Shown here piece after piece: positions 1-64,000 of a stretch of DNA of 64,000 nt. Source of the stretch: Tubulanus polymorphus (Eukaryota > Nemertea > Palaeonemertea > Tubulaniformes > Tubulanidae); the NCBI RefSeq assembly GCF_964204645.1, contig NC_134025.1, forward strand, positions 8,685,001 through 8,749,000, written 5' to 3'. The notes beneath the pieces were generated by a model that made no database searches, was not told the origin of the DNA, and saw only the letters and a program-made list of their open reading frames with translations. The translations under genes were made by a program, and so were the position numbers. The first letter of the stretch is position 1. Each line of letters opens with the position of its first letter.

Positions 1-171
1 ACTTGCATTCGATTTCGCAGAAGTAGCAGGTGACACTGGACACGATTGTGTTTGTCTACCTATAACAGCAGCTGGTATTCCGGTAGTCGACAGAAAACCA
101 TAATCTCGAATTTGAACCTTATCCGATGACGATAATTTTGCAAGTTTACTTTTAGCAAATCGAAAAGACAT
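1..171 (-). CDS. 5' coding exon of an unidentified gene, cut by the left edge
   Basis: On the minus strand an ATG at 171-169 opens 57 codons without a stop, running off the left edge of the window. The predicted N-terminus begins MSFRFAKSKL and continues into a Ser/Thr/Ala-rich stretch. No signal peptide or membrane segment is visible. I do not recognise the family. The reading is supported only by the open frame, by ordinary codon use and by a CpG-richer stretch upstream (about 450-640) that could be its 5' flank. It could also be a chance frame of modest length, because 57 open codons are not decisive in isolation. Confidence 0.4.
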   Translation of the reverse strand, partial: MSFRFAKSKLAKLSSSDKVQIRDYGFLSTTGIPAAVIGRQTQSCPVSPATSAKSNAS

Positions 172-2000
172 GTCTACTACTACAAATCAACGGAAATCCA
201 CAATTTCGTCGACAATATGGAGAATAAACGAAAAACAGCATCATTTTTTAAGCGATGAAATTTTTCAACAGTTACGTTTTGACGAGCGCATTAAACAAAA
301 AAAAAACGGAATAGATAGGCCTACACTCAAAAATAGCACCTTCTCAGTCTCAAGTTGTGTTGACCACCGGCATGAATCCCGATAAAACCATAACATAAAT
401 TCATCATTGAACCGTGTGATGGTCATTCATTCAATACCAAAGCGATGAATGATGACAAAATACGCGCGGGATCCGCCATCATCGACGCAGCACGTGGCGC
501 CGTATCTACTCGAACTGTCACATAAACCCACGGCCCACACTCACACTGCTCAGATCGGTCGCCATCTATCAGGTTTCCCCCCAGCATCCTCATTTGCCGC
601 AGCAGGTTCGTTGTATTTGTGACGGATACCGTCGTTGGCACCATACGGTATTGTTGAAGGCTTGGTGCAACGTTAAGCGTCCGGGTTTCAATTTATTTCG
701 TATAATTCCTATATCGAAAATAAATGGTAGTTATCGCTCATTAGGACAGATTAGTCAGCCTAATAAGTGGCGTCGAAATCGTGCATTTAAAAATCAAACC
801 GTCTATTTTAGATAAATAATTCTTAACAATGGATCATAATACGAGTAAAATAGAAAGAGACGACAGACAGAGATTGAAATGAAGTGATCAGCCAGATATG
901 CATTATTAACACTGAAAATAATAATTATGTTTTATACAGAGACAGACAAAAATAGGGATCATCCATTTACTGCATACTCCTTCTCTAGCCCCCTATACGC
1001 ATTTTTGAGCATTAGTAGATTTTATTTATTCCCCTCCCCTGCTGTGTATGTAATAGATGGATCATCCCTGATAATTCCATAGATATTCAAAAAGGCCATA
1101 TTTTCAGTAGAATTCTATATATGTTTGCTTAGTTAAAAAGCTTCATTGCCATAGTTGTGTAGCATATACCGCGTAAAGGAGGCATGAATGAAAGTCTTCC
1201 TGTTTTCAGTTCCTGAATTTATACGATATCAAAATGAATTTATATTTTAGTAAAAGGTAAATACGCATGACTTGTTGCGCACTTAGAGCTTAATTTTCGC
1301 TATTTAGAAGCTTTTTGAAGATCCGTCTTGTTGAGTGGAATCCTGAAATTAAAGCAATAGTTGTTGTACAAGAAATGAATGATGATTATTGAAAAAGATT
1401 TATTCATCAGTTAAAATTACAAAGTACGTACATGTAAAATGTATTTGAATGTTGAAGTATTAATGTTACTAGATGACGCTATAAGCACGATTGAATGTCA
1501 CCCCTGGAATATATTATACTGTACGCAATTTGTATAAATTATATACTTTCATTCGATATGAAATTGTAAAATAAAGAAGTGTAACGTGTTTTTGTTGTTG
1601 AGGGTTCTGATTTATTGCTCATGGAGGATTATTAGCCAGGAAACTGCAACTGATTCAACTGCCAGGGATCGTAAATAATTCACGGGCCGGCCGGTGAAAA
1701 GCAGTGAATTAATAAAAGGGCAGTGAAATGGGGGTGTTACTAAAACTGCGCTACTTAAACGAAGACCTATGCGCTTAGAGGTGTAAGAACTATGCATGAC
1801 TAAAACGAAGACTGAAGACCTACTGCACTCATTAGAAATCATCACTCGGGGCGCTATCTGTGTATTCAACCACCTCTGCCAATGAGTGCAGGCATCCATC
1901 CATCCTCCCAGACAGGGATTGACAAATTTCAAAATCATATTTATTCTCATACAACAATTATACAAAATGCCAGGAGTAATTATAATGTGAGCTCGTCAAA
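172..2000. other. intergenic DNA, no supported gene
   Basis: A CpG-richer patch lies at about 450-640, upstream of the minus-strand start at 171, and may be promoter or 5' UTR. The rest is AT-rich with short open frames only. A 117-codon minus frame at 1612-1965 has no recognisable domain and overlaps sequence with repeated 'cgaagac' words, so I treat it as repeat-derived. Confidence 0.4.
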
Positions 2001-2007
2001 CACGTGG

Positions 2008-2150
2008 ACTTTCAAAAACGACTAGTCCAACCACCATAGGTGTATAAACTATAAACGAGAGTTTATACGCCCATAGTCCAACGCCATAGACTAAAACAAA
2101 AGAAGTCTATGGTCCAACCATGGACTCAATAGTCCATGGCCCCCGCACTA
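2008..2150. repeat. cluster of small hairpins built on an 'agtcca/tggact' word
   Basis: Three inverted repeats lie close together. One has 8-bp arms tataaact/agtttata near 2043-2070. A second has 9-bp arms ccatagact/agtctatgg near 2082-2115. The third is a perfect 9-bp stem ccatggact/agtccatgg with loop caat at 2118-2139. The word 'gtccaac' recurs between them. This looks like remains of a small palindromic element; no termini or target duplication were identified. Confidence 0.45.
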
Positions 2151-3870
2151 AAACCAGAGATAAACCTGGCCAAATACTCTGGAAAGCGTAGGATTAAGTA
2201 ATCAATCTGATTTACATTTTTTTCATCATTTTAATTTCACATATCAAATTATTACCTCTTAGCTTATTTTCTCAAATTTCTATAGTAATTCTATTGCTAT
2301 TACTGTGTATGAAATTGTACTAACTTTAAAACCACAAAAGTTACATGTAAGGTATTTCGAAGTCTTTATCTACGATACATTTCCACTACAGCTGATTTAT
2401 ACAATTTGCATCAACAGGAAAATAACAAAATACACAAAGAATTAGAAACTTTGATGCATAAAACACCAAAACACGACTAGTCTGAAAGCCTAGTATTATG
2501 AATTTGACACTTCATGAGGTCAATATAACCGACACTTTGTTATATTTCATGAAATATGGATCTATCATGTCAACTTTTCAAATGACATTGAGATTGAGGA
2601 TATCTCAATTATCAAGAAAAAGCTCAACTATATTCGATGGGACCTTAAATCAGTGTTTTATGAACAACAATAATTATACCTAAATGACAGGTATTTGTGT
2701 ACTTGAGGAAGTGCCTCAGTCATTTACAAAAACATGACCTGTATTTCAAAAAAAGTCTCCAACATAAAAACATTAAAACCTGAGATAAAAACACAAATTC
2801 AAACTGGAAAGCTTATGATTAACTAAACAGTCTTTTATTTAATTTTCATCAACTTTATTTTACAAGATAACTAGAGTTTTGCCACCTTTGCTCAGACATG
2901 AGCAAATTGGTTATTTTCTCACATGTTACATTTAATGCAAAAGTATTTTTGGAGGTATCCTCTTATATGCAATCAACAAGATAAAATTGTTCACCTGTCA
3001 ATTTGAATACAGTTGGCACAATTTACTAACTTCATATATCCTCATTTATCAGGAGACTGCTCCTCTATTTTCCATAAGAACCTTAATAAAAAATAGTATC
3101 TTATGAACCAATGATTGAAAAGCACCACAGTGAAAAAGTTGCCCACTCAATGTAAGGGATGAATGTGTCACAATCGCACTGCTCATGTAGGACAGGTTGA
3201 TTTTTGAGGGTCAAGTGATAATACATATATGCTTGCCCCAAGGTCAAGTGGCATTTATTCCTTAGATCAAACCCGGCAAACTATTATAAAGGTTTTTCTT
3301 CGTGACAATTCAAGATAAATCGAGTATCTTCAAACAAATATCGTAACTGACAAAGCTACAGTAACGTTTTATTTATATTATTCAACGTGATAGTAGATAT
3401 AAATACAACTGTATATAAAGATCAGAAATTCTTCGAGTCCAGATATTACAGGCCCCACACAGACGCGGTTAAACCGATAATCAAAACAAAGCTAGGACAG
3501 TTGACCAATTAGCACTGTATCCTAAAGCTATCAAGAAACTGCTGCTATTTTCGACAGGCCCTTAATTAAATCAGCATTTTATGAACCACTGAAAAGCACT
3601 AAAGTAAAATTGTTGCTATAAAACTTAACAACTGAAATGTTTCAACATGGATGATGAAAATGTACATCGTTTTATTCACACAACAATAATATCTTAATCG
3701 AGGAATCATCATGCAAGTTCTTAATTTACAAACATGCAAAATGTGTCATAATAACAGTCTCCAACATAAAAGCATTAAAACTAGAGATGAGACACTCGGA
3801 TTCACTCTGGAAATCTAAGTATCAATTAATCAGTCTTAATTTCATTTTCATTAAAATTACTTTCACTAGA
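2140..3870. repeat. diverged direct repeats, two interleaved families
   Basis: A segment of roughly 100-130 bp containing 'ctccaacataaaa', 'cattaaaac', 'tggaaa' and 'cagtctt' occurs at about 2746-2880 and 3752-3870, with a weaker copy at about 2145-2230. A second segment with 'tatcaagaaa...cttaa...tcttatgaacca' occurs near 2618-2665, 3055-3135 and 3530-3630. Copies are clearly related but diverged, suggesting old local duplications of non-coding DNA. Confidence 0.4.
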
Positions 3871-4100
3871 ATTTTGCCAACTTTTCCCTGACTTAAGATT
3901 ACCTAACACCTTGACATTACAAACTAAGTATTCTGACGTTTTTTCTTCCAGCTTTAACATCAATAACTAAGTTTATAGCTGTTTAACATTCTTTTAAAAA
4001 AGTAAAAAGTATTTACCAGATTTTAGATAGTAAATCTACCCATGTATAACAATAAACAGTCACAGCAGTGATTGAGCGCGGCTAGTTGAAAGGACGGGTC

Positions 4101-4246
4101 GATCTTTCATCACAGTTATTCAAAGCATTCTATCATATCAGTTATTTTTTTAAATGTTTTCGATTTAGTTAAGGTTTATGGTTATTTGTTTTGTTCATTA
4201 CAATAACTGAGTTGATAGAATGCTTTGATTAACAACAGAAAAGATC
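4101..4246. repeat. inverted repeat with about 45-bp arms (hairpin)
   Basis: The arm at 4101-4146 and the reverse complement of 4202-4246 match along their length, best over the inner 26 bp (caaagcattctatc.../...gatagaatgctttg, 24 of 26 identical). The loop is about 55 bp of T-rich DNA. It resembles a miniature inverted-repeat element. No target duplication was found. Confidence 0.5.
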
Positions 4247-4487
4247 TCGGGTTTTCGCTACACTTAGGGAAGGTTGTTCGATAAATGAAGAACCTTGTTG
4301 ATAAATATTTTAAAAAATGCCTTTTCATGTAAATAGAATTTTAATTTATTTTTTGTTTGTATTGTTGTTTATTCTATTTATTATTTATTGGTTTTTTTAC
4401 TTTTTAGAATTAATTTATGTACTTGTAGTTTGTAGTTATGTATTATTTATACTCCTCTATCTACAACTGCAGGCATTTTTTCACTGT

Positions 4488-4703
4488 AAAGTCCTGGGGC
4501 CCATTTTAAAAAAAGCGCTACCGATTCACTGCCACTCCTTAATAATCATTATACACCCAATTTGAAGCTAAGTGATTATTCACGAGAGCCATCTCGTGAA
4601 ATGGATTTCCCAATTACAATAAAAGAAGTTCATACAGCTATAAACAATGTTAAAACGTTCAAAATTAGTCCTAGCTATAACTTTATGCCTCGTTATTCCT
4701 AGC
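4488..4703 (+). pseudogene. possible fragment of a LINE reverse transcriptase
   Basis: An open stretch of about 70 codons contains a segment reading FPITIKEVHTAINNVK followed by TFKISPS. This resembles the region just before the reverse transcriptase domain of non-LTR retrotransposons, which usually reads EV..AI...K..K(A/S)PGPD. The usual PGPD is replaced and the frame stops soon after, with no catalytic block visible. The assignment rests on one short motif and is weak. Confidence 0.22.
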
Positions 4704-5364
4704 TTTACCTCTCAAATGTAATAATGGTCTCCTTTCAGATAAAGCTTTAGTTTTCAAATACGTAGCTATGATCATCAAACAGATTGATGGAGGCTTAAAG
4801 GTCAATGTGAAAATCGAAATCTACGATTTCAAATTTGTCAAATTGGTTACATGGGCCTTCCGAAAATATCAATGCCATCAAATTAGTACATCTACAATTC
4901 AGCAAATAGTTAATATTTGTACATCAACACTGGTCTAACGTTATGTTCTATGTTTCCTAACTATGTGATATCTAGGGCCTAGCAAGACAGGAGCATAGCC
5001 ACTGTTGACTATGTTTAACTACGGTAAGCATGATGATAAAACTCACAATATGATGTTGAAACTATATCTCAGTTTAGGAGTTAACTCAACAGACCTACAA
5101 GTCCAAACTAGGCGCTCGACACAAACATTTACCCCTTGTCACTAACCTAACTTGACTTATCTATCGACCAAGGATCGAAGACCAACATCTTGAATTGAAT
5201 TAATGGAGCTAAGCTTTTATTAGACTCTCACATTGCATAAAACATTATAAAATAGTTTCCTCGAAAACACTATATTATCCATCAGACTGGTTTGAAAAAG
5301 GGTAATAAGTAAAAAAATCAATACTTTACTACAATGTGCTATTATCTTCGCCACTCCTGGATTT

Positions 5365-5540
5365 CAGTGTTTATAAGATGCACTATTGTTTATGCTGCTC
5401 CTCAATTTATAAGATATACTATTGTCTTTGCTGCTTCTAAAACAGTGTTTATCCTGTATCAGTGTTTATAAGATAATCCATTAGCATTGCTGTGCGAATT
5501 AGTGTTTATAAGATACACTTTTGTCTCTGCTGCTCCTGAT
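5365..5540 (+). repeat. degenerate short tandem repeat (TTTATAAGATA unit)
   Basis: Four loosely spaced copies of a unit reading approximately tgtttataagatacacta followed by ttgtctttgctgctcc lie between 5365 and 5540. Spacing varies from about 40 to 55 bp. Confidence 0.45.
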
Positions 5541-5557
5541 AAAATCTTTCATAGAAA

Positions 5558-6126
5558 TCAACCACCGATTGAAGAAGAATCCATCGTTGAGTGATTAATC
5601 CGTTGCTGGCTCCTCAACTTATCACCTGGGCTTTTGCAATTTGCATCAGCAAATGGGTCAATCAGTAATCGTTGTGGGTGTCTTCTCGATGATGTTAGTT
5701 TGACTGAAACAAAGTGAAGAAAGCAAAACATTTCAGTCAGATTTATCATACCGGTAATTTACATGTCATTTCAAATTACAGGCCACCGTGTGTTTCACAA
5801 AGTAAAATTCATTGACGTCAATTGTCGATTTAGACCCAAATTATTAATTGCAGTAGTAGGACTAGTTCATCATTGTTTAAGACTAGTAAAGATAAAAGAT
5901 CAGCCATTTGGACCGGTAAATAAATTTTGATGATAGTCACTTATAAAATGATATTCATATGAGGCTTGAAATTTCTATATACCGGTAATTCCATGTACAT
6001 GTATATCAACTTACCTTTAAAGATTGCTGGGTTCAGTTCTGGCCTTTTCTGTGCACCGTTCCGGTTTGTAGATTTTGGACGAGGAGTTGATCTCAAGCTG
6101 GGCTTTTTCGTATAGTTCAAATTTAG
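5558..6126 (-). CDS. 3' end of an unidentified minus-strand gene (two exons)
   Basis: Two minus-strand exons fit together. Exon 6015-6126 has an acceptor (tgcag) and a consensus donor (AAAG|gtaagt-like) and encodes a basic segment with KKPSLRSTPRPKS and ending NPAIFK. The terminal exon 5558-5703 follows a long pyrimidine tract and ttcag acceptor and ends at TGA (5560-5558). The first exon ends in phase 1 and the second accepts phase 1, so the frame runs through: about 85 residues, hydrophilic, rich in Ser, Arg and Lys, with RRHPQRLLIDPFAD in the last exon. An AATAAA lies on this strand near 5216. I do not recognise the protein. Upstream exons were not found; the satellite array to the right may lie in an intron. 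Confidence 0.5.
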
Positions 6127-6204
6127 CTGCAATGATCATAAGAAGATATCCTGTAATGACAAAAGATTTCATTTAGAATGAATCAAAATTTTTCCATGAA
6201 CATC

Positions 6205-6360
6205 AAGTTACCTTTTATGATTGCTGGGTTCATTATCGACGTGGATCATCTAAGTTTGTTGGCCGATGAGTTGAATTCAAACTGGCCCGTTATGTGAGCT
6301 TTTCTCTCATCGGCAGATTTTAGATGAGTTGTTGATCTCAGGCTCTCGTTTGACTTTTTG
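6205..6360 (-). pseudogene. decayed copy of the 6015-6126 exon
   Basis: The minus strand here repeats parts of the neighbouring exon: 'gagatcaac..ctc.tc.aaaatct' and 'gaacccagcaatc..aaag|gtaa', the second with the splice donor retained. The reading frame between them is broken by stops. It is a tandem exon duplication that has decayed, directly abutting the 120-bp satellite. Confidence 0.5.
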
Positions 6361-6362
6361 AG

Positions 6363-8680
6363 TACAGATATAGTTGTGATCTGCGGTCAATCTAGCATAA
6401 TTTTTTTTCGAAATCGAAGGAGTCCGAAAGTTTACAAGGTAGAATTTTGTCTAAGTTTTACCTATTTTTACAGTTTTTTTTTAAATCGAAGTGTAGATAT
6501 AGTTGTGTGATTGGCGATCAATCTTACATAATTTTTTTTCGAAATCGAAGTAGTCCGAAAGTTTACAAGGTAGAATTTTGTCTAAGTTTTACCTATTTTT
6601 ACAGTTTTTTTTTTAAATCGAAGTGTAGATATAGTTGTGTGATTGGCGATCAATCTTACATAATTTTTTTTCAAAATTGAAGTAGTCCGAAAGTTTACAA
6701 GGTAGAATTTTATCTAAGTTTTACGTATTTTTACAGTTTTTTTTTTAAATCGAAGTGCAGATATAGTTGTGTGATTGGCGATCAATCTTACATAATTTTT
6801 TTTCAAAATCGAAGTAGTCCGAAAGTTTACAAGGTAGAATTTTATCTAAGTTTTACAAATTTTCACAGTTTTTTTTTCAAAATCGAAGTGCAGATATAGC
6901 AGTCAATCTTACATCATTTTTTTTCAAAATCGAAGTAGTCCGAAAGTTTACAAGGTAGAATTTTATCTAAGTTTTACATATTTTTACAGTTTTTTTTAAA
7001 AATCAAAGTGCAGATATAGCAGTCAATCTTACATCATTTTTTCTAAAGATCGAAGTAGTCCAAAAGTTTACAAGGTAGAATTTTATCTAAGTTTTACATA
7101 TTTTTACAGTTTTTAAAAAAATCGAAGTGCAGATATAGCAGTCAATCTTACATAATTTTTTTTCAAAATCGAAGTAGTCCGAAAGTTTACAAGGTAGAAT
7201 TTTGTCTAAGTTTTACATATTTTTACAGTTTTTTTTTCAAAATCGAAGTGCAGATATAGCAGTCAATCTTACATCATTTTTTTTCAAAATCGAAGTAGTC
7301 CGAAAGTTTACAAGGTAGAATTTTGTCTAAGTTTTACCTATTTTTACAGTTTTTTTTTTAAATCGAAGTGTAGATATAGTTGTGTGATTGGCAATCAATC
7401 TTACATAATTTTTTTTCAAAATTGAAGTAGTCCGAAAGTTTACAAGGTAGAATTTTATCTAAGTTTTACATATTTTTACAGTTTTTTTTTTAAATCGAAG
7501 TGCAGATATAGCAGTCAATCTTACATAATTTTTTTTCAAAATCGAAGTAGTCCGAAAGTTTACAAGGTAGAATTTTATCTAAGTTTTACATATTTTTACA
7601 GTTTTTTTTTTTAAATCGAAGTGCAGATATAGCAGTCAATCTTACATAATTTTTTTTCAAAATCGAAGTAGTCCGAAAGTTTACAAGGTAGAATTTTATC
7701 TAAGTTTCACATATTTTTACAGTTTTTTTTTAAAATCGAAGTGCAGATATAGCCGTCAATCTTACATAATTTTTTCTAAAGGTCGAAGTAGTCCAAAAGT
7801 TTACAAGGTAGAATTTTATCTAAGTTTTACATATTTTTACAGTTTTTTAAAAAATCGATGTGCAGATATAGCAGTCAATCTTACATAATTTTTTTTCAAA
7901 ATCGAAGTAGTCCGAAAGTTTACAAGGTAGAATTTTGTCTAAGTTTTACATATTTTTACATTTTTTTTTTCAAAATCGAAGTGCAGATATAGCAGTCAAT
8001 CTTACATAATTTTTTTTCAAAATCGAAGTAGTCCGAAAGTTTACAAGGTAGAATTTTATCTAAGTTTTACATATTTTTACAGTGTTTTTTAAAAACCGAA
8101 GTGCAGATATAGTAGTCAATCTTACATCATTTTTTTTCAAAATCGAAGTAGTCCGAAAGTTTACAAAGTAGAATTTTATCTAAGTTTTACATATTTTTAC
8201 AGTTTTTTTTTTTTAAATCGAAGTGCAGATATAGCAGTCAATCTTACATAATTTTTTTTCAAAATCGAAGTAGTCCGAGAGTTTACAAGGTAGAATTTTA
8301 TCTAAGTTTTACATATTTTTACAGTTTTTTTTTTAAATCGAAGTGCAGATATAGCAGTCAATCTTACATAATTTTTCCTAAAGATCGAAGTAGTCCAAAA
8401 GTTTACAAGGTAGAATCTTATCTAAGTTTTACATATTTTTACAGTTTTTTAAAAAATCGAAGTGCAGATATAGCAGTCAATCTTACATCATTTTTTTTCA
8501 AAATCGAAGTAGTCCGAAAGTTTACAAGGTAGAATTTTGTCTAAGTTTTACATATTTTTACAGTTTTTTTTTTCAAAATCGAAGTGCACATATAGCAGTC
8601 AATCTTACATAATTTTTTTTCTAAATCGAAGTAGTCCGAAAGTTTACAAGGTAGAATATAATTTTGTCTATGTTTTACAT
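6363..8680 (+). repeat. 120-bp AT-rich satellite array, about 19 units
   Basis: The word 'gtccgaaagtttacaaggta' recurs with spacing of about 119-132 bp from 6422 to 8634, giving roughly 19 units. Each unit carries a T tract of variable length, 'aagttttacatatttttacag', 'agatatagcagtcaatctta' and 'aaatcgaagtagtccgaaag'. The first three units and the one near 7370 are longer (131-132 bp) because they contain an extra 'ttgtgtgattggc' segment. A variant with 'ctaaa(g)atcgaagtagtccaaaag' recurs near 7050, 7780 and 8385, about every five to six units, which indicates higher-order repeat structure. Short open frames inside are repeat artefacts. Confidence 0.92.
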
Positions 8681-8694
8681 TTGTTGGTTGTTTT

Positions 8695-8865
8695 TCTCGG
8701 TTATATGTTGGATGTCTTCATCCTCCAAGTTGCTTGTCCCGCGTGTTGACTAGGGAATGATGTTGTTGGAACGTCCAAGAGTGCCATCGGACTCAGTCAC
8801 GGAGTCGGATTATGGATGTTGGTATCACCAGACTTCCCACCACCGGAGTTTGACTTCTGGCTAGC
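8695..8865 (-). pseudogene. broken coding-like segment
   Basis: Following an acceptor-like 'ttcgctag', the minus strand reads QKSNSGGGKSGDTNIHNP, then after a shift of frame DSVTESDGTLGRSNNIIP, a TAG, and STRGTSNLEDEDIQ. The composition is that of a hydrophilic protein, and the GC content is higher than that of the flanks, but a frameshift and a stop interrupt it. It may be a relic exon of the gene ending at 5558, or a chance reading. No homology is claimed. Confidence 0.28.
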
Positions 8866-9324
8866 GAAATGACAAGATGAAGAGAGCATATTATATATTA
8901 GGTCAAAATGTTTGTCAGACAGAGTCTGACCACTGTGGTTTGAGAAAGCTTTATCTCATAACCATCCCTATCCCTAGTATTAACTATTATTGTGCCACAG
9001 ATTTATGCCAGCTCCTTTCGTGTCTGGGTTAGGTACATATACAGCCAAACCATGTACCTCTTTCCACACGATAAGCCAGGTTTTTTGAGAACGGAATGTC
9101 TGAGTTTTTTGCCTTAGAGCTAGTAAGAAATTAACACCATAATACCACTAGCCCCTCCTAATGCCAGGCTTTTTTTTCTGAGAATCAAACACCTGCATTT
9201 TTGAATTAGTAAAAATCAACCCCTGATATACCACTATTGCCCCAAGTAATGAGCTGAAATTAAATAGTACATAATCATTGATTAACAAGACGAAATTTGC
9301 GACTATATCTAACTTTGATAGTGG

Positions 9325-9549
9325 ATGACGAAAATGATGAAAGGCCAGGATGAGGAGTCTGAATCAGAAATTGAAGCTACACAGTTTACGATGTATATGA
9401 AGTACACAAAAGATGTTCGAGATTACAGAGTTTACGAATACATTATAGACGTTTATCATCTGCTGCGACAAGAAAAACTGGGAAAGATTTTGATGGAAGG
9501 GGAAAGAACCTTGGATGAAAAATTAAATTTCCAGAGTTTTACGGCTTAA
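9325..9549 (+). CDS. short acidic open frame, uncertain
   Basis: A 74-codon plus-strand frame starts ATGACGAAAATG and encodes a highly charged peptide with EESESEIEATQF and later RVYEYIIDVYHLLRQEKLGK. Its composition is protein-like, possibly helical, and unlike the surrounding low-complexity DNA. There are no clear splice sites or neighbours. I do not recognise it; it may be a single exon, a relic or chance. Confidence 0.27.
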   Translation: MTKMMKGQDEESESEIEATQFTMYMKYTKDVRDYRVYEYIIDVYHLLRQEKLGKILMEGERTLDEKLNFQSFTA

Positions 9550-9680
9550 ATTGAAGTACAACTATATAGACGCTGGTAATACATAGTTTTAACGGCTTTA
9601 TATCATATTTGATCTAACCTGAGAAAGAGAAAGAAGTCAGCACAGAACTTCTGGCTGATAACAGCAAAGTCTTAGTTCTC

Positions 9681-10272
9681 AGGGTTCCAACTGGCAGTGG
9701 CAGAGTCGGAGTTCTCTAACGTGGCCTCGTCCCAGCTAGCGGCGGGGTGCTGATGACACGGGTGTTACTACGGAGGACCCGCAATCAGAGTAAGATGGGA
9801 AGCGACAAACATCTTCGGCTTCGGGGGATATCCGATCTTCAAGCATCGACACCAAAAGACAACCGGCACCCAGATGACAGAGAAAAACTGGGTGAACGGG
9901 GAACCCAATCGGCAAGATGCCAATGGGTAGCCTTAGGCGAAGAAACCAGCCGATTCAGACTAGATGGACCAAACTGGGGACCCAATTGAGCACACTACCT
10001 AAGACAACCGACACTCAGATGGCAGAAGCCAACTGGGTGAACGGGGAACCCAATGGGTAGCCTTAGGCAATGAACCAGCAGATTCAGACTAGAAAGGACC
10101 AAACTGGGGACCTAAAGATCCAACAGCCCTCTCAGTCGAAGATTGCTACCGCCCCCATCTTATTCTGATCGCAGGTCCCCTATTGTAACATCCGCATCAC
10201 CTGCACTCCGCCACTAGCTGGAATGAGACCACATTAGAGAACTCCGACTCCGCCGCTGCCAGTTGAAACCCT
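9681..10272. mobile_element. 592-bp inverted-repeat element (119-bp arms)
   Basis: The left arm 9681-9799 and the right arm 10154-10272 are imperfect inverted copies, about four-fifths identical by eye; both begin agggtt(c/t)caactggcag when read inward. Between the arms a segment of about 150 bp is directly duplicated (from about 9858 and about 10008; shared words include 'aactgggtgaacggggaac' and 'gggtagccttaggc'). The element is GC-richer than its flanks. This is the layout of a non-autonomous foldback DNA transposon. No transposase and no convincing target duplication are visible. Confidence 0.6.
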
Positions 10273-10394
10273 AAGATTGAGAGGGTGGGGGCGAGGGACG
10301 AATGAAATGAAAGAAAAAAAAATGAAAAAACAAAAATAATATAGAAAGATAATGAAAAACATAAGATATAAAATAAACCACACATTCATACGAC

Positions 10395-10510
10395 ACATAT
10401 AAACTCCATTTACTCCTCTTGCACACACCGCGCACACAACTCCATCCACTCCGCTTGCACACACAACTCCATCCACCGCACACATAAATCCATCCACCGC
10501 CACCGGCGCC
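10395..10510. repeat. degenerate simple repeat (ctccatccac/gcacaca)
   Basis: Repeated 'cacacaactccatccac' words, CA-rich and imperfect. It produces apparent Val/Cys/Gly-rich minus-strand open frames that are not supported as genes. Confidence 0.55.
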
Positions 10511-10762
10511 ACGCCACCACTCCGAAATACTCCGCGCCACAAGATCACCAGGAAACACAGCAAAAGCTGAAGAGCTCGAGAAAACGCCATCCGATCGTGT
10601 CAAAGACTAATGTCTATTTATTAATTGATGAGACCTGTTTTTCTTGGATATTTTGCTTACTTTTTGGGGTACATACCTCATTTATGTCTTAACAGAATGC
10701 CAAAAATCGCGGACAACAACTGAATATCCGATATATTTCCAGTTCTGTACCAATTTCATTTT

Positions 10763-12636
10763 ATGTTTACCACATGGCGTGTCAGGCCCCAATATGGCGT
10801 GACAAGCCTCGGGGCTTGTGACGCCATATGCAGCAGGTCTTAAGATTGCCCTAGATGCTGTGAATGCTGTGATGAGTGAAGTCAATCTTAAGAATCAGCA
10901 GAACATGGCGTCACAAGCCCCGAGGCTTGTGCATTTCAAGCGTCACAAGTAGAAGACAGCGTGATTTAAGGAGCTTTTTGAAACAATATTTGTCTTTTTT
11001 CTAAGTCTAAATGATTGACAAACCTTGAATAATGATTAAACTTTGAATATTTATGATAATTAGTGACAATTATTCATCAATTGAAGCTATTCTGCAGACC
11101 GTTCGGGGCCTGACACGCCATATTGGCTGCAGAACATTTGGGGCCTGACACGCCATGTAGAAGACAGCGTGATTTTAGGAGCTTTTTGAAACAATATTTG
11201 TCTTTTTTCTAAGTCTAAATGATTGACAAACCATGTAGAATGATAAATCTTTGAACATTTAACACAATTAATGACAATTATTCATTTGTTTATACGGAAA
11301 ACCGTTCGGGTCCTCTCACGCCATGTCTCAATTGAAGCTATTCTGCAGACCATTTGGGGCCTGACACGCCATATTGGCTGCAGAACATTCGGGGCTTGAC
11401 ACGCTATAGAAGACAAATCGCGGTTTTTCTAGCAGTATTTGTTTTGTTTTCTAACACTTTGTGATTGTCAAATCATGAACAATATATAACTAATTGAAAC
11501 TAAAGATATAATTAGTGACAATTAATTGCTTCCATAGAAAACCGATCGGGTCCTCTCACGCCATATTGGCTGCAGAACATTTGGGGCCTGACACGCCATG
11601 TAGAAGACAACGTGATTTTAGGAGTTTATAGTAACAGTATTTGCTCTTTTCTAAGACTAAATGATTGACAAACCATATAGTATGATTAATCTTTGAACAT
11701 TTAAGAGAATTAGTGACAATTATTCATTTGTTTGTAGGAAAACCGATCGGGTCCTCTCACGCCATGTTTCAACTGAAGCTTTTCTGCAGACCATTTGGGG
11801 CCGGACACGCCATGTAGAAGGCTTAGTGATTTTAGGAGCCATATTGACTGCAGATCACACTAGATTGGAGCCTGGCTCACCATATATGTTTTTCTAACAT
11901 TATCTATGTTCTTCTAAGACTAATTGATCAACAAATCATGTGAAATAGATGAATGATTCATTGAAATGTAAGATAGTTCATTAAAATTTTTATTCTGTAA
12001 AACTCATTCAGTAGATATGTAATGTTTTTGTATCTTTCATATGCTGGCGAAATATGTGATTGTTTAAATTGTGTTTCAAAATAAAGTGTGTACACTGCAT
12101 TAGATTAACAAACAACGATCAATTTCTATTCTGTAAAACTCATTTTGTAAATATGTATGCCAGTGAAGTAGGATAAGATAAGTTTTTAATTGTGTTTTAA
12201 GTGTAAAATGTTTTCAATCTATCAATACATTCCGTAAATAGATATGTTAAGTTTTACCTTACCCTGGTATTTTCCTGTTCCATCAGATTCTTACAAAATA
12301 AGAAATTCATATCAAATAAAGTTTGATTCAAACATTACTCGTTATAAGTAATTGATTAAAAGTAATCTTCTGAATCAAATCATTTTCATATATGCGATGT
12401 AATATGTAGTTCTTATTATGTATATATAGTACGTTGTAAATCATCTATGACAAATAAATATCCAATCGAATATTTCAACTTCGGAAGAAAAACCCGCGAG
12501 ACGTAGTCGACGTTTCATCTCCTGCATAGGATTTGATTTTGATGTTTACCACATGGCGTGTCAGGCCCCAATATGGCGTGACAAGCCTCGGGGCTTGTGA
12601 CGCCATATGCAGCAGGTCTTAAGATTGCCCTAGATG
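10763..12636. repeat. motif-rich repeat cluster bracketed by 95-bp direct repeats
   Basis: The 95 bp at 10763-10857 and 12542-12636 appear identical; each contains atggcgtgtcaggcccc and an imperfect 13-bp hairpin (ggcgtgacaagcc/ggcttgtgacgcc). Between them the inverse word ggggcctgacacgccat, or a close variant, appears about nine times from about 11103 to 11815. There are also about five copies of 'agaagaca.cgtgatttta' at 10949, 11159, 11409, 11602 and 11816, spaced 193-250 bp. The interval therefore combines a tandem array, an inverted motif and flanking direct repeats. From 11890 to 12540 it is AT-rich with no gene seen. Confidence 0.75.
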
Positions 12637-12950
12637 AGAAATTCCGCCTGCGATCAAATGCAAACCCAAATGTAGATATTTTATTGAACGGAATTGATTA
12701 TCAGTCCACGTCAGTTGAAAACCCGCTTTGATCGATGTTTTATTGTTTATTTTAAATATAAATTAGATTTAATACCTACGGTTATTGACTAATATCTAAT
12801 TGTACTGTGAGGGTTAGATTAAAGGATCGCAGTTGAATTTCCTGCTCGCATGCCACAGCTCTGTAAAATCTCAACCGTCTCGTGCTGCCCCTAAATCCTG
12901 TGGCGAATACATAAACTAATCGATTACTCTACCCGTATTTGTACAAGGCC

Positions 12951-12987
12951 TACGAGCAATCATCTCAACTTCAGATAATTGCTCGTA
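12951..12987. repeat. 10-bp hairpin, dispersed
   Basis: Perfect arms tacgagcaat and attgctcgta are separated by 17 bp. The right-hand word agataattgctcgtagc recurs at about 24512-24528 with a partly matching left arm, so this is a small dispersed palindromic sequence. Confidence 0.4.
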
Positions 12988-13389
12988 GCTCGTAGATGAG
13001 GAGGCCTACCATTTACTTATCTTGCTTAGTTTACGTCGTTCGTGTCTTGTGGTATCCTAAGACCATAGATCATATTGGATCCATTTTCAGCGGTAGAGCG
13101 AGAAGTTTAATTAAATGATAATGATCCGAACAGTAAAGATTGTTCTATTTTTCAAATAACTTTCTCCACGTCAATGTTGATAGTTTAAAAATTCAAAATA
13201 CAAATTTCACAAACAACAACTCGTTGACCCACTGAAAGATAGCAGCAAAACAATCTCGGGTAATAAATGTTAGAATAAAAGGTTATCTCTTAGGGCCTAT
13301 GGAAAAAGTACTAATTAGCAAAGGAAAGGTAGGCCTATCCATGTAGGCTTACAATATCCAACTGTCTTGACGAGAAAAGAAGAATTAGC

Positions 13390-13506
13390 AACACAGGGCC
13401 GTCGGGACAGAACCTGAAGTCTACATCAAGGACAGGGCGGCCATTTTGCAGAATCTTGGGAAGAAATCCTTTGAGGAAGCGATGGATAAAGGCAATTACA
13501 TCTAAT
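13390..13506 (+). CDS. possible 3' terminal coding exon, unidentified
   Basis: After acceptor-like AGs (ttag/acag) the plus strand reads QHRAVGTEPEVYIKDRAAIL and then a Lys/Glu-rich tail ending GNYI before a TAA at about 13504. The peptide is strikingly protein-like and GC-richer than the neighbouring DNA. No upstream exon was located and the pyrimidine tract is weak, so it could equally be a processed-pseudogene fragment. The family is not recognised. Confidence 0.3.
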
Positions 13507-14186
13507 TAAAAAACATGTTTATGAATGTATGAACATTAGTTTCCATGATATTGAAAGTATGCCTAGTTTACAGTATTTCTCATTAAAAAACCAAAACCAA
13601 CCCTGAAAATATATTCATTCTGCAAGGAGGTTGGTTGGCAAATTAGGTGGTATAAAATTATTGGAGATTTGGCTGTCGGAGTATGGAATCACATTATGTT
13701 TCATTTAGAAGCCGTAGGCCTACGTCGTAATACATTGACGTGTTTGTGTTCAGATTTCACATGATCACAGTCGAATGATCGTGGGTGCAGGGTATTTATC
13801 TCAGGGAATTGACTATCTACGCCTGTTCAATTGAGTCTATTCATGCTCGTAACACAAACTAAGTCCCGTACTATTATACCAGCCCTACCGTCGTGTCATA
13901 TGTTGTTTTATTAGAAAGCCTTCGTCTGTTTATTTTGTAAAATGATCATGAAAGTTACTATGTATTCCCATACATTATAAGTATTAGCGGAGTTAGTACG
14001 TTATTCTGTAAATTGGCGAAAAGCGTAGAATGATTAATTTTTGGATTGAAACGATTTCGTGCAAACAAACTAAACTTAGTTCAATTCTCTATAAAATATC
14101 TTTTAATTTGTATTTCAATGACATGTTTAAGAGCTCCAGGCTGTTGTTTATTAAGAAGACTACGGTCTTTCGTCTTGACTGTTTCA

Positions 14187-14495
14187 GGGCCGGCGGAAGG
14201 AGAAACACATTGGTACGGCCAAGCACTGGTAGGGGATGATTCGGGGGTCCTCTATTTGAAAAAGCTTTTGAAATGTTTAAAACCAGGAGGTGCGTTTTAA
14301 CGAAATTCTGGCAGGAGATATATGAAATAAATCCCCTTACATCGGGACACAATTCACGGCAAGATGATACTATAGATTTTATGCAAAATTTAGTACGATT
14401 ATCAGCATCAACATAAATTACGTCAAAAAGTGAAACATGGTCGGCAAAGTTTTGGTCCGGCCAAGGCCGCCCCAGTTCCGCCAGCCATGTGTTTT
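14187..14495. mobile_element. degenerate inverted-repeat element (GGCCGGCGGAA ends)
   Basis: The left end reads cagggccggcggaagga and the right end, reversed, reads catggctggcggaactgg. A second pair, 'ggtacggccaag' and 'ccggccaagg', lies just inside. The interior is AT-rich with 'gaaaaagcttttgaaatg'. This resembles short non-autonomous elements common in marine invertebrate genomes; the family is not assigned. A 144-codon minus frame across it is taken as an artefact. Confidence 0.35.
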
Positions 14496-15359
14496 TGGTC
14501 ATTGTTCGGAAGGTTGACGACATTTCATCTGGGTTTGCATGCAGACTTTTCGGATTTGTCTGCCCAGGTCTTGTTAGCGGTTTGAATACTAATTGGTGGT
14601 TTCCTTAGGAGATTGTCGATGGAGTTTCTTTTTTGTATCCTAATAGCCGCCCAGTCCGGATGTTTCAGTCTGGTGGTGGTTATAAGGGTTTTTATGTTGT
14701 TTCACAGAAAAACCTATTGTAATCGTCGTGATTAATATTCATCCACTTTTTTTAACAAAAAATATCCAGATCTTCACGAGTCTGATTCCACTACTGTCCA
14801 TCCTCAGTGGGCTGACATATTCAGTACGGCCCCGGCGATCATTTACCGGACATTATGAGTTTTCCGGTTTGCTCGGCTACCCGTACTGGCGGGGTAGTCT
14901 AGAGAGGCCAATGAAAACTCCGGTTTGCTGAACCACCCCTCTTTGCGGGGATGCGGTATGATGTTTGATCTGACAGTTTTAAGTGGTTAATGGCTGTTTC
15001 AAGTGCTTACAACGATGCTTATTACTTCGTGGTACATGGTGGTTTAAAAAAAGATTTCATAATGATACGCTCACCGCGTGGGCTTCGTAGAAAGACCACT
15101 ACCTGTGACCTTCCCAAATTTTAATTGTCCTGTCCGATTTGGTTTCATCCAATTGAGAGACTGCCTTTTCCAGTTAGGGCATTTTTGGATCACGTCACTC
15201 CAGGAAATGACTTAACGCTTTTGGGCCCCTTCGTCGGTTCCACATGACTGTTTCATTTGAGCTATAGACCACAATGGTGACACCATGATGGTCAGTAACT
15301 GACCAATTGAGATATCCCCGAGTCTGAACACTTGACTTCGAATTTCGGAAATTTATCAT

Positions 15360-15780
15360 GTAATGTTTGTTTTCAAACTACTAAGGAATCATAATTGCAA
15401 ATTCATCACTGACCATCACTGACCACCAATGACCAATTCAAACTTCTCGAATATGAAAACGATATACCGCGTTATGGTGTCAAACTAGAAAGGATTCGCC
15501 ATTGAAAATTAATAAATTGACCATCACTGACCACCACTGACCAATTGAAACTTCTTGAAAGAACGATATACCGGTACCGCATTTGATGTGAAACTAGAAA
15601 GGAGTCGCCATTGAAAATTCATAAATTGACCATCACTGACCACCACTGACCAATTGAAACTTCTTGAAAGAACGATATACCGGTACCGCATTTGGTGTGA
15701 AACTAGAAAGGATTCGCAATTAAAATTCATAAATTGACCATCACTGACCACCACTGCCCAAGTGAAACTTCTCAAATATC
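15360..15780. repeat. 108-bp tandem repeat, four units
   Basis: The word 'ccatcactgaccaccactg' recurs at 15413, 15521, 15630 and 15738, giving a period of 108-109 bp. Units share 'ttcataaattga', 'gaacgatataccg' and 'aaactagaaaggattcgcca'. Because 108 is a multiple of three the minus strand stays open across units, but the resulting repetitive peptide is not supported as a gene. Related tggtcagt words occur at 15280-15320 and in another cluster at 21680-21930. Confidence 0.8.
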
Positions 15781-15924
15781 GTGGTCGAATTCGAAAGTGC
15801 TTGTCGTCGTATTGCTATTTCTAGAAACCAGCAGAAAGTTTTGCTACTGTTTTTGAATGGCGTTGACATGATGGAAATTTATTACCCATAAATGGGTTAC
15901 ACATCTGGATCACAGCACCTCACT

Positions 15925-17380
15925 TATGGGCGGCCATTCCCGCCAAAAATCAGCGTTTCGTCTATTTTTCTGTACTTCGACAAAATGTCATAGTACACCG
16001 CCAAAATGTGTTAGCGTAACGTCAAATTGTGTAATGCGGCTAAATAACACAGGAGGGCGACACTGTACGGACAGTATTTTGCGGTATATCTTCTCGCATT
16101 GCGATCATCTCAAGGTCGTTTTATTGAAATAATTTTGCGAGTATCAAATCGACAAATCGTATCATATTCCCCAAACCCAATAAAATGATTTTATTGTTAC
16201 TTTAGTTTGTTAATACTATAATATATAGTAATAATGTACGGTAAAATAGCGGAAGTAAATACTTTGCCGTAAACCTATGGAAGCCCTGAGACGACATCTT
16301 GAGTTCATGAGTTCCGAGTTCATAACTTCCTGAGTTCTCAAGTTCATGAGTTCGTCTAATGAAAAAAGCCTGCGATACCGAAACGTCGAATGTAAACACG
16401 ATGCTCTATCAAAGACCCGGGTCTCAGGCTCAGACGACACTGAATAACCAGCGATTAATGGTATGTTGAAGGGCGCCTCCGTTCCTCCTCTGGTAGGTAG
16501 CTCGGATTTTCTGTGCGCGGGCTAGAGAGAAGGGTGACTCCGATTAACCGGTGACTCTCGATGAATCTGCTCAGGTTTTAATGATGAAAAAGATAACAAA
16601 CGCTCGTTATGAGAAATTTTTAAACATCTATTTATTTTCTATAAACCATTAAGAAAGCTGATGTCTGATGATAGACTGGTTGCCGGTCGACTTCATATGA
16701 CTGCCAGTGCAGAATTGGGCACAGTCAACCAGTCTTGGTTGATGCTGGACATCATTTTTTTTAGTTAATTCATGACGTAATCGGATTTAACATCCTTATA
16801 ATAGGATTCTCTCGCATAATTTCATAGTGTTGTACATGCCCAAATAAACTCGAAATATCTTCACCAAGAATCTTAGTGTCTGATGTACCACAGTTGTACC
16901 ACAGTTGGTTACACTAGGATCGTAGAGCGACGGACATCACTGGTGTAGACAACCACTGCCAGTGCTGGGTGAAGAAATATCATAAACTCTGGAAGTTATG
17001 AACTTGGGAACTCATGAACCCAAGGTGTCGTCTCAGAGCTTCCATATATGGCCTCCATACCTGAGACGACATCTTGAGTTTATGAGTTCCGAGTTAACTA
17101 ATAAAGTAATAATAAATTCATTTTATTGGGTTTAGGGAATATGATACGATTTGTCGATTTGATACTCGCAAAATTATTTCAATGAGACGACCTTGAGATG
17201 ATCGCAAAGCGAGAAAAATACCGCAAAATACTGTCCGTACAGTGTCGCCCCCCTGTGTTATTTAGCCGCATTACACAATTTGACGTTACGCTTACACATT
17301 TTGGCGGTGTACTATGACATTTTGTCAAAGTACAGACAAATAGACGAAACGCTGATTTTTGGCGGGAATGGCCGCCCATA
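15925..17380. mobile_element. 1.46-kb foldback DNA transposon, non-autonomous
   Basis: Terminal inverted repeats of about 290 bp (15925-16215 and 17095-17380) are nearly identical, both beginning tatgggcggccattcccgcc. The element is flanked by a 6-bp direct repeat ctcact at 15919-15924 and 17381-17386, consistent with a target-site duplication. Inside, the word gagacgacatcttgagtt occurs in direct orientation near 16288 and 17063 and in inverted, partial form near 17007-17045. A further internal hairpin (gactggttg/caaccagtc) lies at 16675-16735. There is no transposase frame; the two similar 65-codon frames in the arms are mirror images of the same repeat. The superfamily is not assigned. Confidence 0.78.
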
Positions 17381-17386
17381 CTCACT

Positions 17387-20300
17387 TACCGCAGTGCGTT
17401 ATTTTCACTGCATAGTAATGCTAATACATAAACTTTTTTACTACTTGACTCGAATCATCTGAACAGTACTGCGTTTGAAAACTCAACGAATAGAAAATGT
17501 TTGCGGGAAGCGCCTACAAATTAGTTATAATAAGATTAATTAATCGATGCATGAAAAACAATTAAATCACAAGGTGACTAACACTCGTCTTTCAACCAAT
17601 CTGCGCGATACCAATTAATTAAATCATTAAACGCATTGGGTTCCTAATATTTGAAATCATGTGATACAATAGTTGTTCTTTAGACTTGGCCACTTTCATT
17701 TCAGAAAACCGCGTACTAGACCAGTGATCACCGAGGCATTAACCATTCCTTCAAGTTTTGAAAATTCAATGGTAACGCGGATTCTTCGCCTCTAAAAACT
17801 GTTTCGTTAATAGTTTTCTTTATATGAAAAGTGTTCATAGGAATTGAAATTTGGAGTGATATCAGTCACAGCTCCTGTAACCCTTTTTCATTGTCAGTTC
17901 TTTTTTGGAATTCAAGTAGATTAGTGAAAATATCAATGATGAAGTTCACTTATTATATCAAGTACCATTTTTACTGTCGCATGCGAGTCGAAACAAAAAG
18001 ATCTATCCAACTGCATATCTTCGGGTATAAACTGTGATATCCTTCAGTATGTTATGAATATCTTTAAAGATTTGTGTTCTAGTATAATACCCGAAGGTTT
18101 AACTATCGGACACATAAAAGATTCGCCATAGTCAAAGTTTTTAAGAAAATCTTTCTTCGAGAAAGAAAGATCTTTAAAAGAACGATTGGCGTCAAACTAA
18201 ACCATAATGGACTGTTGTGAATTTATTGAATAATCCACCTGAGAAATTTAAAGATTTCGCAGCGAAATTTATTCATATAAATCAAAAATGCATGAATAAC
18301 TTGACCTTATTTGCGGGTCTCATGAAACGCTTTCGTGCGCTCTTTTTAAATCTAAAATAGCATAAATACATGCGTGTTTCGTTATAAACAAGGTCAAATT
18401 CCAAACGCACATGAAATATGGAGCCTGTATCACACGATATACACATCTTGAATTTTCTCTAACTACGTAGGCCCTTTCCGAATGGGAATTGTTCAGTTTT
18501 TTAACGGCCGACATTCAGAGGCACCTAAAAAACCGGTTGTATAGCACTTGAGATTTTCAGTGTAGGGCACATCTCACATTGACTCGGCTCGCGGTCGGTG
18601 GTTTAATGGGAACACATCTGGTTGTTACTAGTTTAACAGTTGACGAATTCAGAAAACTTTTTTCAAATGTCTTTGATAACTTTTTAAACATAGTATTCTT
18701 CTTAATTACATTTCGCTGATTCCATAGATATTTTTTCATGAAAATTGCTCCAGTTATAACGGATTTAAACATACATGTAAAATGATTATTTTCAAAATAT
18801 TCAATTTTCTCCGATTTTGAAGAAATTCTGACACAATATCATCTCCACTCGACACATGATTTTACTTCGGCGCCTTTGAAGGGAGTGTCACTTGTTGTTG
18901 AGTTCATATTTAGTCAAACAAGAAGATATGCCTGATTCCTTTTCAGAATTTAGATTTCGACGGATATCATCAAATTACTAGAAAGGGACAGCAGCTTTCG
19001 GTCATCCGCAAAAAATACCTAAAATTCTCTCCTAGGGTTATGGAAAAAGATGTCACGAAACATACGGAAAATCCTTTGTTTGGTAGACTGAAATTGTTGA
19101 ACTCTTAAATAGCAACATTTAGAGAAACAAAAACATAAGAATATATTCTCACCCGCGCTTGAAAAAAACAACGTGATTTCAATTAAAGATGACACGTAGC
19201 CTCATATCAAATGATTATGAACGCAACAGACAGAGCCTATTCATTCTCTTTACGAGGATGGGTCTCCACATTCATAGGATACGATACGAGATTCGTGGGT
19301 ACGAATGATGAATACAACTGATAAAGCGCCAATTTCACTGATTCTTGCACAGAAAGGTGTTTTAGAGTAATCTAGTTAACAGGTGTGTTTTAGGAGTATT
19401 TTGAATTTAAATTCAAATCGGGGTTCATGACGAATATTGAGCATTCTAGGGCTGGAGCAAGAAACGTGTGGGATCGTCCGCCAATCGTATCGCCAAAGAA
19501 ATAATAAGGAGCCAGTCCGTGGTGGCTATTGAAAGCGACGACCGCATGTGAATGCATTGATTGAATGACATCTCAGAAGTCAGATTATATAAAATTGAAC
19601 ATGATATATGGATAGGTTATTCCATATATACTGGTAAAAATGATGCCCAATATGTGATATAAATGTTCAATTAAAAAGTAGAAACCGAATCCATAATTCA
19701 GTCTGGTATTGTTATAACATCAAACACTCAAATTTAATCCTTTGTTAGATTGCTAGCCAGTGTAGATGAGCAAGAATAGTGGTCCCTAATTTTAATGTGG
19801 ACTGTTCAACAAGTTGGAGTTTGTGTAGAGATGAATGAGTTTAAAATGGAGTGGAATTTCGATAATACTGTTTGAATGTCTATTACTCAATATTTTTATT
19901 GATCATAAAAAATTGTGGTAAAATATTTGACTCTAGGGTTGGTTTTAGATTGTATCTCTCCACGCCAGAGGTAATCACGGATATTGGACTACACAAAATT
20001 CCTTGTGTACAGCTCAACTTTTAAAATGCCTGGAAAAGCTCGCCACGGATATACCTCAGTAATGATAAATTTTCCCACAAATTCTCCCCTTCGAAAAACC
20101 TAAACAACCAATGAACGCTTGCTCTAAGTTTCCCAATGCACTATTGTTACCTTTTCTAGCTATTTGCACTAGCTGTTTGTCGCAAATAGATTGCATCCTC
20201 TATTACAGGAGTAAAGGATACAGCTCTGGGACCCGTTTCTTAAAAGATAGTTTAAATTAACCATCATCCAATATGATACATGACTAAATACACTGAAAAA

Positions 20301-22430
20301 GATCAACTATGTACACATTTCAAATTTCAAACCATGTTTTATCATTAGAAAATTACGACACAACGTTCGATCTCTCACTAGAGATAATCTTTTTGAATTT
20401 GTACACTGAGTTTTCGTATCGTATTATCGTATTTTCAATTCTCTGCTTTTGAGTCAACAAGTACAAAGTTATTTTAGCAATGAAAATTTAATCGTCATTA
20501 TAAATGTTAACTATCCACTGGTAAACTTACTTACTTTTGGCAACTGACCTTAGATCGTGGAATGGTCTCAGGTGGCCTGCTGATCCCCTCTTTATTTATA
20601 CTACTGAAGAAATATACAGTATAAGACGTAAAAAGTATATGAACATATTATTTATCTTTATATCGCGATAATTCGTGTACGTATGATTGAAAAACGATAT
20701 TCTATCGAATCTCATGGTACTTATGATTATTGTGTATAGAATCAATAATAAGCAACCCTCCACGGATACGAAGCAGCCTAAGTTTACATCCTACCAAAAT
20801 TATCCTCGAAACTCTCAGCATTATTTCAAGGGTCGGTCTTAGAAAATATATGAAGGACGTGCTCACAGGTTAACGAGGCCAAAAATCTTCCCCAAAATTT
20901 CAAATTTTTACAAGCAAAGATAATATACTTCATGCTTTTGGTGCAGAAAAAAATACATGTCCACAAAATGCAAATTGTGTTTTCAAAGTAAACGATTGAG
21001 TGTGGAATTGTTTCGAATTCAAGGTTTTCCCATTAACACTCCGGTATTTTTCAATAAGTCAAATAAAACTATTGTTGATGTGATCAGATGGCCAGTTGAA
21101 TACTTCATCATTATATTGAAAGATATGTTATACTTAATGCATCTTTTCTTAGGCCTTACAGCTTTCTCTATTGGTTAGCGTTGTGATCACTCAAAATTAA
21201 CCATAAGTTTGAATTCTCACTGATCTACTACATCTCTACAACAAAAATATATTTCATATTAGGCGATTAACTTTGATCTGTGGTCAGTGGACAGCAGCTA
21301 CGAAACATTTCAAACTACTACATTATCATTCCATCTATTCGTGTATATATAATATGATATGATATCTTCTTTGTTCAGTTTAAAAGTCTTGATCGTAAAA
21401 GTTTGACAAGTCTCGCATGTTGGTACCGATACGCACGTTCACGCGAGTGAAATGTGCACGTTACAGGCTCAAATGCGCACGTTACAATTACAAATGGAAA
21501 CGTTGTTCGTTCAAAACCCTACGTAAAAATCTTATGCATTTTAGCGGAATTTCAAAGTCAGCTAGCTACCTACAACAAAAATCGGACAAGACTTTTTCAA
21601 GCGACACATTTAAATGTAAGAGCTAGTAGTACTAACGAAGGATTCACTAAACATATAAATTACTTATGGGGGTTCTGGTTAGCACTGGTAACTGGTCTGT
21701 ACTGGTCAAGCATTGGTCAGTTAAACAATTTTTAGATTAATGCCCACATCATATCTATTTATTTGACACCAAACAACTTAATTGTTTGCAAACAAATAAT
21801 TTACTATATGGTCAGTACTGGTCATGCATTGGTCAGTTAAAAGACCATGGTCCACGCCACATTTGATACCAAACATGATCGGATTGTGTCGTTTCGAAAA
21901 TTTATCGGTTGGGCAATCTGTGGTCAGCCCTGGTTCGTTAGGTTCTTATTTTGCGGGCATTTTATCTCGAACCACCGAAAGACCGAATCACTAATTAATT
22001 CACCAGATCGTTAATTGCTGATAATGAAGATTAGTGTTTAACTAACAGTCCTTGTCTGAACAAAATGTCTCTGGTATGGGTCCTATGGAATCATGTCCTT
22101 AACTGTACACCGTACTGTATCTTTGTACTGTATCTTTTTATTTTCACTACTACCGTAATTGACTATGATGTTTTCAAGTGGTCCTAAGTACCGCTAATAG
22201 CCGAAAGTCGTTGATTTATGTGAAATTTACATACAGCGCCACCCGTTGATAGTAAAACTAACCCGAGCAATACGGGTGTTAAATAGATACGCTAGCAAAG
22301 CGGCATTCTCATAATGCTCACCCAATTAATTAGGCAAACTCTGAATATCCTACCCTTCAACGGCACTGTGTGGTGTGTGCTCTTTAACGATATCAATTTC
22401 ATTAACGTTTAAATGGCTATACTTGACTTT
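17387..22430. other. AT-rich intergenic DNA, no supported gene
   Basis: Only short open frames are present. Small inverted repeats occur at 18019-18028/18087-18096 (cttcgggtat/atacccgaag) and 18149-18171 (atctttctt/aagaaagat). A cluster of tggtcagt/actggtca words lies at 21680-21930, related to the 15.4-kb array. Nothing else was recognised. Confidence 0.45.
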
Positions 22431-22436
22431 AAGATA

Positions 22437-22652
22437 TCACATTTGAATATGGTCATTTGTCGATTTTGCCGACGGGCCCGCCGCGGTACGCAGTTCGTGG
22501 TGACATCCGTTGCCTAAAATCTGGGGCCGCAATATAGGCTTACCCTTCTCCGATACACGTCCATGAAGGTCGTCGACCATGATTGCGATTTTGACAGCTT
22601 GCTTAGTCTGGCTGGGTTTACCAGTACTTAAGTATTTTAAAAGAATCGTCAA
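22437..22652 (-). other. GC-rich coding-like island, unidentified
   Basis: A 71-codon minus-strand frame stands out as GC-rich in AT-rich DNA. It reads TGKPSQTKQAVKIAIMVDDL then HGRVSEKG, with a consensus-like donor (AAGG|gtaagcc) after the GRVSEK codons and an acceptor-like AG before TGKP. It could be one exon of an unmodelled minus-strand gene or a relic. No family is recognised. Confidence 0.27.
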
Positions 22653-23811
22653 GTGATATATGCATGCCCTAACGCTAACAGACCCTAAAAGAATTCAGTC
22701 TGCCACATATTTTCTGGGCAATCCAACCGATCGGTGAGTAGTAGGCCTATAATCAATAATGAAGTAGGCCTAATTCAATTGGCTAATACTTATAGTTATA
22801 CAACTTTTAAGCACCATCGGCGTCGTCGTATCTGTGGTGGTTTACTAATTAGTATGTCCTAGTCGAAACTTAATTTAGCTCACAGCTGGAAAATTAATTT
22901 TGTCAAGTGTGACTAAAATGGACAGTGCACTACTACATTCAACAATATAATTTTGCACTATCCGAGAAAACCTTGTGAAGTATTGTCATTGAGAAAAAAA
23001 TGAACACACAAAAAATAAATTGCTCCGTGAGTGAAGAAGCTCCAAAAACTATGCGGGGGTGAACTGAAGGAAATGAGTATTAAGCACAAAATAAGTTACT
23101 TAGTACATAGCAATATCCATTCCGACCCATCATTTTCGAGCAGATTCTAGCCAATGCCCATGATTCCCGGATATAAGCAACACTTTTTGAGAAGGGTGAT
23201 ATGGAAAAAAATGGGAAATCTGAAAAATCTTCACACACAAAATTTACCACCAATGAATTGGTAACTAACTGAGTCAACTGAGACATCGACCCGGGCATGT
23301 CGGTGTATATTCGGCGAGAGGCACTGGAGGATAATTGTTGGCCTCCTACTTTTCAGGAATACTTCAAAGAGTCACTTGAAACTTCTGTCCCCGTATGAAG
23401 CTTGGCTGCCATGATTTTTAAACAAAACCTGAGTCCTTGATAACTTAGTATTGAAGAATTGCTGGCAAAGCTGCGCATAGGTGCAATATAGAAAAAAGTG
23501 TAAAATACTTGAATGTGGCAATCTTTTTGGAAAGCTATTAACCTTTGTTACGATATGAAATCCTGTTATTACATGATAATACAGGTGATATCAAATGAAA
23601 ACTACCCGGATTAGGTAATAAATAAGATTCCATCAGACACTGACACACATCTATGTAGATAAATCATCACTCATAGAAGGGTAACTATCATATATGTAGG
23701 CTAATATGTAAATGTTAGATTAAAGTTTACCATTGTTTTAGCCTTTCATTTTACATGTTACACTACCCCTATCATTATTGAAGAGTAAATCATAATTGTC
23801 AATCATTTTAG

Positions 23812-23908
23812 GTTGCACAAGGCATATGACAAGCGCACTATAGAGGCCCTAATTGTGTCCAGTCCAAGAAGATGTCTGCAAATGAATATGTTGCATTGAC
23901 TACGTTTG
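23812..23908 (+). CDS. alternative first coding exon of the SVOP-like gene
   Basis: An exon with acceptor cattttag at 23811 and donor TTTG|gtaagt at 23909 contains an ATG at 23872 in good context, encoding MSANEYVALTTF plus one base. It ends in phase 1, exactly the phase that the second SVOP coding exon (27664) accepts. The other first exon (26879-26963) also ends in phase 1. The two short N-termini share a (D/E)YVxL pattern, as expected of alternative first exons. The acceptor implies a further non-coding 5' exon upstream that I could not locate. This is inferred from splice signals and phase only. Confidence 0.5.
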
Positions 23909-24816
23909 GTAAGTATGTTTAACCATGCTTAAATTGAAGCCTTTGAGATGTTCAAAATCATTGACATTGATTTATGTGGATAATTTCAACCATAGACATA
24001 CTATAGTAAGCACGGATTCTTTTTACATCTTGTATTTCAAATAAATGAAGAAAGGGTTTCAAACCGAAAACTGTATCTCAACATCATATTTCACGGAAAA
24101 TTGCTGTCTATTTGAAAATATCAATATGAGACACATCCGACCGCATAGGGAAATGCTGTTAGGCCTTTATTGAAGTTGGTAAACATCTGCTTCGAATAGG
24201 CTTATGTCGAGCTAAGTTGTATGGTAACAGATGGGGGAAATTTGCATTAACCGGCAATGTTTCGAAATAGTGTTGAAATATTTGTCACTGAATTCCTTTG
24301 TTGTGGTAGCGTTTTAGGTCTTCGTATTCACAGCGATTACGCTTATGTGTGTATATATGGACCTAAGATTGATGTTGTGTCCATAACTGGCATCTTTACG
24401 CCAAAAAGTCAACTTTTATTCTGGGCCCAAGCACAATCATACTTCCGGTTTTCATTGAATGGCGGCATTGGTGTACTGCCACCACCAGTAGCACTGATCT
24501 GCGGGCAATTTTAGATAATTGCTCGTAGCACTGATCAAAACATATAATCGCAGTGTATGAGCATCAGTAGGCGATGTTGCTTAGTGTCTATTGACAACAG
24601 ATGCAATAGGTCCTGAAAACATATTTCAATAGCGAATTGCAATAATGAATTATAACAACATAAGTAGCAGTAGCATGGAATATAGTTTTTTTTATCAATC
24701 TGCGTATATTTGTTTGCCATGGTACCTATAGTTCCGTTACCTGTGGCCTCCCACAGTCCCCACGGGCTCAGGTAAAATCCAAGTTCCAGAGATCTCATAT
24801 GGTATCTACGGGCCCT

Positions 24817-24954
24817 GGGGCTGGTTCCATAGTCATGACTTTAACTTAAGACTAGTCTAAGACTCTTAGTTATATAGCTAATCTAACAGCTTAAGATCAG
24901 TCTTAAGATTGAAGACCACTTTTGGACTTAAGTCTCGACTATGAAACCAGCCCC
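24817..24954. mobile_element. 138-bp palindromic MITE (GGGGCTGGTTYCATAGTC ends)
   Basis: The left end ggggctggttccatagtc and the reversed right end ggggctggtttcatagtc are inverted copies. The interior holds further inverted 'cttaagact/agtcttaag' words, so nearly the whole element folds. No protein is encoded. A target duplication is not clear. Confidence 0.6.
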
Positions 24955-26878
24955 TACTGCATGATATACATACAGGTATATTATAAAATGATTCGAAAAG
25001 TTTTAAGTTCTGGTAAAAAAAAACCTCATCTGGGATACCTGGGGGATTTTGCTATTAATGATTTATACATGTACTAGTAGGCCTGTCATCGTTGTTCATC
25101 TTGGGCGTAGATGATACTTGGATCATTTAAACTGTTCTCATCAGGTTTATTAATGTTTGCATGCAAATATTATATGTCTATTGGTAACAAAATATTAAAA
25201 TTTCCATTGTTTTTTCTCTCTGAAGACCATTCATTGATAACGATTCCCTTTGGCAAAGTAAGTTCTTATCTGGTGAATATAACACGATTAGAAGCAATCC
25301 GGTACTTGTATTTTCCGGCCAATAAGTTGAGGACACTATTTTAGCTACAAATGCATGGATTTTGTACGGCTTCAGCCAATAAGTGAGGCCCGTCGTCTAA
25401 ACGTTTCGTCAACTGATTGGCCTCATTTAACTCCTTGGCCAGAAAATATGTTACCTCCTTATTTGCATGAAAGTCCTTTGGCAAAATATGTTGGAAACAT
25501 ATTACCTAAGCCTAAGCCTAAGCCTCTCTATCGCATCATGCATCTAAAAAATTTATCAGCTTTTTTCTAGATATGCATGTTTTTCCCATTGGTATTCTGG
25601 TCAATCAGGTCACACATTACCGGTAAATAATATAATAAAAAGAATTTGTAAGATTTGTAATTTGTAAGTTTCTATCATTTTAGAAATCAAATTCTGACTA
25701 ATATACCTAGTACATTACGTGTAGTGACACATTAAAAGTACATACAGGCCTGTGCAAACAATGAATTATGAAAAGTGAAACTCATTTCCATTAATAAAAG
25801 AATGGTTATATCTGGGTACAGGTCAACTAATATGATGAGATTAATTTTTTTTTTGAAGTGCTACTTCAGAAGATTGAGAATATAGGAATAAGTCTTAATC
25901 TACATCATTATATGAGAATATTGTTAAAATGAATGAGGTGGTTATTTCAATGCGTCAGGTGGCAGCTTGTGTCTAAACCTATTAATAATCCTGATCCCTT
26001 TTCTGAAACTATCGATCTACAGCATATTTGTTGAGTTTTGTAGGCTAGGGCTTCTAGATATGGTTTAGCGCGACCATTTGTCTTAGGCCTAATTGTTATC
26101 AATGCATTCTTTACACTGACTGTGCAGCTTAAATGTCAATCCCCTATGCATGCATTAGTATGTCCCTTACAAACTGACCGGGAAGAACGTAATGTGCTTT
26201 GGAAATCGGAGTACAAAACATAGACGAATGGTCAAATATTTTTTCTTATTTTTAATTAGATAGCTGATTCATTTATCACTGCTGATGAAATAAGTGTTCA
26301 AAAGAATTCGAATAATAAGGTGGTTTATCTACAAATATTATTCAGATTTTGTTGTGCCGGGTTCATTCTCTGTCAGCCCAGTCTACAGGTAAATGGTCAC
26401 TCAGCCATATAGGTCATTTAACGTTTAATGATAAATTGAGTATCAACATGTTTCTTATGAACGGAGATTGAGTAGAATATTTTAGGATATGAAGAATTGA
26501 ATGAAATCGATTACAAGTTAGTTGTGGAAGACACTGGAACACAGCGACAGCCGGTACAGCTGTGCGTTCTAGGTCTAGTCATGTCTAGTCTATAACATCA
26601 CACAGATCAGCACAGTTTTCTGCCGTGGACAGTTTGAAGTCTGTAATTTGGATGGAAGTCTTCACAATACTTTGCTGAATTGATTGATAGGATATATTAG
26701 TAGTTATATACAATTTGAAAACACATTTGAAATAGAAAAAAAATCATTGTGCTAGTTTCAATAACTACTGCACATATGTCATGCATATTTTGGTCAAGTA
26801 GTTATGTTTCTTCGACGACGTAAATATTCGGTGGAGTATATGTAAACTGAATGCTGAGGTTTATAAACACGGAATAAA

Positions 26879-29800
26879 ATGGGCGTGAAAAGTAGGAACA
26901 AATCTGACTATGTGGAATTAAAGGATGCTGGCAAGAAAACGGATAATAAGGAAAAACAGCCAAGTAAGATAAATAGAAACATTTTTCATCTGTCACATTA
27001 TCAGAATAGATGTAGATTTTATAGGCTGGAACTCTATACTTAGAGTATGAAATTATGTGTCTACAAATAACGGTAATACTTTTTACACCGGTCTGTAGGG
27101 AGTCGTATAGAATTCAAAATGATACATGTGGATATAGAATAATTTAATTCTATATAGCTACACATGCGTATGTGATCAATAATCTTCTTGATCCATATTT
27201 TTCAATGTTGAAAAAAACCTGGAACGCAATTGATTAGAACACTTTTGTCATATGCGCAGCAGTAATCCGCAGATCGTAATTTCATATCAACAGAACATTT
27301 TTATTACTTGCATCGTAAAATCAGAATTTTGGGTTGAAGAATCATTTCAAAAATGTTCTTGACACAACCAACATCGCATAAATGAATTCCACATAAATGT
27401 AAAGGATGTCAATGGATGAACTGAGAATAAAAGAAAGATGTGTTTATGATGTATACAAAATGAGTGCATTTATTTCGTCTGAAAGCATGCTACAGTAGTT
27501 TGTATCTTAACCATGGTGGTCTTTTTTTTTCATAAGCATAGCGTTCAATCATGCATATTACTGTATCTAGAGTAAATACAATGTAGTTCTATAAAATGAT
27601 CATTTTTCTGGCTTACCCTGGTGCACAGTGATGATTATCTATTCTGTCTAATTAAATTAACAGATGGAGAACCTAATAACACTAGTGATGAAGATGACAA
27701 TCCTTCACATTATACAGCTGACAATGCAGTTGAAAAAATCGGCTTCGGCTGGTTCCAGATCAAGATTATGGCAGTTGTCGGAATTTTCTCAGTAAGTATT
27801 CAATTAACTGAATTTCAGGGCAGCAGAAATACCTGTTCTACCTATTTTATTATGTAATGCATTTGGATAAAATTATATCAGTGAATATTTTTTCTTTAGG
27901 CAGCTGATGCTTGTGAAATGTTATTATTGGCCGTCCTATCTCCCGTACTGAACTGTGAGTGGCGTCTTCAGGAGTGGCAGGTTGCATTGATTACCACTGT
28001 AAGTTCCATTGAATTCATGTACTGAATAGTTTTTGATATCACTTTTTGGACAGTAAGTCAATTGCAATTGAATCAATTCATATGTACTATAAAATGAATA
28101 CTTAGACCCAATACACCCTAAAAATAGCCTGGAAAACTTTTGGCAACATTATATTCAATTGAGATAAGCTATTTTTTTACAATTTCACAAAATTAGACGC
28201 GATGGAAGAAAAATATGAAATGTGCTTATATCGATAACTATTTTCAGGTTGTTTTCTTAGGAATGTTTTCTACTGCACCTATATGGGGATCATGGTGTGA
28301 CAAATATGGCCGCTGGCCTGTAAGTGTATTCTTTCTTCTCCTTGGACAATCCTTAAATATATACATACATGGTGATATATGAAAGTAGAAACAATATGCC
28401 CCCTTGTTTTTTTCAAGATAATGGTGCTTGTATCATCTTGGATATTTTTCTATGGTATATTGACATCAATGAGCCCGACATACTGGTGGGTGCTGGGCAT
28501 GAGAATGATGGTAGGAGTCGGAATAGCTGGTGGAAGTTTTGCGTAAGTATTCTGTTCTTTATTTATATACAGGTACTCAATAACAGCATTCAATTCATAC
28601 AGAACCGGTGCATCTGATCAAAACTAAAATGTTCAGTGTGGTAGAATATGTTTGTTTAACTGTACCAGAACAATCGAGAGACCATTCAATTTTACACAGC
28701 TGTTCATCGTTGATGAAAATTCAGCGTGTTATTCTTTTTAGATCTTTTGACAATTCATCGAACCATACCCTTTTCTATAGTCTAGGATCAAAGTATTATG
28801 AACTGGAAGATCGAATTTATTCCAGATTGAAATCTTTTCTCCATCTAGCAATGATATGTATATAGCGGCATAGTGTGCAAATGTGAAATAACTGATATCA
28901 GTGCACTGGTGCCTTAAATCTACCTTATGCAAATATAATTCATGTAATGGCATACCTACGTGATTATTTCAGGTTTACATATCTTACAGAATACATTCCA
29001 TTCAAATGGAGATCAAAAATGCTTACTGTTCACCAGGTAATATTCTAGAGTAAAACATAAAATTTCAGTTAGTTAAGTTAACAAGTGGATAACTGCAATG
29101 ATGGAACTGCATTTTTCACTGTGGTAGGTATCCAACCTTTGAGCAGCTGGCCCCAGAACTATGATCTTCAATTGACTAAAATACTTCTTCTGCTATGATA
29201 ACATTTCATTGCAAAATCAATCTGATTTTATATCTTGTATTGTAGGTATTTTGGGCACTTGGATCAGTTTTAGAGATTTTATTAGCATATTTAGTTGTTC
29301 GCCAGTGGGGCTGGAGATGGTTCGTAGCTTTATCCTCCATACCACTTGGAGTTGCTGTGATAACTATATATTGTGTAAGTAATATGCCAGGCAAGAAATT
29401 TGAGATGAATTCATAATATTTGAAAATTTTCAAGTTGCATATTTTGTCTGTACATCTGAACATGTAGCTCATTTTTGACATGTTCATATTTTTGATATTC
29501 GCAGTGTATACCTGAATCTGTTCGATATCTAGTCACAGCCGGACGAAAAGAAGAGGCTGTCTCTGTACTGAAAGATGCTGCCAGGATAAATGGAACTTCG
29601 ATTCCTGATGGAGAACTTATAGGAACGAAAGTTGTGAGTAAAATCTGAATTGTCAATTTACCAATTCTGTATCAATTTCTGTAACAAAAATATTCAAGTG
29701 CTAACAATTGCTTCATAATTGTAACTTTTGTACTTTAAGAAAACACGAGGTACGATTTGGGATCTCATTTCGCCCGAATATCGATGCACCTCAATGTGTT

Positions 29801-31144
29801 TAACTATGGTATGGTTTACGGCAGCTTTCTCATATTATGGAATGGTTTTGACAAGTTCTGAGATCGAAAAATTTCAGTCTCACTGTGCTGTGCCACCACC
29901 AGGTAAATTTCAATTTTCTAACAGAAGGAAACCTGCCATGTGGGAATAACCTAAGGTTGAACAAATTGTACTACCAGTATTTTGATGTTGTGTAATTCCA
30001 TTCAATCTGGATCAGCTTTTTTATTCAGCTTATAATAGTGAGTGATATATGGAAATTTTCTGTTTTCGATACAGATAAATTTCATTAGTAGCAGATGGTA
30101 ACAGTTTAAGCGTTAACATTTTGCCTATATATTATTTGTTTATGATCTCTAATAGATTTTTTTTCAAATTGTTTATTTCAGCTGTAAGCCAAGGTAACCA
30201 TACAATACAAAAATATCAGTGTTCTTTGAACTGCCATGAGTTAGCTGATGATGATTATATTACTATGATCATATCGGCTTTGGGAGAGTTTATATGTAAG
30301 CATATTCTTGTTGAACTCTAATTGATTTGAAACAAAACCTTTCCTGTACAATTAATTTGACCTTGTTTTCTAAATCTATCTTTTCAGCTATACCTATAAA
30401 TTTTGTACTACTTGACTATATTGGAAGGAAATACACTTTAGCAGTGAACTGTTCACTGGCTGGTATTGGCTTCATGTCTTTACAAATATGTTCGTCACGG
30501 GCGGTATTATCTGGCATTTCTATGGTTATTCGCTCATTTTGTACTGGTACATTCCTCGCTACATACATCTATACATCCGAGGTATATCACGGATTTAGAT
30601 CTATAAGAATGAATCCATTTTTCAAAAAAAGACATTCATAAAATATTAAAATACCAATATCTATCTTTAAGGTCTATCCCACAACAGTGCGTTCTTTAGG
30701 ACTTGGGATAAATAGTTCTTTTGCACGAATTGGTGCGATGGTAACCCCTTTTGTAGCTCAGGTAGGTATGGAAATTATCATGGAAGTATCATCTGCAAAG
30801 AGATTATGACAATATTAATGTAAATCTAACCCAACAATTTTCTCTAGGTGTTGCTAAATTCATCTCCACATATCACTGCGTTCTTGTATGGTGGCGTGTG
30901 TATATTAACTGCTGTCATAGCCTGCCTTCTTCCAATAGAAACAAAAGGCCGAGAGATGCCAGTAAGTACTTGGTATCTTTAAAATATACAGCTTTAAACA
31001 ACTTCTTTTGTAAATTTAACTATGAAGTACAAATAGCTGAGTATATGGTGCATTGTACTGATAGTTTTGATGTATGATAGTCTTTTTGTTCTCTTTCAGC
31101 AAACTGTTAGTATGTATGAAATACCTATGCCCGATGGAAGATGA
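26879..31144 (+). CDS. SVOP: SVOP-like synaptic vesicle 2-related transporter (MFS)
   Basis: Fourteen coding exons: 26879-26963, 27664-27791, 27900-27998, 28248-28319, 28418-28542, 28973-29036, 29246-29374, 29505-29633, 29740-29902, 30182-30295, 30388-30581, 30672-30761, 30848-30961, 31100-31144. All join in phase with GT/AG sites, giving 516 residues. The start ATG follows an in-frame charged N-terminus. Family marks: ADACEM in the first membrane segment (residues 73-78), matching the MADAMEM of SVOP; loop motif [10 protein letters not shown] (118-127); PESVRYL (237-243) after segment six; LDYIGRK (378-384) in the second half; PIETKGR (493-499) after segment twelve. These are hallmarks of the sugar-porter-like branch of the major facilitator superfamily that holds SV2 and SVOP. 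Vertebrate SVOP sits in synaptic vesicle membranes, and its substrate is unknown; a role here is inferred by homology. SVOP versus SVOPL orthology is not resolved. Confidence 0.85.
29069..29152. mobile_element. MITE remnant in an SVOP intron (GGGGCCAGC...TTTGAG family)
   Basis: The segment has 'gttaagttaacaagtggataactg' at one side and 'caacctttgagcagctggcccc' at the other, the same arrangement as the element at 55254-55384. It lies wholly within the intron between 29036 and 29246. Confidence 0.45.
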
Positions 31145-31611
31145 GGAAATTTCAGAATTAAAACACTTGTACAAGTTTTAACATTGAATATATTTACAGA
31201 TACTTTTTTGAGGTCATGTGTTTGCTTACACCTGACTACATGCATATTATGCTATAGATGATGCAATATATTTCTATTGTTTTTAGTGGAAATGGAATCT
31301 CTTCAGCCAGTAACACTGAAATAGATAGGCTGGATTACTATTTGGTGTAAATTTTTGTTAACTGTGATATTGTGCAGTACATGAAGATAAATTTTATTCA
31401 CTTGGTATATTGTAAAGTAACATGTTATAATTGTCTGTAATTGCAATACAAAAGTTTGAATCATGAATTTTACAGTAAAATATCATGAGAATATATTTTA
31501 TTGTAAATGTTTTACGGCTATATTGCCACATGTGATTTTATCCACACATACATTATTTTAGTAAACTCTACAAAATTCTAGATTAATAATGTTACCAATA
31601 TGTAAATGTGG

Positions 31612-31621
31612 AATAAATAAA
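31612..31621 (+). terminator. poly(A) signal of the SVOP-like gene
   Basis: Two overlapping AATAAA hexamers (31612 and 31616) lie 468 bp after the stop, followed by GT-rich sequence. This gives a 3' UTR of about half a kilobase (31145 to about 31640). Confidence 0.6.
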
Positions 31622-31644
31622 TGTAGATGTACATCATTAGAGTT

Positions 31645-33140
31645 GGTCTTGATTTAATTATTCATCAACTTCATCACTACATCAAATTTCTATCAATCTG
31701 CCCACGAAAGATCTTTCGTTTCTGTCATTCCACATTAGGACCAGACCAAAGGAACAGAATATTGATTTTCTCTGATCAAATTTTGGGATGAAAGATTTGA
31801 ATGTAGAGGAAATGTTAGAAATGTCTACATATTCAAAGATGACCACAAAACAGGGAGAATGGCACCGATCATTTAGAGTATACCCATACATTAACAATTG
31901 TGACTATAATGTGGTTCAGTGAACGGAGTATATCCTCTTATTAGTGTACAGGACATTCCAACATGCTATAATCAATTAGATTGGATTTGAACCTGGACCA
32001 ACACTGTCCTATTTTCCACATCTGTAGAAATGAGTCCTTAAGCTTTTTTTCATTTTGGTGTTTGACTGATGTCGATAAACTGCATATGCCCTCTAGTGAC
32101 TTAGCATAACTATGAACCTTCCGAGACATCCAAGTTCTAATACAGCAGATCTAAATCCTTGAATTCATTACCGAAGTTCGAATTTAAGACACCCTATTGA
32201 GTTAGAACATGGGGAATGCAACCACCATAAAAATGCATGACATGGTTGACATTTTCTAACGTTGACATGAAGAGAGATTCAGTCCATGATTAGCTCAGCC
32301 GAAATTCAAGCATCCTTGAAAAATAGGGAATACAGATCCAGATACAGACAGCTATCATTCATTTAAATATCACCATAAATAACTGATTTATTGTTGAAAT
32401 ATATATGTAAAATGACAGAATAATCAATATTTGTTAGCATAATACATTACAATAATAATACAACATGACCAAGCTGATAAAAACCTAAACAAATAAACAA
32501 TGAGAGAAAAGCCGTGCACCATGCTGTGAAAATTTAGTACAGTGTATCATAAAAAGCCCACTCGACGTTTCATTACTAACTGCCCTTCCCAGTGTGAGAT
32601 AATAAATACAATTTGAGCAGTTTTCTAGGAGTTTAAATTTCCGAGTACACTGTACAAGTAACATTCAAGTGTCCGTTCAATTTAGTAAGAAAAGAGATGA
32701 GAACTGAGTTAAAGTTGTTATGAAGATAAATACAAGATAAAAGTTATCAGTTATAAAACAAAGAATGGTATTTTCGTTGATTTTTCTGAATGCAAGTAAT
32801 ATACTTAATGAAAGATGTTTTTAGATAATATGGATGTCGTTGATACTGTACATATTTATATACCACTAGTTATTTCGGACATTTTGTTTAAGGCAGAGCT
32901 TTAAAAAAAGAGAATTCTTGAAAGCTACATCAATAACTACTGCTATAAGTCATTTTGGCAATTTTACCAATGATAAGCAATTTTCTCGCATTGACGTATA
33001 TTACAGATACAATTCGAATATCAAAGCATTTCTCTTCTTATAAAACATGATAATTTACACAATATTTACACACAGGACGCGACGGCTATGCCCCTTTTTT
33101 TAGAAAAAAAGAATACACAAATCACATAGACAATTCACTA
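31645..33140. other. spacer between convergent genes
   Basis: AT-rich sequence between the SVOP-like 3' end and the likely afadin 3' end. No supported coding region. A further minus-strand AATAAA at 32387-32392 could extend the afadin 3' UTR into this spacer. Confidence 0.45.
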
Positions 33141-33149
33141 TATACACAC

Positions 33150-34908
33150 AATACATTATGATTGATTTAATAATTTATTGCTATTATAATATACGTAAGT
33201 GACACACGCTGAACAACAGCATTTGATGTTATCCTTTCTCATCTTGGGTCCGACTTACAACTAAAACAATCAAAAATCTTGCTTACGACATTTGTGAAGT
33301 GATGCATGGATCGCACACATCGTGCACTGCTGACACATGATCACAAAGTGCTTCGAAACAACTACGTACTACTAAACTACCAACAATTAATAACTGGAAT
33401 GTCACAACTAGTGTTAATTTTATCAATCGATCTTCGGAGAACTGTTTAAAAATCTTTCTCAAAAGAAAACCAAACAAGCACACAGTAATAATGATAATAA
33501 CAGTAATAATAATGATGTTGATAATAATCTAATCTTCTAACTCTATGCATGGAATGCTTTATGGTTAATGATCGTTTTGGTAATAAAGTGACAGACCAGG
33601 AAAATAATTCATCTGAACAGTAATTTGTATCTCATCTGAACAGTAATTTGTATTTCAGATGAATAAAGAGATGACTAGCGATGTGAGAGGACGGCTTGGA
33701 TACATTGCAATATGTTAACACCGCCACCAATTAGTCTAAAGAACAGGTCAGGATTGTTTGACCAAATTTCATTCTACCGCATAAATATTTTACCTTTGTC
33801 AGCGAATAGTAAAACAATACAATCCCCTACTTATTTAGAATAAGTTTTTTTACTCCTTTTCTGATTGAAGTGAGAATAATTTTTTGAGCGCGAGCCACTA
33901 ACATAAGAAAAACATTATCTTGAGTCATTCTGATCTTAAGAGAACATATCATTTTTTCCCACACTCAAATTAGATCCAGTTAGAATTAACACCTCATTCA
34001 TGTATCCAAAAAAATAACATATTTCGACAACCACGTTAAGTGTAACGTAACTGTAGATTTGAATCAAAGTAGGTGTATTAATGAAAAATTCCAAGGTTAG
34101 CGCTTCATAATTCAATTCCCTAAAAACCCCTGTAAAACAATACTCCACCAAAACAATGCCAACAGATTAAACAGAAGTTGGGTTTTGAGATATTTTATCC
34201 CAACAATTCATTTCATGAAATCATTAAAACTATTATTCAAGTTTATGAGTCTATATACAATACAACATACAGTGAGCGATAAGACAGATAAAACAGGTAT
34301 ACAAAACGCAACTGATATGCTGTTATTCATGCATGTAAAGTACACGTGATATGTATCAAATCGATTTCCCATCGTTATTTAAGGCAGGATTAAAGATGGC
34401 AAAAGTCATCGATAAATTTATAGAAAAGATAATAAGTAGCGAATACATGCATATATCATTTCAGAATTTCTAGCATAACGCATAAACTATAAGATAAGTC
34501 AATATATCATAATCCAATTTTGACATTTTCATCTTTGATAAATTTACATTTCTAAAAATAGCTTTTAGGATGGATGAATGGCAGGAATGAACAGTAAAAG
34601 GTCTACAAAAATTCTTCTGGACGTAATATGCATTGGCTGGATAGATTTCCAAGCTGCAGCGTACAAGTGGTAAATATTTTCAATGATCCACTTATGAAAA
34701 AATTGGTGAAAAAGACTGCCAACAACACAATAACTTACATAGATAAATACATATAAGAATAATCAGGGGATATATCAACTAAGCACAATATTCTGTGGAT
34801 TTTGTAAAATAACGATCAATGAAAGTTATTCATTTTCCACCTTTTTAAGATACATTGGGTTACATGCACATGCAGCCAGGTGGTAATGAATGCCTTTAGA
34901 TAAAGCTA
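33150..34908 (-). other. afadin 3' UTR
   Basis: After the stop at 34909 the minus strand shows ATTAAA (33166-33171) and AATAAA (33174-33179 read as tttatt on plus), followed by a GT-rich tract (reverse of cacacaatacattatg). This is a good poly(A) site and implies a 3' UTR of about 1.75 kb. It includes an ATT-rich trinucleotide run at 33485-33530 and a duplicated 24-bp word (catctgaacagtaatttgta) at 33609-33655. Confidence 0.5.
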
Positions 34909-35805
34909 TCAAGGCGTTGCGAATTGGTGTTCCAGTAACTGTTGGGTACGTGAAGTTTTATTCTTTTCAACTGGCGTATTTTCTCCCGCTTCTTGAGCAA
35001 ATAGCTTCATTTTCTCTCTGAACGTAAGCTTCTCACCTGGAGCTCTCGAGTCATCGTGCTGTGAACTTCGTTTCGTGGCTTCGATACGTGAACGAGGATC
35101 ACGGTATACTTCTTGTCCACCGACAACACCTGGAGTATTCGTAACCATGTAATGCGGCTGAGATTTTTGGGGTGGTGTCGAATCAGGATCGTAATCAAAG
35201 ATCGAACCTGGTGTTGATGGAGATGTGGGCGTGTGTGGTTGGAATCCCGATGAGGAAGACGAATTTGTGCGGTATGATTTTGGAGCAGTATTCGGCTCAT
35301 AAGGCTGGAATCCTTGCATAGACAATGAAGCCGGAATACCGCTGTTTGTAGAGTTATTGTTATTTTTGTAAACTTCAGTTGTCAGGTTTGTATCGAATGA
35401 AACGCTCTTTTTCGGAGGAACGGCAGGTGGAATACGAGATGTACGATTGGTGTTCTGGCTAGGAGGTTGTTGACGATGCTGATTCATTAATGCGTATGAA
35501 GAATTACGCTGCGGAGGAGGAGGACCGTCACTCCTTTCATTGTGAACTTTGCGTGGGCCTGAAGAATTGATGTTTTGATTGTTCACTGAGATATTGAACT
35601 CTGGTCGATTTTGGTTAGAGTCCTGAGGTGAATATGGCTGCTGATAGTTAGCGTATGAGGATGTCAATGGTTTTGTATATTGGAGATGTTCCATTTGTTC
35701 TTGACGTCTGCGTTCATCCTCTTGACGTCTCCTCTGTTCCTCTTCTCTCATAGTACGTTCTTCTGCCTCCCGAACCTCCTGCATCTCACGCAATTGTTCC
35801 TTTTC
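34909..35805 (-). CDS. AFDN: afadin: terminal exon with conserved C-terminus
   Basis: Starts with the end of the charged helix (EKEQLREMQEVREAEERTMR), then PPPPQRNSSYALMNQ (vertebrate PPPPPQRNASYLK), a Ser/Pro/Thr-rich region, and near the end PGEKLTFREKMKLFAQEAGE, matching the ENLTFKERQRLFSQG block of vertebrate afadin. Stop TGA at 34911-34909. Confidence 0.92.
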   Translation of the reverse strand, partial: EKEQLREMQEVREAEERTMREEEQRRRQEDERRRQEQMEHLQYTKPLTSSYANYQQPYSPQDSNQNRPEFNISVNNQNINSSGPRKVHNERSDGPPPPQRNSSYALMNQHRQQPPSQNTNRTSRIPPAVPPKKSVSFDTNLTTEVYKNNNNSTNSGIPASLSMQGFQPYEPNTAPKSYRTNSSSSSGFQPHTPTSPSTPGSIFDYDPDSTPPQKSQPHYMVTNTPGVVGGQEVYRDPRSRIEATKRSSQHDDSRAPGEKLTFREKMKLFAQEAGENTPVEKNKTSRTQQLLEHQFATP

Positions 35806-38800
35806 CTGGAAGAAAAAATGATTTTTAACAATCCAATAGGTCAGAAAATTAAACCATTTCTCAGTCATAAATTCTTACCATTTCTTTCTTTCGACGAATT
35901 TCTTCCAAACGTTTCTGTTTTAGTTTCTCTTCCTCTTGAAGAACAATGCGTTTATTTTCTTCTTGTTCCATTCGCTGTTTCTCTCGAATTTCCTAAAAAA
36001 TTTTGGAAGTGTGAGAATGAAATAAGTGTATTGCACATTCCTTTAAAAAACTTTCAGATTGCAACATACATTTTGGTTGAAACGATTAGAAATTAAATTT
36101 ACTTTTAATCAAATTTTCTAAATCAAAACAAATTCAAGCAAAATCTTATTTAGTTCCTAAATCAAGCAAAAACAGTTAACAAGCGCATTTTCATTGAAGC
36201 AAATATCTTTGTAGTACAGGCGAAGTTTGTCTCATCAGGGGACTAGCATTTCTGATTATCAACATCAAAAATGAATGAGAAAAGATTCAAATATATATTG
36301 GTTAGAATATGTCACATTTGCTAGGTTCATGGACATCATTATATATCATCAGTCATACATAAGGAAAAAGATGCTGAATTATTGTTAATAAGTGCAATAG
36401 AAGTAAAGACTGGATAAGGTTAGTAATTTCGAATAAAGCTTGTAGTTAATAGGAAGGCCTAACATATAGCTTTGGCACCCTGTACTACTGACACAGGCTT
36501 GACAAGAAACACTACAAGCACAAAGCAGCAAATCAAAACAATAAAAGTGCTAAGTTATTATGAAGTAAAAAGGACACAACACATAAACTGATTCAAAGCG
36601 AGGTACAGTATTAGTAATCAGTGTTAGAAGTATCTACATGATCAGTCAGAATGCTTAATATTACTCATGAATGATTTATTGGTACAAGATGCAAATTAAT
36701 GATTGCTTAGCTTCAATTACATCTAATAGATTTCTTACACGAATCTGCACCAAAAGTAAATCAAATTATTCTCATTAAAAGCATAATTTCAAGTTAGCAC
36801 ATTTGGATTGTTAGGTGTTTGTATGTATGAGGTATTGCAGATTTTTGTTGGATTACTCAATACAAACTGCCAATAGTGTTAATAATGAATCATCTAATTT
36901 GATTCTGTTTCTGTTTGAAGAACAATCATTCTGCTGATTCGTGTGTTTATACTAACGCTAACCTCATGGAACGACATGCGAGGTGCATCAAGTTGTCCCC
37001 CTACCCTCTGTTTACGAAGCAATGCTTCGTGTTCTCGCTCTTGACGCTCATGTTTTCGCTGGAGACGCTGACGTTGCTCTTCGCGTTCCTGGTCGTACAT
37101 TTGCAACATACGTTCGTGCCTGAAAACAACACCAAAATTAGATTTCAAGTTGGCTTTAAATAAATTTTAAAAATAATAAAATAAAGATCAATTCTTGTAT
37201 GCCAATTGGAATATTAAAGTTTTACCTTTCTTGCGATTCCTTCTCAATTTCGATATCTCGGATCTTCTCTTTTTCTTCCTGTTGTTTTCGCATTATCTGT
37301 GACTTTTCCAGTTCCTCGATAATCATTCCCGTGAACTTCTGCCGAGTCTGCACAACAAAATGCACATGAAAAATCAGAGATTCATATAAACTACAACTAA
37401 CAAATTCAATTGAAGGATATCTTACCTTAGCTTTATCAAGAATATCATGATCATTATCGTCTTCATCATCATCTTTCTCCTCAGCTTCTTTGACTCGTCG
37501 TTGAAATTCTTGTTCAATTCGTAAATGCTGCAAACGTGACAATTCCTCATTTGTCAAATGTCCTTTTGCTTGTAGCTCAGCAATTTCACGTTCTCTGATT
37601 AACCATGAGTCTCTCTCCCGTTGTTTGGCTTCTCGTTCCTTCTCCTCTTTCTCCCATGGTGATGGCGAAGCAGGAGCCTCTGGTAAAACAATCCGCAGTT
37701 TCGCTTGTGATTCGTGGGTATTGATTGTTTTAAATCTATCAGCTGAATTATTTGAGCTATATGGTGGATAAGTTGGGCTCAATTTGTCAAAGTTAGATTG
37801 TGGAGCCATTGATGGTGGTTGGTACCGCTGATTTTCAGGCAAACGCTTTCCATACGGATCATCGATATCATGCTCGTATTGGTACGCAGTTGGAGGAGGT
37901 GGTGGGGGTGGTAGATCAGGAACTTCTTGATTGATGTGCTCATTGTTATCAGGGGGAGGTGGTGGTAAGTGATCAGAGGGAGGCGGTGGGAGATCTGGTG
38001 CCTCATTCGTTTTTTCAGGAAATGTCTTAAATATTACACGAGGCTCGTAATTATATGCCGATGGTGACCTCGGTATCTGATTATCTTGATTATACAATGA
38101 AGATCTGTTCTCACTTGGAGGGCGTTTGCTACCAGAAGACAATCTATATTCTGGCTCTCGTCGTTGTTCTACATTTCCATTCATTCTCAATTGTGGCTGA
38201 CCATAACTAAACGGCTGCTTATCACCTTCATAGAAGTGAGGTTGGGTTCGTGTGTGGTCAATACTTAACTTCGGTATCTCATGTTGAGTAATCTTAGGCA
38301 TATCTGGCTTTTGTGCAACTTTTGGTTTTGGAGGTGTAGTCAGTGCTCTTTCCTTATTCTTTAGTTGGAAGAAAGGCGGTGTCATTTCTCTGGATAAAGG
38401 TTGCGTATTCTGATAGAACGAAGGTTGTGTGAATTCATTTTTTTTGCGAGGTACATCGAATTCATCTTCGATTCGACGCATTGAGTCCTGACGAGCAGTT
38501 TGCCCTTGGGGTTCATGACGATAACCAGTGGCCGGGTCAGGTTGGTTCTCTTGCGACGGAGGTGGTGGATAATAATTTGGACTGCGTTGGTCATAGGTCG
38601 GACTTTGAGGTATTTCAGGTCTGTTATTATAGCTTTGACCAGCTGGCTCTTGGCGTAACGCATTCTGTGATTGATTCATATAATTGGGATTAATCTGCTG
38701 TTGCTGGTAATAACTATCAGGTCGACCTCCTTGATTGGCAAAGTCAGATCTGATGCTCTGATTAGACACATCGTGTGGTGGCTGGTCATTGTACTTTTGG

Positions 38801-41800
38801 TGCCATTCTTGCATTTTTGGATTCTCTAGTTCATCTGATTTTGGACGATATTGGTTCACATCAGTACTATTGTCTTGGTAGCGGGAACGTGGTCTATCAT
38901 GTTCTGAATTGACTGGTGGTCTGCTGTTGCCATACGGGTCATTATTACGCATATTTACGTCACATCCATAGTATGGTGCGTTTTTATCAATGCCGGCATT
39001 TGCAAGGTTTGGATTCGATTTCGAAAATTGGTTATCTGGTCTTCTTGTGTATTCATTCTGTAGTTGTTGTTGTTGTTGATGTTGGTGGTATTCACGAGGT
39101 AATGTACTAGACGACTGATTTCGTTTACGAGATTCCTCATGTTCGACATCGCTATCGAGATTTGATGTAGATTTTGATCGATTTGAAGCATCTCTAGATG
39201 ACTGTGATCCATAGGCTGGCCTAATAATAGGTTGCGGTGGTCGAATATAAGGATCTCGTGGTTCATCATCTGCAAGAGAAGAAAATGACTTTAATATATA
39301 TCCAATGACTCAAGTACCTATTATGCTTAACTGCATTCTTTACTTTATACACTTTCATTATCTAATCACTGATACTGAATTAAATACTAACGCATAAATT
39401 ACCAAATTAAATAACTGAATGAAAAAATTTAATTACTATGAAGAGAATCATGCTACACATTTGGAAACACATGTACAAGAAATAACATAATATACAGTAA
39501 AATTTATATACCCGTCTTTTATATGAACAAAACCTCATGTTTTAGAGATTTTCTTCATAGCCACTGCTACTTATGTTCACTGATAGATCTGGTGAACTCC
39601 GGCTTTTTTCGTCCAACTTTTCAGCCATTGAAATACGCTTTTTCACCGATCCAGACGCACAATGCTGACCTACACTGAACCGACTTTCACATTTTTTGGC
39701 CACAGTGTCTTTCGGTTCCTCGAGGTCGCTGATTAGATCTTTTAATGACCGAGCTTTACGAACACTACTGCTACCACCGAATAATTCCTTACGCGCTTCA
39801 CTGAGTTTTTCAGAAGAACCCTTATACCCACCGCTACTACTTAGCCGTTGTAGCCGACTACGCGAACTGTCATTATTACTACTAGCACCACCAAAATTAA
39901 GTTTTAAATCTTTCATAGATTTTGACTTAGTTTTTAACAGAGCCATATTACTAATACTTGGAACACCTGTAATGTCTTTCTTAGAAGGTAAAACGTCACT
40001 GGACAGGTCAATGTCCATTAAAACACGATGTCGCCATGAATTACCACTTTCCGACGCTCGGCGATTAGCATCGTTTTTATTATTGTTAGTAGTTTTCGAT
40101 AATATTCTCGCGGATGTTTCTGAGTATTTTCGAACGGGTAATCGTGAATATTCATTTTGAACGATCGGTTCATTTGTAACACGAGCGACGGGGCGAGCTT
40201 TATTTACAATCACAGCATCAACGCTATCTGATGAACTTATTTCCCTTTTAGTGTCTTTATCTCGAGAACGCCTCCGCCGGCGTTTTGAAGCTGTTTCAGT
40301 TGGTGTTATTGATACCGGAATTGACGATATACTGTGCCGCACTATAACAGGACGTTGAACATTGCTAAGATTTATTGTTGCACTAGACCGAAAAACACTA
40401 TCGGATAAATCATCAAATGCACTTGAAATTTCAACTTTTGGTTCATCATTTTTTGGTATTGGATCAAAGTCAGTGTCAATCAAATCAAATGCTTTTTCAG
40501 CTGTTGATTTTTCAAAATCGACAGCTCCTAACTCAGCAAAGAGTTTCACCTCCTCAGGCTCTGGTGTTGGTTCCCGTTTTAACACAGGAGCAGGCTCAAT
40601 ATCCAGTTTTTTTGATGACAAGTTCTTCATTGATTGTGAATGGAATCTAGAAAGTGAATTTAGTTCAGCACCGACTACAGGCTTTATTTGTTTCTGTTGA
40701 TCAGCAACCGGAATCAGAGTAGCTTCAATCTGCTTTAATTTTGATTCTGATAGCAACGGTTCAGTTTTCATCGCTTGAACTTCAAATTTTTGACTTAAAC
40801 TTTTCAATGTTCTTGATCTAATATTACTCATGGCTTGTCTGTCAAGTTTATCATCTTCGATCTTCCGTTTATCTTCTTCACTTTTTGGCACTCGACTTTC
40901 AAGTATTTTTGTTAAGTCTTTTAATGAACCAGATTTAATTCTACTCAATGTAGCTTCAGCTTGTTTATTTTTTTTTGCTTCAACTTTTTGATATCGCTGT
41001 TCCATCATCTGTGTCAAATCTTTAAACGATTTTTCCTTTGGTTTTGCCTTAGCTTCATCAGCTCCTGTTTTCACCATCCACTTTTCAACTACCCTAGTTA
41101 TGTCAGAAATATCACCCGATTTCACAAGAACCTCCTCATCTTCATCAGACCCAACTTGTTTCAGTTCATCAGCTTTTGGAATATCATTCAGATCAACATT
41201 TTCCATGTTTTTCCATGATCTTGATAAATGACGTGTAAAATAACTGGTTTTTCTTCGAGGATAAGCAGATTTTAGCTCGGATGGTTGAGATTCAGTTGAC
41301 TTAGATATATCTTTACTCTCAGTAGCAAATTGTTCACTTTCACTTTTTGGCATTCCTTTATCCGAGGCCTCTTGCAAGACACCAGTTATTTTGGTTTCAG
41401 TGACAAGGTTATCTATATCAAGTGTCTGCTGAGACATTTTCATGGCCTTTTCTTCTGTAGTTGGAGAAGCTACTTTAACAGCATCATTTGTTGTATCAAG
41501 AACACTTAATTGCTCAGAGGAATCTTTTGCATTTGATTCTTTAGAGCAGGATATAGAGGAATTTACTTCAACATGAGTAGTTTCATCTATTGGAACACTT
41601 GAAGACACATCATGCTTTATTTCACATTCAATTTGAGGTTCTTCCGATACAGTAATAACAGACTTGTCTTCGAAGTCTGTATTGCGATGAACCAAGGACG
41701 TCATATCATTAGAACTTAAAGATTTTGAATTTTCTACAGAATGTACCATATCACTTGTTTCAGGGCCATTATCCTTTTTAGAACCACGAAAGCTGAAAAA

Positions 41801-44800
41801 CGATGGCTTGCTTTCTTGATTCGATTTGGTGTTTGAAGATTCTTTTTCATCTTGAGGTTGAGCATCTTTGATGTTAAAAAATCCTTTCACACTTTTAATT
41901 ACTTTAGACATAGCACCATCTTCATTGCTTTGAGCATTAGGTTGGGTGGAATCATTGGTGATTGATTGACTAACAATGCAATCAGGTACATTTGATTCAT
42001 CAACTTGTTCCCTTAGTTCAATTGAAGATATTTCATCAATCGTGCTCTCAACTTTTGATCCATCAACTTGTTCACTTAGTTCAATTGAAGATATTTCATC
42101 AATCCTGCTCTCTACTTTTGATCCATGAACTTGTTCTCTTAGGTCAATTGAAGATATTACAACAATCTTGCTTTCTACTTGTGATCCATCAACTTGTTCT
42201 CTTAGGTCAATTGAAGATGTTTTATTTATCTTGCTTTCCACTTCGTCATCTTTTTGTTCAACTTCTCCTCTTAGGTCAATGGAAGATGTTTCATTTATCT
42301 TGCTTTCCACTTTGTCATCCTTTTGTTCAGAAACATTTGTGATTATACCAGTATCCTCCGAAAATTTAGTTTCAACAGGCGTTGCAGGCAGTTTTCTGCC
42401 ACTGGACCTTCGTCTGATCCTTGATTTATCCTCACTCTGCTCCAAATGTTCAGGTTTTTTGTAACTATTTTCATCTTGACTACTCAAATTTCCTTGAGGT
42501 AGTGTATTACGCTTTATTTCATTATCATTCGATATTTCTAGATTTTCATCTTCATTGGCAGAATTTCTATGTGGGCGTCTTCTGCGAATAGGCTCACTAC
42601 TTTTCTCAGCCACAGGTGGTGTATTATAATCAGAATGTTTTAAATCTTCTTCTCTACCAGTAGATTTTCTTTGAGGGCGACGTCTTTGAGGCTTTCCCAC
42701 ATTGTCATTCGATATTGTTTCCATTGGAACAGAACCTTCCAAATTGACATTTTTTACCATATTCAATACCCCAATTTCAGACTCCTGTTGTGAGGATGAA
42801 TCAACAAGGGTGTCATTTACAAATGACGGTGCACTTGGCTGAATCTTTTCATCGCTTTTACTTGCTCGTGTACGCCATCTTCGTGGCAGTGTACCGGCTT
42901 TCAATGTATCATTCATTGGATCCACTTTTTTGCCAAGCCCTTCATTTTTTGCGAATGAAATACGTCCTTGCGGCAATGTACTGTCTCTAGTTTGAACTGC
43001 TTCCTGTTTAGACGATAGAATACGTGTTCGTTGTAGATTTTCCTTAGACTTATATTCATCCATTGATACCAAGTTTTCTGAATCGGAACGAAATCTTGAT
43101 TTGGCAGGAATTGATTTTTTTGGCGGCGAATCAACATCAGCTTTTTGCTCAAGTGACTTCAAACGATCCTTTAAAGATAATCCAACAGAAAAACTAGATT
43201 TGCCTGATGCAATAGATTGAGCACTTTTTGCACTCTCTTCTTCGAAATGATGAACTGAATGTCGGAGAGACCTTCTTTTTGATACATGATCCTGTGATTT
43301 GGGCTGCTGGTCACTTTCAGCTTTATCAGTTGTATAAAGCGATCTCAAACGCATTTTTAGAGATGGTATATCAGTCTGTATTTTTTGTTCTTTGGCTTTG
43401 ACATCTGTTACAGCACTTTTAGCAGCTTCATCTTCAAAAAGATGGATTGATTTACGTAAAGAACCTCTGGACACTACATCAGTTTTTTCAGGTGAAGTCT
43501 TTTTCACTCTCAGAGTTACAATTTCTTTTTCACTGTCAGCAGCATCTAAAGATTCAAACTTTTTGGCAAAATTTTTAAGTGAGCCGGGAGGTTTACGTCT
43601 TTTGTCTTTCTTTTCTGGCGGAGGTAATTTCCTATTTTCAAAGGCTTTTGCTTTGTCTTGAAACGACTTTGATGCACTAATCAAATCAATAGGCTCATCA
43701 TCATTTGCAATTATGTTATAAATAGCTTCAGAGTATTCAGGTGAATGATTTATTGTACTCAATCTTGCAGACGATTTCTCTATTTGAGTTTCAGGACAAC
43801 CAGAACTGATCTTGCTTGGAATCAAATTATCACTTTCACTTTTGGCAGCTGGAACATTGATGGGTTTTTCAACTTCAGATTTTCGCCTCACTCTTTTTAC
43901 ATCATCAATATCATTGTCCATTTGTTCCTGAAATTTATCAGCAAGACCTTGCAGTCCTTTTAATTTTGGCTGAGATTGCTTGTCATCAGTAGCTATATCA
44001 TGTCTTCTTGGAGGAGCCACAAAAACCTCCCCATCAGAGGTATCAGGAGCTGATTTCATCTTACCAAGAGATATCTTCCTTACAGGAACAGAAACTTTGG
44101 CTTGTTCCTCCAATCCATTTTCCTTGTGAGCTGTTTCAACATTTGTTTCACCAACTTTTGTAGTGATATCTACATTCAGTTCAATATGTTCATGAGATTT
44201 AGGAGATTCCTCAGTGACTCTTTCTTTATCTTTTCTTATAGGTGACTCTATAATTCCTCCAAGAATCTCTTTACTTAAACATTCTAGTGGCTGACTTACC
44301 AATTTGCTATCAGTAATTTCAGGTTCAGTTTTTTTCACTTGTGCAAAGTCTGAAATGAAATTTTCAGGTTTCATTTGCACTTCCTGTTCGTCGATAACAT
44401 ATGAAGAGTTCTTTTCAGAAGTTGCATCTTCACTGTTGTCAGTTTCCACCTTATCTTCTATGAATTTGCCATCATCATAACCAGAATACATATCAAAACC
44501 ATCTTGTTTTTGGATGCCAAAATTCCTTCGGTCGAGACTTGTAGTTTTCCAAGAATTGTCACCAACTGAACTCGTAAATGCATGTCTCTGTGAGTTCATT
44601 TGTCTACGGTCTAAGCTCCCATAGCTTGAAAGTGATTTTACTTTATCACGAGGTGAATAACTACCAACTGTAGCTCGTTTGTCATTTTCTTCGAATTTCT
44701 GAGTTATGTTTTTCAAAGAGCCAGATGGAACTACTTCCAAATTGCTAAGTCTAGAGGAGCTTAAAGATGAACTTTCCCGGGATTTTACTTTATGATCTCT

Positions 44801-47800
44801 CTCTTCACATGCTTGTTTGATATTTCTCAAAGATGTGCTAGCAGATCTTTCAGCACTACTAAGTCTTGGAGAACTTGATTCATAGTCACCAGCTCTCTTA
44901 TCTCGTTCTTCATATAATTTAGTTATATCCTTTAGAGACCGAGATTTCATCTTATTCAGACTCCTATTATCTGCATTGTTAGAACCATGACTTCTACCTG
45001 GCTTTTGCCTGAGCACAACTTCTCCTTCAGCCGCTTTCTTATCATTGGCTTCAAACGAATTTGTTAAGTCTTTCAATGATTTAGATTTCCACAAACTACC
45101 GATTTCGGAATGGGTACTGATTGATTTCTTTGGTTTGATATCTGCAGGCACCTTGTCCCTATCAACTAATGTCTTCGGGTGTTTGCTGGCTTTTTCAACC
45201 TCTTCAAAACTCTGAGTCAAGTCTTTTAATGAGCGAGATTTGCTCATACCAAGTGATGATAGAATACTGGCCATTTTTTTAGGCTTTGTTTTATCTGCTT
45301 CAGCTTCAGTAGTTGAATGAGGAGCTGTGTTTTCAAAAACATCTCTTAGTGATTTAGTTCGTCTCATTGCTCCAAGTTCTTTTTCTACATAATTCCTTTC
45401 AGCAGAAATAGAATGTCTGCCTTCTGAACCTTTCAAAGATTTGACAGGTGTCATTGGACTTGTCAGTCTATGGGCCTTTTCATTGATATCAATAGGAACT
45501 GTGCTGAGTGAAAGTGGTCGAGAATTAGATGCTGAAGGTATATCTGACGACACATTTCCTGTGCTTTTCAATCTACGATCTCGAAGAACTGGTTTTGTTG
45601 CTACTGGAGGTGGACATTTTTCTGAACTGGTGGTGTTTTGCTTCAAAATGGGTTTCACTGGCATGGTTGGCTCATTCACGCGACTTTCAGCTTTTTGAAT
45701 CATATCAGATATAGATTTGCCTCTGGTTCTCAAGGCTCTTATGTCTCTTACTCCTTCACTCACTTTGCGAACACGCTCAACAGCCAGGGCAGGGTCTGCT
45801 TTGCCTTTGTCCCAAGACTCTAGATTAGTGATGAAGGAGCCGCGACGGTACTTTAACCCTAATTTGTCAACTCGGTACTCCATGTTATCATCGATATCAT
45901 CATCACGATCACCATCATCAGGTTGACTTCCAGAAAAGGCATCGTCGATTAACTGTTCTTCAGACACAACTGAAGCACTATCTGAGCCATAGACATCACT
46001 TCTGTCCGAACTTTGACCACTTAATTTTCTATTTGTACTGAAACCGCTGTCAGAATGATTTTCATTACGATCTGTTTCTTTTTCAGTAACAATACTGTAT
46101 TCCTGTCGTGGGCTTCTTGGATTGAATGAACTATATTTTTTTGAATTATCAGCTGGGCCCTTGTCAGTGATTTCATATTTTGTATTCTCAATATCCCCAA
46201 CATGAACTGGCACATTCGTGACCTTCAAAGGCATCATTTTAGGTGGTGAAGAAAGTTGCCGATCGATTTCATCTTTTAATCTTTGTTCTTCCTCAGTCAA
46301 CTCTTCATCACTGAAGATATCGCTTAAGTTATTTGCAGCAAGGTGATCACTGTTGCCTTTTACCTCTTGATTTGGCCTCTGATGTTCTTCATTGAGAATG
46401 TCAATTTGTATAATATTTTCTTTAACTAAAGCATCATTGTTGGATTCTTGATTGCTATCAGGTGATGGCATTTCCTTGTCGGAACTCCTATTTCTGTCGG
46501 TTATGGTGGAGATTTCCTTATCTTCATCCGTCAATTGAGCCTCATCTAAGTAGATTACCTCCTCCGATTCAGAATTTGGTTCATGGCAGCATGGTAATAA
46601 TGTGGAATTTTCAATGGGATCAGCTGTTCCATCAAACGAAGGCACTAGTTCATTGATGGAATATTCTTTCATCATTCTAGTTTCAGCAGTAATGACAGGT
46701 ATTCTTTGTAAGTCAATATCACAGTCAGTTTTGTCAAAGCATTTGACTTCAGCAGTAGAGTGAGTGTCTTTCTCAGACAATTCACTCATATCACAGACTG
46801 GTAAGCAAGGAACAGACTGCCCCAAAACATCAATTTTACTTTCATCATAAACAGCTTCATAATCTAAGTCTTTCCCTTTCACAAGATCATTTCTAAGGTC
46901 ATATTCATTCTTTGGCTCACTAGATTCATTGGCAGTACAATGAATCAAGTCACCATTTACAGCAGCTTCCTGATTGATACCTGCAGAGTGATCATTTGAA
47001 ACCAATGTCATCTCAGAGGAAAAATATTCTATATCATTCTTAGACTTTGCCTTTTTAATTTCCTTTTGTTCATCATCTTCCAAGATTTCACCAAAATGCA
47101 TAGATTTATCCTCTGATTCATTTGTCAAACTGCTATCATCTTTCATTTCAGATAGATTGGATCCTTTTCCAAGATCGAATAAATCTGATAACCTCTGCTT
47201 AAGTACACTATCCTCAGAACTTGTCTTTGAATGCACTTTGTCTGTGTTGTCTGTATCCGCTTTTTCAAGATTGAGCAGATCCGACAATTTTCTTTTCAAA
47301 GGGAATTTTTGTGGGGTTGTATTTAGCTTTTCATCTTGGTCACTTTTTTCACAAAACAAAGGCGTCTTATCTGATATAGTAACATTATTCAGCTCATTTT
47401 GTTGGCAGGTAACTGCTTCTAATGTTTTACATTCATTCTGATTTGAATTAGGCATAGCATTCTCTGATGACTTTTTGCGGTTATCACGGAATTCAAAAAA
47501 CTTTGAAATTTTTACTGATATAGATTCATCTTCAATCATAGTTTCTGTATCACTGGCTTTTGATTTATTTTGTTTTGCCAGATCACCTGAATGGTCAGGA
47601 AGATTAATATCCCCGGAATCTTCAATTCTTTTACCTAATATAGCATTATTTTCTGGCAAACTATTGCTCTCCTTTGCAAAATTTGATGTTTTATCATCAA
47701 TATTATCATTTATCAATTGAGAATTATCATTTTTGCCATCAGTGCCAAAACTGAAGAAGTCTTTTATCTTATTTACGAAACTATCCTCTCTTTCTGGGTC

Positions 47801-50800
47801 CGACATTTTTATATCAATATTCGTTTTAATTGTTTTTTGCTCGCCCCGCTCGCTATCACCGTCGGTATTCGACACCGAACTTTGAAATTCACTCATATTT
47901 GATAACGCGAATATATGTAATCCTTTATCGGTTTGATTGAGTGTTGGAGTGCGCAAATCCTTGGCCTCAGTAGCTATTAAGTCCCTCCTCAGGCTCTGTA
48001 TAAAGAGATAAAGAAACAAAAGGGATGACACATCTACTCACTATCTACACAGTGAGTCGCTGAAATAAAAAAGGATGTGCAAATAATGGATCGCAGATCA
48101 ATCACCCTTACCCCAGTAACAACCACAAAAATATTGTATATTATTAACCAAATTACTATGATTCTTAGTGAAGTTTGTTTTAAGGGGAGAACATATCATA
48201 TCCATTGTTTGCACAACCACTCGCGTTAGTACCTGGGTTAGTGTACATGGACACAAACAAATGTGCCACAGGTAACTTACTTAATGATGGAGTAGATTTA
48301 GTCTGATCTTGACCTTTGAGCAGACGACCTTGGAATTCTCTTGGTTCAGGTGCTTTGTTATTGTAGCGTCTCTTCAAAGTTACTGAACTTTCACCATCTA
48401 TGTCTACCTGGTACCTAGCTGCATCTTCACTACGGGGCCTGGATGGCTTTTCGATCTGCGATGTTGGCCTTCTCGGTGATGCTGCAAGGGAATAAGAAAC
48501 TAACAAAATGAAGACTTTCAGAATTTCAAGGCTGGTTTCAAGAGATTTTTTGCAACGGGAGTCAGTAGTTCTTATGTGTCTACGCTTCACTAATATTTTC
48601 GTGATTGTTATAACTGAAGCCCCTGAGTCAAGAATTACTTGCACAGTGACAGAACTATTAATAATGACCCAAATACCCGTGAAACCAATCCCTTTTACAA
48701 AAGACATGGATCAACATTCATGCATAACTGCCATTAGCGTAAGGGAATTCATTACAACTGTTGACTAACACCTCTACTTTAAATCAGATATTACAATACA
48801 AAACAAGACAATTACCTCTTTGTATTTCAGGGGATGGTTGATTCAGTAAGGTGGCAAGTCCATGGTAAACTGCAGCTTTACGGGCAACTTTCAGTGTTAC
48901 TCTGTCACCTGTTTTTACCATCAACTCAGCAGCCCTAAAACAGCAATATAGATGGTTATCATTAATCTCAAATACCAGATAAATAGCATAGATTAGACAT
49001 AGAAATAAATATATAATCTGTGTGGGAATAGTTTTTAAGAACTCACTTTTCTTGAGAGACACCAATTAAACTCTTGCCATCTACTTCTAAAAGTTGATCC
49101 CCTGCTTGTAAACGGCCATCCTGAATAACAGAAGTTATATCAGTTCACTCTCTAGAAATCTAACCATCAAGATGGCGTTTTATGACATGAGAATGCATGC
49201 TTACCAATGCTGCTGCCCCATCTGGCACGACAGACTTGATATAAATACCACGTTTATCCTGATTTTCGCCCTAGAGAAAAAATAAAGCTATTACAAAGCT
49301 GACATTGATATTACAGATAAATATAGTGCATCAACGGTAAGGATGCATGGTGGGCTACACAGAGGCATGCTTTCAAACACTTCATATCATTCAAATACGA
49401 AAACATGAAATGAATTTATGTGGCAATTATCTTTAGACAAAGAGCAATACAATAAATTGAATTTTCAAAACATATCCATAAATGACGATGAAATTTTTCA
49501 TCTAAGAATGAGGCCCAGCAATTGACGCTTGCCATTTTATTGTACAGCGATTATACTGTGTATGAAGACAAGACATTCAATGTGTAAATAAAGACCTGTC
49601 TACATAGAAATTCTTTAGACATTCGACAATAGGGCAAAAATTATGGGGACACTTTTTATTTCCCAATATAAAAGTCTATCTTCCACTTCAATGAATTCAA
49701 AATATTTTTGGAGATCAGATTTTCTCGCCTAGTCGAAAAACATTGATATATGTAATATAAGGGCCAACATTCCTTAGATGTTTAAGTCTTTTTTTCATAC
49801 CAAACATCGACAACCCATTCTAAAGAAATATAGATTACATAAGGAATGTTTAAATATTGATTCGAGGAATGTTTGAATTTCGATTCGAAGAGTATAAAGA
49901 AATTATTCCAAGCTATTAAAACAACATTGCTACCTTTTTGAGTCTTTTAATGTATAGCCTATTTATACATGTTAAGTCAGATTTAAGAATGATTATGATA
50001 AATCTAGACGACCGAGTAATACAATGAATTACACAAAATCTTAGTATACAATAAAACCAACTTCGAACAAACATGGTATGTCTTATAAAATCAACCATTA
50101 AATTCTCCATGACAAACTTATTTCATGAAAACATGCCTAAGAGATATTAAGTGCAAGCCACCATGCAAGGAAGGTTCAATCACAATTAATTTACAGCCTA
50201 AGAACGAACAATTAAAAACATTGTTCAATAATGGATGGTCACGGGCTGAGACAATATTATTCAATACAGTATGACAAGTATGTAATTCCATGGGTGAAAC
50301 TTTCTGAATGCAATTAATTGATTAAAATACAGTTACAACTGGGTTTAATAAACGCATTTGAACCTGAAATCCCTTGAAGTGTTTATATCAGATATAAAAA
50401 CTGTTCCAAATATTCTGGTAGCACGTTTGTAAATCAAAGCTTTCAGAAAGTTTATCCCACTCAACCACAACACACCACCATTCACGCAATAAAAAGCAAA
50501 TGTTGAAATCCGATTGAATATGATGATAATTTCTAAGAGTGGAATTGCTCTTAAATTCCTGTGGTATGTTAACGAAAATCGAATAATTATGTTAACCAAT
50601 CGTAGAACTATTCAAAGAAAAAAAGTGTGGCCACAAAAATAATTGAATCTCAACTGGTATGCTTTTTATCATAAAAACAAGAAAATAATAAACAGTTGAA
50701 AAAGGTTAGCATTTGTTAATAATACGCAGTCTCGCAATACACATTCATACACATGTAATATAACGATAAAGTATAAAACATCTAGAAAATTAACTCAATG

Positions 50801-53800
50801 AATACCCAACTAAAAATCCTACATTGGCATAAAAGAGAGCTTCGCCTCAGTGACCGCATTGAAAATATATCAAAATAATAAAACATATACCGGGTACACA
50901 CCCTAGTCAATAATCAGGTATGACACAAAATAAACTGAATTGAATTTGGGTCATCAAATAACGTGATTTGAAATAATTTCTCTTCTTTTATTCAGAAACT
51001 TATCCAGAAGACAAGGCATATATGAATCTGATACAAACTTACCAGTCTTATCACGATAATACTGAATCATATTGGCCAGTTTGTCATCAGATCTGAAGGA
51101 TTCCGCTCGACCTAGACTTACGCGTAAAACTTTTCTCATACTCAGATAGAAAGCCTGCTGTCTGCTACATTAGCAATACTTTTATAATGAACTCATAATG
51201 AACTCCTAATAAACTGGGTTTTGAAAATATTGTATTGGGATTTTCTTACACTATTTCAAAAATATCATTGTTTCAAATTTGACGAATGGATCGTGAAGAT
51301 AAGATAATGAGGACAAAGAGGAAAAATGATGACAGAAGATAAATCAAATGGTGATATTCTATTTTCATATAAAATTCTATATCTGAAATGTTCTTCCAAT
51401 TGTACGCAAGTTAGAATTAAGGTATACTGATCACTTGCTTAGGTAAATACTCTCTTTAACGAACATAGGGTGTACGAATATATGTGAATCGGCGCCAAAA
51501 CAAAACAGGAGGGGTCAATTACATTCTTTATGTCAGACTGAAAATGAAGCATGTCCAGTAATGCGTAAAATTCCCTTGAAGTCACCACAGTTTAGCAATT
51601 TGGAATTAGCACGACATGGCCATATACAATGAACAAATTGGAACCAATTCAATTAGAGACAGTTCATTCAATTCAATCAACCAAATATTTCTCTTATATC
51701 CTGAGTAAAACATATAATCAACAATTTACAGCTTTTATAATGGACTTGGCCGAAATAAAATGGTTTGCCAGAGTTTAATGAATGCATACAAACTAAAATC
51801 TTTGCACGACCAATAGCAATGGTATTTTGATTTAAAGAATAATTTGCCAAATCAAGTATGAAGTCTGAAACACAGCAATTTTAGTTACTAATGCTGATAT
51901 ATGTTAATTTTAATCAATCATAATAGATCTACATTCATATCTTTTCATTTCTATTTTGAGATTTGTTTCGTAAGTTATATATTCAATTTCTATTCAATTA
52001 AACAATAAGGGCATCTTGAAAACTAAATGAAAAGCCAAAATGTAACTATTCAGCAAATCGACTATAAAATCAAATCATTGAAAACTACAAACTTATTTCA
52101 GTTTTAATGATTTACGAATTATGCAATTTAGATGATTAGTGATAATATAATATCCCTCGCTTTACCTCGTTAAGTATCAATCCGTACTATCCGAGTATCT
52201 GTCGTACATATGTCTATAGTCCAAAACACATTTACAGCACTCACAATGTCATGGGTAAGGAAGAAAACTTTTTGCTATGACCTATTCATTATGGCACTGT
52301 CACTGCGATGTATTGCTAGTACTGAGTGGGACGGTCTGCGCTTTATTTCGGTTAAGGCTCGCACCAAGCAGGTTTTTCAGTCACGGACGAATGTATGTGT
52401 ATAATTCAGCGTTAATACCCCTGCATAGAAATCCATTGAGCTTCCATGGGAGAAAATACATAAACCCGCGATTTCCGTAGACAAAAGCGTTTTCGTTCAT
52501 AAACGCGCATACCGGTGCAAGAATAGGTGAAAATATGCAAAGCATGCACAATTTAATGTCTCACCAATAGAATTTATGGTGGTATCTCATTTTGGCTCTA
52601 AAACGGTCTGAATTCTTGCCACTGTGCGACGTATGTGACAATATTCTAAAGCCTATTGCCGAGAAATGTTACAAATAGTTAACAAATATACCGAGCCATT
52701 CTATATTTTGTTGATATTCTAATGGGGATAATAAATTATATACACAAAATGTACATATTAGGACATTATACTAAAAGGATTGGAATTGAGAAGAAATGAA
52801 GCTCTTTAGAGACAATATTTAATCTAATACTTAGTATTTTTAAATGAAATATTATGGTTGAGGTTTACTTTAAAAATTCCAAGAGAAAATGAAATAAATT
52901 CTTCATATTTTTAGGGGGATTTCGACAACATCAAACACAAGCGCTAATATCACACATCACAAGTGTAAACCAGTAGCGTGGCAGACTACAGGAGGTCTGA
53001 TCCCTGCATTGAAATAATTTCTGATTCCTCTTTAGTATCCTGATTGAAATATAGTGACACTAATATAAATCATGAGCAAGCACTTTCAAACCATACAACA
53101 TTTTTCTTGACACTAAGTTAAACGACACTATGACCAGAAAAAAAAACATAGGCTACAACAGAAGACACCCATGACATAAATATTCCTTCCACCATTAGGG
53201 AATGCGTTCTTCTTTTATTACGGTATTATTTGAATTAAAGTCTGAAGAGTCACATTAGTGCATTAATGCAAAAGTGCTTTATATCGCTTTCTCTTTTAAG
53301 AATATAATTCAATTTAGAATATTTCTAGAATAAGCAAGCCATTCTAATCTATAGAATTGCTTGAAAAAAGACCTTCATTAAGTATGGCAGTGTCATGCTG
53401 ACAATAGACAGCTTAATCAATATGCGCATTGTATGATTTTTCAAATACCTAAAATGATACTTCTTTTTAGTCATCAAAATTTTATATTATCTGAACAACG
53501 AGCTATTTCATGATTACTAGGGAGGTATGAATTTGTCACTAATACATAACAAACAAAGCCATATTCCTCTTTCCGCGCCGAATGGACAAATACAAGCAAT
53601 CACACGCATACACACATACATACATAAACTAGATAGGTTAGCAAGGATTATAATACCATAAACACGTATAATATAACAATTTGTCATGAAAGTTATTGCA
53701 AACGTTCTTTATATATAACCAATGTCTCATTCAAAGCTGGCATTCAACATATATGCAGATTTGTATCATTGATCAGAAAAAAACTTACCGTTGCAGCAAC

Positions 53801-56800
53801 GATGCTCAGACCCATGCTGCCCTTTACTTTGTTGAAGACAATCGTACAAACTTCGGGCTCGTTAGGGACATCATTGATGGACCCTCCAGCACCAGGTTGC
53901 CTCGGGGGTGGAACCTGAAATACATAAAACATTGTACTCACTTTGGAACTACCCTGATACTCATTCTATCATAGGTTTATCTGAGAATAAAAAGCCACTA
54001 GTAATGAAATAATTCAATACATTGAAGCAAATCAACTTAGAATTGTCCCAAAAAATGATATGAGAAATTCAATACCTTAGCTAAGAATTTGGGAAAGACT
54101 TTGTAATTAGCCTTGTGCTTCCTTCTATGAGCATGAAAAAACAGATCTCGACTAAAGAAAATCTGCATCTCAAATAAAACTCCTAGCACAATATCACATA
54201 ATCCTCAACTTCCATACATGATCCAGCAATAATTACTGAATTTAAACGCATATGGTACAGTTCGAAACACAGCGTCATGAAGATGTAATCACACTGCTGA
54301 GCATAGAGAAACTAATGCACAATGTGAAGAACATAAAAACATCGTAGTCATGGAAAAGCCAATGATCGGTTGAGCAAAACAAATAGCTAAGCGGATATGT
54401 AGCATGATAATGAAAATCAATGAAACCTGTCACAGCATCAACTACAGCGCTAGAGATATACCAATCAACTTAATGAGATCAAAATATGCTATCAATTTGA
54501 AATATTAACGACCACATGTAGTGATGGGTACATTATACAAATGGTAGGTAGGCGCGAGATAGATATAAATGGAATATTAATTAAAAGCTTTGATGAATGA
54601 TGATGAAAGATGCTATACAACTACAGATCCTCATTTCTTTGGACTAAGACATAAACTATACTGACTTTATATCATATGTCATATGTAGAGGAATAATTTA
54701 GACTTAATAGACATCATCATTATTCATGAAATTATGAAAGCAATGCTGCAATTAATTTTTCTCATACCTCATTTGGCGGGCCCATGTACACCTTCCACAT
54801 ACCAGGAGAATTATGATTGATGATCAAGCGACAAATTCCTACGAAAATTAATGTACATTTGATTACTTCAATTAGGAGTGAATTCCTACAAAATTCATAA
54901 ATTAATCAGGGTTTTACTAGTATTCAATTTCCCACTATTCACTTTTCAGTTTCATTTTATTCGATCATTAGGTACAATTAATAAAATGCATGAGAGGAAT
55001 ATTTACCGGTTTTACATAAAGGTTCAACGTATTCTGGTAAGCCATTTGGCACGTCACGAACTATATCACACGAATAACCATCTTCGGGAAGTAAAAATGG
55101 CAAGTGTAGATTGGGATCCTCTTCAAGGTGTATATCGCGACCTTCACTACGTATCAGTTCATCATTTGATGTTTCAGCAATGTTCACCATTCTATAAGAA
55201 ATAATATCACAAAATAAAACTACTGAAATTTGAATTAGCTTTCACAAGTTCAGAGGCCATATACTCAAAAGTTGGTTTGAGTTAACCAGTGGATAGTTGA
55301 CATTGGGAAAATCAAAAGTCCATTGTAACTGTGGTATTTATCGGCCAGTTATCTTAAACTAACTTTCGAGCGACTGGCCCCAGTCCTACACTGATGAAGA
55401 GGCAGAAATGAAAACAAATTAATAAATGTTTTTTCTAACGCAGACTTACTTAAGGATGAGATCATGCGGAATACTTTGTTCATCTCTCATGGGTATATAG
55501 TTCTGTAGAAGTACACGCATCTGCAAGGAATTCAATTTGAACCACGACGCGCTACGATTGATCAGATCATTCGGATTGCTTTTCGGCATTTCCAGTAAAT
55601 CAGACGCTTGCAGAATACGGGCCAGGTGACAGTCAGCGGCCAATTCGAGGCCTTGTTTCTCTGCCCAAACTTCGACACGACCGAGTCGTCGATGCAGCCG
55701 ATGGCCCCACAGTCGAGAACACAACTGCAAACGCGGTTCGAGTACGAGTTGGTTAAAAAGCCACATATTGATGAAATGGAAAAGTTGTGAAAACAATTGG
55801 ATGGTCAAAGCTGCGTTAACGCGACATCTTCTCAGTAATGACATCGCAGCTGACATTGTGGATAAAACATCACCTGCAAAAAGAAAAAATGCAATGTCAA
55901 TTCCACAAAAGTTTATCGATGTTGCAGGGAATTCATATCTCCTTTATATTCTCTGAGTAATAATTTTCCTTCACATATGATTATAGTATAAAGATGTCTC
56001 CATTTTTATAAATTTCAAACTCCCATATCAACTGATATGCAACAAAAATTTTGGAAGTACAAAAAAGCTAGAAAAAAAAAACATTCAAGCTTATTAAGAA
56101 ATTGATTAAAATAAGCAAAGAAAACCATCAGCTAGGGAACAACTTTGGAGTCCATATGACTACAATTATAGACAAGAATATATTCAGGGTGCAAAAAACA
56201 CTTTGTCAGTAATAGAATTATTACAATATATATCAGCAGTGGAAATGGGATAAATTTAGGCATGCAAGAATAATTTCAACTGAACATTGATTTACCATAG
56301 GTTTGTATTTGCATTTTTACGAAGATTTCATTATATAATTTGTACATTAAAATCTATGATTTCAAGCATGCAGTTGGTGCACGAAAGATAACAATTTTTA
56401 ACTAATCAAAGCCCTTAATGATAGCTGTCTAACTATTGATGATCCTCAGTTTCATGTGTTCATAGACAATTCATGCATATAACATTGATACATTTGTATT
56501 TAGTGCTTCATTCAGTGTGTCATATATTAGACATACATGTATTTTAGTTAGCAGCTGTAATCTACACTAAGGTATTACTAAGCTCATCTTAGAAAAATCA
56601 CTCATTTGAAGTTTTCTCTTTTTTGTACGTGGAAGTATAGATACAAACATACTGTTTAATGAGATTTCATCTAGATTAATGATCTTTAGAAAATCAACAG
56701 GAAATTCATCTTCTTAAGAAAATCTGCAGATTTGAAGTCATTTGAAAATGAATTTCTCAAATCCAGGCCTGCACCTGACTCAATAGGTAAAGGAAATCAT

Positions 56801-59800
56801 ATCCACAGAACAAATGATGATTCTAGAAATTTAAGAAATTTAGATGACGGAATCGAATTTGTTTACCCATAATTGGTCGATTTCTTTGAAACCGATCACG
56901 CATCGCTGAAGAGCGGTCTTCTGAAGAAAAAAGAACTAGCCCTTTTAACGTTTTTGTCACTTTTACTGCTTATTAAAAGAAATATACTAACCCGTCAATA
57001 AGAATCTGGGATTGAAATAATTGACATACGGGGACAAAATAATGACTGGGGAACGGCAGCAAGATTCATATGCATGTAATAATGTCAATGAAGCAAACGT
57101 AAAACAGGAAAACTAGGCTATTGGAAACAAATAATTCTATATAATTTCTCTCATCCCAATGTCCTTTTTAACTAATTCTCAATATAAAATACAATATGAA
57201 ATAACATGAATTGCAATGATATTAAGGATCATTAAGATGATCTGAGAATTTACCATTGTTCCAATCTTCATCGGTGTCGTCGTCATTGTTGTCGAGGAAT
57301 GCTGGCATCGCTTGTTGCAAATCTCGCTCTAAACATAACACCAAGTGATTGAACCCGACCTCCACTGTTTCCGCGAGCACGTTCTGTGCATCTACGCTGT
57401 AGGCATTCAGGTCGCGATCTTGTTTGAAGAAGTTCAATATCTCCGATGCATTCGCCATCCAAAAGGAGAGGCCAGCTGCGTCATCCCGATTTTCCTATAT
57501 GATAACAAAAATATTCTTAACTCTACTTAAGACAGGGTACCCCATTAATTACCACTGTTTGATTTTATGCGCAACCTAGCAATTTCATCTGTTTAAAAAA
57601 ATTTCCTGACTGACTACTGTATTCCCTGATTTTTTTAAAGAAGAGAAACTGCCCTGACTTCTCTGATTTCCAGTTTAGAAGCCACCCTGTTAGATATACC
57701 AAATTTTAAGAAACAATTGACAAATATATTCACCTCAATAGTGCACTGCACGAGGCTAGCGATTTTGTTCACGAATGCTGTCAGTCGATGTGCACGTTCA
57801 GACGGATTATGTGGGTATGGACCTGTCACACGAAATCTCGTCGCCATATACAGCGAATACGTCGGAGCTAACTTAAACATCACACTCAGCGGGTCGATAT
57901 CAGTTATCAATGAAGCCAGGAAAGCATCTTCTCCTAGGAAAAAAGATCACATCATTCAGTTACGGTCTGAGTGTTCTTTTCACGTTAGCAGCGGTGAAGG
58001 TTGATCAAATATTTACCATCATCTCTAAATTCTAGAGAAGCGGGGAGTACGTCCTCCTGGTAATCAGTGCTTGGTGGTGGAAGAGTATTGGGATCTTGCA
58101 TGGCCCTAGAAATGACACATAAACATACTGATCTAAATACTCATTATCTTAAAATACACAGAATCACTAGTGGTAGTAGTGTAAATACCTATGTTGCATC
58201 ATATCGTTGTGTGGTGGATAGGGTGCCTTAGGGTCACCTTCATAGATCGGATCTGTGGATTTCTGCAGTGGAGACGTCACTCGTTGGAGCTGCTTCTTTA
58301 AAGTAATACTCTAATTAAAAGACACACCGACGAAAAAGACGAAAGGTGTTAATTGAAAGCGAGATAAACTATTAAAAAAAAAACTGAACTGAAAAACCTG
58401 TCGTCAGTACATAAACTAAACTAGGACAAACCATGTTGCCTTTAAAATGCAGAGGTACATAAGGTGTAAGGATTGAGAATAACCAAATGGAGCAATGTGG
58501 ATGTCTGTGACTAAACCAATTCATAATAGGCTACTGGAAAAATGATTAGTGCGAGTGAATAAATCAGGTTAATTTCTAGAGAATGAAATCTTTAAAGGTA
58601 CACAAAAAATGTGCTCATCCGTTTAACAGTAAGGGATGTGAATATGATTGCTTAAGCAATTTTTTCTGTTCTAACAAAACTTGTAATAAGGTCAGAACCC
58701 ATGAAAGTTGCAATTTATAGTTGCTTACCTCACCGACTAATGGATCGACAAAGCGGAATAGATTATGCTTGCCAAAACGAATAGTGTTATTGTCTTGCAG
58801 TAAAGTAGTTTCATAAATTCGTTGGTTGTCGACATAAATTTCAGCATCTTTCACAATTGGCGTGGCAGTAACTATACCTTCGGCATGAGCGATTACACAA
58901 TGCCGAGGCATAATATGTTGCCCGTATAACTGAAGATGTTGAGCTGCTGTACCGAGAGCTTGTCCGCTACCGATTTCAGTCATGTCAAATTTCAACCGAT
59001 GTATTCGTGGATTATATGGCTCAGTGCCATCTACAATGAAATTACATATAGATAAATATATATTTTCTAACCTGATACTTAAAATTAGTGAATAGAGCAA
59101 TGACATTACATATTCATTCAAGATTTATCCCCGCTATCGATCATAATAAATTGCCTTATTGCCATTACGAGAATAATAGTAGCATAATACACTATCAGTC
59201 GTGACACATTCAACGGTATTTTTTGATAAGTCAACTTTTGTGTGATCAAATTATCTAAATTAGATCCTCTGGCTGCAATTAATGTCATTATATACCGACC
59301 ACTGCCGCATAATACAAACCTGAATTCAATTCAATCAAGAATGGCAACTTTTCAATGGGTATTCCTTGGAACGTTTGGTTCTGATCAACATCAGATAATG
59401 GTCTCCCATCTGGTTTACGTTTAGGTTGCTGGCCTTGAGGTCTCCTACGTATTTGTATCATGACTTCGCCTGAAATTCAGATCAGTAATCCTTTAATATC
59501 GAATATAAGTACACAAACACCGAACGGTATCTACCACAAATGTCTCATATTCTGTAAAACGCAGATAGCCCGGTTGCTCAAGCGAGGGATGATAAACTTA
59601 TGCCAGAGTTGATACATTATGACCAGAATGTGACTGACTGCGTTAGCTAGGTAACTGTATTGATTACATTAACCACGGACAATAAGGACATTCCATTAAA
59701 TAAACAATCGTATCAAACAAACACACAACTATTTGACACACGTCACCAATTCGTTAAATCATCCTTAGTTGCACTCATCCACTTACCGAAGTTAATTGTA

Positions 59801-62800
59801 AATGTTAAATACCCAAGCCCAAGTTAGAAGTATCGATAGAAAAAAAAAAAATCATCAAAGTAGTAGAAACTAAGGGTCCAGGGACACTATGCCCTCTTAG
59901 TGAGTAGTCTTAAATGTTCGACGATCTGACAATTTCGATTGTCAATGCCCCCATGTGATCATATACAGAAACCAATTACGTTAAAACTGGCCGCAATCAT
60001 AGAACATATAAATCCCAGTACGATTGGAGATACTACGTAATTCAACGCCCCTGGTGAAGAAGGTCTGGTATGTAGAAGCAAATGACTTTGAAAATCACCA
60101 CATATAGAAAGTGTCACGATGTAAAAATTTCCCATGATTGTCTAATATGATAACAAAATGTGCATGGGAACCAATAAATCGGGGCCAACTTTTGGGCTGC
60201 AGATGTATCTAGTACGTTAACCAAATCTCATACGATACATCAAAGCATGTCAGAGTCTTCCCAAGACAACTTGATTCTATCTTCTACAAACGGATTGATG
60301 GACGACAGATTGGAGTCTCAAGAGGGCTAAAAATGTCCATACCTTTCCTGGGATTATGCTGAAGTAAAACGATCATAGGGCAATGTTCATCAGCCAGCAT
60401 CTCATCATGTGGAGGACCTCCATTGGGAGGAAACACGACCTGTTGAAAAGAGCAATCTTCACATGAAGAAATGAATGCGCAAACTACAACTTTCTTCTAC
60501 TATTTTAGTTATTTTTCAGACTTGCTCAAAAATGAAAACAGATAAAACATCTATAGTTATTTATTTGACAAACCTTGTACAAACAAAAAGCTTTCGGATC
60601 TTCTTTTTCCATTCCATATTTTTCCAGTGTCTGTTCGACAACAGTTTCAGCATTGTCAGCAGTTGACAGTACAAGGGTTTTATAAGGTACATCTGGACGC
60701 AGTGATTCCCCAAAGATCTTGACAGCATCGCCTGAAAAGATTGAAAAAGAACAAATGATACAAAGAGTCTTTATTATTCTAAGTTTATTTCATTATGGTT
60801 AACGTCCACTTACCAGCGGCTCCATCAGCTGCTCGTAATTTCTGTAGTTTCTCAGCTTTCTGTTGACGCCTTCGTTTCATCACAGCTTCAGGATTTGATA
60901 TCGTTCGAGTGAAACTCGTTTCTGGCAACTCGCTGTATAGCTTTTCAGTCACGCTATCGTTTTCTTTACCCTTCGCTTTGGCTTCTTTATCTTTCTTCTT
61001 TTTCTCCTTCTTTTCCCGTTTCGATAGTTTCCGTTTGAAATTCGACTGTTGCTCCGGCGGTTTAGTGTGGAAACCTTCCATCTTAAAATAGGGGAAATAT
61101 ATCTTTCAACTACTGAAATTCCTACATCGAATCCATGTCTCTTGAGCAAGAAATGATTTAGCAATGATATCTTACAAAGGCTGTTTTCTCATCTTCTCTT
61201 TTGAGTAGTAACCTTCCTTCCCGGTCATCTTTACCCCAACTAAGTTGTACCAGCAATGGTTTGTCTTCATCATTTAATTTCCTTTCATCTGGAATAAGAT
61301 ATTTTCCTAGGTAAAAAATACACTCCTCCAAGGTGTAATTTAAATTTTAGGGGAAGACACACTATTCATTCCTACAGACAGACTATATTTAGGGTAGAAA
61401 ATTCTAGGGGAAGGTATCTTTATATTGAGAATAAACTCAATACTTTCTGGGCCATTTCTCCTGACTCAAAACAGAATTATGTCATTGGCAATCATACGTT
61501 CAAACATTCCAACGTAAAGCGTTGACACATACAGCAATTAATACTAACACAAAATCGATACTATCGGTCAAGTGGTTTGTGATTATTTTGCGTTGTATGT
61601 TGTCACACGAACATCATCATAAGAGCCTCCTTTAAAACATTCCACGAACTCTCACCCTACAGTGGCAGATTGCTAAGTAACAAGTTTTTATTATCTGTAC
61701 ATACGTCTAAGAATCCTTCGGAATGAGTATGTCACTTTGTTTCAGTGAAAATATGAGTCAACATATAATTGAGTGTTCATTGTGTGCACTAATAGCAGAG
61801 GGGACTTTAAACACTTTCCAATGCCATATCACTGGCTAATTTGTAGCCGAAATTCCATTATCAATTCATAGAAATTAAGTCTCTTTACCTTAATTTCCTA
61901 TAATTTAGACTCATGGGTATTCATAGTTCAGAGATTATTCATTCATAAGCTCAGTAGTAGTAGTAGTAGTAGAAATAATACATGAAAAACGTGTTAGTTC
62001 AAGAAAGCAGTCTTTCTAATAGTATTGTTTAGTAGACTATAATCCACAGGGGTGTAGATATCTCAGCTATAAACAGATATTCAAACTGACTGCAAATTTG
62101 TGCAGTTTTTTCTGTATTGTTCATTTCCTATGACTACTGATAAGAAAATGTACTAAAGAGTAATGTGATGCAGGCTTTATCGGATTACTACTGAGTATTG
62201 CTAGCTTATCAGGTTAGCATAACTGAAGTCATTTGATACTAGTGAACCAGAGAAATTGGTGGCTACAGATCTGTAAAATTCAATGAGCTCTTTTCATTAC
62301 ATTGCCAATAATCATAAAAGGCCACTTAACAATCAGATTTTTCTAGTGTACAGAAAATAAGTACCAAAATCTATGAATTATAAATAAATTTAGTTCATAT
62401 GCAGCCGGCATGGATAGCCTACATCATCATCATGATATAGGAACTAAATACTCAAAGAATGTTAGCTATGCTGCGAAAAAGATGACAGGCTTCGATTATG
62501 AATACATTCCTGTCGAGATCTGCGTTCATCTAGCCTATATCGAATTAATCATGAATAAAGATGCAACGCAGTGGAGGCGTATGAAATCATCTAACCATGC
62601 GTCAGAGTAAAAAGGCGTTGACTACTATCATTATAGGATGTTATTATCAACAGATACACAATTATTCCACTGTCTTTTGGAATGTGGAATTCCAACTATG
62701 TGAACACAAGAATATCACCAAAAAAACATCTCTTTTCACATTTAGTCTTCACCGTGTTAATTCTATGAGATGAACTAGCAAATTAAGCAATTCATGATGT

Positions 62801-63443
62801 AACACTAGGCTTGATGCAAAACCTTCAATTTGGACTCATATAATTTGTAAGGTGACACAGGACACCTAGAGGCATTATACTGGCATTGTACTAACTATGC
62901 TTACTGGGCTTATACAGTGCCACGGTGACAGGACATGTAGGTACACTAAAATGCACAGCGCTCACTATGTGTACTGTTTATTTTATAACTACTATGCATA
63001 CTTTCAAAAACAAATTAGAATACATAGAATATTTCAAGAAAAATCATCAGCTTAGTAATAGGAAAGCTGGATCTTCAGCTGTATCATTTCACCTCACTCA
63101 AATGATGTGGTCTTTTGCTCAGTCTTTCAAAGACATTCTTTCTTGGACTATATTAGCACAGGCTTTGTATTCAATACTTTAAAAGGCGATCTATGACAAT
63201 TAAGAATCTTACGACCAATTGATAAGAGTTTACTTAAGGTGATAACTTACCGCCGTTTACGTGGACTTCATATAGACAAAATTTACTCATTGACAACATT
63301 TTCATATCCGGACGGAACTTCTCAATCAGCGTGTCAAGAACATCTTTACACATCGCTGTACTGGACACTCGGATGCAGGTCGTTGAAACTCGGCCGTCTT
63401 GGTCGTGGAAGAAAAATCGCATAACGCCATTAAATTCATTGTT
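34909..63443 (-). CDS. AFDN: afadin (canoe), scaffold of adherens junctions; N-terminus off the window
   Basis: Twenty-five exons join in phase: 63251-63443, 61176-61288, 60814-61081, 60574-60731, 60343-60439, 59320-59469, 58729-59030, 58189-58310, 58017-58105, 57734-57933, 57254-57494, 56867-56920, 55450-55873, 55007-55191, 54768-54838, 53789-53914, 49205-49270, 49047-49120, 48816-48934, 48281-48481, 37426-39269, 37226-37347, 36963-37119, 35879-35992, 34909-35805. They encode 2,128 residues to TGA. The first visible exon opens inside the first Ras-association domain, so roughly 35-40 residues lie beyond the right edge. Order is RA, RA, FHA, DIL, PDZ, Pro-rich, coiled coil, C-terminus, as in vertebrate afadin and fly canoe. 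The family binds Rap/Ras GTPases through RA, nectins through PDZ and F-actin through the C-terminal part, linking junctions to the cytoskeleton. Identity is secure from long conserved blocks such as VNAALTIQLFSQLFHFINMW. Confidence 0.96.
35879..37347 (-). CDS. AFDN: afadin: coiled-coil exons
   Basis: Three exons: 37226-37347 (RQKFTGMIIEELEKSQIMRK), 36963-37119 (RHERMLQMYDQEREEQRQRL) and 35879-35992 (EIREKQRMEQEENKRIVLQE). Together they are a long, highly charged Glu/Arg/Lys helix typical of the afadin C-terminal coiled coil. The intron before the first is only 78 nt (37348-37425) and contains no stop in frame. The 970-bp intron 35993-36962 shows nothing recognisable. Confidence 0.9.
37426..39269 (-). 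CDS. AFDN: afadin: long Pro/Gln-rich exon and start of coiled coil
   Basis: 614 codons. It begins DEPRDPYIRPPQPIIRPAYG and holds a Gln run (HQHQQQQQLQ), many Tyr/Pro/Asn/Gln segments and two polyproline blocks (DLPPPPSDHLPPPPPDN and DLPPPPPPPTAY), the latter candidate profilin, EVH1 or SH3 ligands. It ends in a charged helical segment (WLIREREIAELQAKGHL, LQHLRIEQEFQRRVKEAEEK) and an acidic stretch (DDDEDDNDHDILDKAK) that matches the coiled coil and DDEEEEDDD of vertebrate afadin. Acceptor phase 1, donor phase 0. Confidence 0.9.
39542..47995 (-). CDS. giant 8.4-kb coding exon within the afadin intron (about 2,784 aa, unidentified)
   Basis: One uninterrupted minus-strand frame begins after a strong acceptor (pyrimidine tract, ttatacag, exon from 47995) and ends at TAA 39544-39542. 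The first ATG in the exon is 47896, encoding MSEFQSSVSN; from there it is 2,784 residues. The frame is also open upstream of that ATG to the acceptor. The protein is hydrophilic, rich in Ser, Lys, Glu and Asp, probably disordered, and without a globular domain I recognise. It repeats a motif near S-(L/M)-K-(D/N)-(L/I)-T-x-x-(F/L)-E in two clusters, 43.1-45.4 kb and 39.7-41.0 kb. It also has K-Φ-x-x-FF-x-(F/I) motifs and five 21-23-residue repeats. From the main acceptor it is out of phase with the upstream afadin exon; an in-frame alternative acceptor (ttaatag|CT) lies at 47973. An ATTAAA lies on this strand at 39433-39428. It is either an alternative afadin tail or a nested same-strand gene. 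Confidence 0.8.
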   Translation of the reverse strand, partial: SLRRDLIATEAKDLRTPTLNQTDKGLHIFALSNMSEFQSSVSNTDGDSERGEQKTIKTNIDIKMSDPEREDSFVNKIKDFFSFGTDGKNDNSQLINDNIDDKTSNFAKESNSLPENNAILGKRIEDSGDINLPDHSGDLAKQNKSKASDTETMIEDESISVKISKFFEFRDNRKKSSENAMPNSNQNECKTLEAVTCQQNELNNVTISDKTPLFCEKSDQDEKLNTTPQKFPLKRKLSDLLNLEKADTDNTDKVHSKTSSEDSVLKQRLSDLFDLGKGSNLSEMKDDSSLTNESEDKSMHFGEILEDDEQKEIKKAKSKNDIEYFSSEMTLVSNDHSAGINQEAAVNGDLIHCTANESSEPKNEYDLRNDLVKGKDLDYEAVYDESKIDVLGQSVPCLPVCDMSELSEKDTHSTAEVKCFDKTDCDIDLQRIPVITAETRMMKEYSINELVPSFDGTADPIENSTLLPCCHEPNSESEEVIYLDEAQLTDEDKEISTITDRNRSSDKEMPSPDSNQESNNDALVKENIIQIDILNEEHQRPNQEVKGNSDHLAANNLSDIFSDEELTEEEQRLKDEIDRQLSSPPKMMPLKVTNVPVHVGDIENTKYEITDKGPADNSKKYSSFNPRSPRQEYSIVTEKETDRNENHSDSGFSTNRKLSGQSSDRSDVYGSDSASVVSEEQLIDDAFSGSQPDDGDRDDDIDDNMEYRVDKLGLKYRRGSFITNLESWDKGKADPALAVERVRKVSEGVRDIRALRTRGKSISDMIQKAESRVNEPTMPVKPILKQNTTSSEKCPPPVATKPVLRDRRLKSTGNVSSDIPSASNSRPLSLSTVPIDINEKAHRLTSPMTPVKSLKGSEGRHSISAERNYVEKELGAMRRTKSLRDVFENTAPHSTTEAEADKTKPKKMASILSSLGMSKSRSLKDLTQSFEEVEKASKHPKTLVDRDKVPADIKPKKSISTHSEIGSLWKSKSLKDLTNSFEANDKKAAEGEVVLRQKPGRSHGSNNADNRSLNKMKSRSLKDITKLYEERDKRAGDYESSSPRLSSAERSASTSLRNIKQACEERDHKVKSRESSSLSSSRLSNLEVVPSGSLKNITQKFEENDKRATVGSYSPRDKVKSLSSYGSLDRRQMNSQRHAFTSSVGDNSWKTTSLDRRNFGIQKQDGFDMYSGYDDGKFIEDKVETDNSEDATSEKNSSYVIDEQEVQMKPENFISDFAQVKKTEPEITDSKLVSQPLECLSKEILGGIIESPIRKDKERVTEESPKSHEHIELNVDITTKVGETNVETAHKENGLEEQAKVSVPVRKISLGKMKSAPDTSDGEVFVAPPRRHDIATDDKQSQPKLKGLQGLADKFQEQMDNDIDDVKRVRRKSEVEKPINVPAAKSESDNLIPSKISSGCPETQIEKSSARLSTINHSPEYSEAIYNIIANDDEPIDLISASKSFQDKAKAFENRKLPPPEKKDKRRKPPGSLKNFAKKFESLDAADSEKEIVTLRVKKTSPEKTDVVSRGSLRKSIHLFEDEAAKSAVTDVKAKEQKIQTDIPSLKMRLRSLYTTDKAESDQQPKSQDHVSKRRSLRHSVHHFEEESAKSAQSIASGKSSFSVGLSLKDRLKSLEQKADVDSPPKKSIPAKSRFRSDSENLVSMDEYKSKENLQRTRILSSKQEAVQTRDSTLPQGRISFAKNEGLGKKVDPMNDTLKAGTLPRRWRTRASKSDEKIQPSAPSFVNDTLVDSSSQQESEIGVLNMVKNVNLEGSVPMETISNDNVGKPQRRRPQRKSTGREEDLKHSDYNTPPVAEKSSEPIRRRRPHRNSANEDENLEISNDNEIKRNTLPQGNLSSQDENSYKKPEHLEQSEDKSRIRRRSSGRKLPATPVETKFSEDTGIITNVSEQKDDKVESKINETSSIDLRGEVEQKDDEVESKINKTSSIDLREQVDGSQVESKIVVISSIDLREQVHGSKVESRIDEISSIELSEQVDGSKVESTIDEISSIELREQVDESNVPDCIVSQSITNDSTQPNAQSNEDGAMSKVIKSVKGFFNIKDAQPQDEKESSNTKSNQESKPSFFSFRGSKKDNGPETSDMVHSVENSKSLSSNDMTSLVHRNTDFEDKSVITVSEEPQIECEIKHDVSSSVPIDETTHVEVNSSISCSKESNAKDSSEQLSVLDTTNDAVKVASPTTEEKAMKMSQQTLDIDNLVTETKITGVLQEASDKGMPKSESEQFATESKDISKSTESQPSELKSAYPRRKTSYFTRHLSRSWKNMENVDLNDIPKADELKQVGSDEDEEVLVKSGDISDITRVVEKWMVKTGADEAKAKPKEKSFKDLTQMMEQRYQKVEAKKNKQAEATLSRIKSGSLKDLTKILESRVPKSEEDKRKIEDDKLDRQAMSNIRSRTLKSLSQKFEVQAMKTEPLLSESKLKQIEATLIPVADQQKQIKPVVGAELNSLSRFHSQSMKNLSSKKLDIEPAPVLKREPTPEPEEVKLFAELGAVDFEKSTAEKAFDLIDTDFDPIPKNDEPKVEISSAFDDLSDSVFRSSATINLSNVQRPVIVRHSISSIPVSITPTETASKRRRRRSRDKDTKREISSSDSVDAVIVNKARPVARVTNEPIVQNEYSRLPVRKYSETSARILSKTTNNNKNDANRRASESGNSWRHRVLMDIDLSSDVLPSKKDITGVPSISNMALLKTKSKSMKDLKLNFGGASSNNDSSRSRLQRLSSSGGYKGSSEKLSEARKELFGGSSSVRKARSLKDLISDLEEPKDTVAKKCESRFSVGQHCASGSVKKRISMAEKLDEKSRSSPDLSVNISSSGYEENL
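41994..42312 (-). repeat. in-frame 63-bp tandem repeat inside the giant exon
   Basis: Five units (four of 21 residues and one of 23) share VESKIxxxSSI(D/E)LREQV(D/H)GS. The unit is a multiple of three, so copy number can vary without breaking frame. Confidence 0.85.
48281..48481 (-). CDS. AFDN: afadin: exon after the PDZ domain
   Basis: Encodes a basic, disordered segment (SPRRPTSQIEKPSRPRSED, LKRRYNNKAPEPREFQGR). It ends TCATTAA|gtaagt in phase 1. The next exon in phase is 37426-39269, so the intron spans 9 kb and encloses the giant open frame. Confidence 0.85.
48816..53914 (-). CDS. AFDN: afadin: PDZ domain (four exons)
   Basis: Exons 53789-53914, 49205-49270, 49047-49120 and 48816-48934. 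The carboxylate-binding loop is GSMGLSIVAA; then RGIYIKSVVPDGAAAL, DGRLQAGDQLLEVDGKSLIG and a tail VYHGLATLLNQPSPEIQ that is diagnostic of afadin. The family PDZ binds nectin C-termini. A 4.5-kb intron (49271-53788) splits the domain after its first strand and holds a possible internal exon near 51044-51139. Confidence 0.93.
49271..53788 (-). other. long intron inside the PDZ domain
   Basis: AT-rich, with no recognisable mobile element. It contains the candidate exon near 51.1 kb and a locally CpG-richer segment at 52250-52520 (for example 'cgggacggtctgcgc' and 'aaacgcgcataccgg'). Confidence 0.6.
51044..51139 (-). CDS. possible internal alternative first exon (uncertain)
   Basis: Within the long PDZ intron the minus strand has an ATG at 51139 opening a protein-like frame, MRKVLRVSLGRAESFRSDDK then LANMIQYYRDKTG, that ends at a consensus donor (GACTG|gtaagt). 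It ends in phase 1. Inserted into the PDZ it would break the frame, because both neighbours are phase 0, but it is phase-compatible with afadin exons 48281 and 37426-39269. A CpG-richer patch at about 52250-52520 upstream might be a promoter. An internal start site that yields a short C-terminal isoform is one reading; a chance frame is the other. Confidence 0.27.
54768..54838 (-). CDS. AFDN: afadin: short exon between DIL and PDZ
   Basis: Encodes ICRLIINHNSPGMWKVYMGP, matching the FCRLIPHTRSPGTWTIYFEG block of vertebrate afadin. Acceptor phase 1, donor phase 0. Confidence 0.88.
55007..57933 (-). CDS. AFDN: afadin: DIL (dilute) domain
   Basis: Five exons: 57734-57933, 57254-57494, 56867-56920, 55450-55873 and 55007-55191. 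Conserved blocks include FKLAPTYSLYMATR, FWMANASEILNFFKQDRDLN, RRCRVNAALTIQLFSQLFHF, WAEKQGLELAADCHLARIL and LPFLLPEDGYSCDIVRDVPN. The DIL fold is shared with class V myosin tails. Exon 56867-56920 is only 54 nt, phase 1 to phase 1, and encodes a basic insert (RSSAMRDRFQRNRPIM) in a poorly conserved loop, so it can be included or skipped without changing frame. Confidence 0.93.
55254..55384. mobile_element. 131-bp MITE in an afadin intron
   Basis: The left end ggccatatactcaaaagttg and the reversed right end ggggccagtcgctcgaaagt are related inverted repeats, followed inside by ttgagttaaccagtgg and ccagttatcttaaact. The same family is seen at 29069-29152 in the SVOP-like gene. It sits between exons 55007-55191 and 55450-55873. 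Confidence 0.6.
58017..58310 (-). CDS. AFDN: afadin: FHA-DIL linker exons
   Basis: Two short exons, 58189-58310 and 58017-58105, encode a Pro-rich linker that ends DVLPASLEFRDDG, matching the ILPASIEFRE start of the dilute-domain region. The linker is much shorter than in mammals. Confidence 0.85.
58729..59469 (-). CDS. AFDN: afadin: linker exon and FHA domain
   Basis: Exon 59320-59469 is a polar linker ending LPFLIELNS, the conserved lead-in. Exon 58729-59030 is a single-exon forkhead-associated domain: PRIHRLKFDMTEIGSG, HIMPRHCVIAHAEGIVTATP, IYVDNQRIYETTLLQDNNTI and FGKHNLFRFVDP. The canonical FHA glycine-arginine loop is changed, as it is in other afadins, so phosphothreonine binding should not be assumed. 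Confidence 0.9.
60343..61081 (-). CDS. AFDN: afadin: basic linker and second RA domain
   Basis: Exon 60814-61081 encodes a lysine-rich linker (KRKLSKREKKEKKKKDKEAK) followed by PETSFTRTISNPEAVMKRRR, an almost invariant afadin block. Exons 60574-60731 and 60343-60439 carry the second RA domain: LRPDVPYKTLVLSTADNAE, LEKYGMEKEDPKAFCLYKVV, then DEHCPMIVLLQHNPRK. Phases are 1, 0 and 1 in transcript order. Confidence 0.92.
61176..63443 (-). CDS. AFDN: afadin: first Ras-association domain (exons 63251-63443, 61176-61288)
   Basis: Residues 1-102 of the visible protein. The first exon reads EFNGVMRFFFHDQDG and TTCIRVSSTA, then LIEKFRPDMKML and LYEVHVNG; the second reads DKPLLVQLSWGKDDREGR. These match the first RA domain of afadin closely. 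In the family this domain binds GTP-loaded Rap1 and Ras at the membrane. The intron of about 2 kb between the exons (61289-63250) contains a (TAG)n microsatellite at 61952-61971 and no other supported feature. Confidence 0.93.
61952..61971. repeat. (TAG)n microsatellite
   Basis: A run of about seven AGT/TAG triplets in the first visible afadin intron. Confidence 0.8.
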
Positions 63444-64000
63444 CTGCAAGAAAAGAGTTTAACTCAATGAAGAAAACAGTATCGTTATGTCCCTGATTTT
63501 CATGTTGTTTATGTTTTCTATGAGTGATAAGGGGGTAAATTTGTAAAAAGAAAATCAGCTTTTAAGTAGTTTTTTTTAATGTTTTTCTATTTATTGATCA
63601 AATTTCATATATTCCTCCTGGAATCCATATACAGTTGTGTCGACTATGAATATGCCATCTAGTATAGGCCTATGTCAAAACATATTGATTGTTTCCTGTA
63701 CTAAGATCATAGAAGATGTAATTCTATGAGAGGTCAGGTGGCAAATAGCCAACTGTTTACCATTATCAATCAGCAATAATAATTCCATATATACATGACT
63801 CTTTCATATTGTCAAATCTCATTATCATTGAATCTTCAAGAGAAAAACATCATTTCTGCTTGTACTAAACTAAGATACAAACGAAAAACAATAATCAAAT
63901 TTAACTATGTGCTGGGGCAGTTTGGTCAGCGGTGTATTTAACTTTTGATCCAGTAACTTGCAAGAATTCCCAAACAGTATGAGCCACTGTTTTATGTTAG

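Follow-up and report, generated by a model that had tools for sequence, protein, structure and literature searches.

A giant serine-rich frame nested in an afadin intron of Tubulanus polymorphus

Results and Discussion

The minus strand of the window (the whole stretch of 64,000 nucleotides of Tubulanus polymorphus DNA analysed in this study) contains an open frame of exceptional length which, as far as sequence can say, is a coding sequence: a single-copy exon lying on the strand of the afadin gene. We read it mainly as belonging to a transcript of its own, either that of a same-strand nested gene or one started by a promoter inside the afadin locus. We give an even chance to this same-strand gene, equipped with a separate leader exon, and favour it over an alternative tail of afadin, which is a serious though somewhat less probable contender. 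The first-pass annotation had offered both a long tail and an embedded gene, and both might hold at one locus.

An open frame of 2,831 codons

Positions 48037-39542 (minus strand) are uninterrupted for 2,831 codons, with a single stop at the end (39542-39544). The first-pass annotation, which had placed a minus-strand frame of about 2,800 codons here and had given it its own stop, was accurate in both respects, its coordinates included. The frame comprises 2,817 residues when read from position 47995, and the predicted coding sequence starting at the first ATG of the exon is:

39542-47896, minus strand: long coding frame, opening with the exon's first ATG (47896) and running for 2,784 codons up to the stop (39542-39544)

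From the base composition of the window a stop is expected once every 14.5 codons; read in its five other frames, the region covered by the long frame contains 78 to 425 stops per frame. The supposition that the frame is open by chance, or is an untranslated relic, is hardly credible: in 50 simulated first-order Markov windows of 64 kb each the longest open frame reached 186 codons (mean of the longest, 141), against the 2,831 seen here, and the frame has a strong three-base periodicity. G occurs at its codon positions 1, 2 and 3 with frequencies of 0.317, 0.151 and 0.145, and G+C with frequencies of 0.473, 0.386 and 0.260, a bias in the same direction as that of the neighbouring afadin tail exon.

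With the afadin tail exon and the greater part of the long frame as its training set, a three-periodic model returned one continuous coding segment over 47983-39548 (score 880). When the training was restricted to the first two thirds of the frame, the 76 blocks of the remaining third averaged 8.2, compared with -14.1 for 734 control blocks, and two 99-base blocks past the stop scored -24 and -19, i.e. as noncoding DNA. Under a model trained on the long frame alone, 89% of the 53 blocks of the afadin tail exon scored above 0. Some room for the chance or relic reading is left by the comparison of the internal repeat units (n=5), whose pN/pS of 0.48 in frame, against 3.12 and 0.53 in the other two frames, does not separate the frame from both others; the three closest units gave 0.102/0.119 in frame.

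Position within the afadin gene

Two of the ten proteins scanned passed the Pfam cut-off, namely those with the FHA (58615-59124) and DIL (55446-55943) domains. The end of the PDZ domain (48784-49065) and the RA parts are, we presume, likewise parts of afadin. The long frame lies between the following two exons:

48281-48481, minus strand: 201-base afadin exon following the PDZ-coding one, with both ends in phase 1
37426-39269, minus strand: Pro/Gln-rich exon with which the canonical tail of afadin continues, compatible in phase with 48281

These exons join in phase, the 48281->39269 junction reading STPSLNDEPRDP, and the intron between them (48280-39270) measures 9,011 bases, of which the 8,454 bases from 47995 onwards take up 93.8%. 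The frame had been described as lying inside a single afadin intron of 9 kb with phase-compatible flanks, and this description holds. The frame shares the strand of afadin and falls downstream of its PDZ-coding exons and upstream of the remaining canonical tail, and the whole ATG-to-stop sequence (47896-39542, with the start as predicted above) fits within the host intron.

Upstream of the frame (48270-61292), a scan for coding segments with a score above 8 picked out nine on the minus strand. Eight of them read as afadin and the ninth, at 57286-57444, is a DIL-region exon read in a different frame, so that no unassigned segment was found upstream of the long frame; since the scan missed FHA, the 55446-55943 DIL exon and RA1, it leaves room for an additional upstream exon.

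Entry into the exon

Splice sites were scored with crude matrices, which found no donor above 4 in 10 of the 19 presumed afadin exons and no acceptor above 3 in 6 of the 19. The sites and segments that bear on the 5' end of the exon are:

47996-48015, minus strand: splice acceptor TTCTTTATCTCTTTATACAG (score 6.9), which lets the exon begin at 47995 in phase 0 of the long frame
47973, minus strand: the one acceptor, of six scored between 48059 and 47973, that fits the phase of afadin donor 48281; score -9.3
48408, minus strand: weak donor CAG/GTAGAC inside the afadin exon, phase 0, joins 47995 in frame, score 1.9
47996-48111, minus strand: candidate 116-base intron of an own transcript, from donor GGG/GTAAGG to acceptor 47995
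47897-47995, minus strand: the 99 bases with which the exon starts, ahead of its first ATG; free of stops in the long frame, with a coding-like score; leader or coding sequence

Acceptors as good as that of 47995 occur at 0.08 per kb in control DNA (2 in 24.3 kb; window positions 8700-33000, minus strand), and a second one of equal score is present at 48059, inside the proposed 116-base intron. The afadin donor 48281 is in phase 1, as is the donor of the PDZ exon, which follows from the phase of acceptor 48481. The strong acceptor is therefore out of phase with the afadin donor, and a 48281->47995 junction runs into a stop after 9 codons. Of the two starts proposed in the first-pass annotation, 47995 does follow a strong acceptor; 47973, the one needed for a simple tail, has a very poor one.

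The tail reading holds that the long exon is an alternative last exon of afadin, with the post-PDZ exon spliced into it in some transcripts and translation ending at the stop 39542. About 2,800 serine-rich residues would then stand in for the usual Pro/Gln-rich tail and the actin-binding end, in the manner of the Drosophila isoforms CnoRD and CnoRI but at about four times the length. In its favour, the first post-PDZ exon is directly followed by the long exon, which shares its strand and has its own stop, and two in-frame routes into it exist (48281->47973 and 48408->47995). Each of these routes has a weak member: acceptor 47973 scores -9.3, and the phase-0 donor 48408 only 1.9, although the canonical donor 48281 itself scores only 2.5. 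A better phase-0 donor is present at 53789 (6.6), but its use would cut the PDZ domain, provided that the exon is the one we take it to be.

The own transcript, by comparison, would begin with a short leader exon ending at donor 48112 (its last exon base), which would be spliced across 116 bases to 47995. This donor scores 5.9; donors as good occur at 0.12 per kb of the control DNA (3 in 24.3 kb), and one would be met within 285 bases by chance in about 3% of cases. Translation from the first ATG (47896) would then yield a serine- and charge-rich, mostly disordered protein of 2,784 residues, with an estimated mass of roughly 310 kDa at 0.11 kDa per residue. This ATG, which has an A at position -3, and the second one (47806) are both in the long frame; of 2,583 starting codons inside the frame, 4.7% are followed next by two in-frame ATGs. 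The own transcript is favoured because donor 48281 does not fit the phase of the strong acceptor 47995, the donor 48112 is strong and the first ATGs are in frame. Points against it are the equally good acceptor 48059 and the upstream ATGs, as many as four depending on where it begins, that the candidate leader would contain.

The 99 bases preceding the first ATG count against the own transcript and for the afadin tail, since their coding-like character favours entry from an upstream coding exon. A coding score as high as theirs (3.4) occurred in 1.46% of the overlapping open control blocks (n=6,424), in 1.93% of the GC-matched ones (n=1,970) and in 2.2% of the open shuffles (n=2,000).

Two further ways of connecting the exons were considered. 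If the afadin exon is extended to 48112, the read-through meets a stop at 48180, which rules out a coding fusion of this type; the extended exon could only serve as a leader. As for a cassette exon restoring the frame between 48281 and 47995, one of six acceptors combined with donor 48112 leaves an open in-phase frame (48155, 44 bases), but this exon is considered unlikely, given its poor acceptor (-4.4) and the hydrophobic peptide that it would add.

The 3' end

Cleavage after the stop at 39542 is suggested by the sequence between the frame and the next afadin exon:

39270-39541, minus strand: stretch past the stop, with TATAAA at 39523, 39508 and 39349, ATTAAA at 39433 and 39295, and AGTAAA at 39344

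These are variants of the poly(A) signal, hexamers of a kind common in AT-rich DNA and given here without a chance baseline; AATAAA is absent from 39270-39541. The own transcript would end with a short 3' untranslated stretch before the next exon of afadin. Three donors scoring 4.1 to 4.6 are present inside the long frame, so that splicing out of the frame is possible.

Copy number

A search of the genome assembly (267.8 Mb) with the predicted protein returned only the frame itself (C1:8724545-8732995) at E <= 10, with 7 candidates scored. The neighbouring pieces 47897-48280 and 48482-48783 also matched only themselves, in a genome search that skipped very common words. A search for the pattern TTAGG gave 33 overlapping matches, at two places.

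These results bear on whether the frame was retroposed into the intron or derives from an inserted transposon. In favour of such an origin are the single uninterrupted long frame within an intron and a weak aspartyl-protease-like match in the neighbouring intron of afadin (Pfam E values of 0.00068 and 0.0017, neither of which passes the curated cut-off). Against it stand the lack of a second copy or parent gene among the 7 candidates scored at E <= 10, the lack of other genomic matches to the flanking pieces (very common words skipped) and a Pfam search of the 2,817-residue reading, in which no family was found at E <= 1. We consider this origin very improbable.

Comparison with known systems

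The first-pass annotation knew of no such exon in fly canoe. That claim is wrong, since a large serine-rich alternative exon is known there: according to PMC10399776, the Drosophila isoforms CnoRD and CnoRI carry an alternative tail exon after exon 15, i.e. after the PDZ-coding part. This alternative tail, 718 residues long, contains 14.2% serine, followed by arginine and alanine, and is described as expressed and fast-evolving (PMC10399776). The frame analysed here shares with it the canoe/afadin locus, the post-PDZ position, the large size and the serine content (14.2 versus 14.0%), as well as being unlike the usual tail. It differs in length (about 2,800 residues versus 718; PMC10399776), the comparison covering position and composition. 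The serine content supports the tail reading; the next-commonest residues, arginine and alanine in the fly but lysine, glutamate and aspartate here, speak against it. The fly exon joins cno in frame (PMC10399776), whereas the strong acceptor of the exon analysed here does not match the phase of the afadin donor. That the fly exon is a tail of the host gene itself counts against an own transcript.

Vertebrate s-afadin, a truncation lacking the C-terminal 174 residues (PMC10399776), offers a further parallel for the tail reading, under which the alternative end of afadin would similarly drop the actin-binding end; in contrast to the long exon described here, s-afadin has no giant new tail. For the own transcript a parallel is offered by protein-coding nested genes of insects such as 2mit, which lies within tim2; intronic genes make up about 6% of fly genes (PMC3786989). 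In both cases the entire coding sequence lies within a host intron, but 2mit is opposite to the host strand (PMC3786989), whereas the frame analysed here is on the strand of its host and takes up 94% of the intron. As far as could be seen, the exon is new in its size and motif content, while its setting is known in kind.

One may go further and suppose an ancient, fast-evolving, serine-rich second tail exon of afadin/canoe, which in this lineage has grown about fourfold into a multivalent motif array and is read both as a tail of afadin and, from an internal start, as a protein of its own. We regard this as unlikely; if true, one locus would supply actin-binding and non-actin-binding junction scaffolds together with a free tail. 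A giant exon at a place comparable to that of the fly exon would suggest that a second tail, or a nested gene, is old and used. Should the frame be an independent nested gene, the fly isoforms would merit re-examination.

The predicted protein and its repeated motif

The predicted protein contains 14.0% serine, after which lysine, glutamate and aspartate rank, and 33.5% charged residues; a piece of the canonical tail exon has 13.5% proline, 9.3% glutamine and 8.6% serine. FoldIndex classified 89% of its 51-residue windows as unfolded; the canonical tail exon reached 100% in this measure, the DIL and FHA pieces 0%. The very long disordered product envisaged in the first-pass annotation agrees with this. 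A search of the PDB with the protein gave one match (E 1.7), which we take as chance. The cytoskeletal gene that the first-pass annotation had also envisaged is conjectural, these searches having given no Pfam family at E <= 1 and no PDB relative better than E 1.7.

A motif resembling S-L-K-D-L-T-x-x-F-E recurs in the protein. A loose pattern, composed after inspection of the sequence, matched it 12 times, compared with a mean of 0.31 and a maximum of 3 in 2,000 shuffles:

39695-45256, minus strand: span of the 12 S-L-K-D-L-T..F-E-like copies, residues 922-2750 of 2,817

A profile built from these copies and run against this one sequence flagged 14 stretches, i.e. the 12 copies and two weaker ones (13.5 and 2.7 bits). 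Its best match in the PDB (E 0.24) was taken as chance, and no relatives were confirmed among the viral_contigs (2 stretches with the pattern) or genome_contigs (8 stretches), which cover viruses, bacteria and archaea. With the 12 copies as the alignment, AF2 predicted one helix across the motif (residues 22-37 of 48), with a mean pLDDT of 68 and a block at 21-30 reaching 85; for residues 690-900, modelled without an alignment, the mean pLDDT was 53.5.

The serine of the motif has a basic residue at -3 and a hydrophobic one at +4 in 7 of the 12 copies (a count made without a control), an arrangement that presumably resembles the sites of AMPK/MARK-type kinases. The product may be pictured as a multivalent scaffold in which the copies of the helical motif Ser-Leu-Lys-Asp-Leu-Thr..Phe-Glu, the serine often being preceded by a basic residue, would act as several binding or phosphorylation sites for one partner. 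The exon supplies motif-rich sequence for partner tests at adherens junctions.

Two other repetitive features are present in the protein. The pattern [KR]-hydrophobic-x-x-[FL][FL]-x-[FIL] occurs 4 times (residues 76-268), compared with a maximum of 2 in 1,000 shuffles, and a tandem array preserves the frame:

41987-42329, minus strand: in-frame tandem repeat, unit length 63 or 69 bases (21 or 23 codons)

Sequence features in and around the afadin intron

Two features of the minus strand were detected close to the giant coding exon with its strong acceptor at 47995:

48059, minus: second strong splice acceptor, which scores 6.9 and precedes 47995 by 64 bases
about 48537-48665, minus: weak aspartyl-protease-like match (Pfam) inside ORF 48180-48710

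When the afadin donor at 48281 is joined to the acceptor at 48059, a stop is reached after 8 codons. The aspartyl-protease-like match is located in the afadin intron preceding the exon whose acceptor end is 48481. Two families are concerned, Asp_protease_2 (E 0.00068) and gag-asp_proteas (E 0.0017), and neither reaches the curated threshold. A search of the 267.8-Mb genome with the intron piece 48482-48783, in which very common words are passed over, gave only the self-match.

Other features of the window

29511-29642, plus: coding-like segment (coding-segment scan)
30315-30641, plus: ORF
6386-8657: satellite-like tandem array, 120-base unit
15394-15772: tandem array, 109-base unit (3.5 copies, 89% matches)

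The two plus-strand pieces within 29511-30641 look like a putative membrane transporter. In the satellite-like array, the 120-base unit is present in 15.5 copies (92% matches) over 6782-8657, and periods of 241 and 360 were reported as well.

Elsewhere in the genome, a pattern search that passes over simple repeats found runs of six exact TTAGG units in at least two places: C3:4313853-4313927 and C9:818422-818591.
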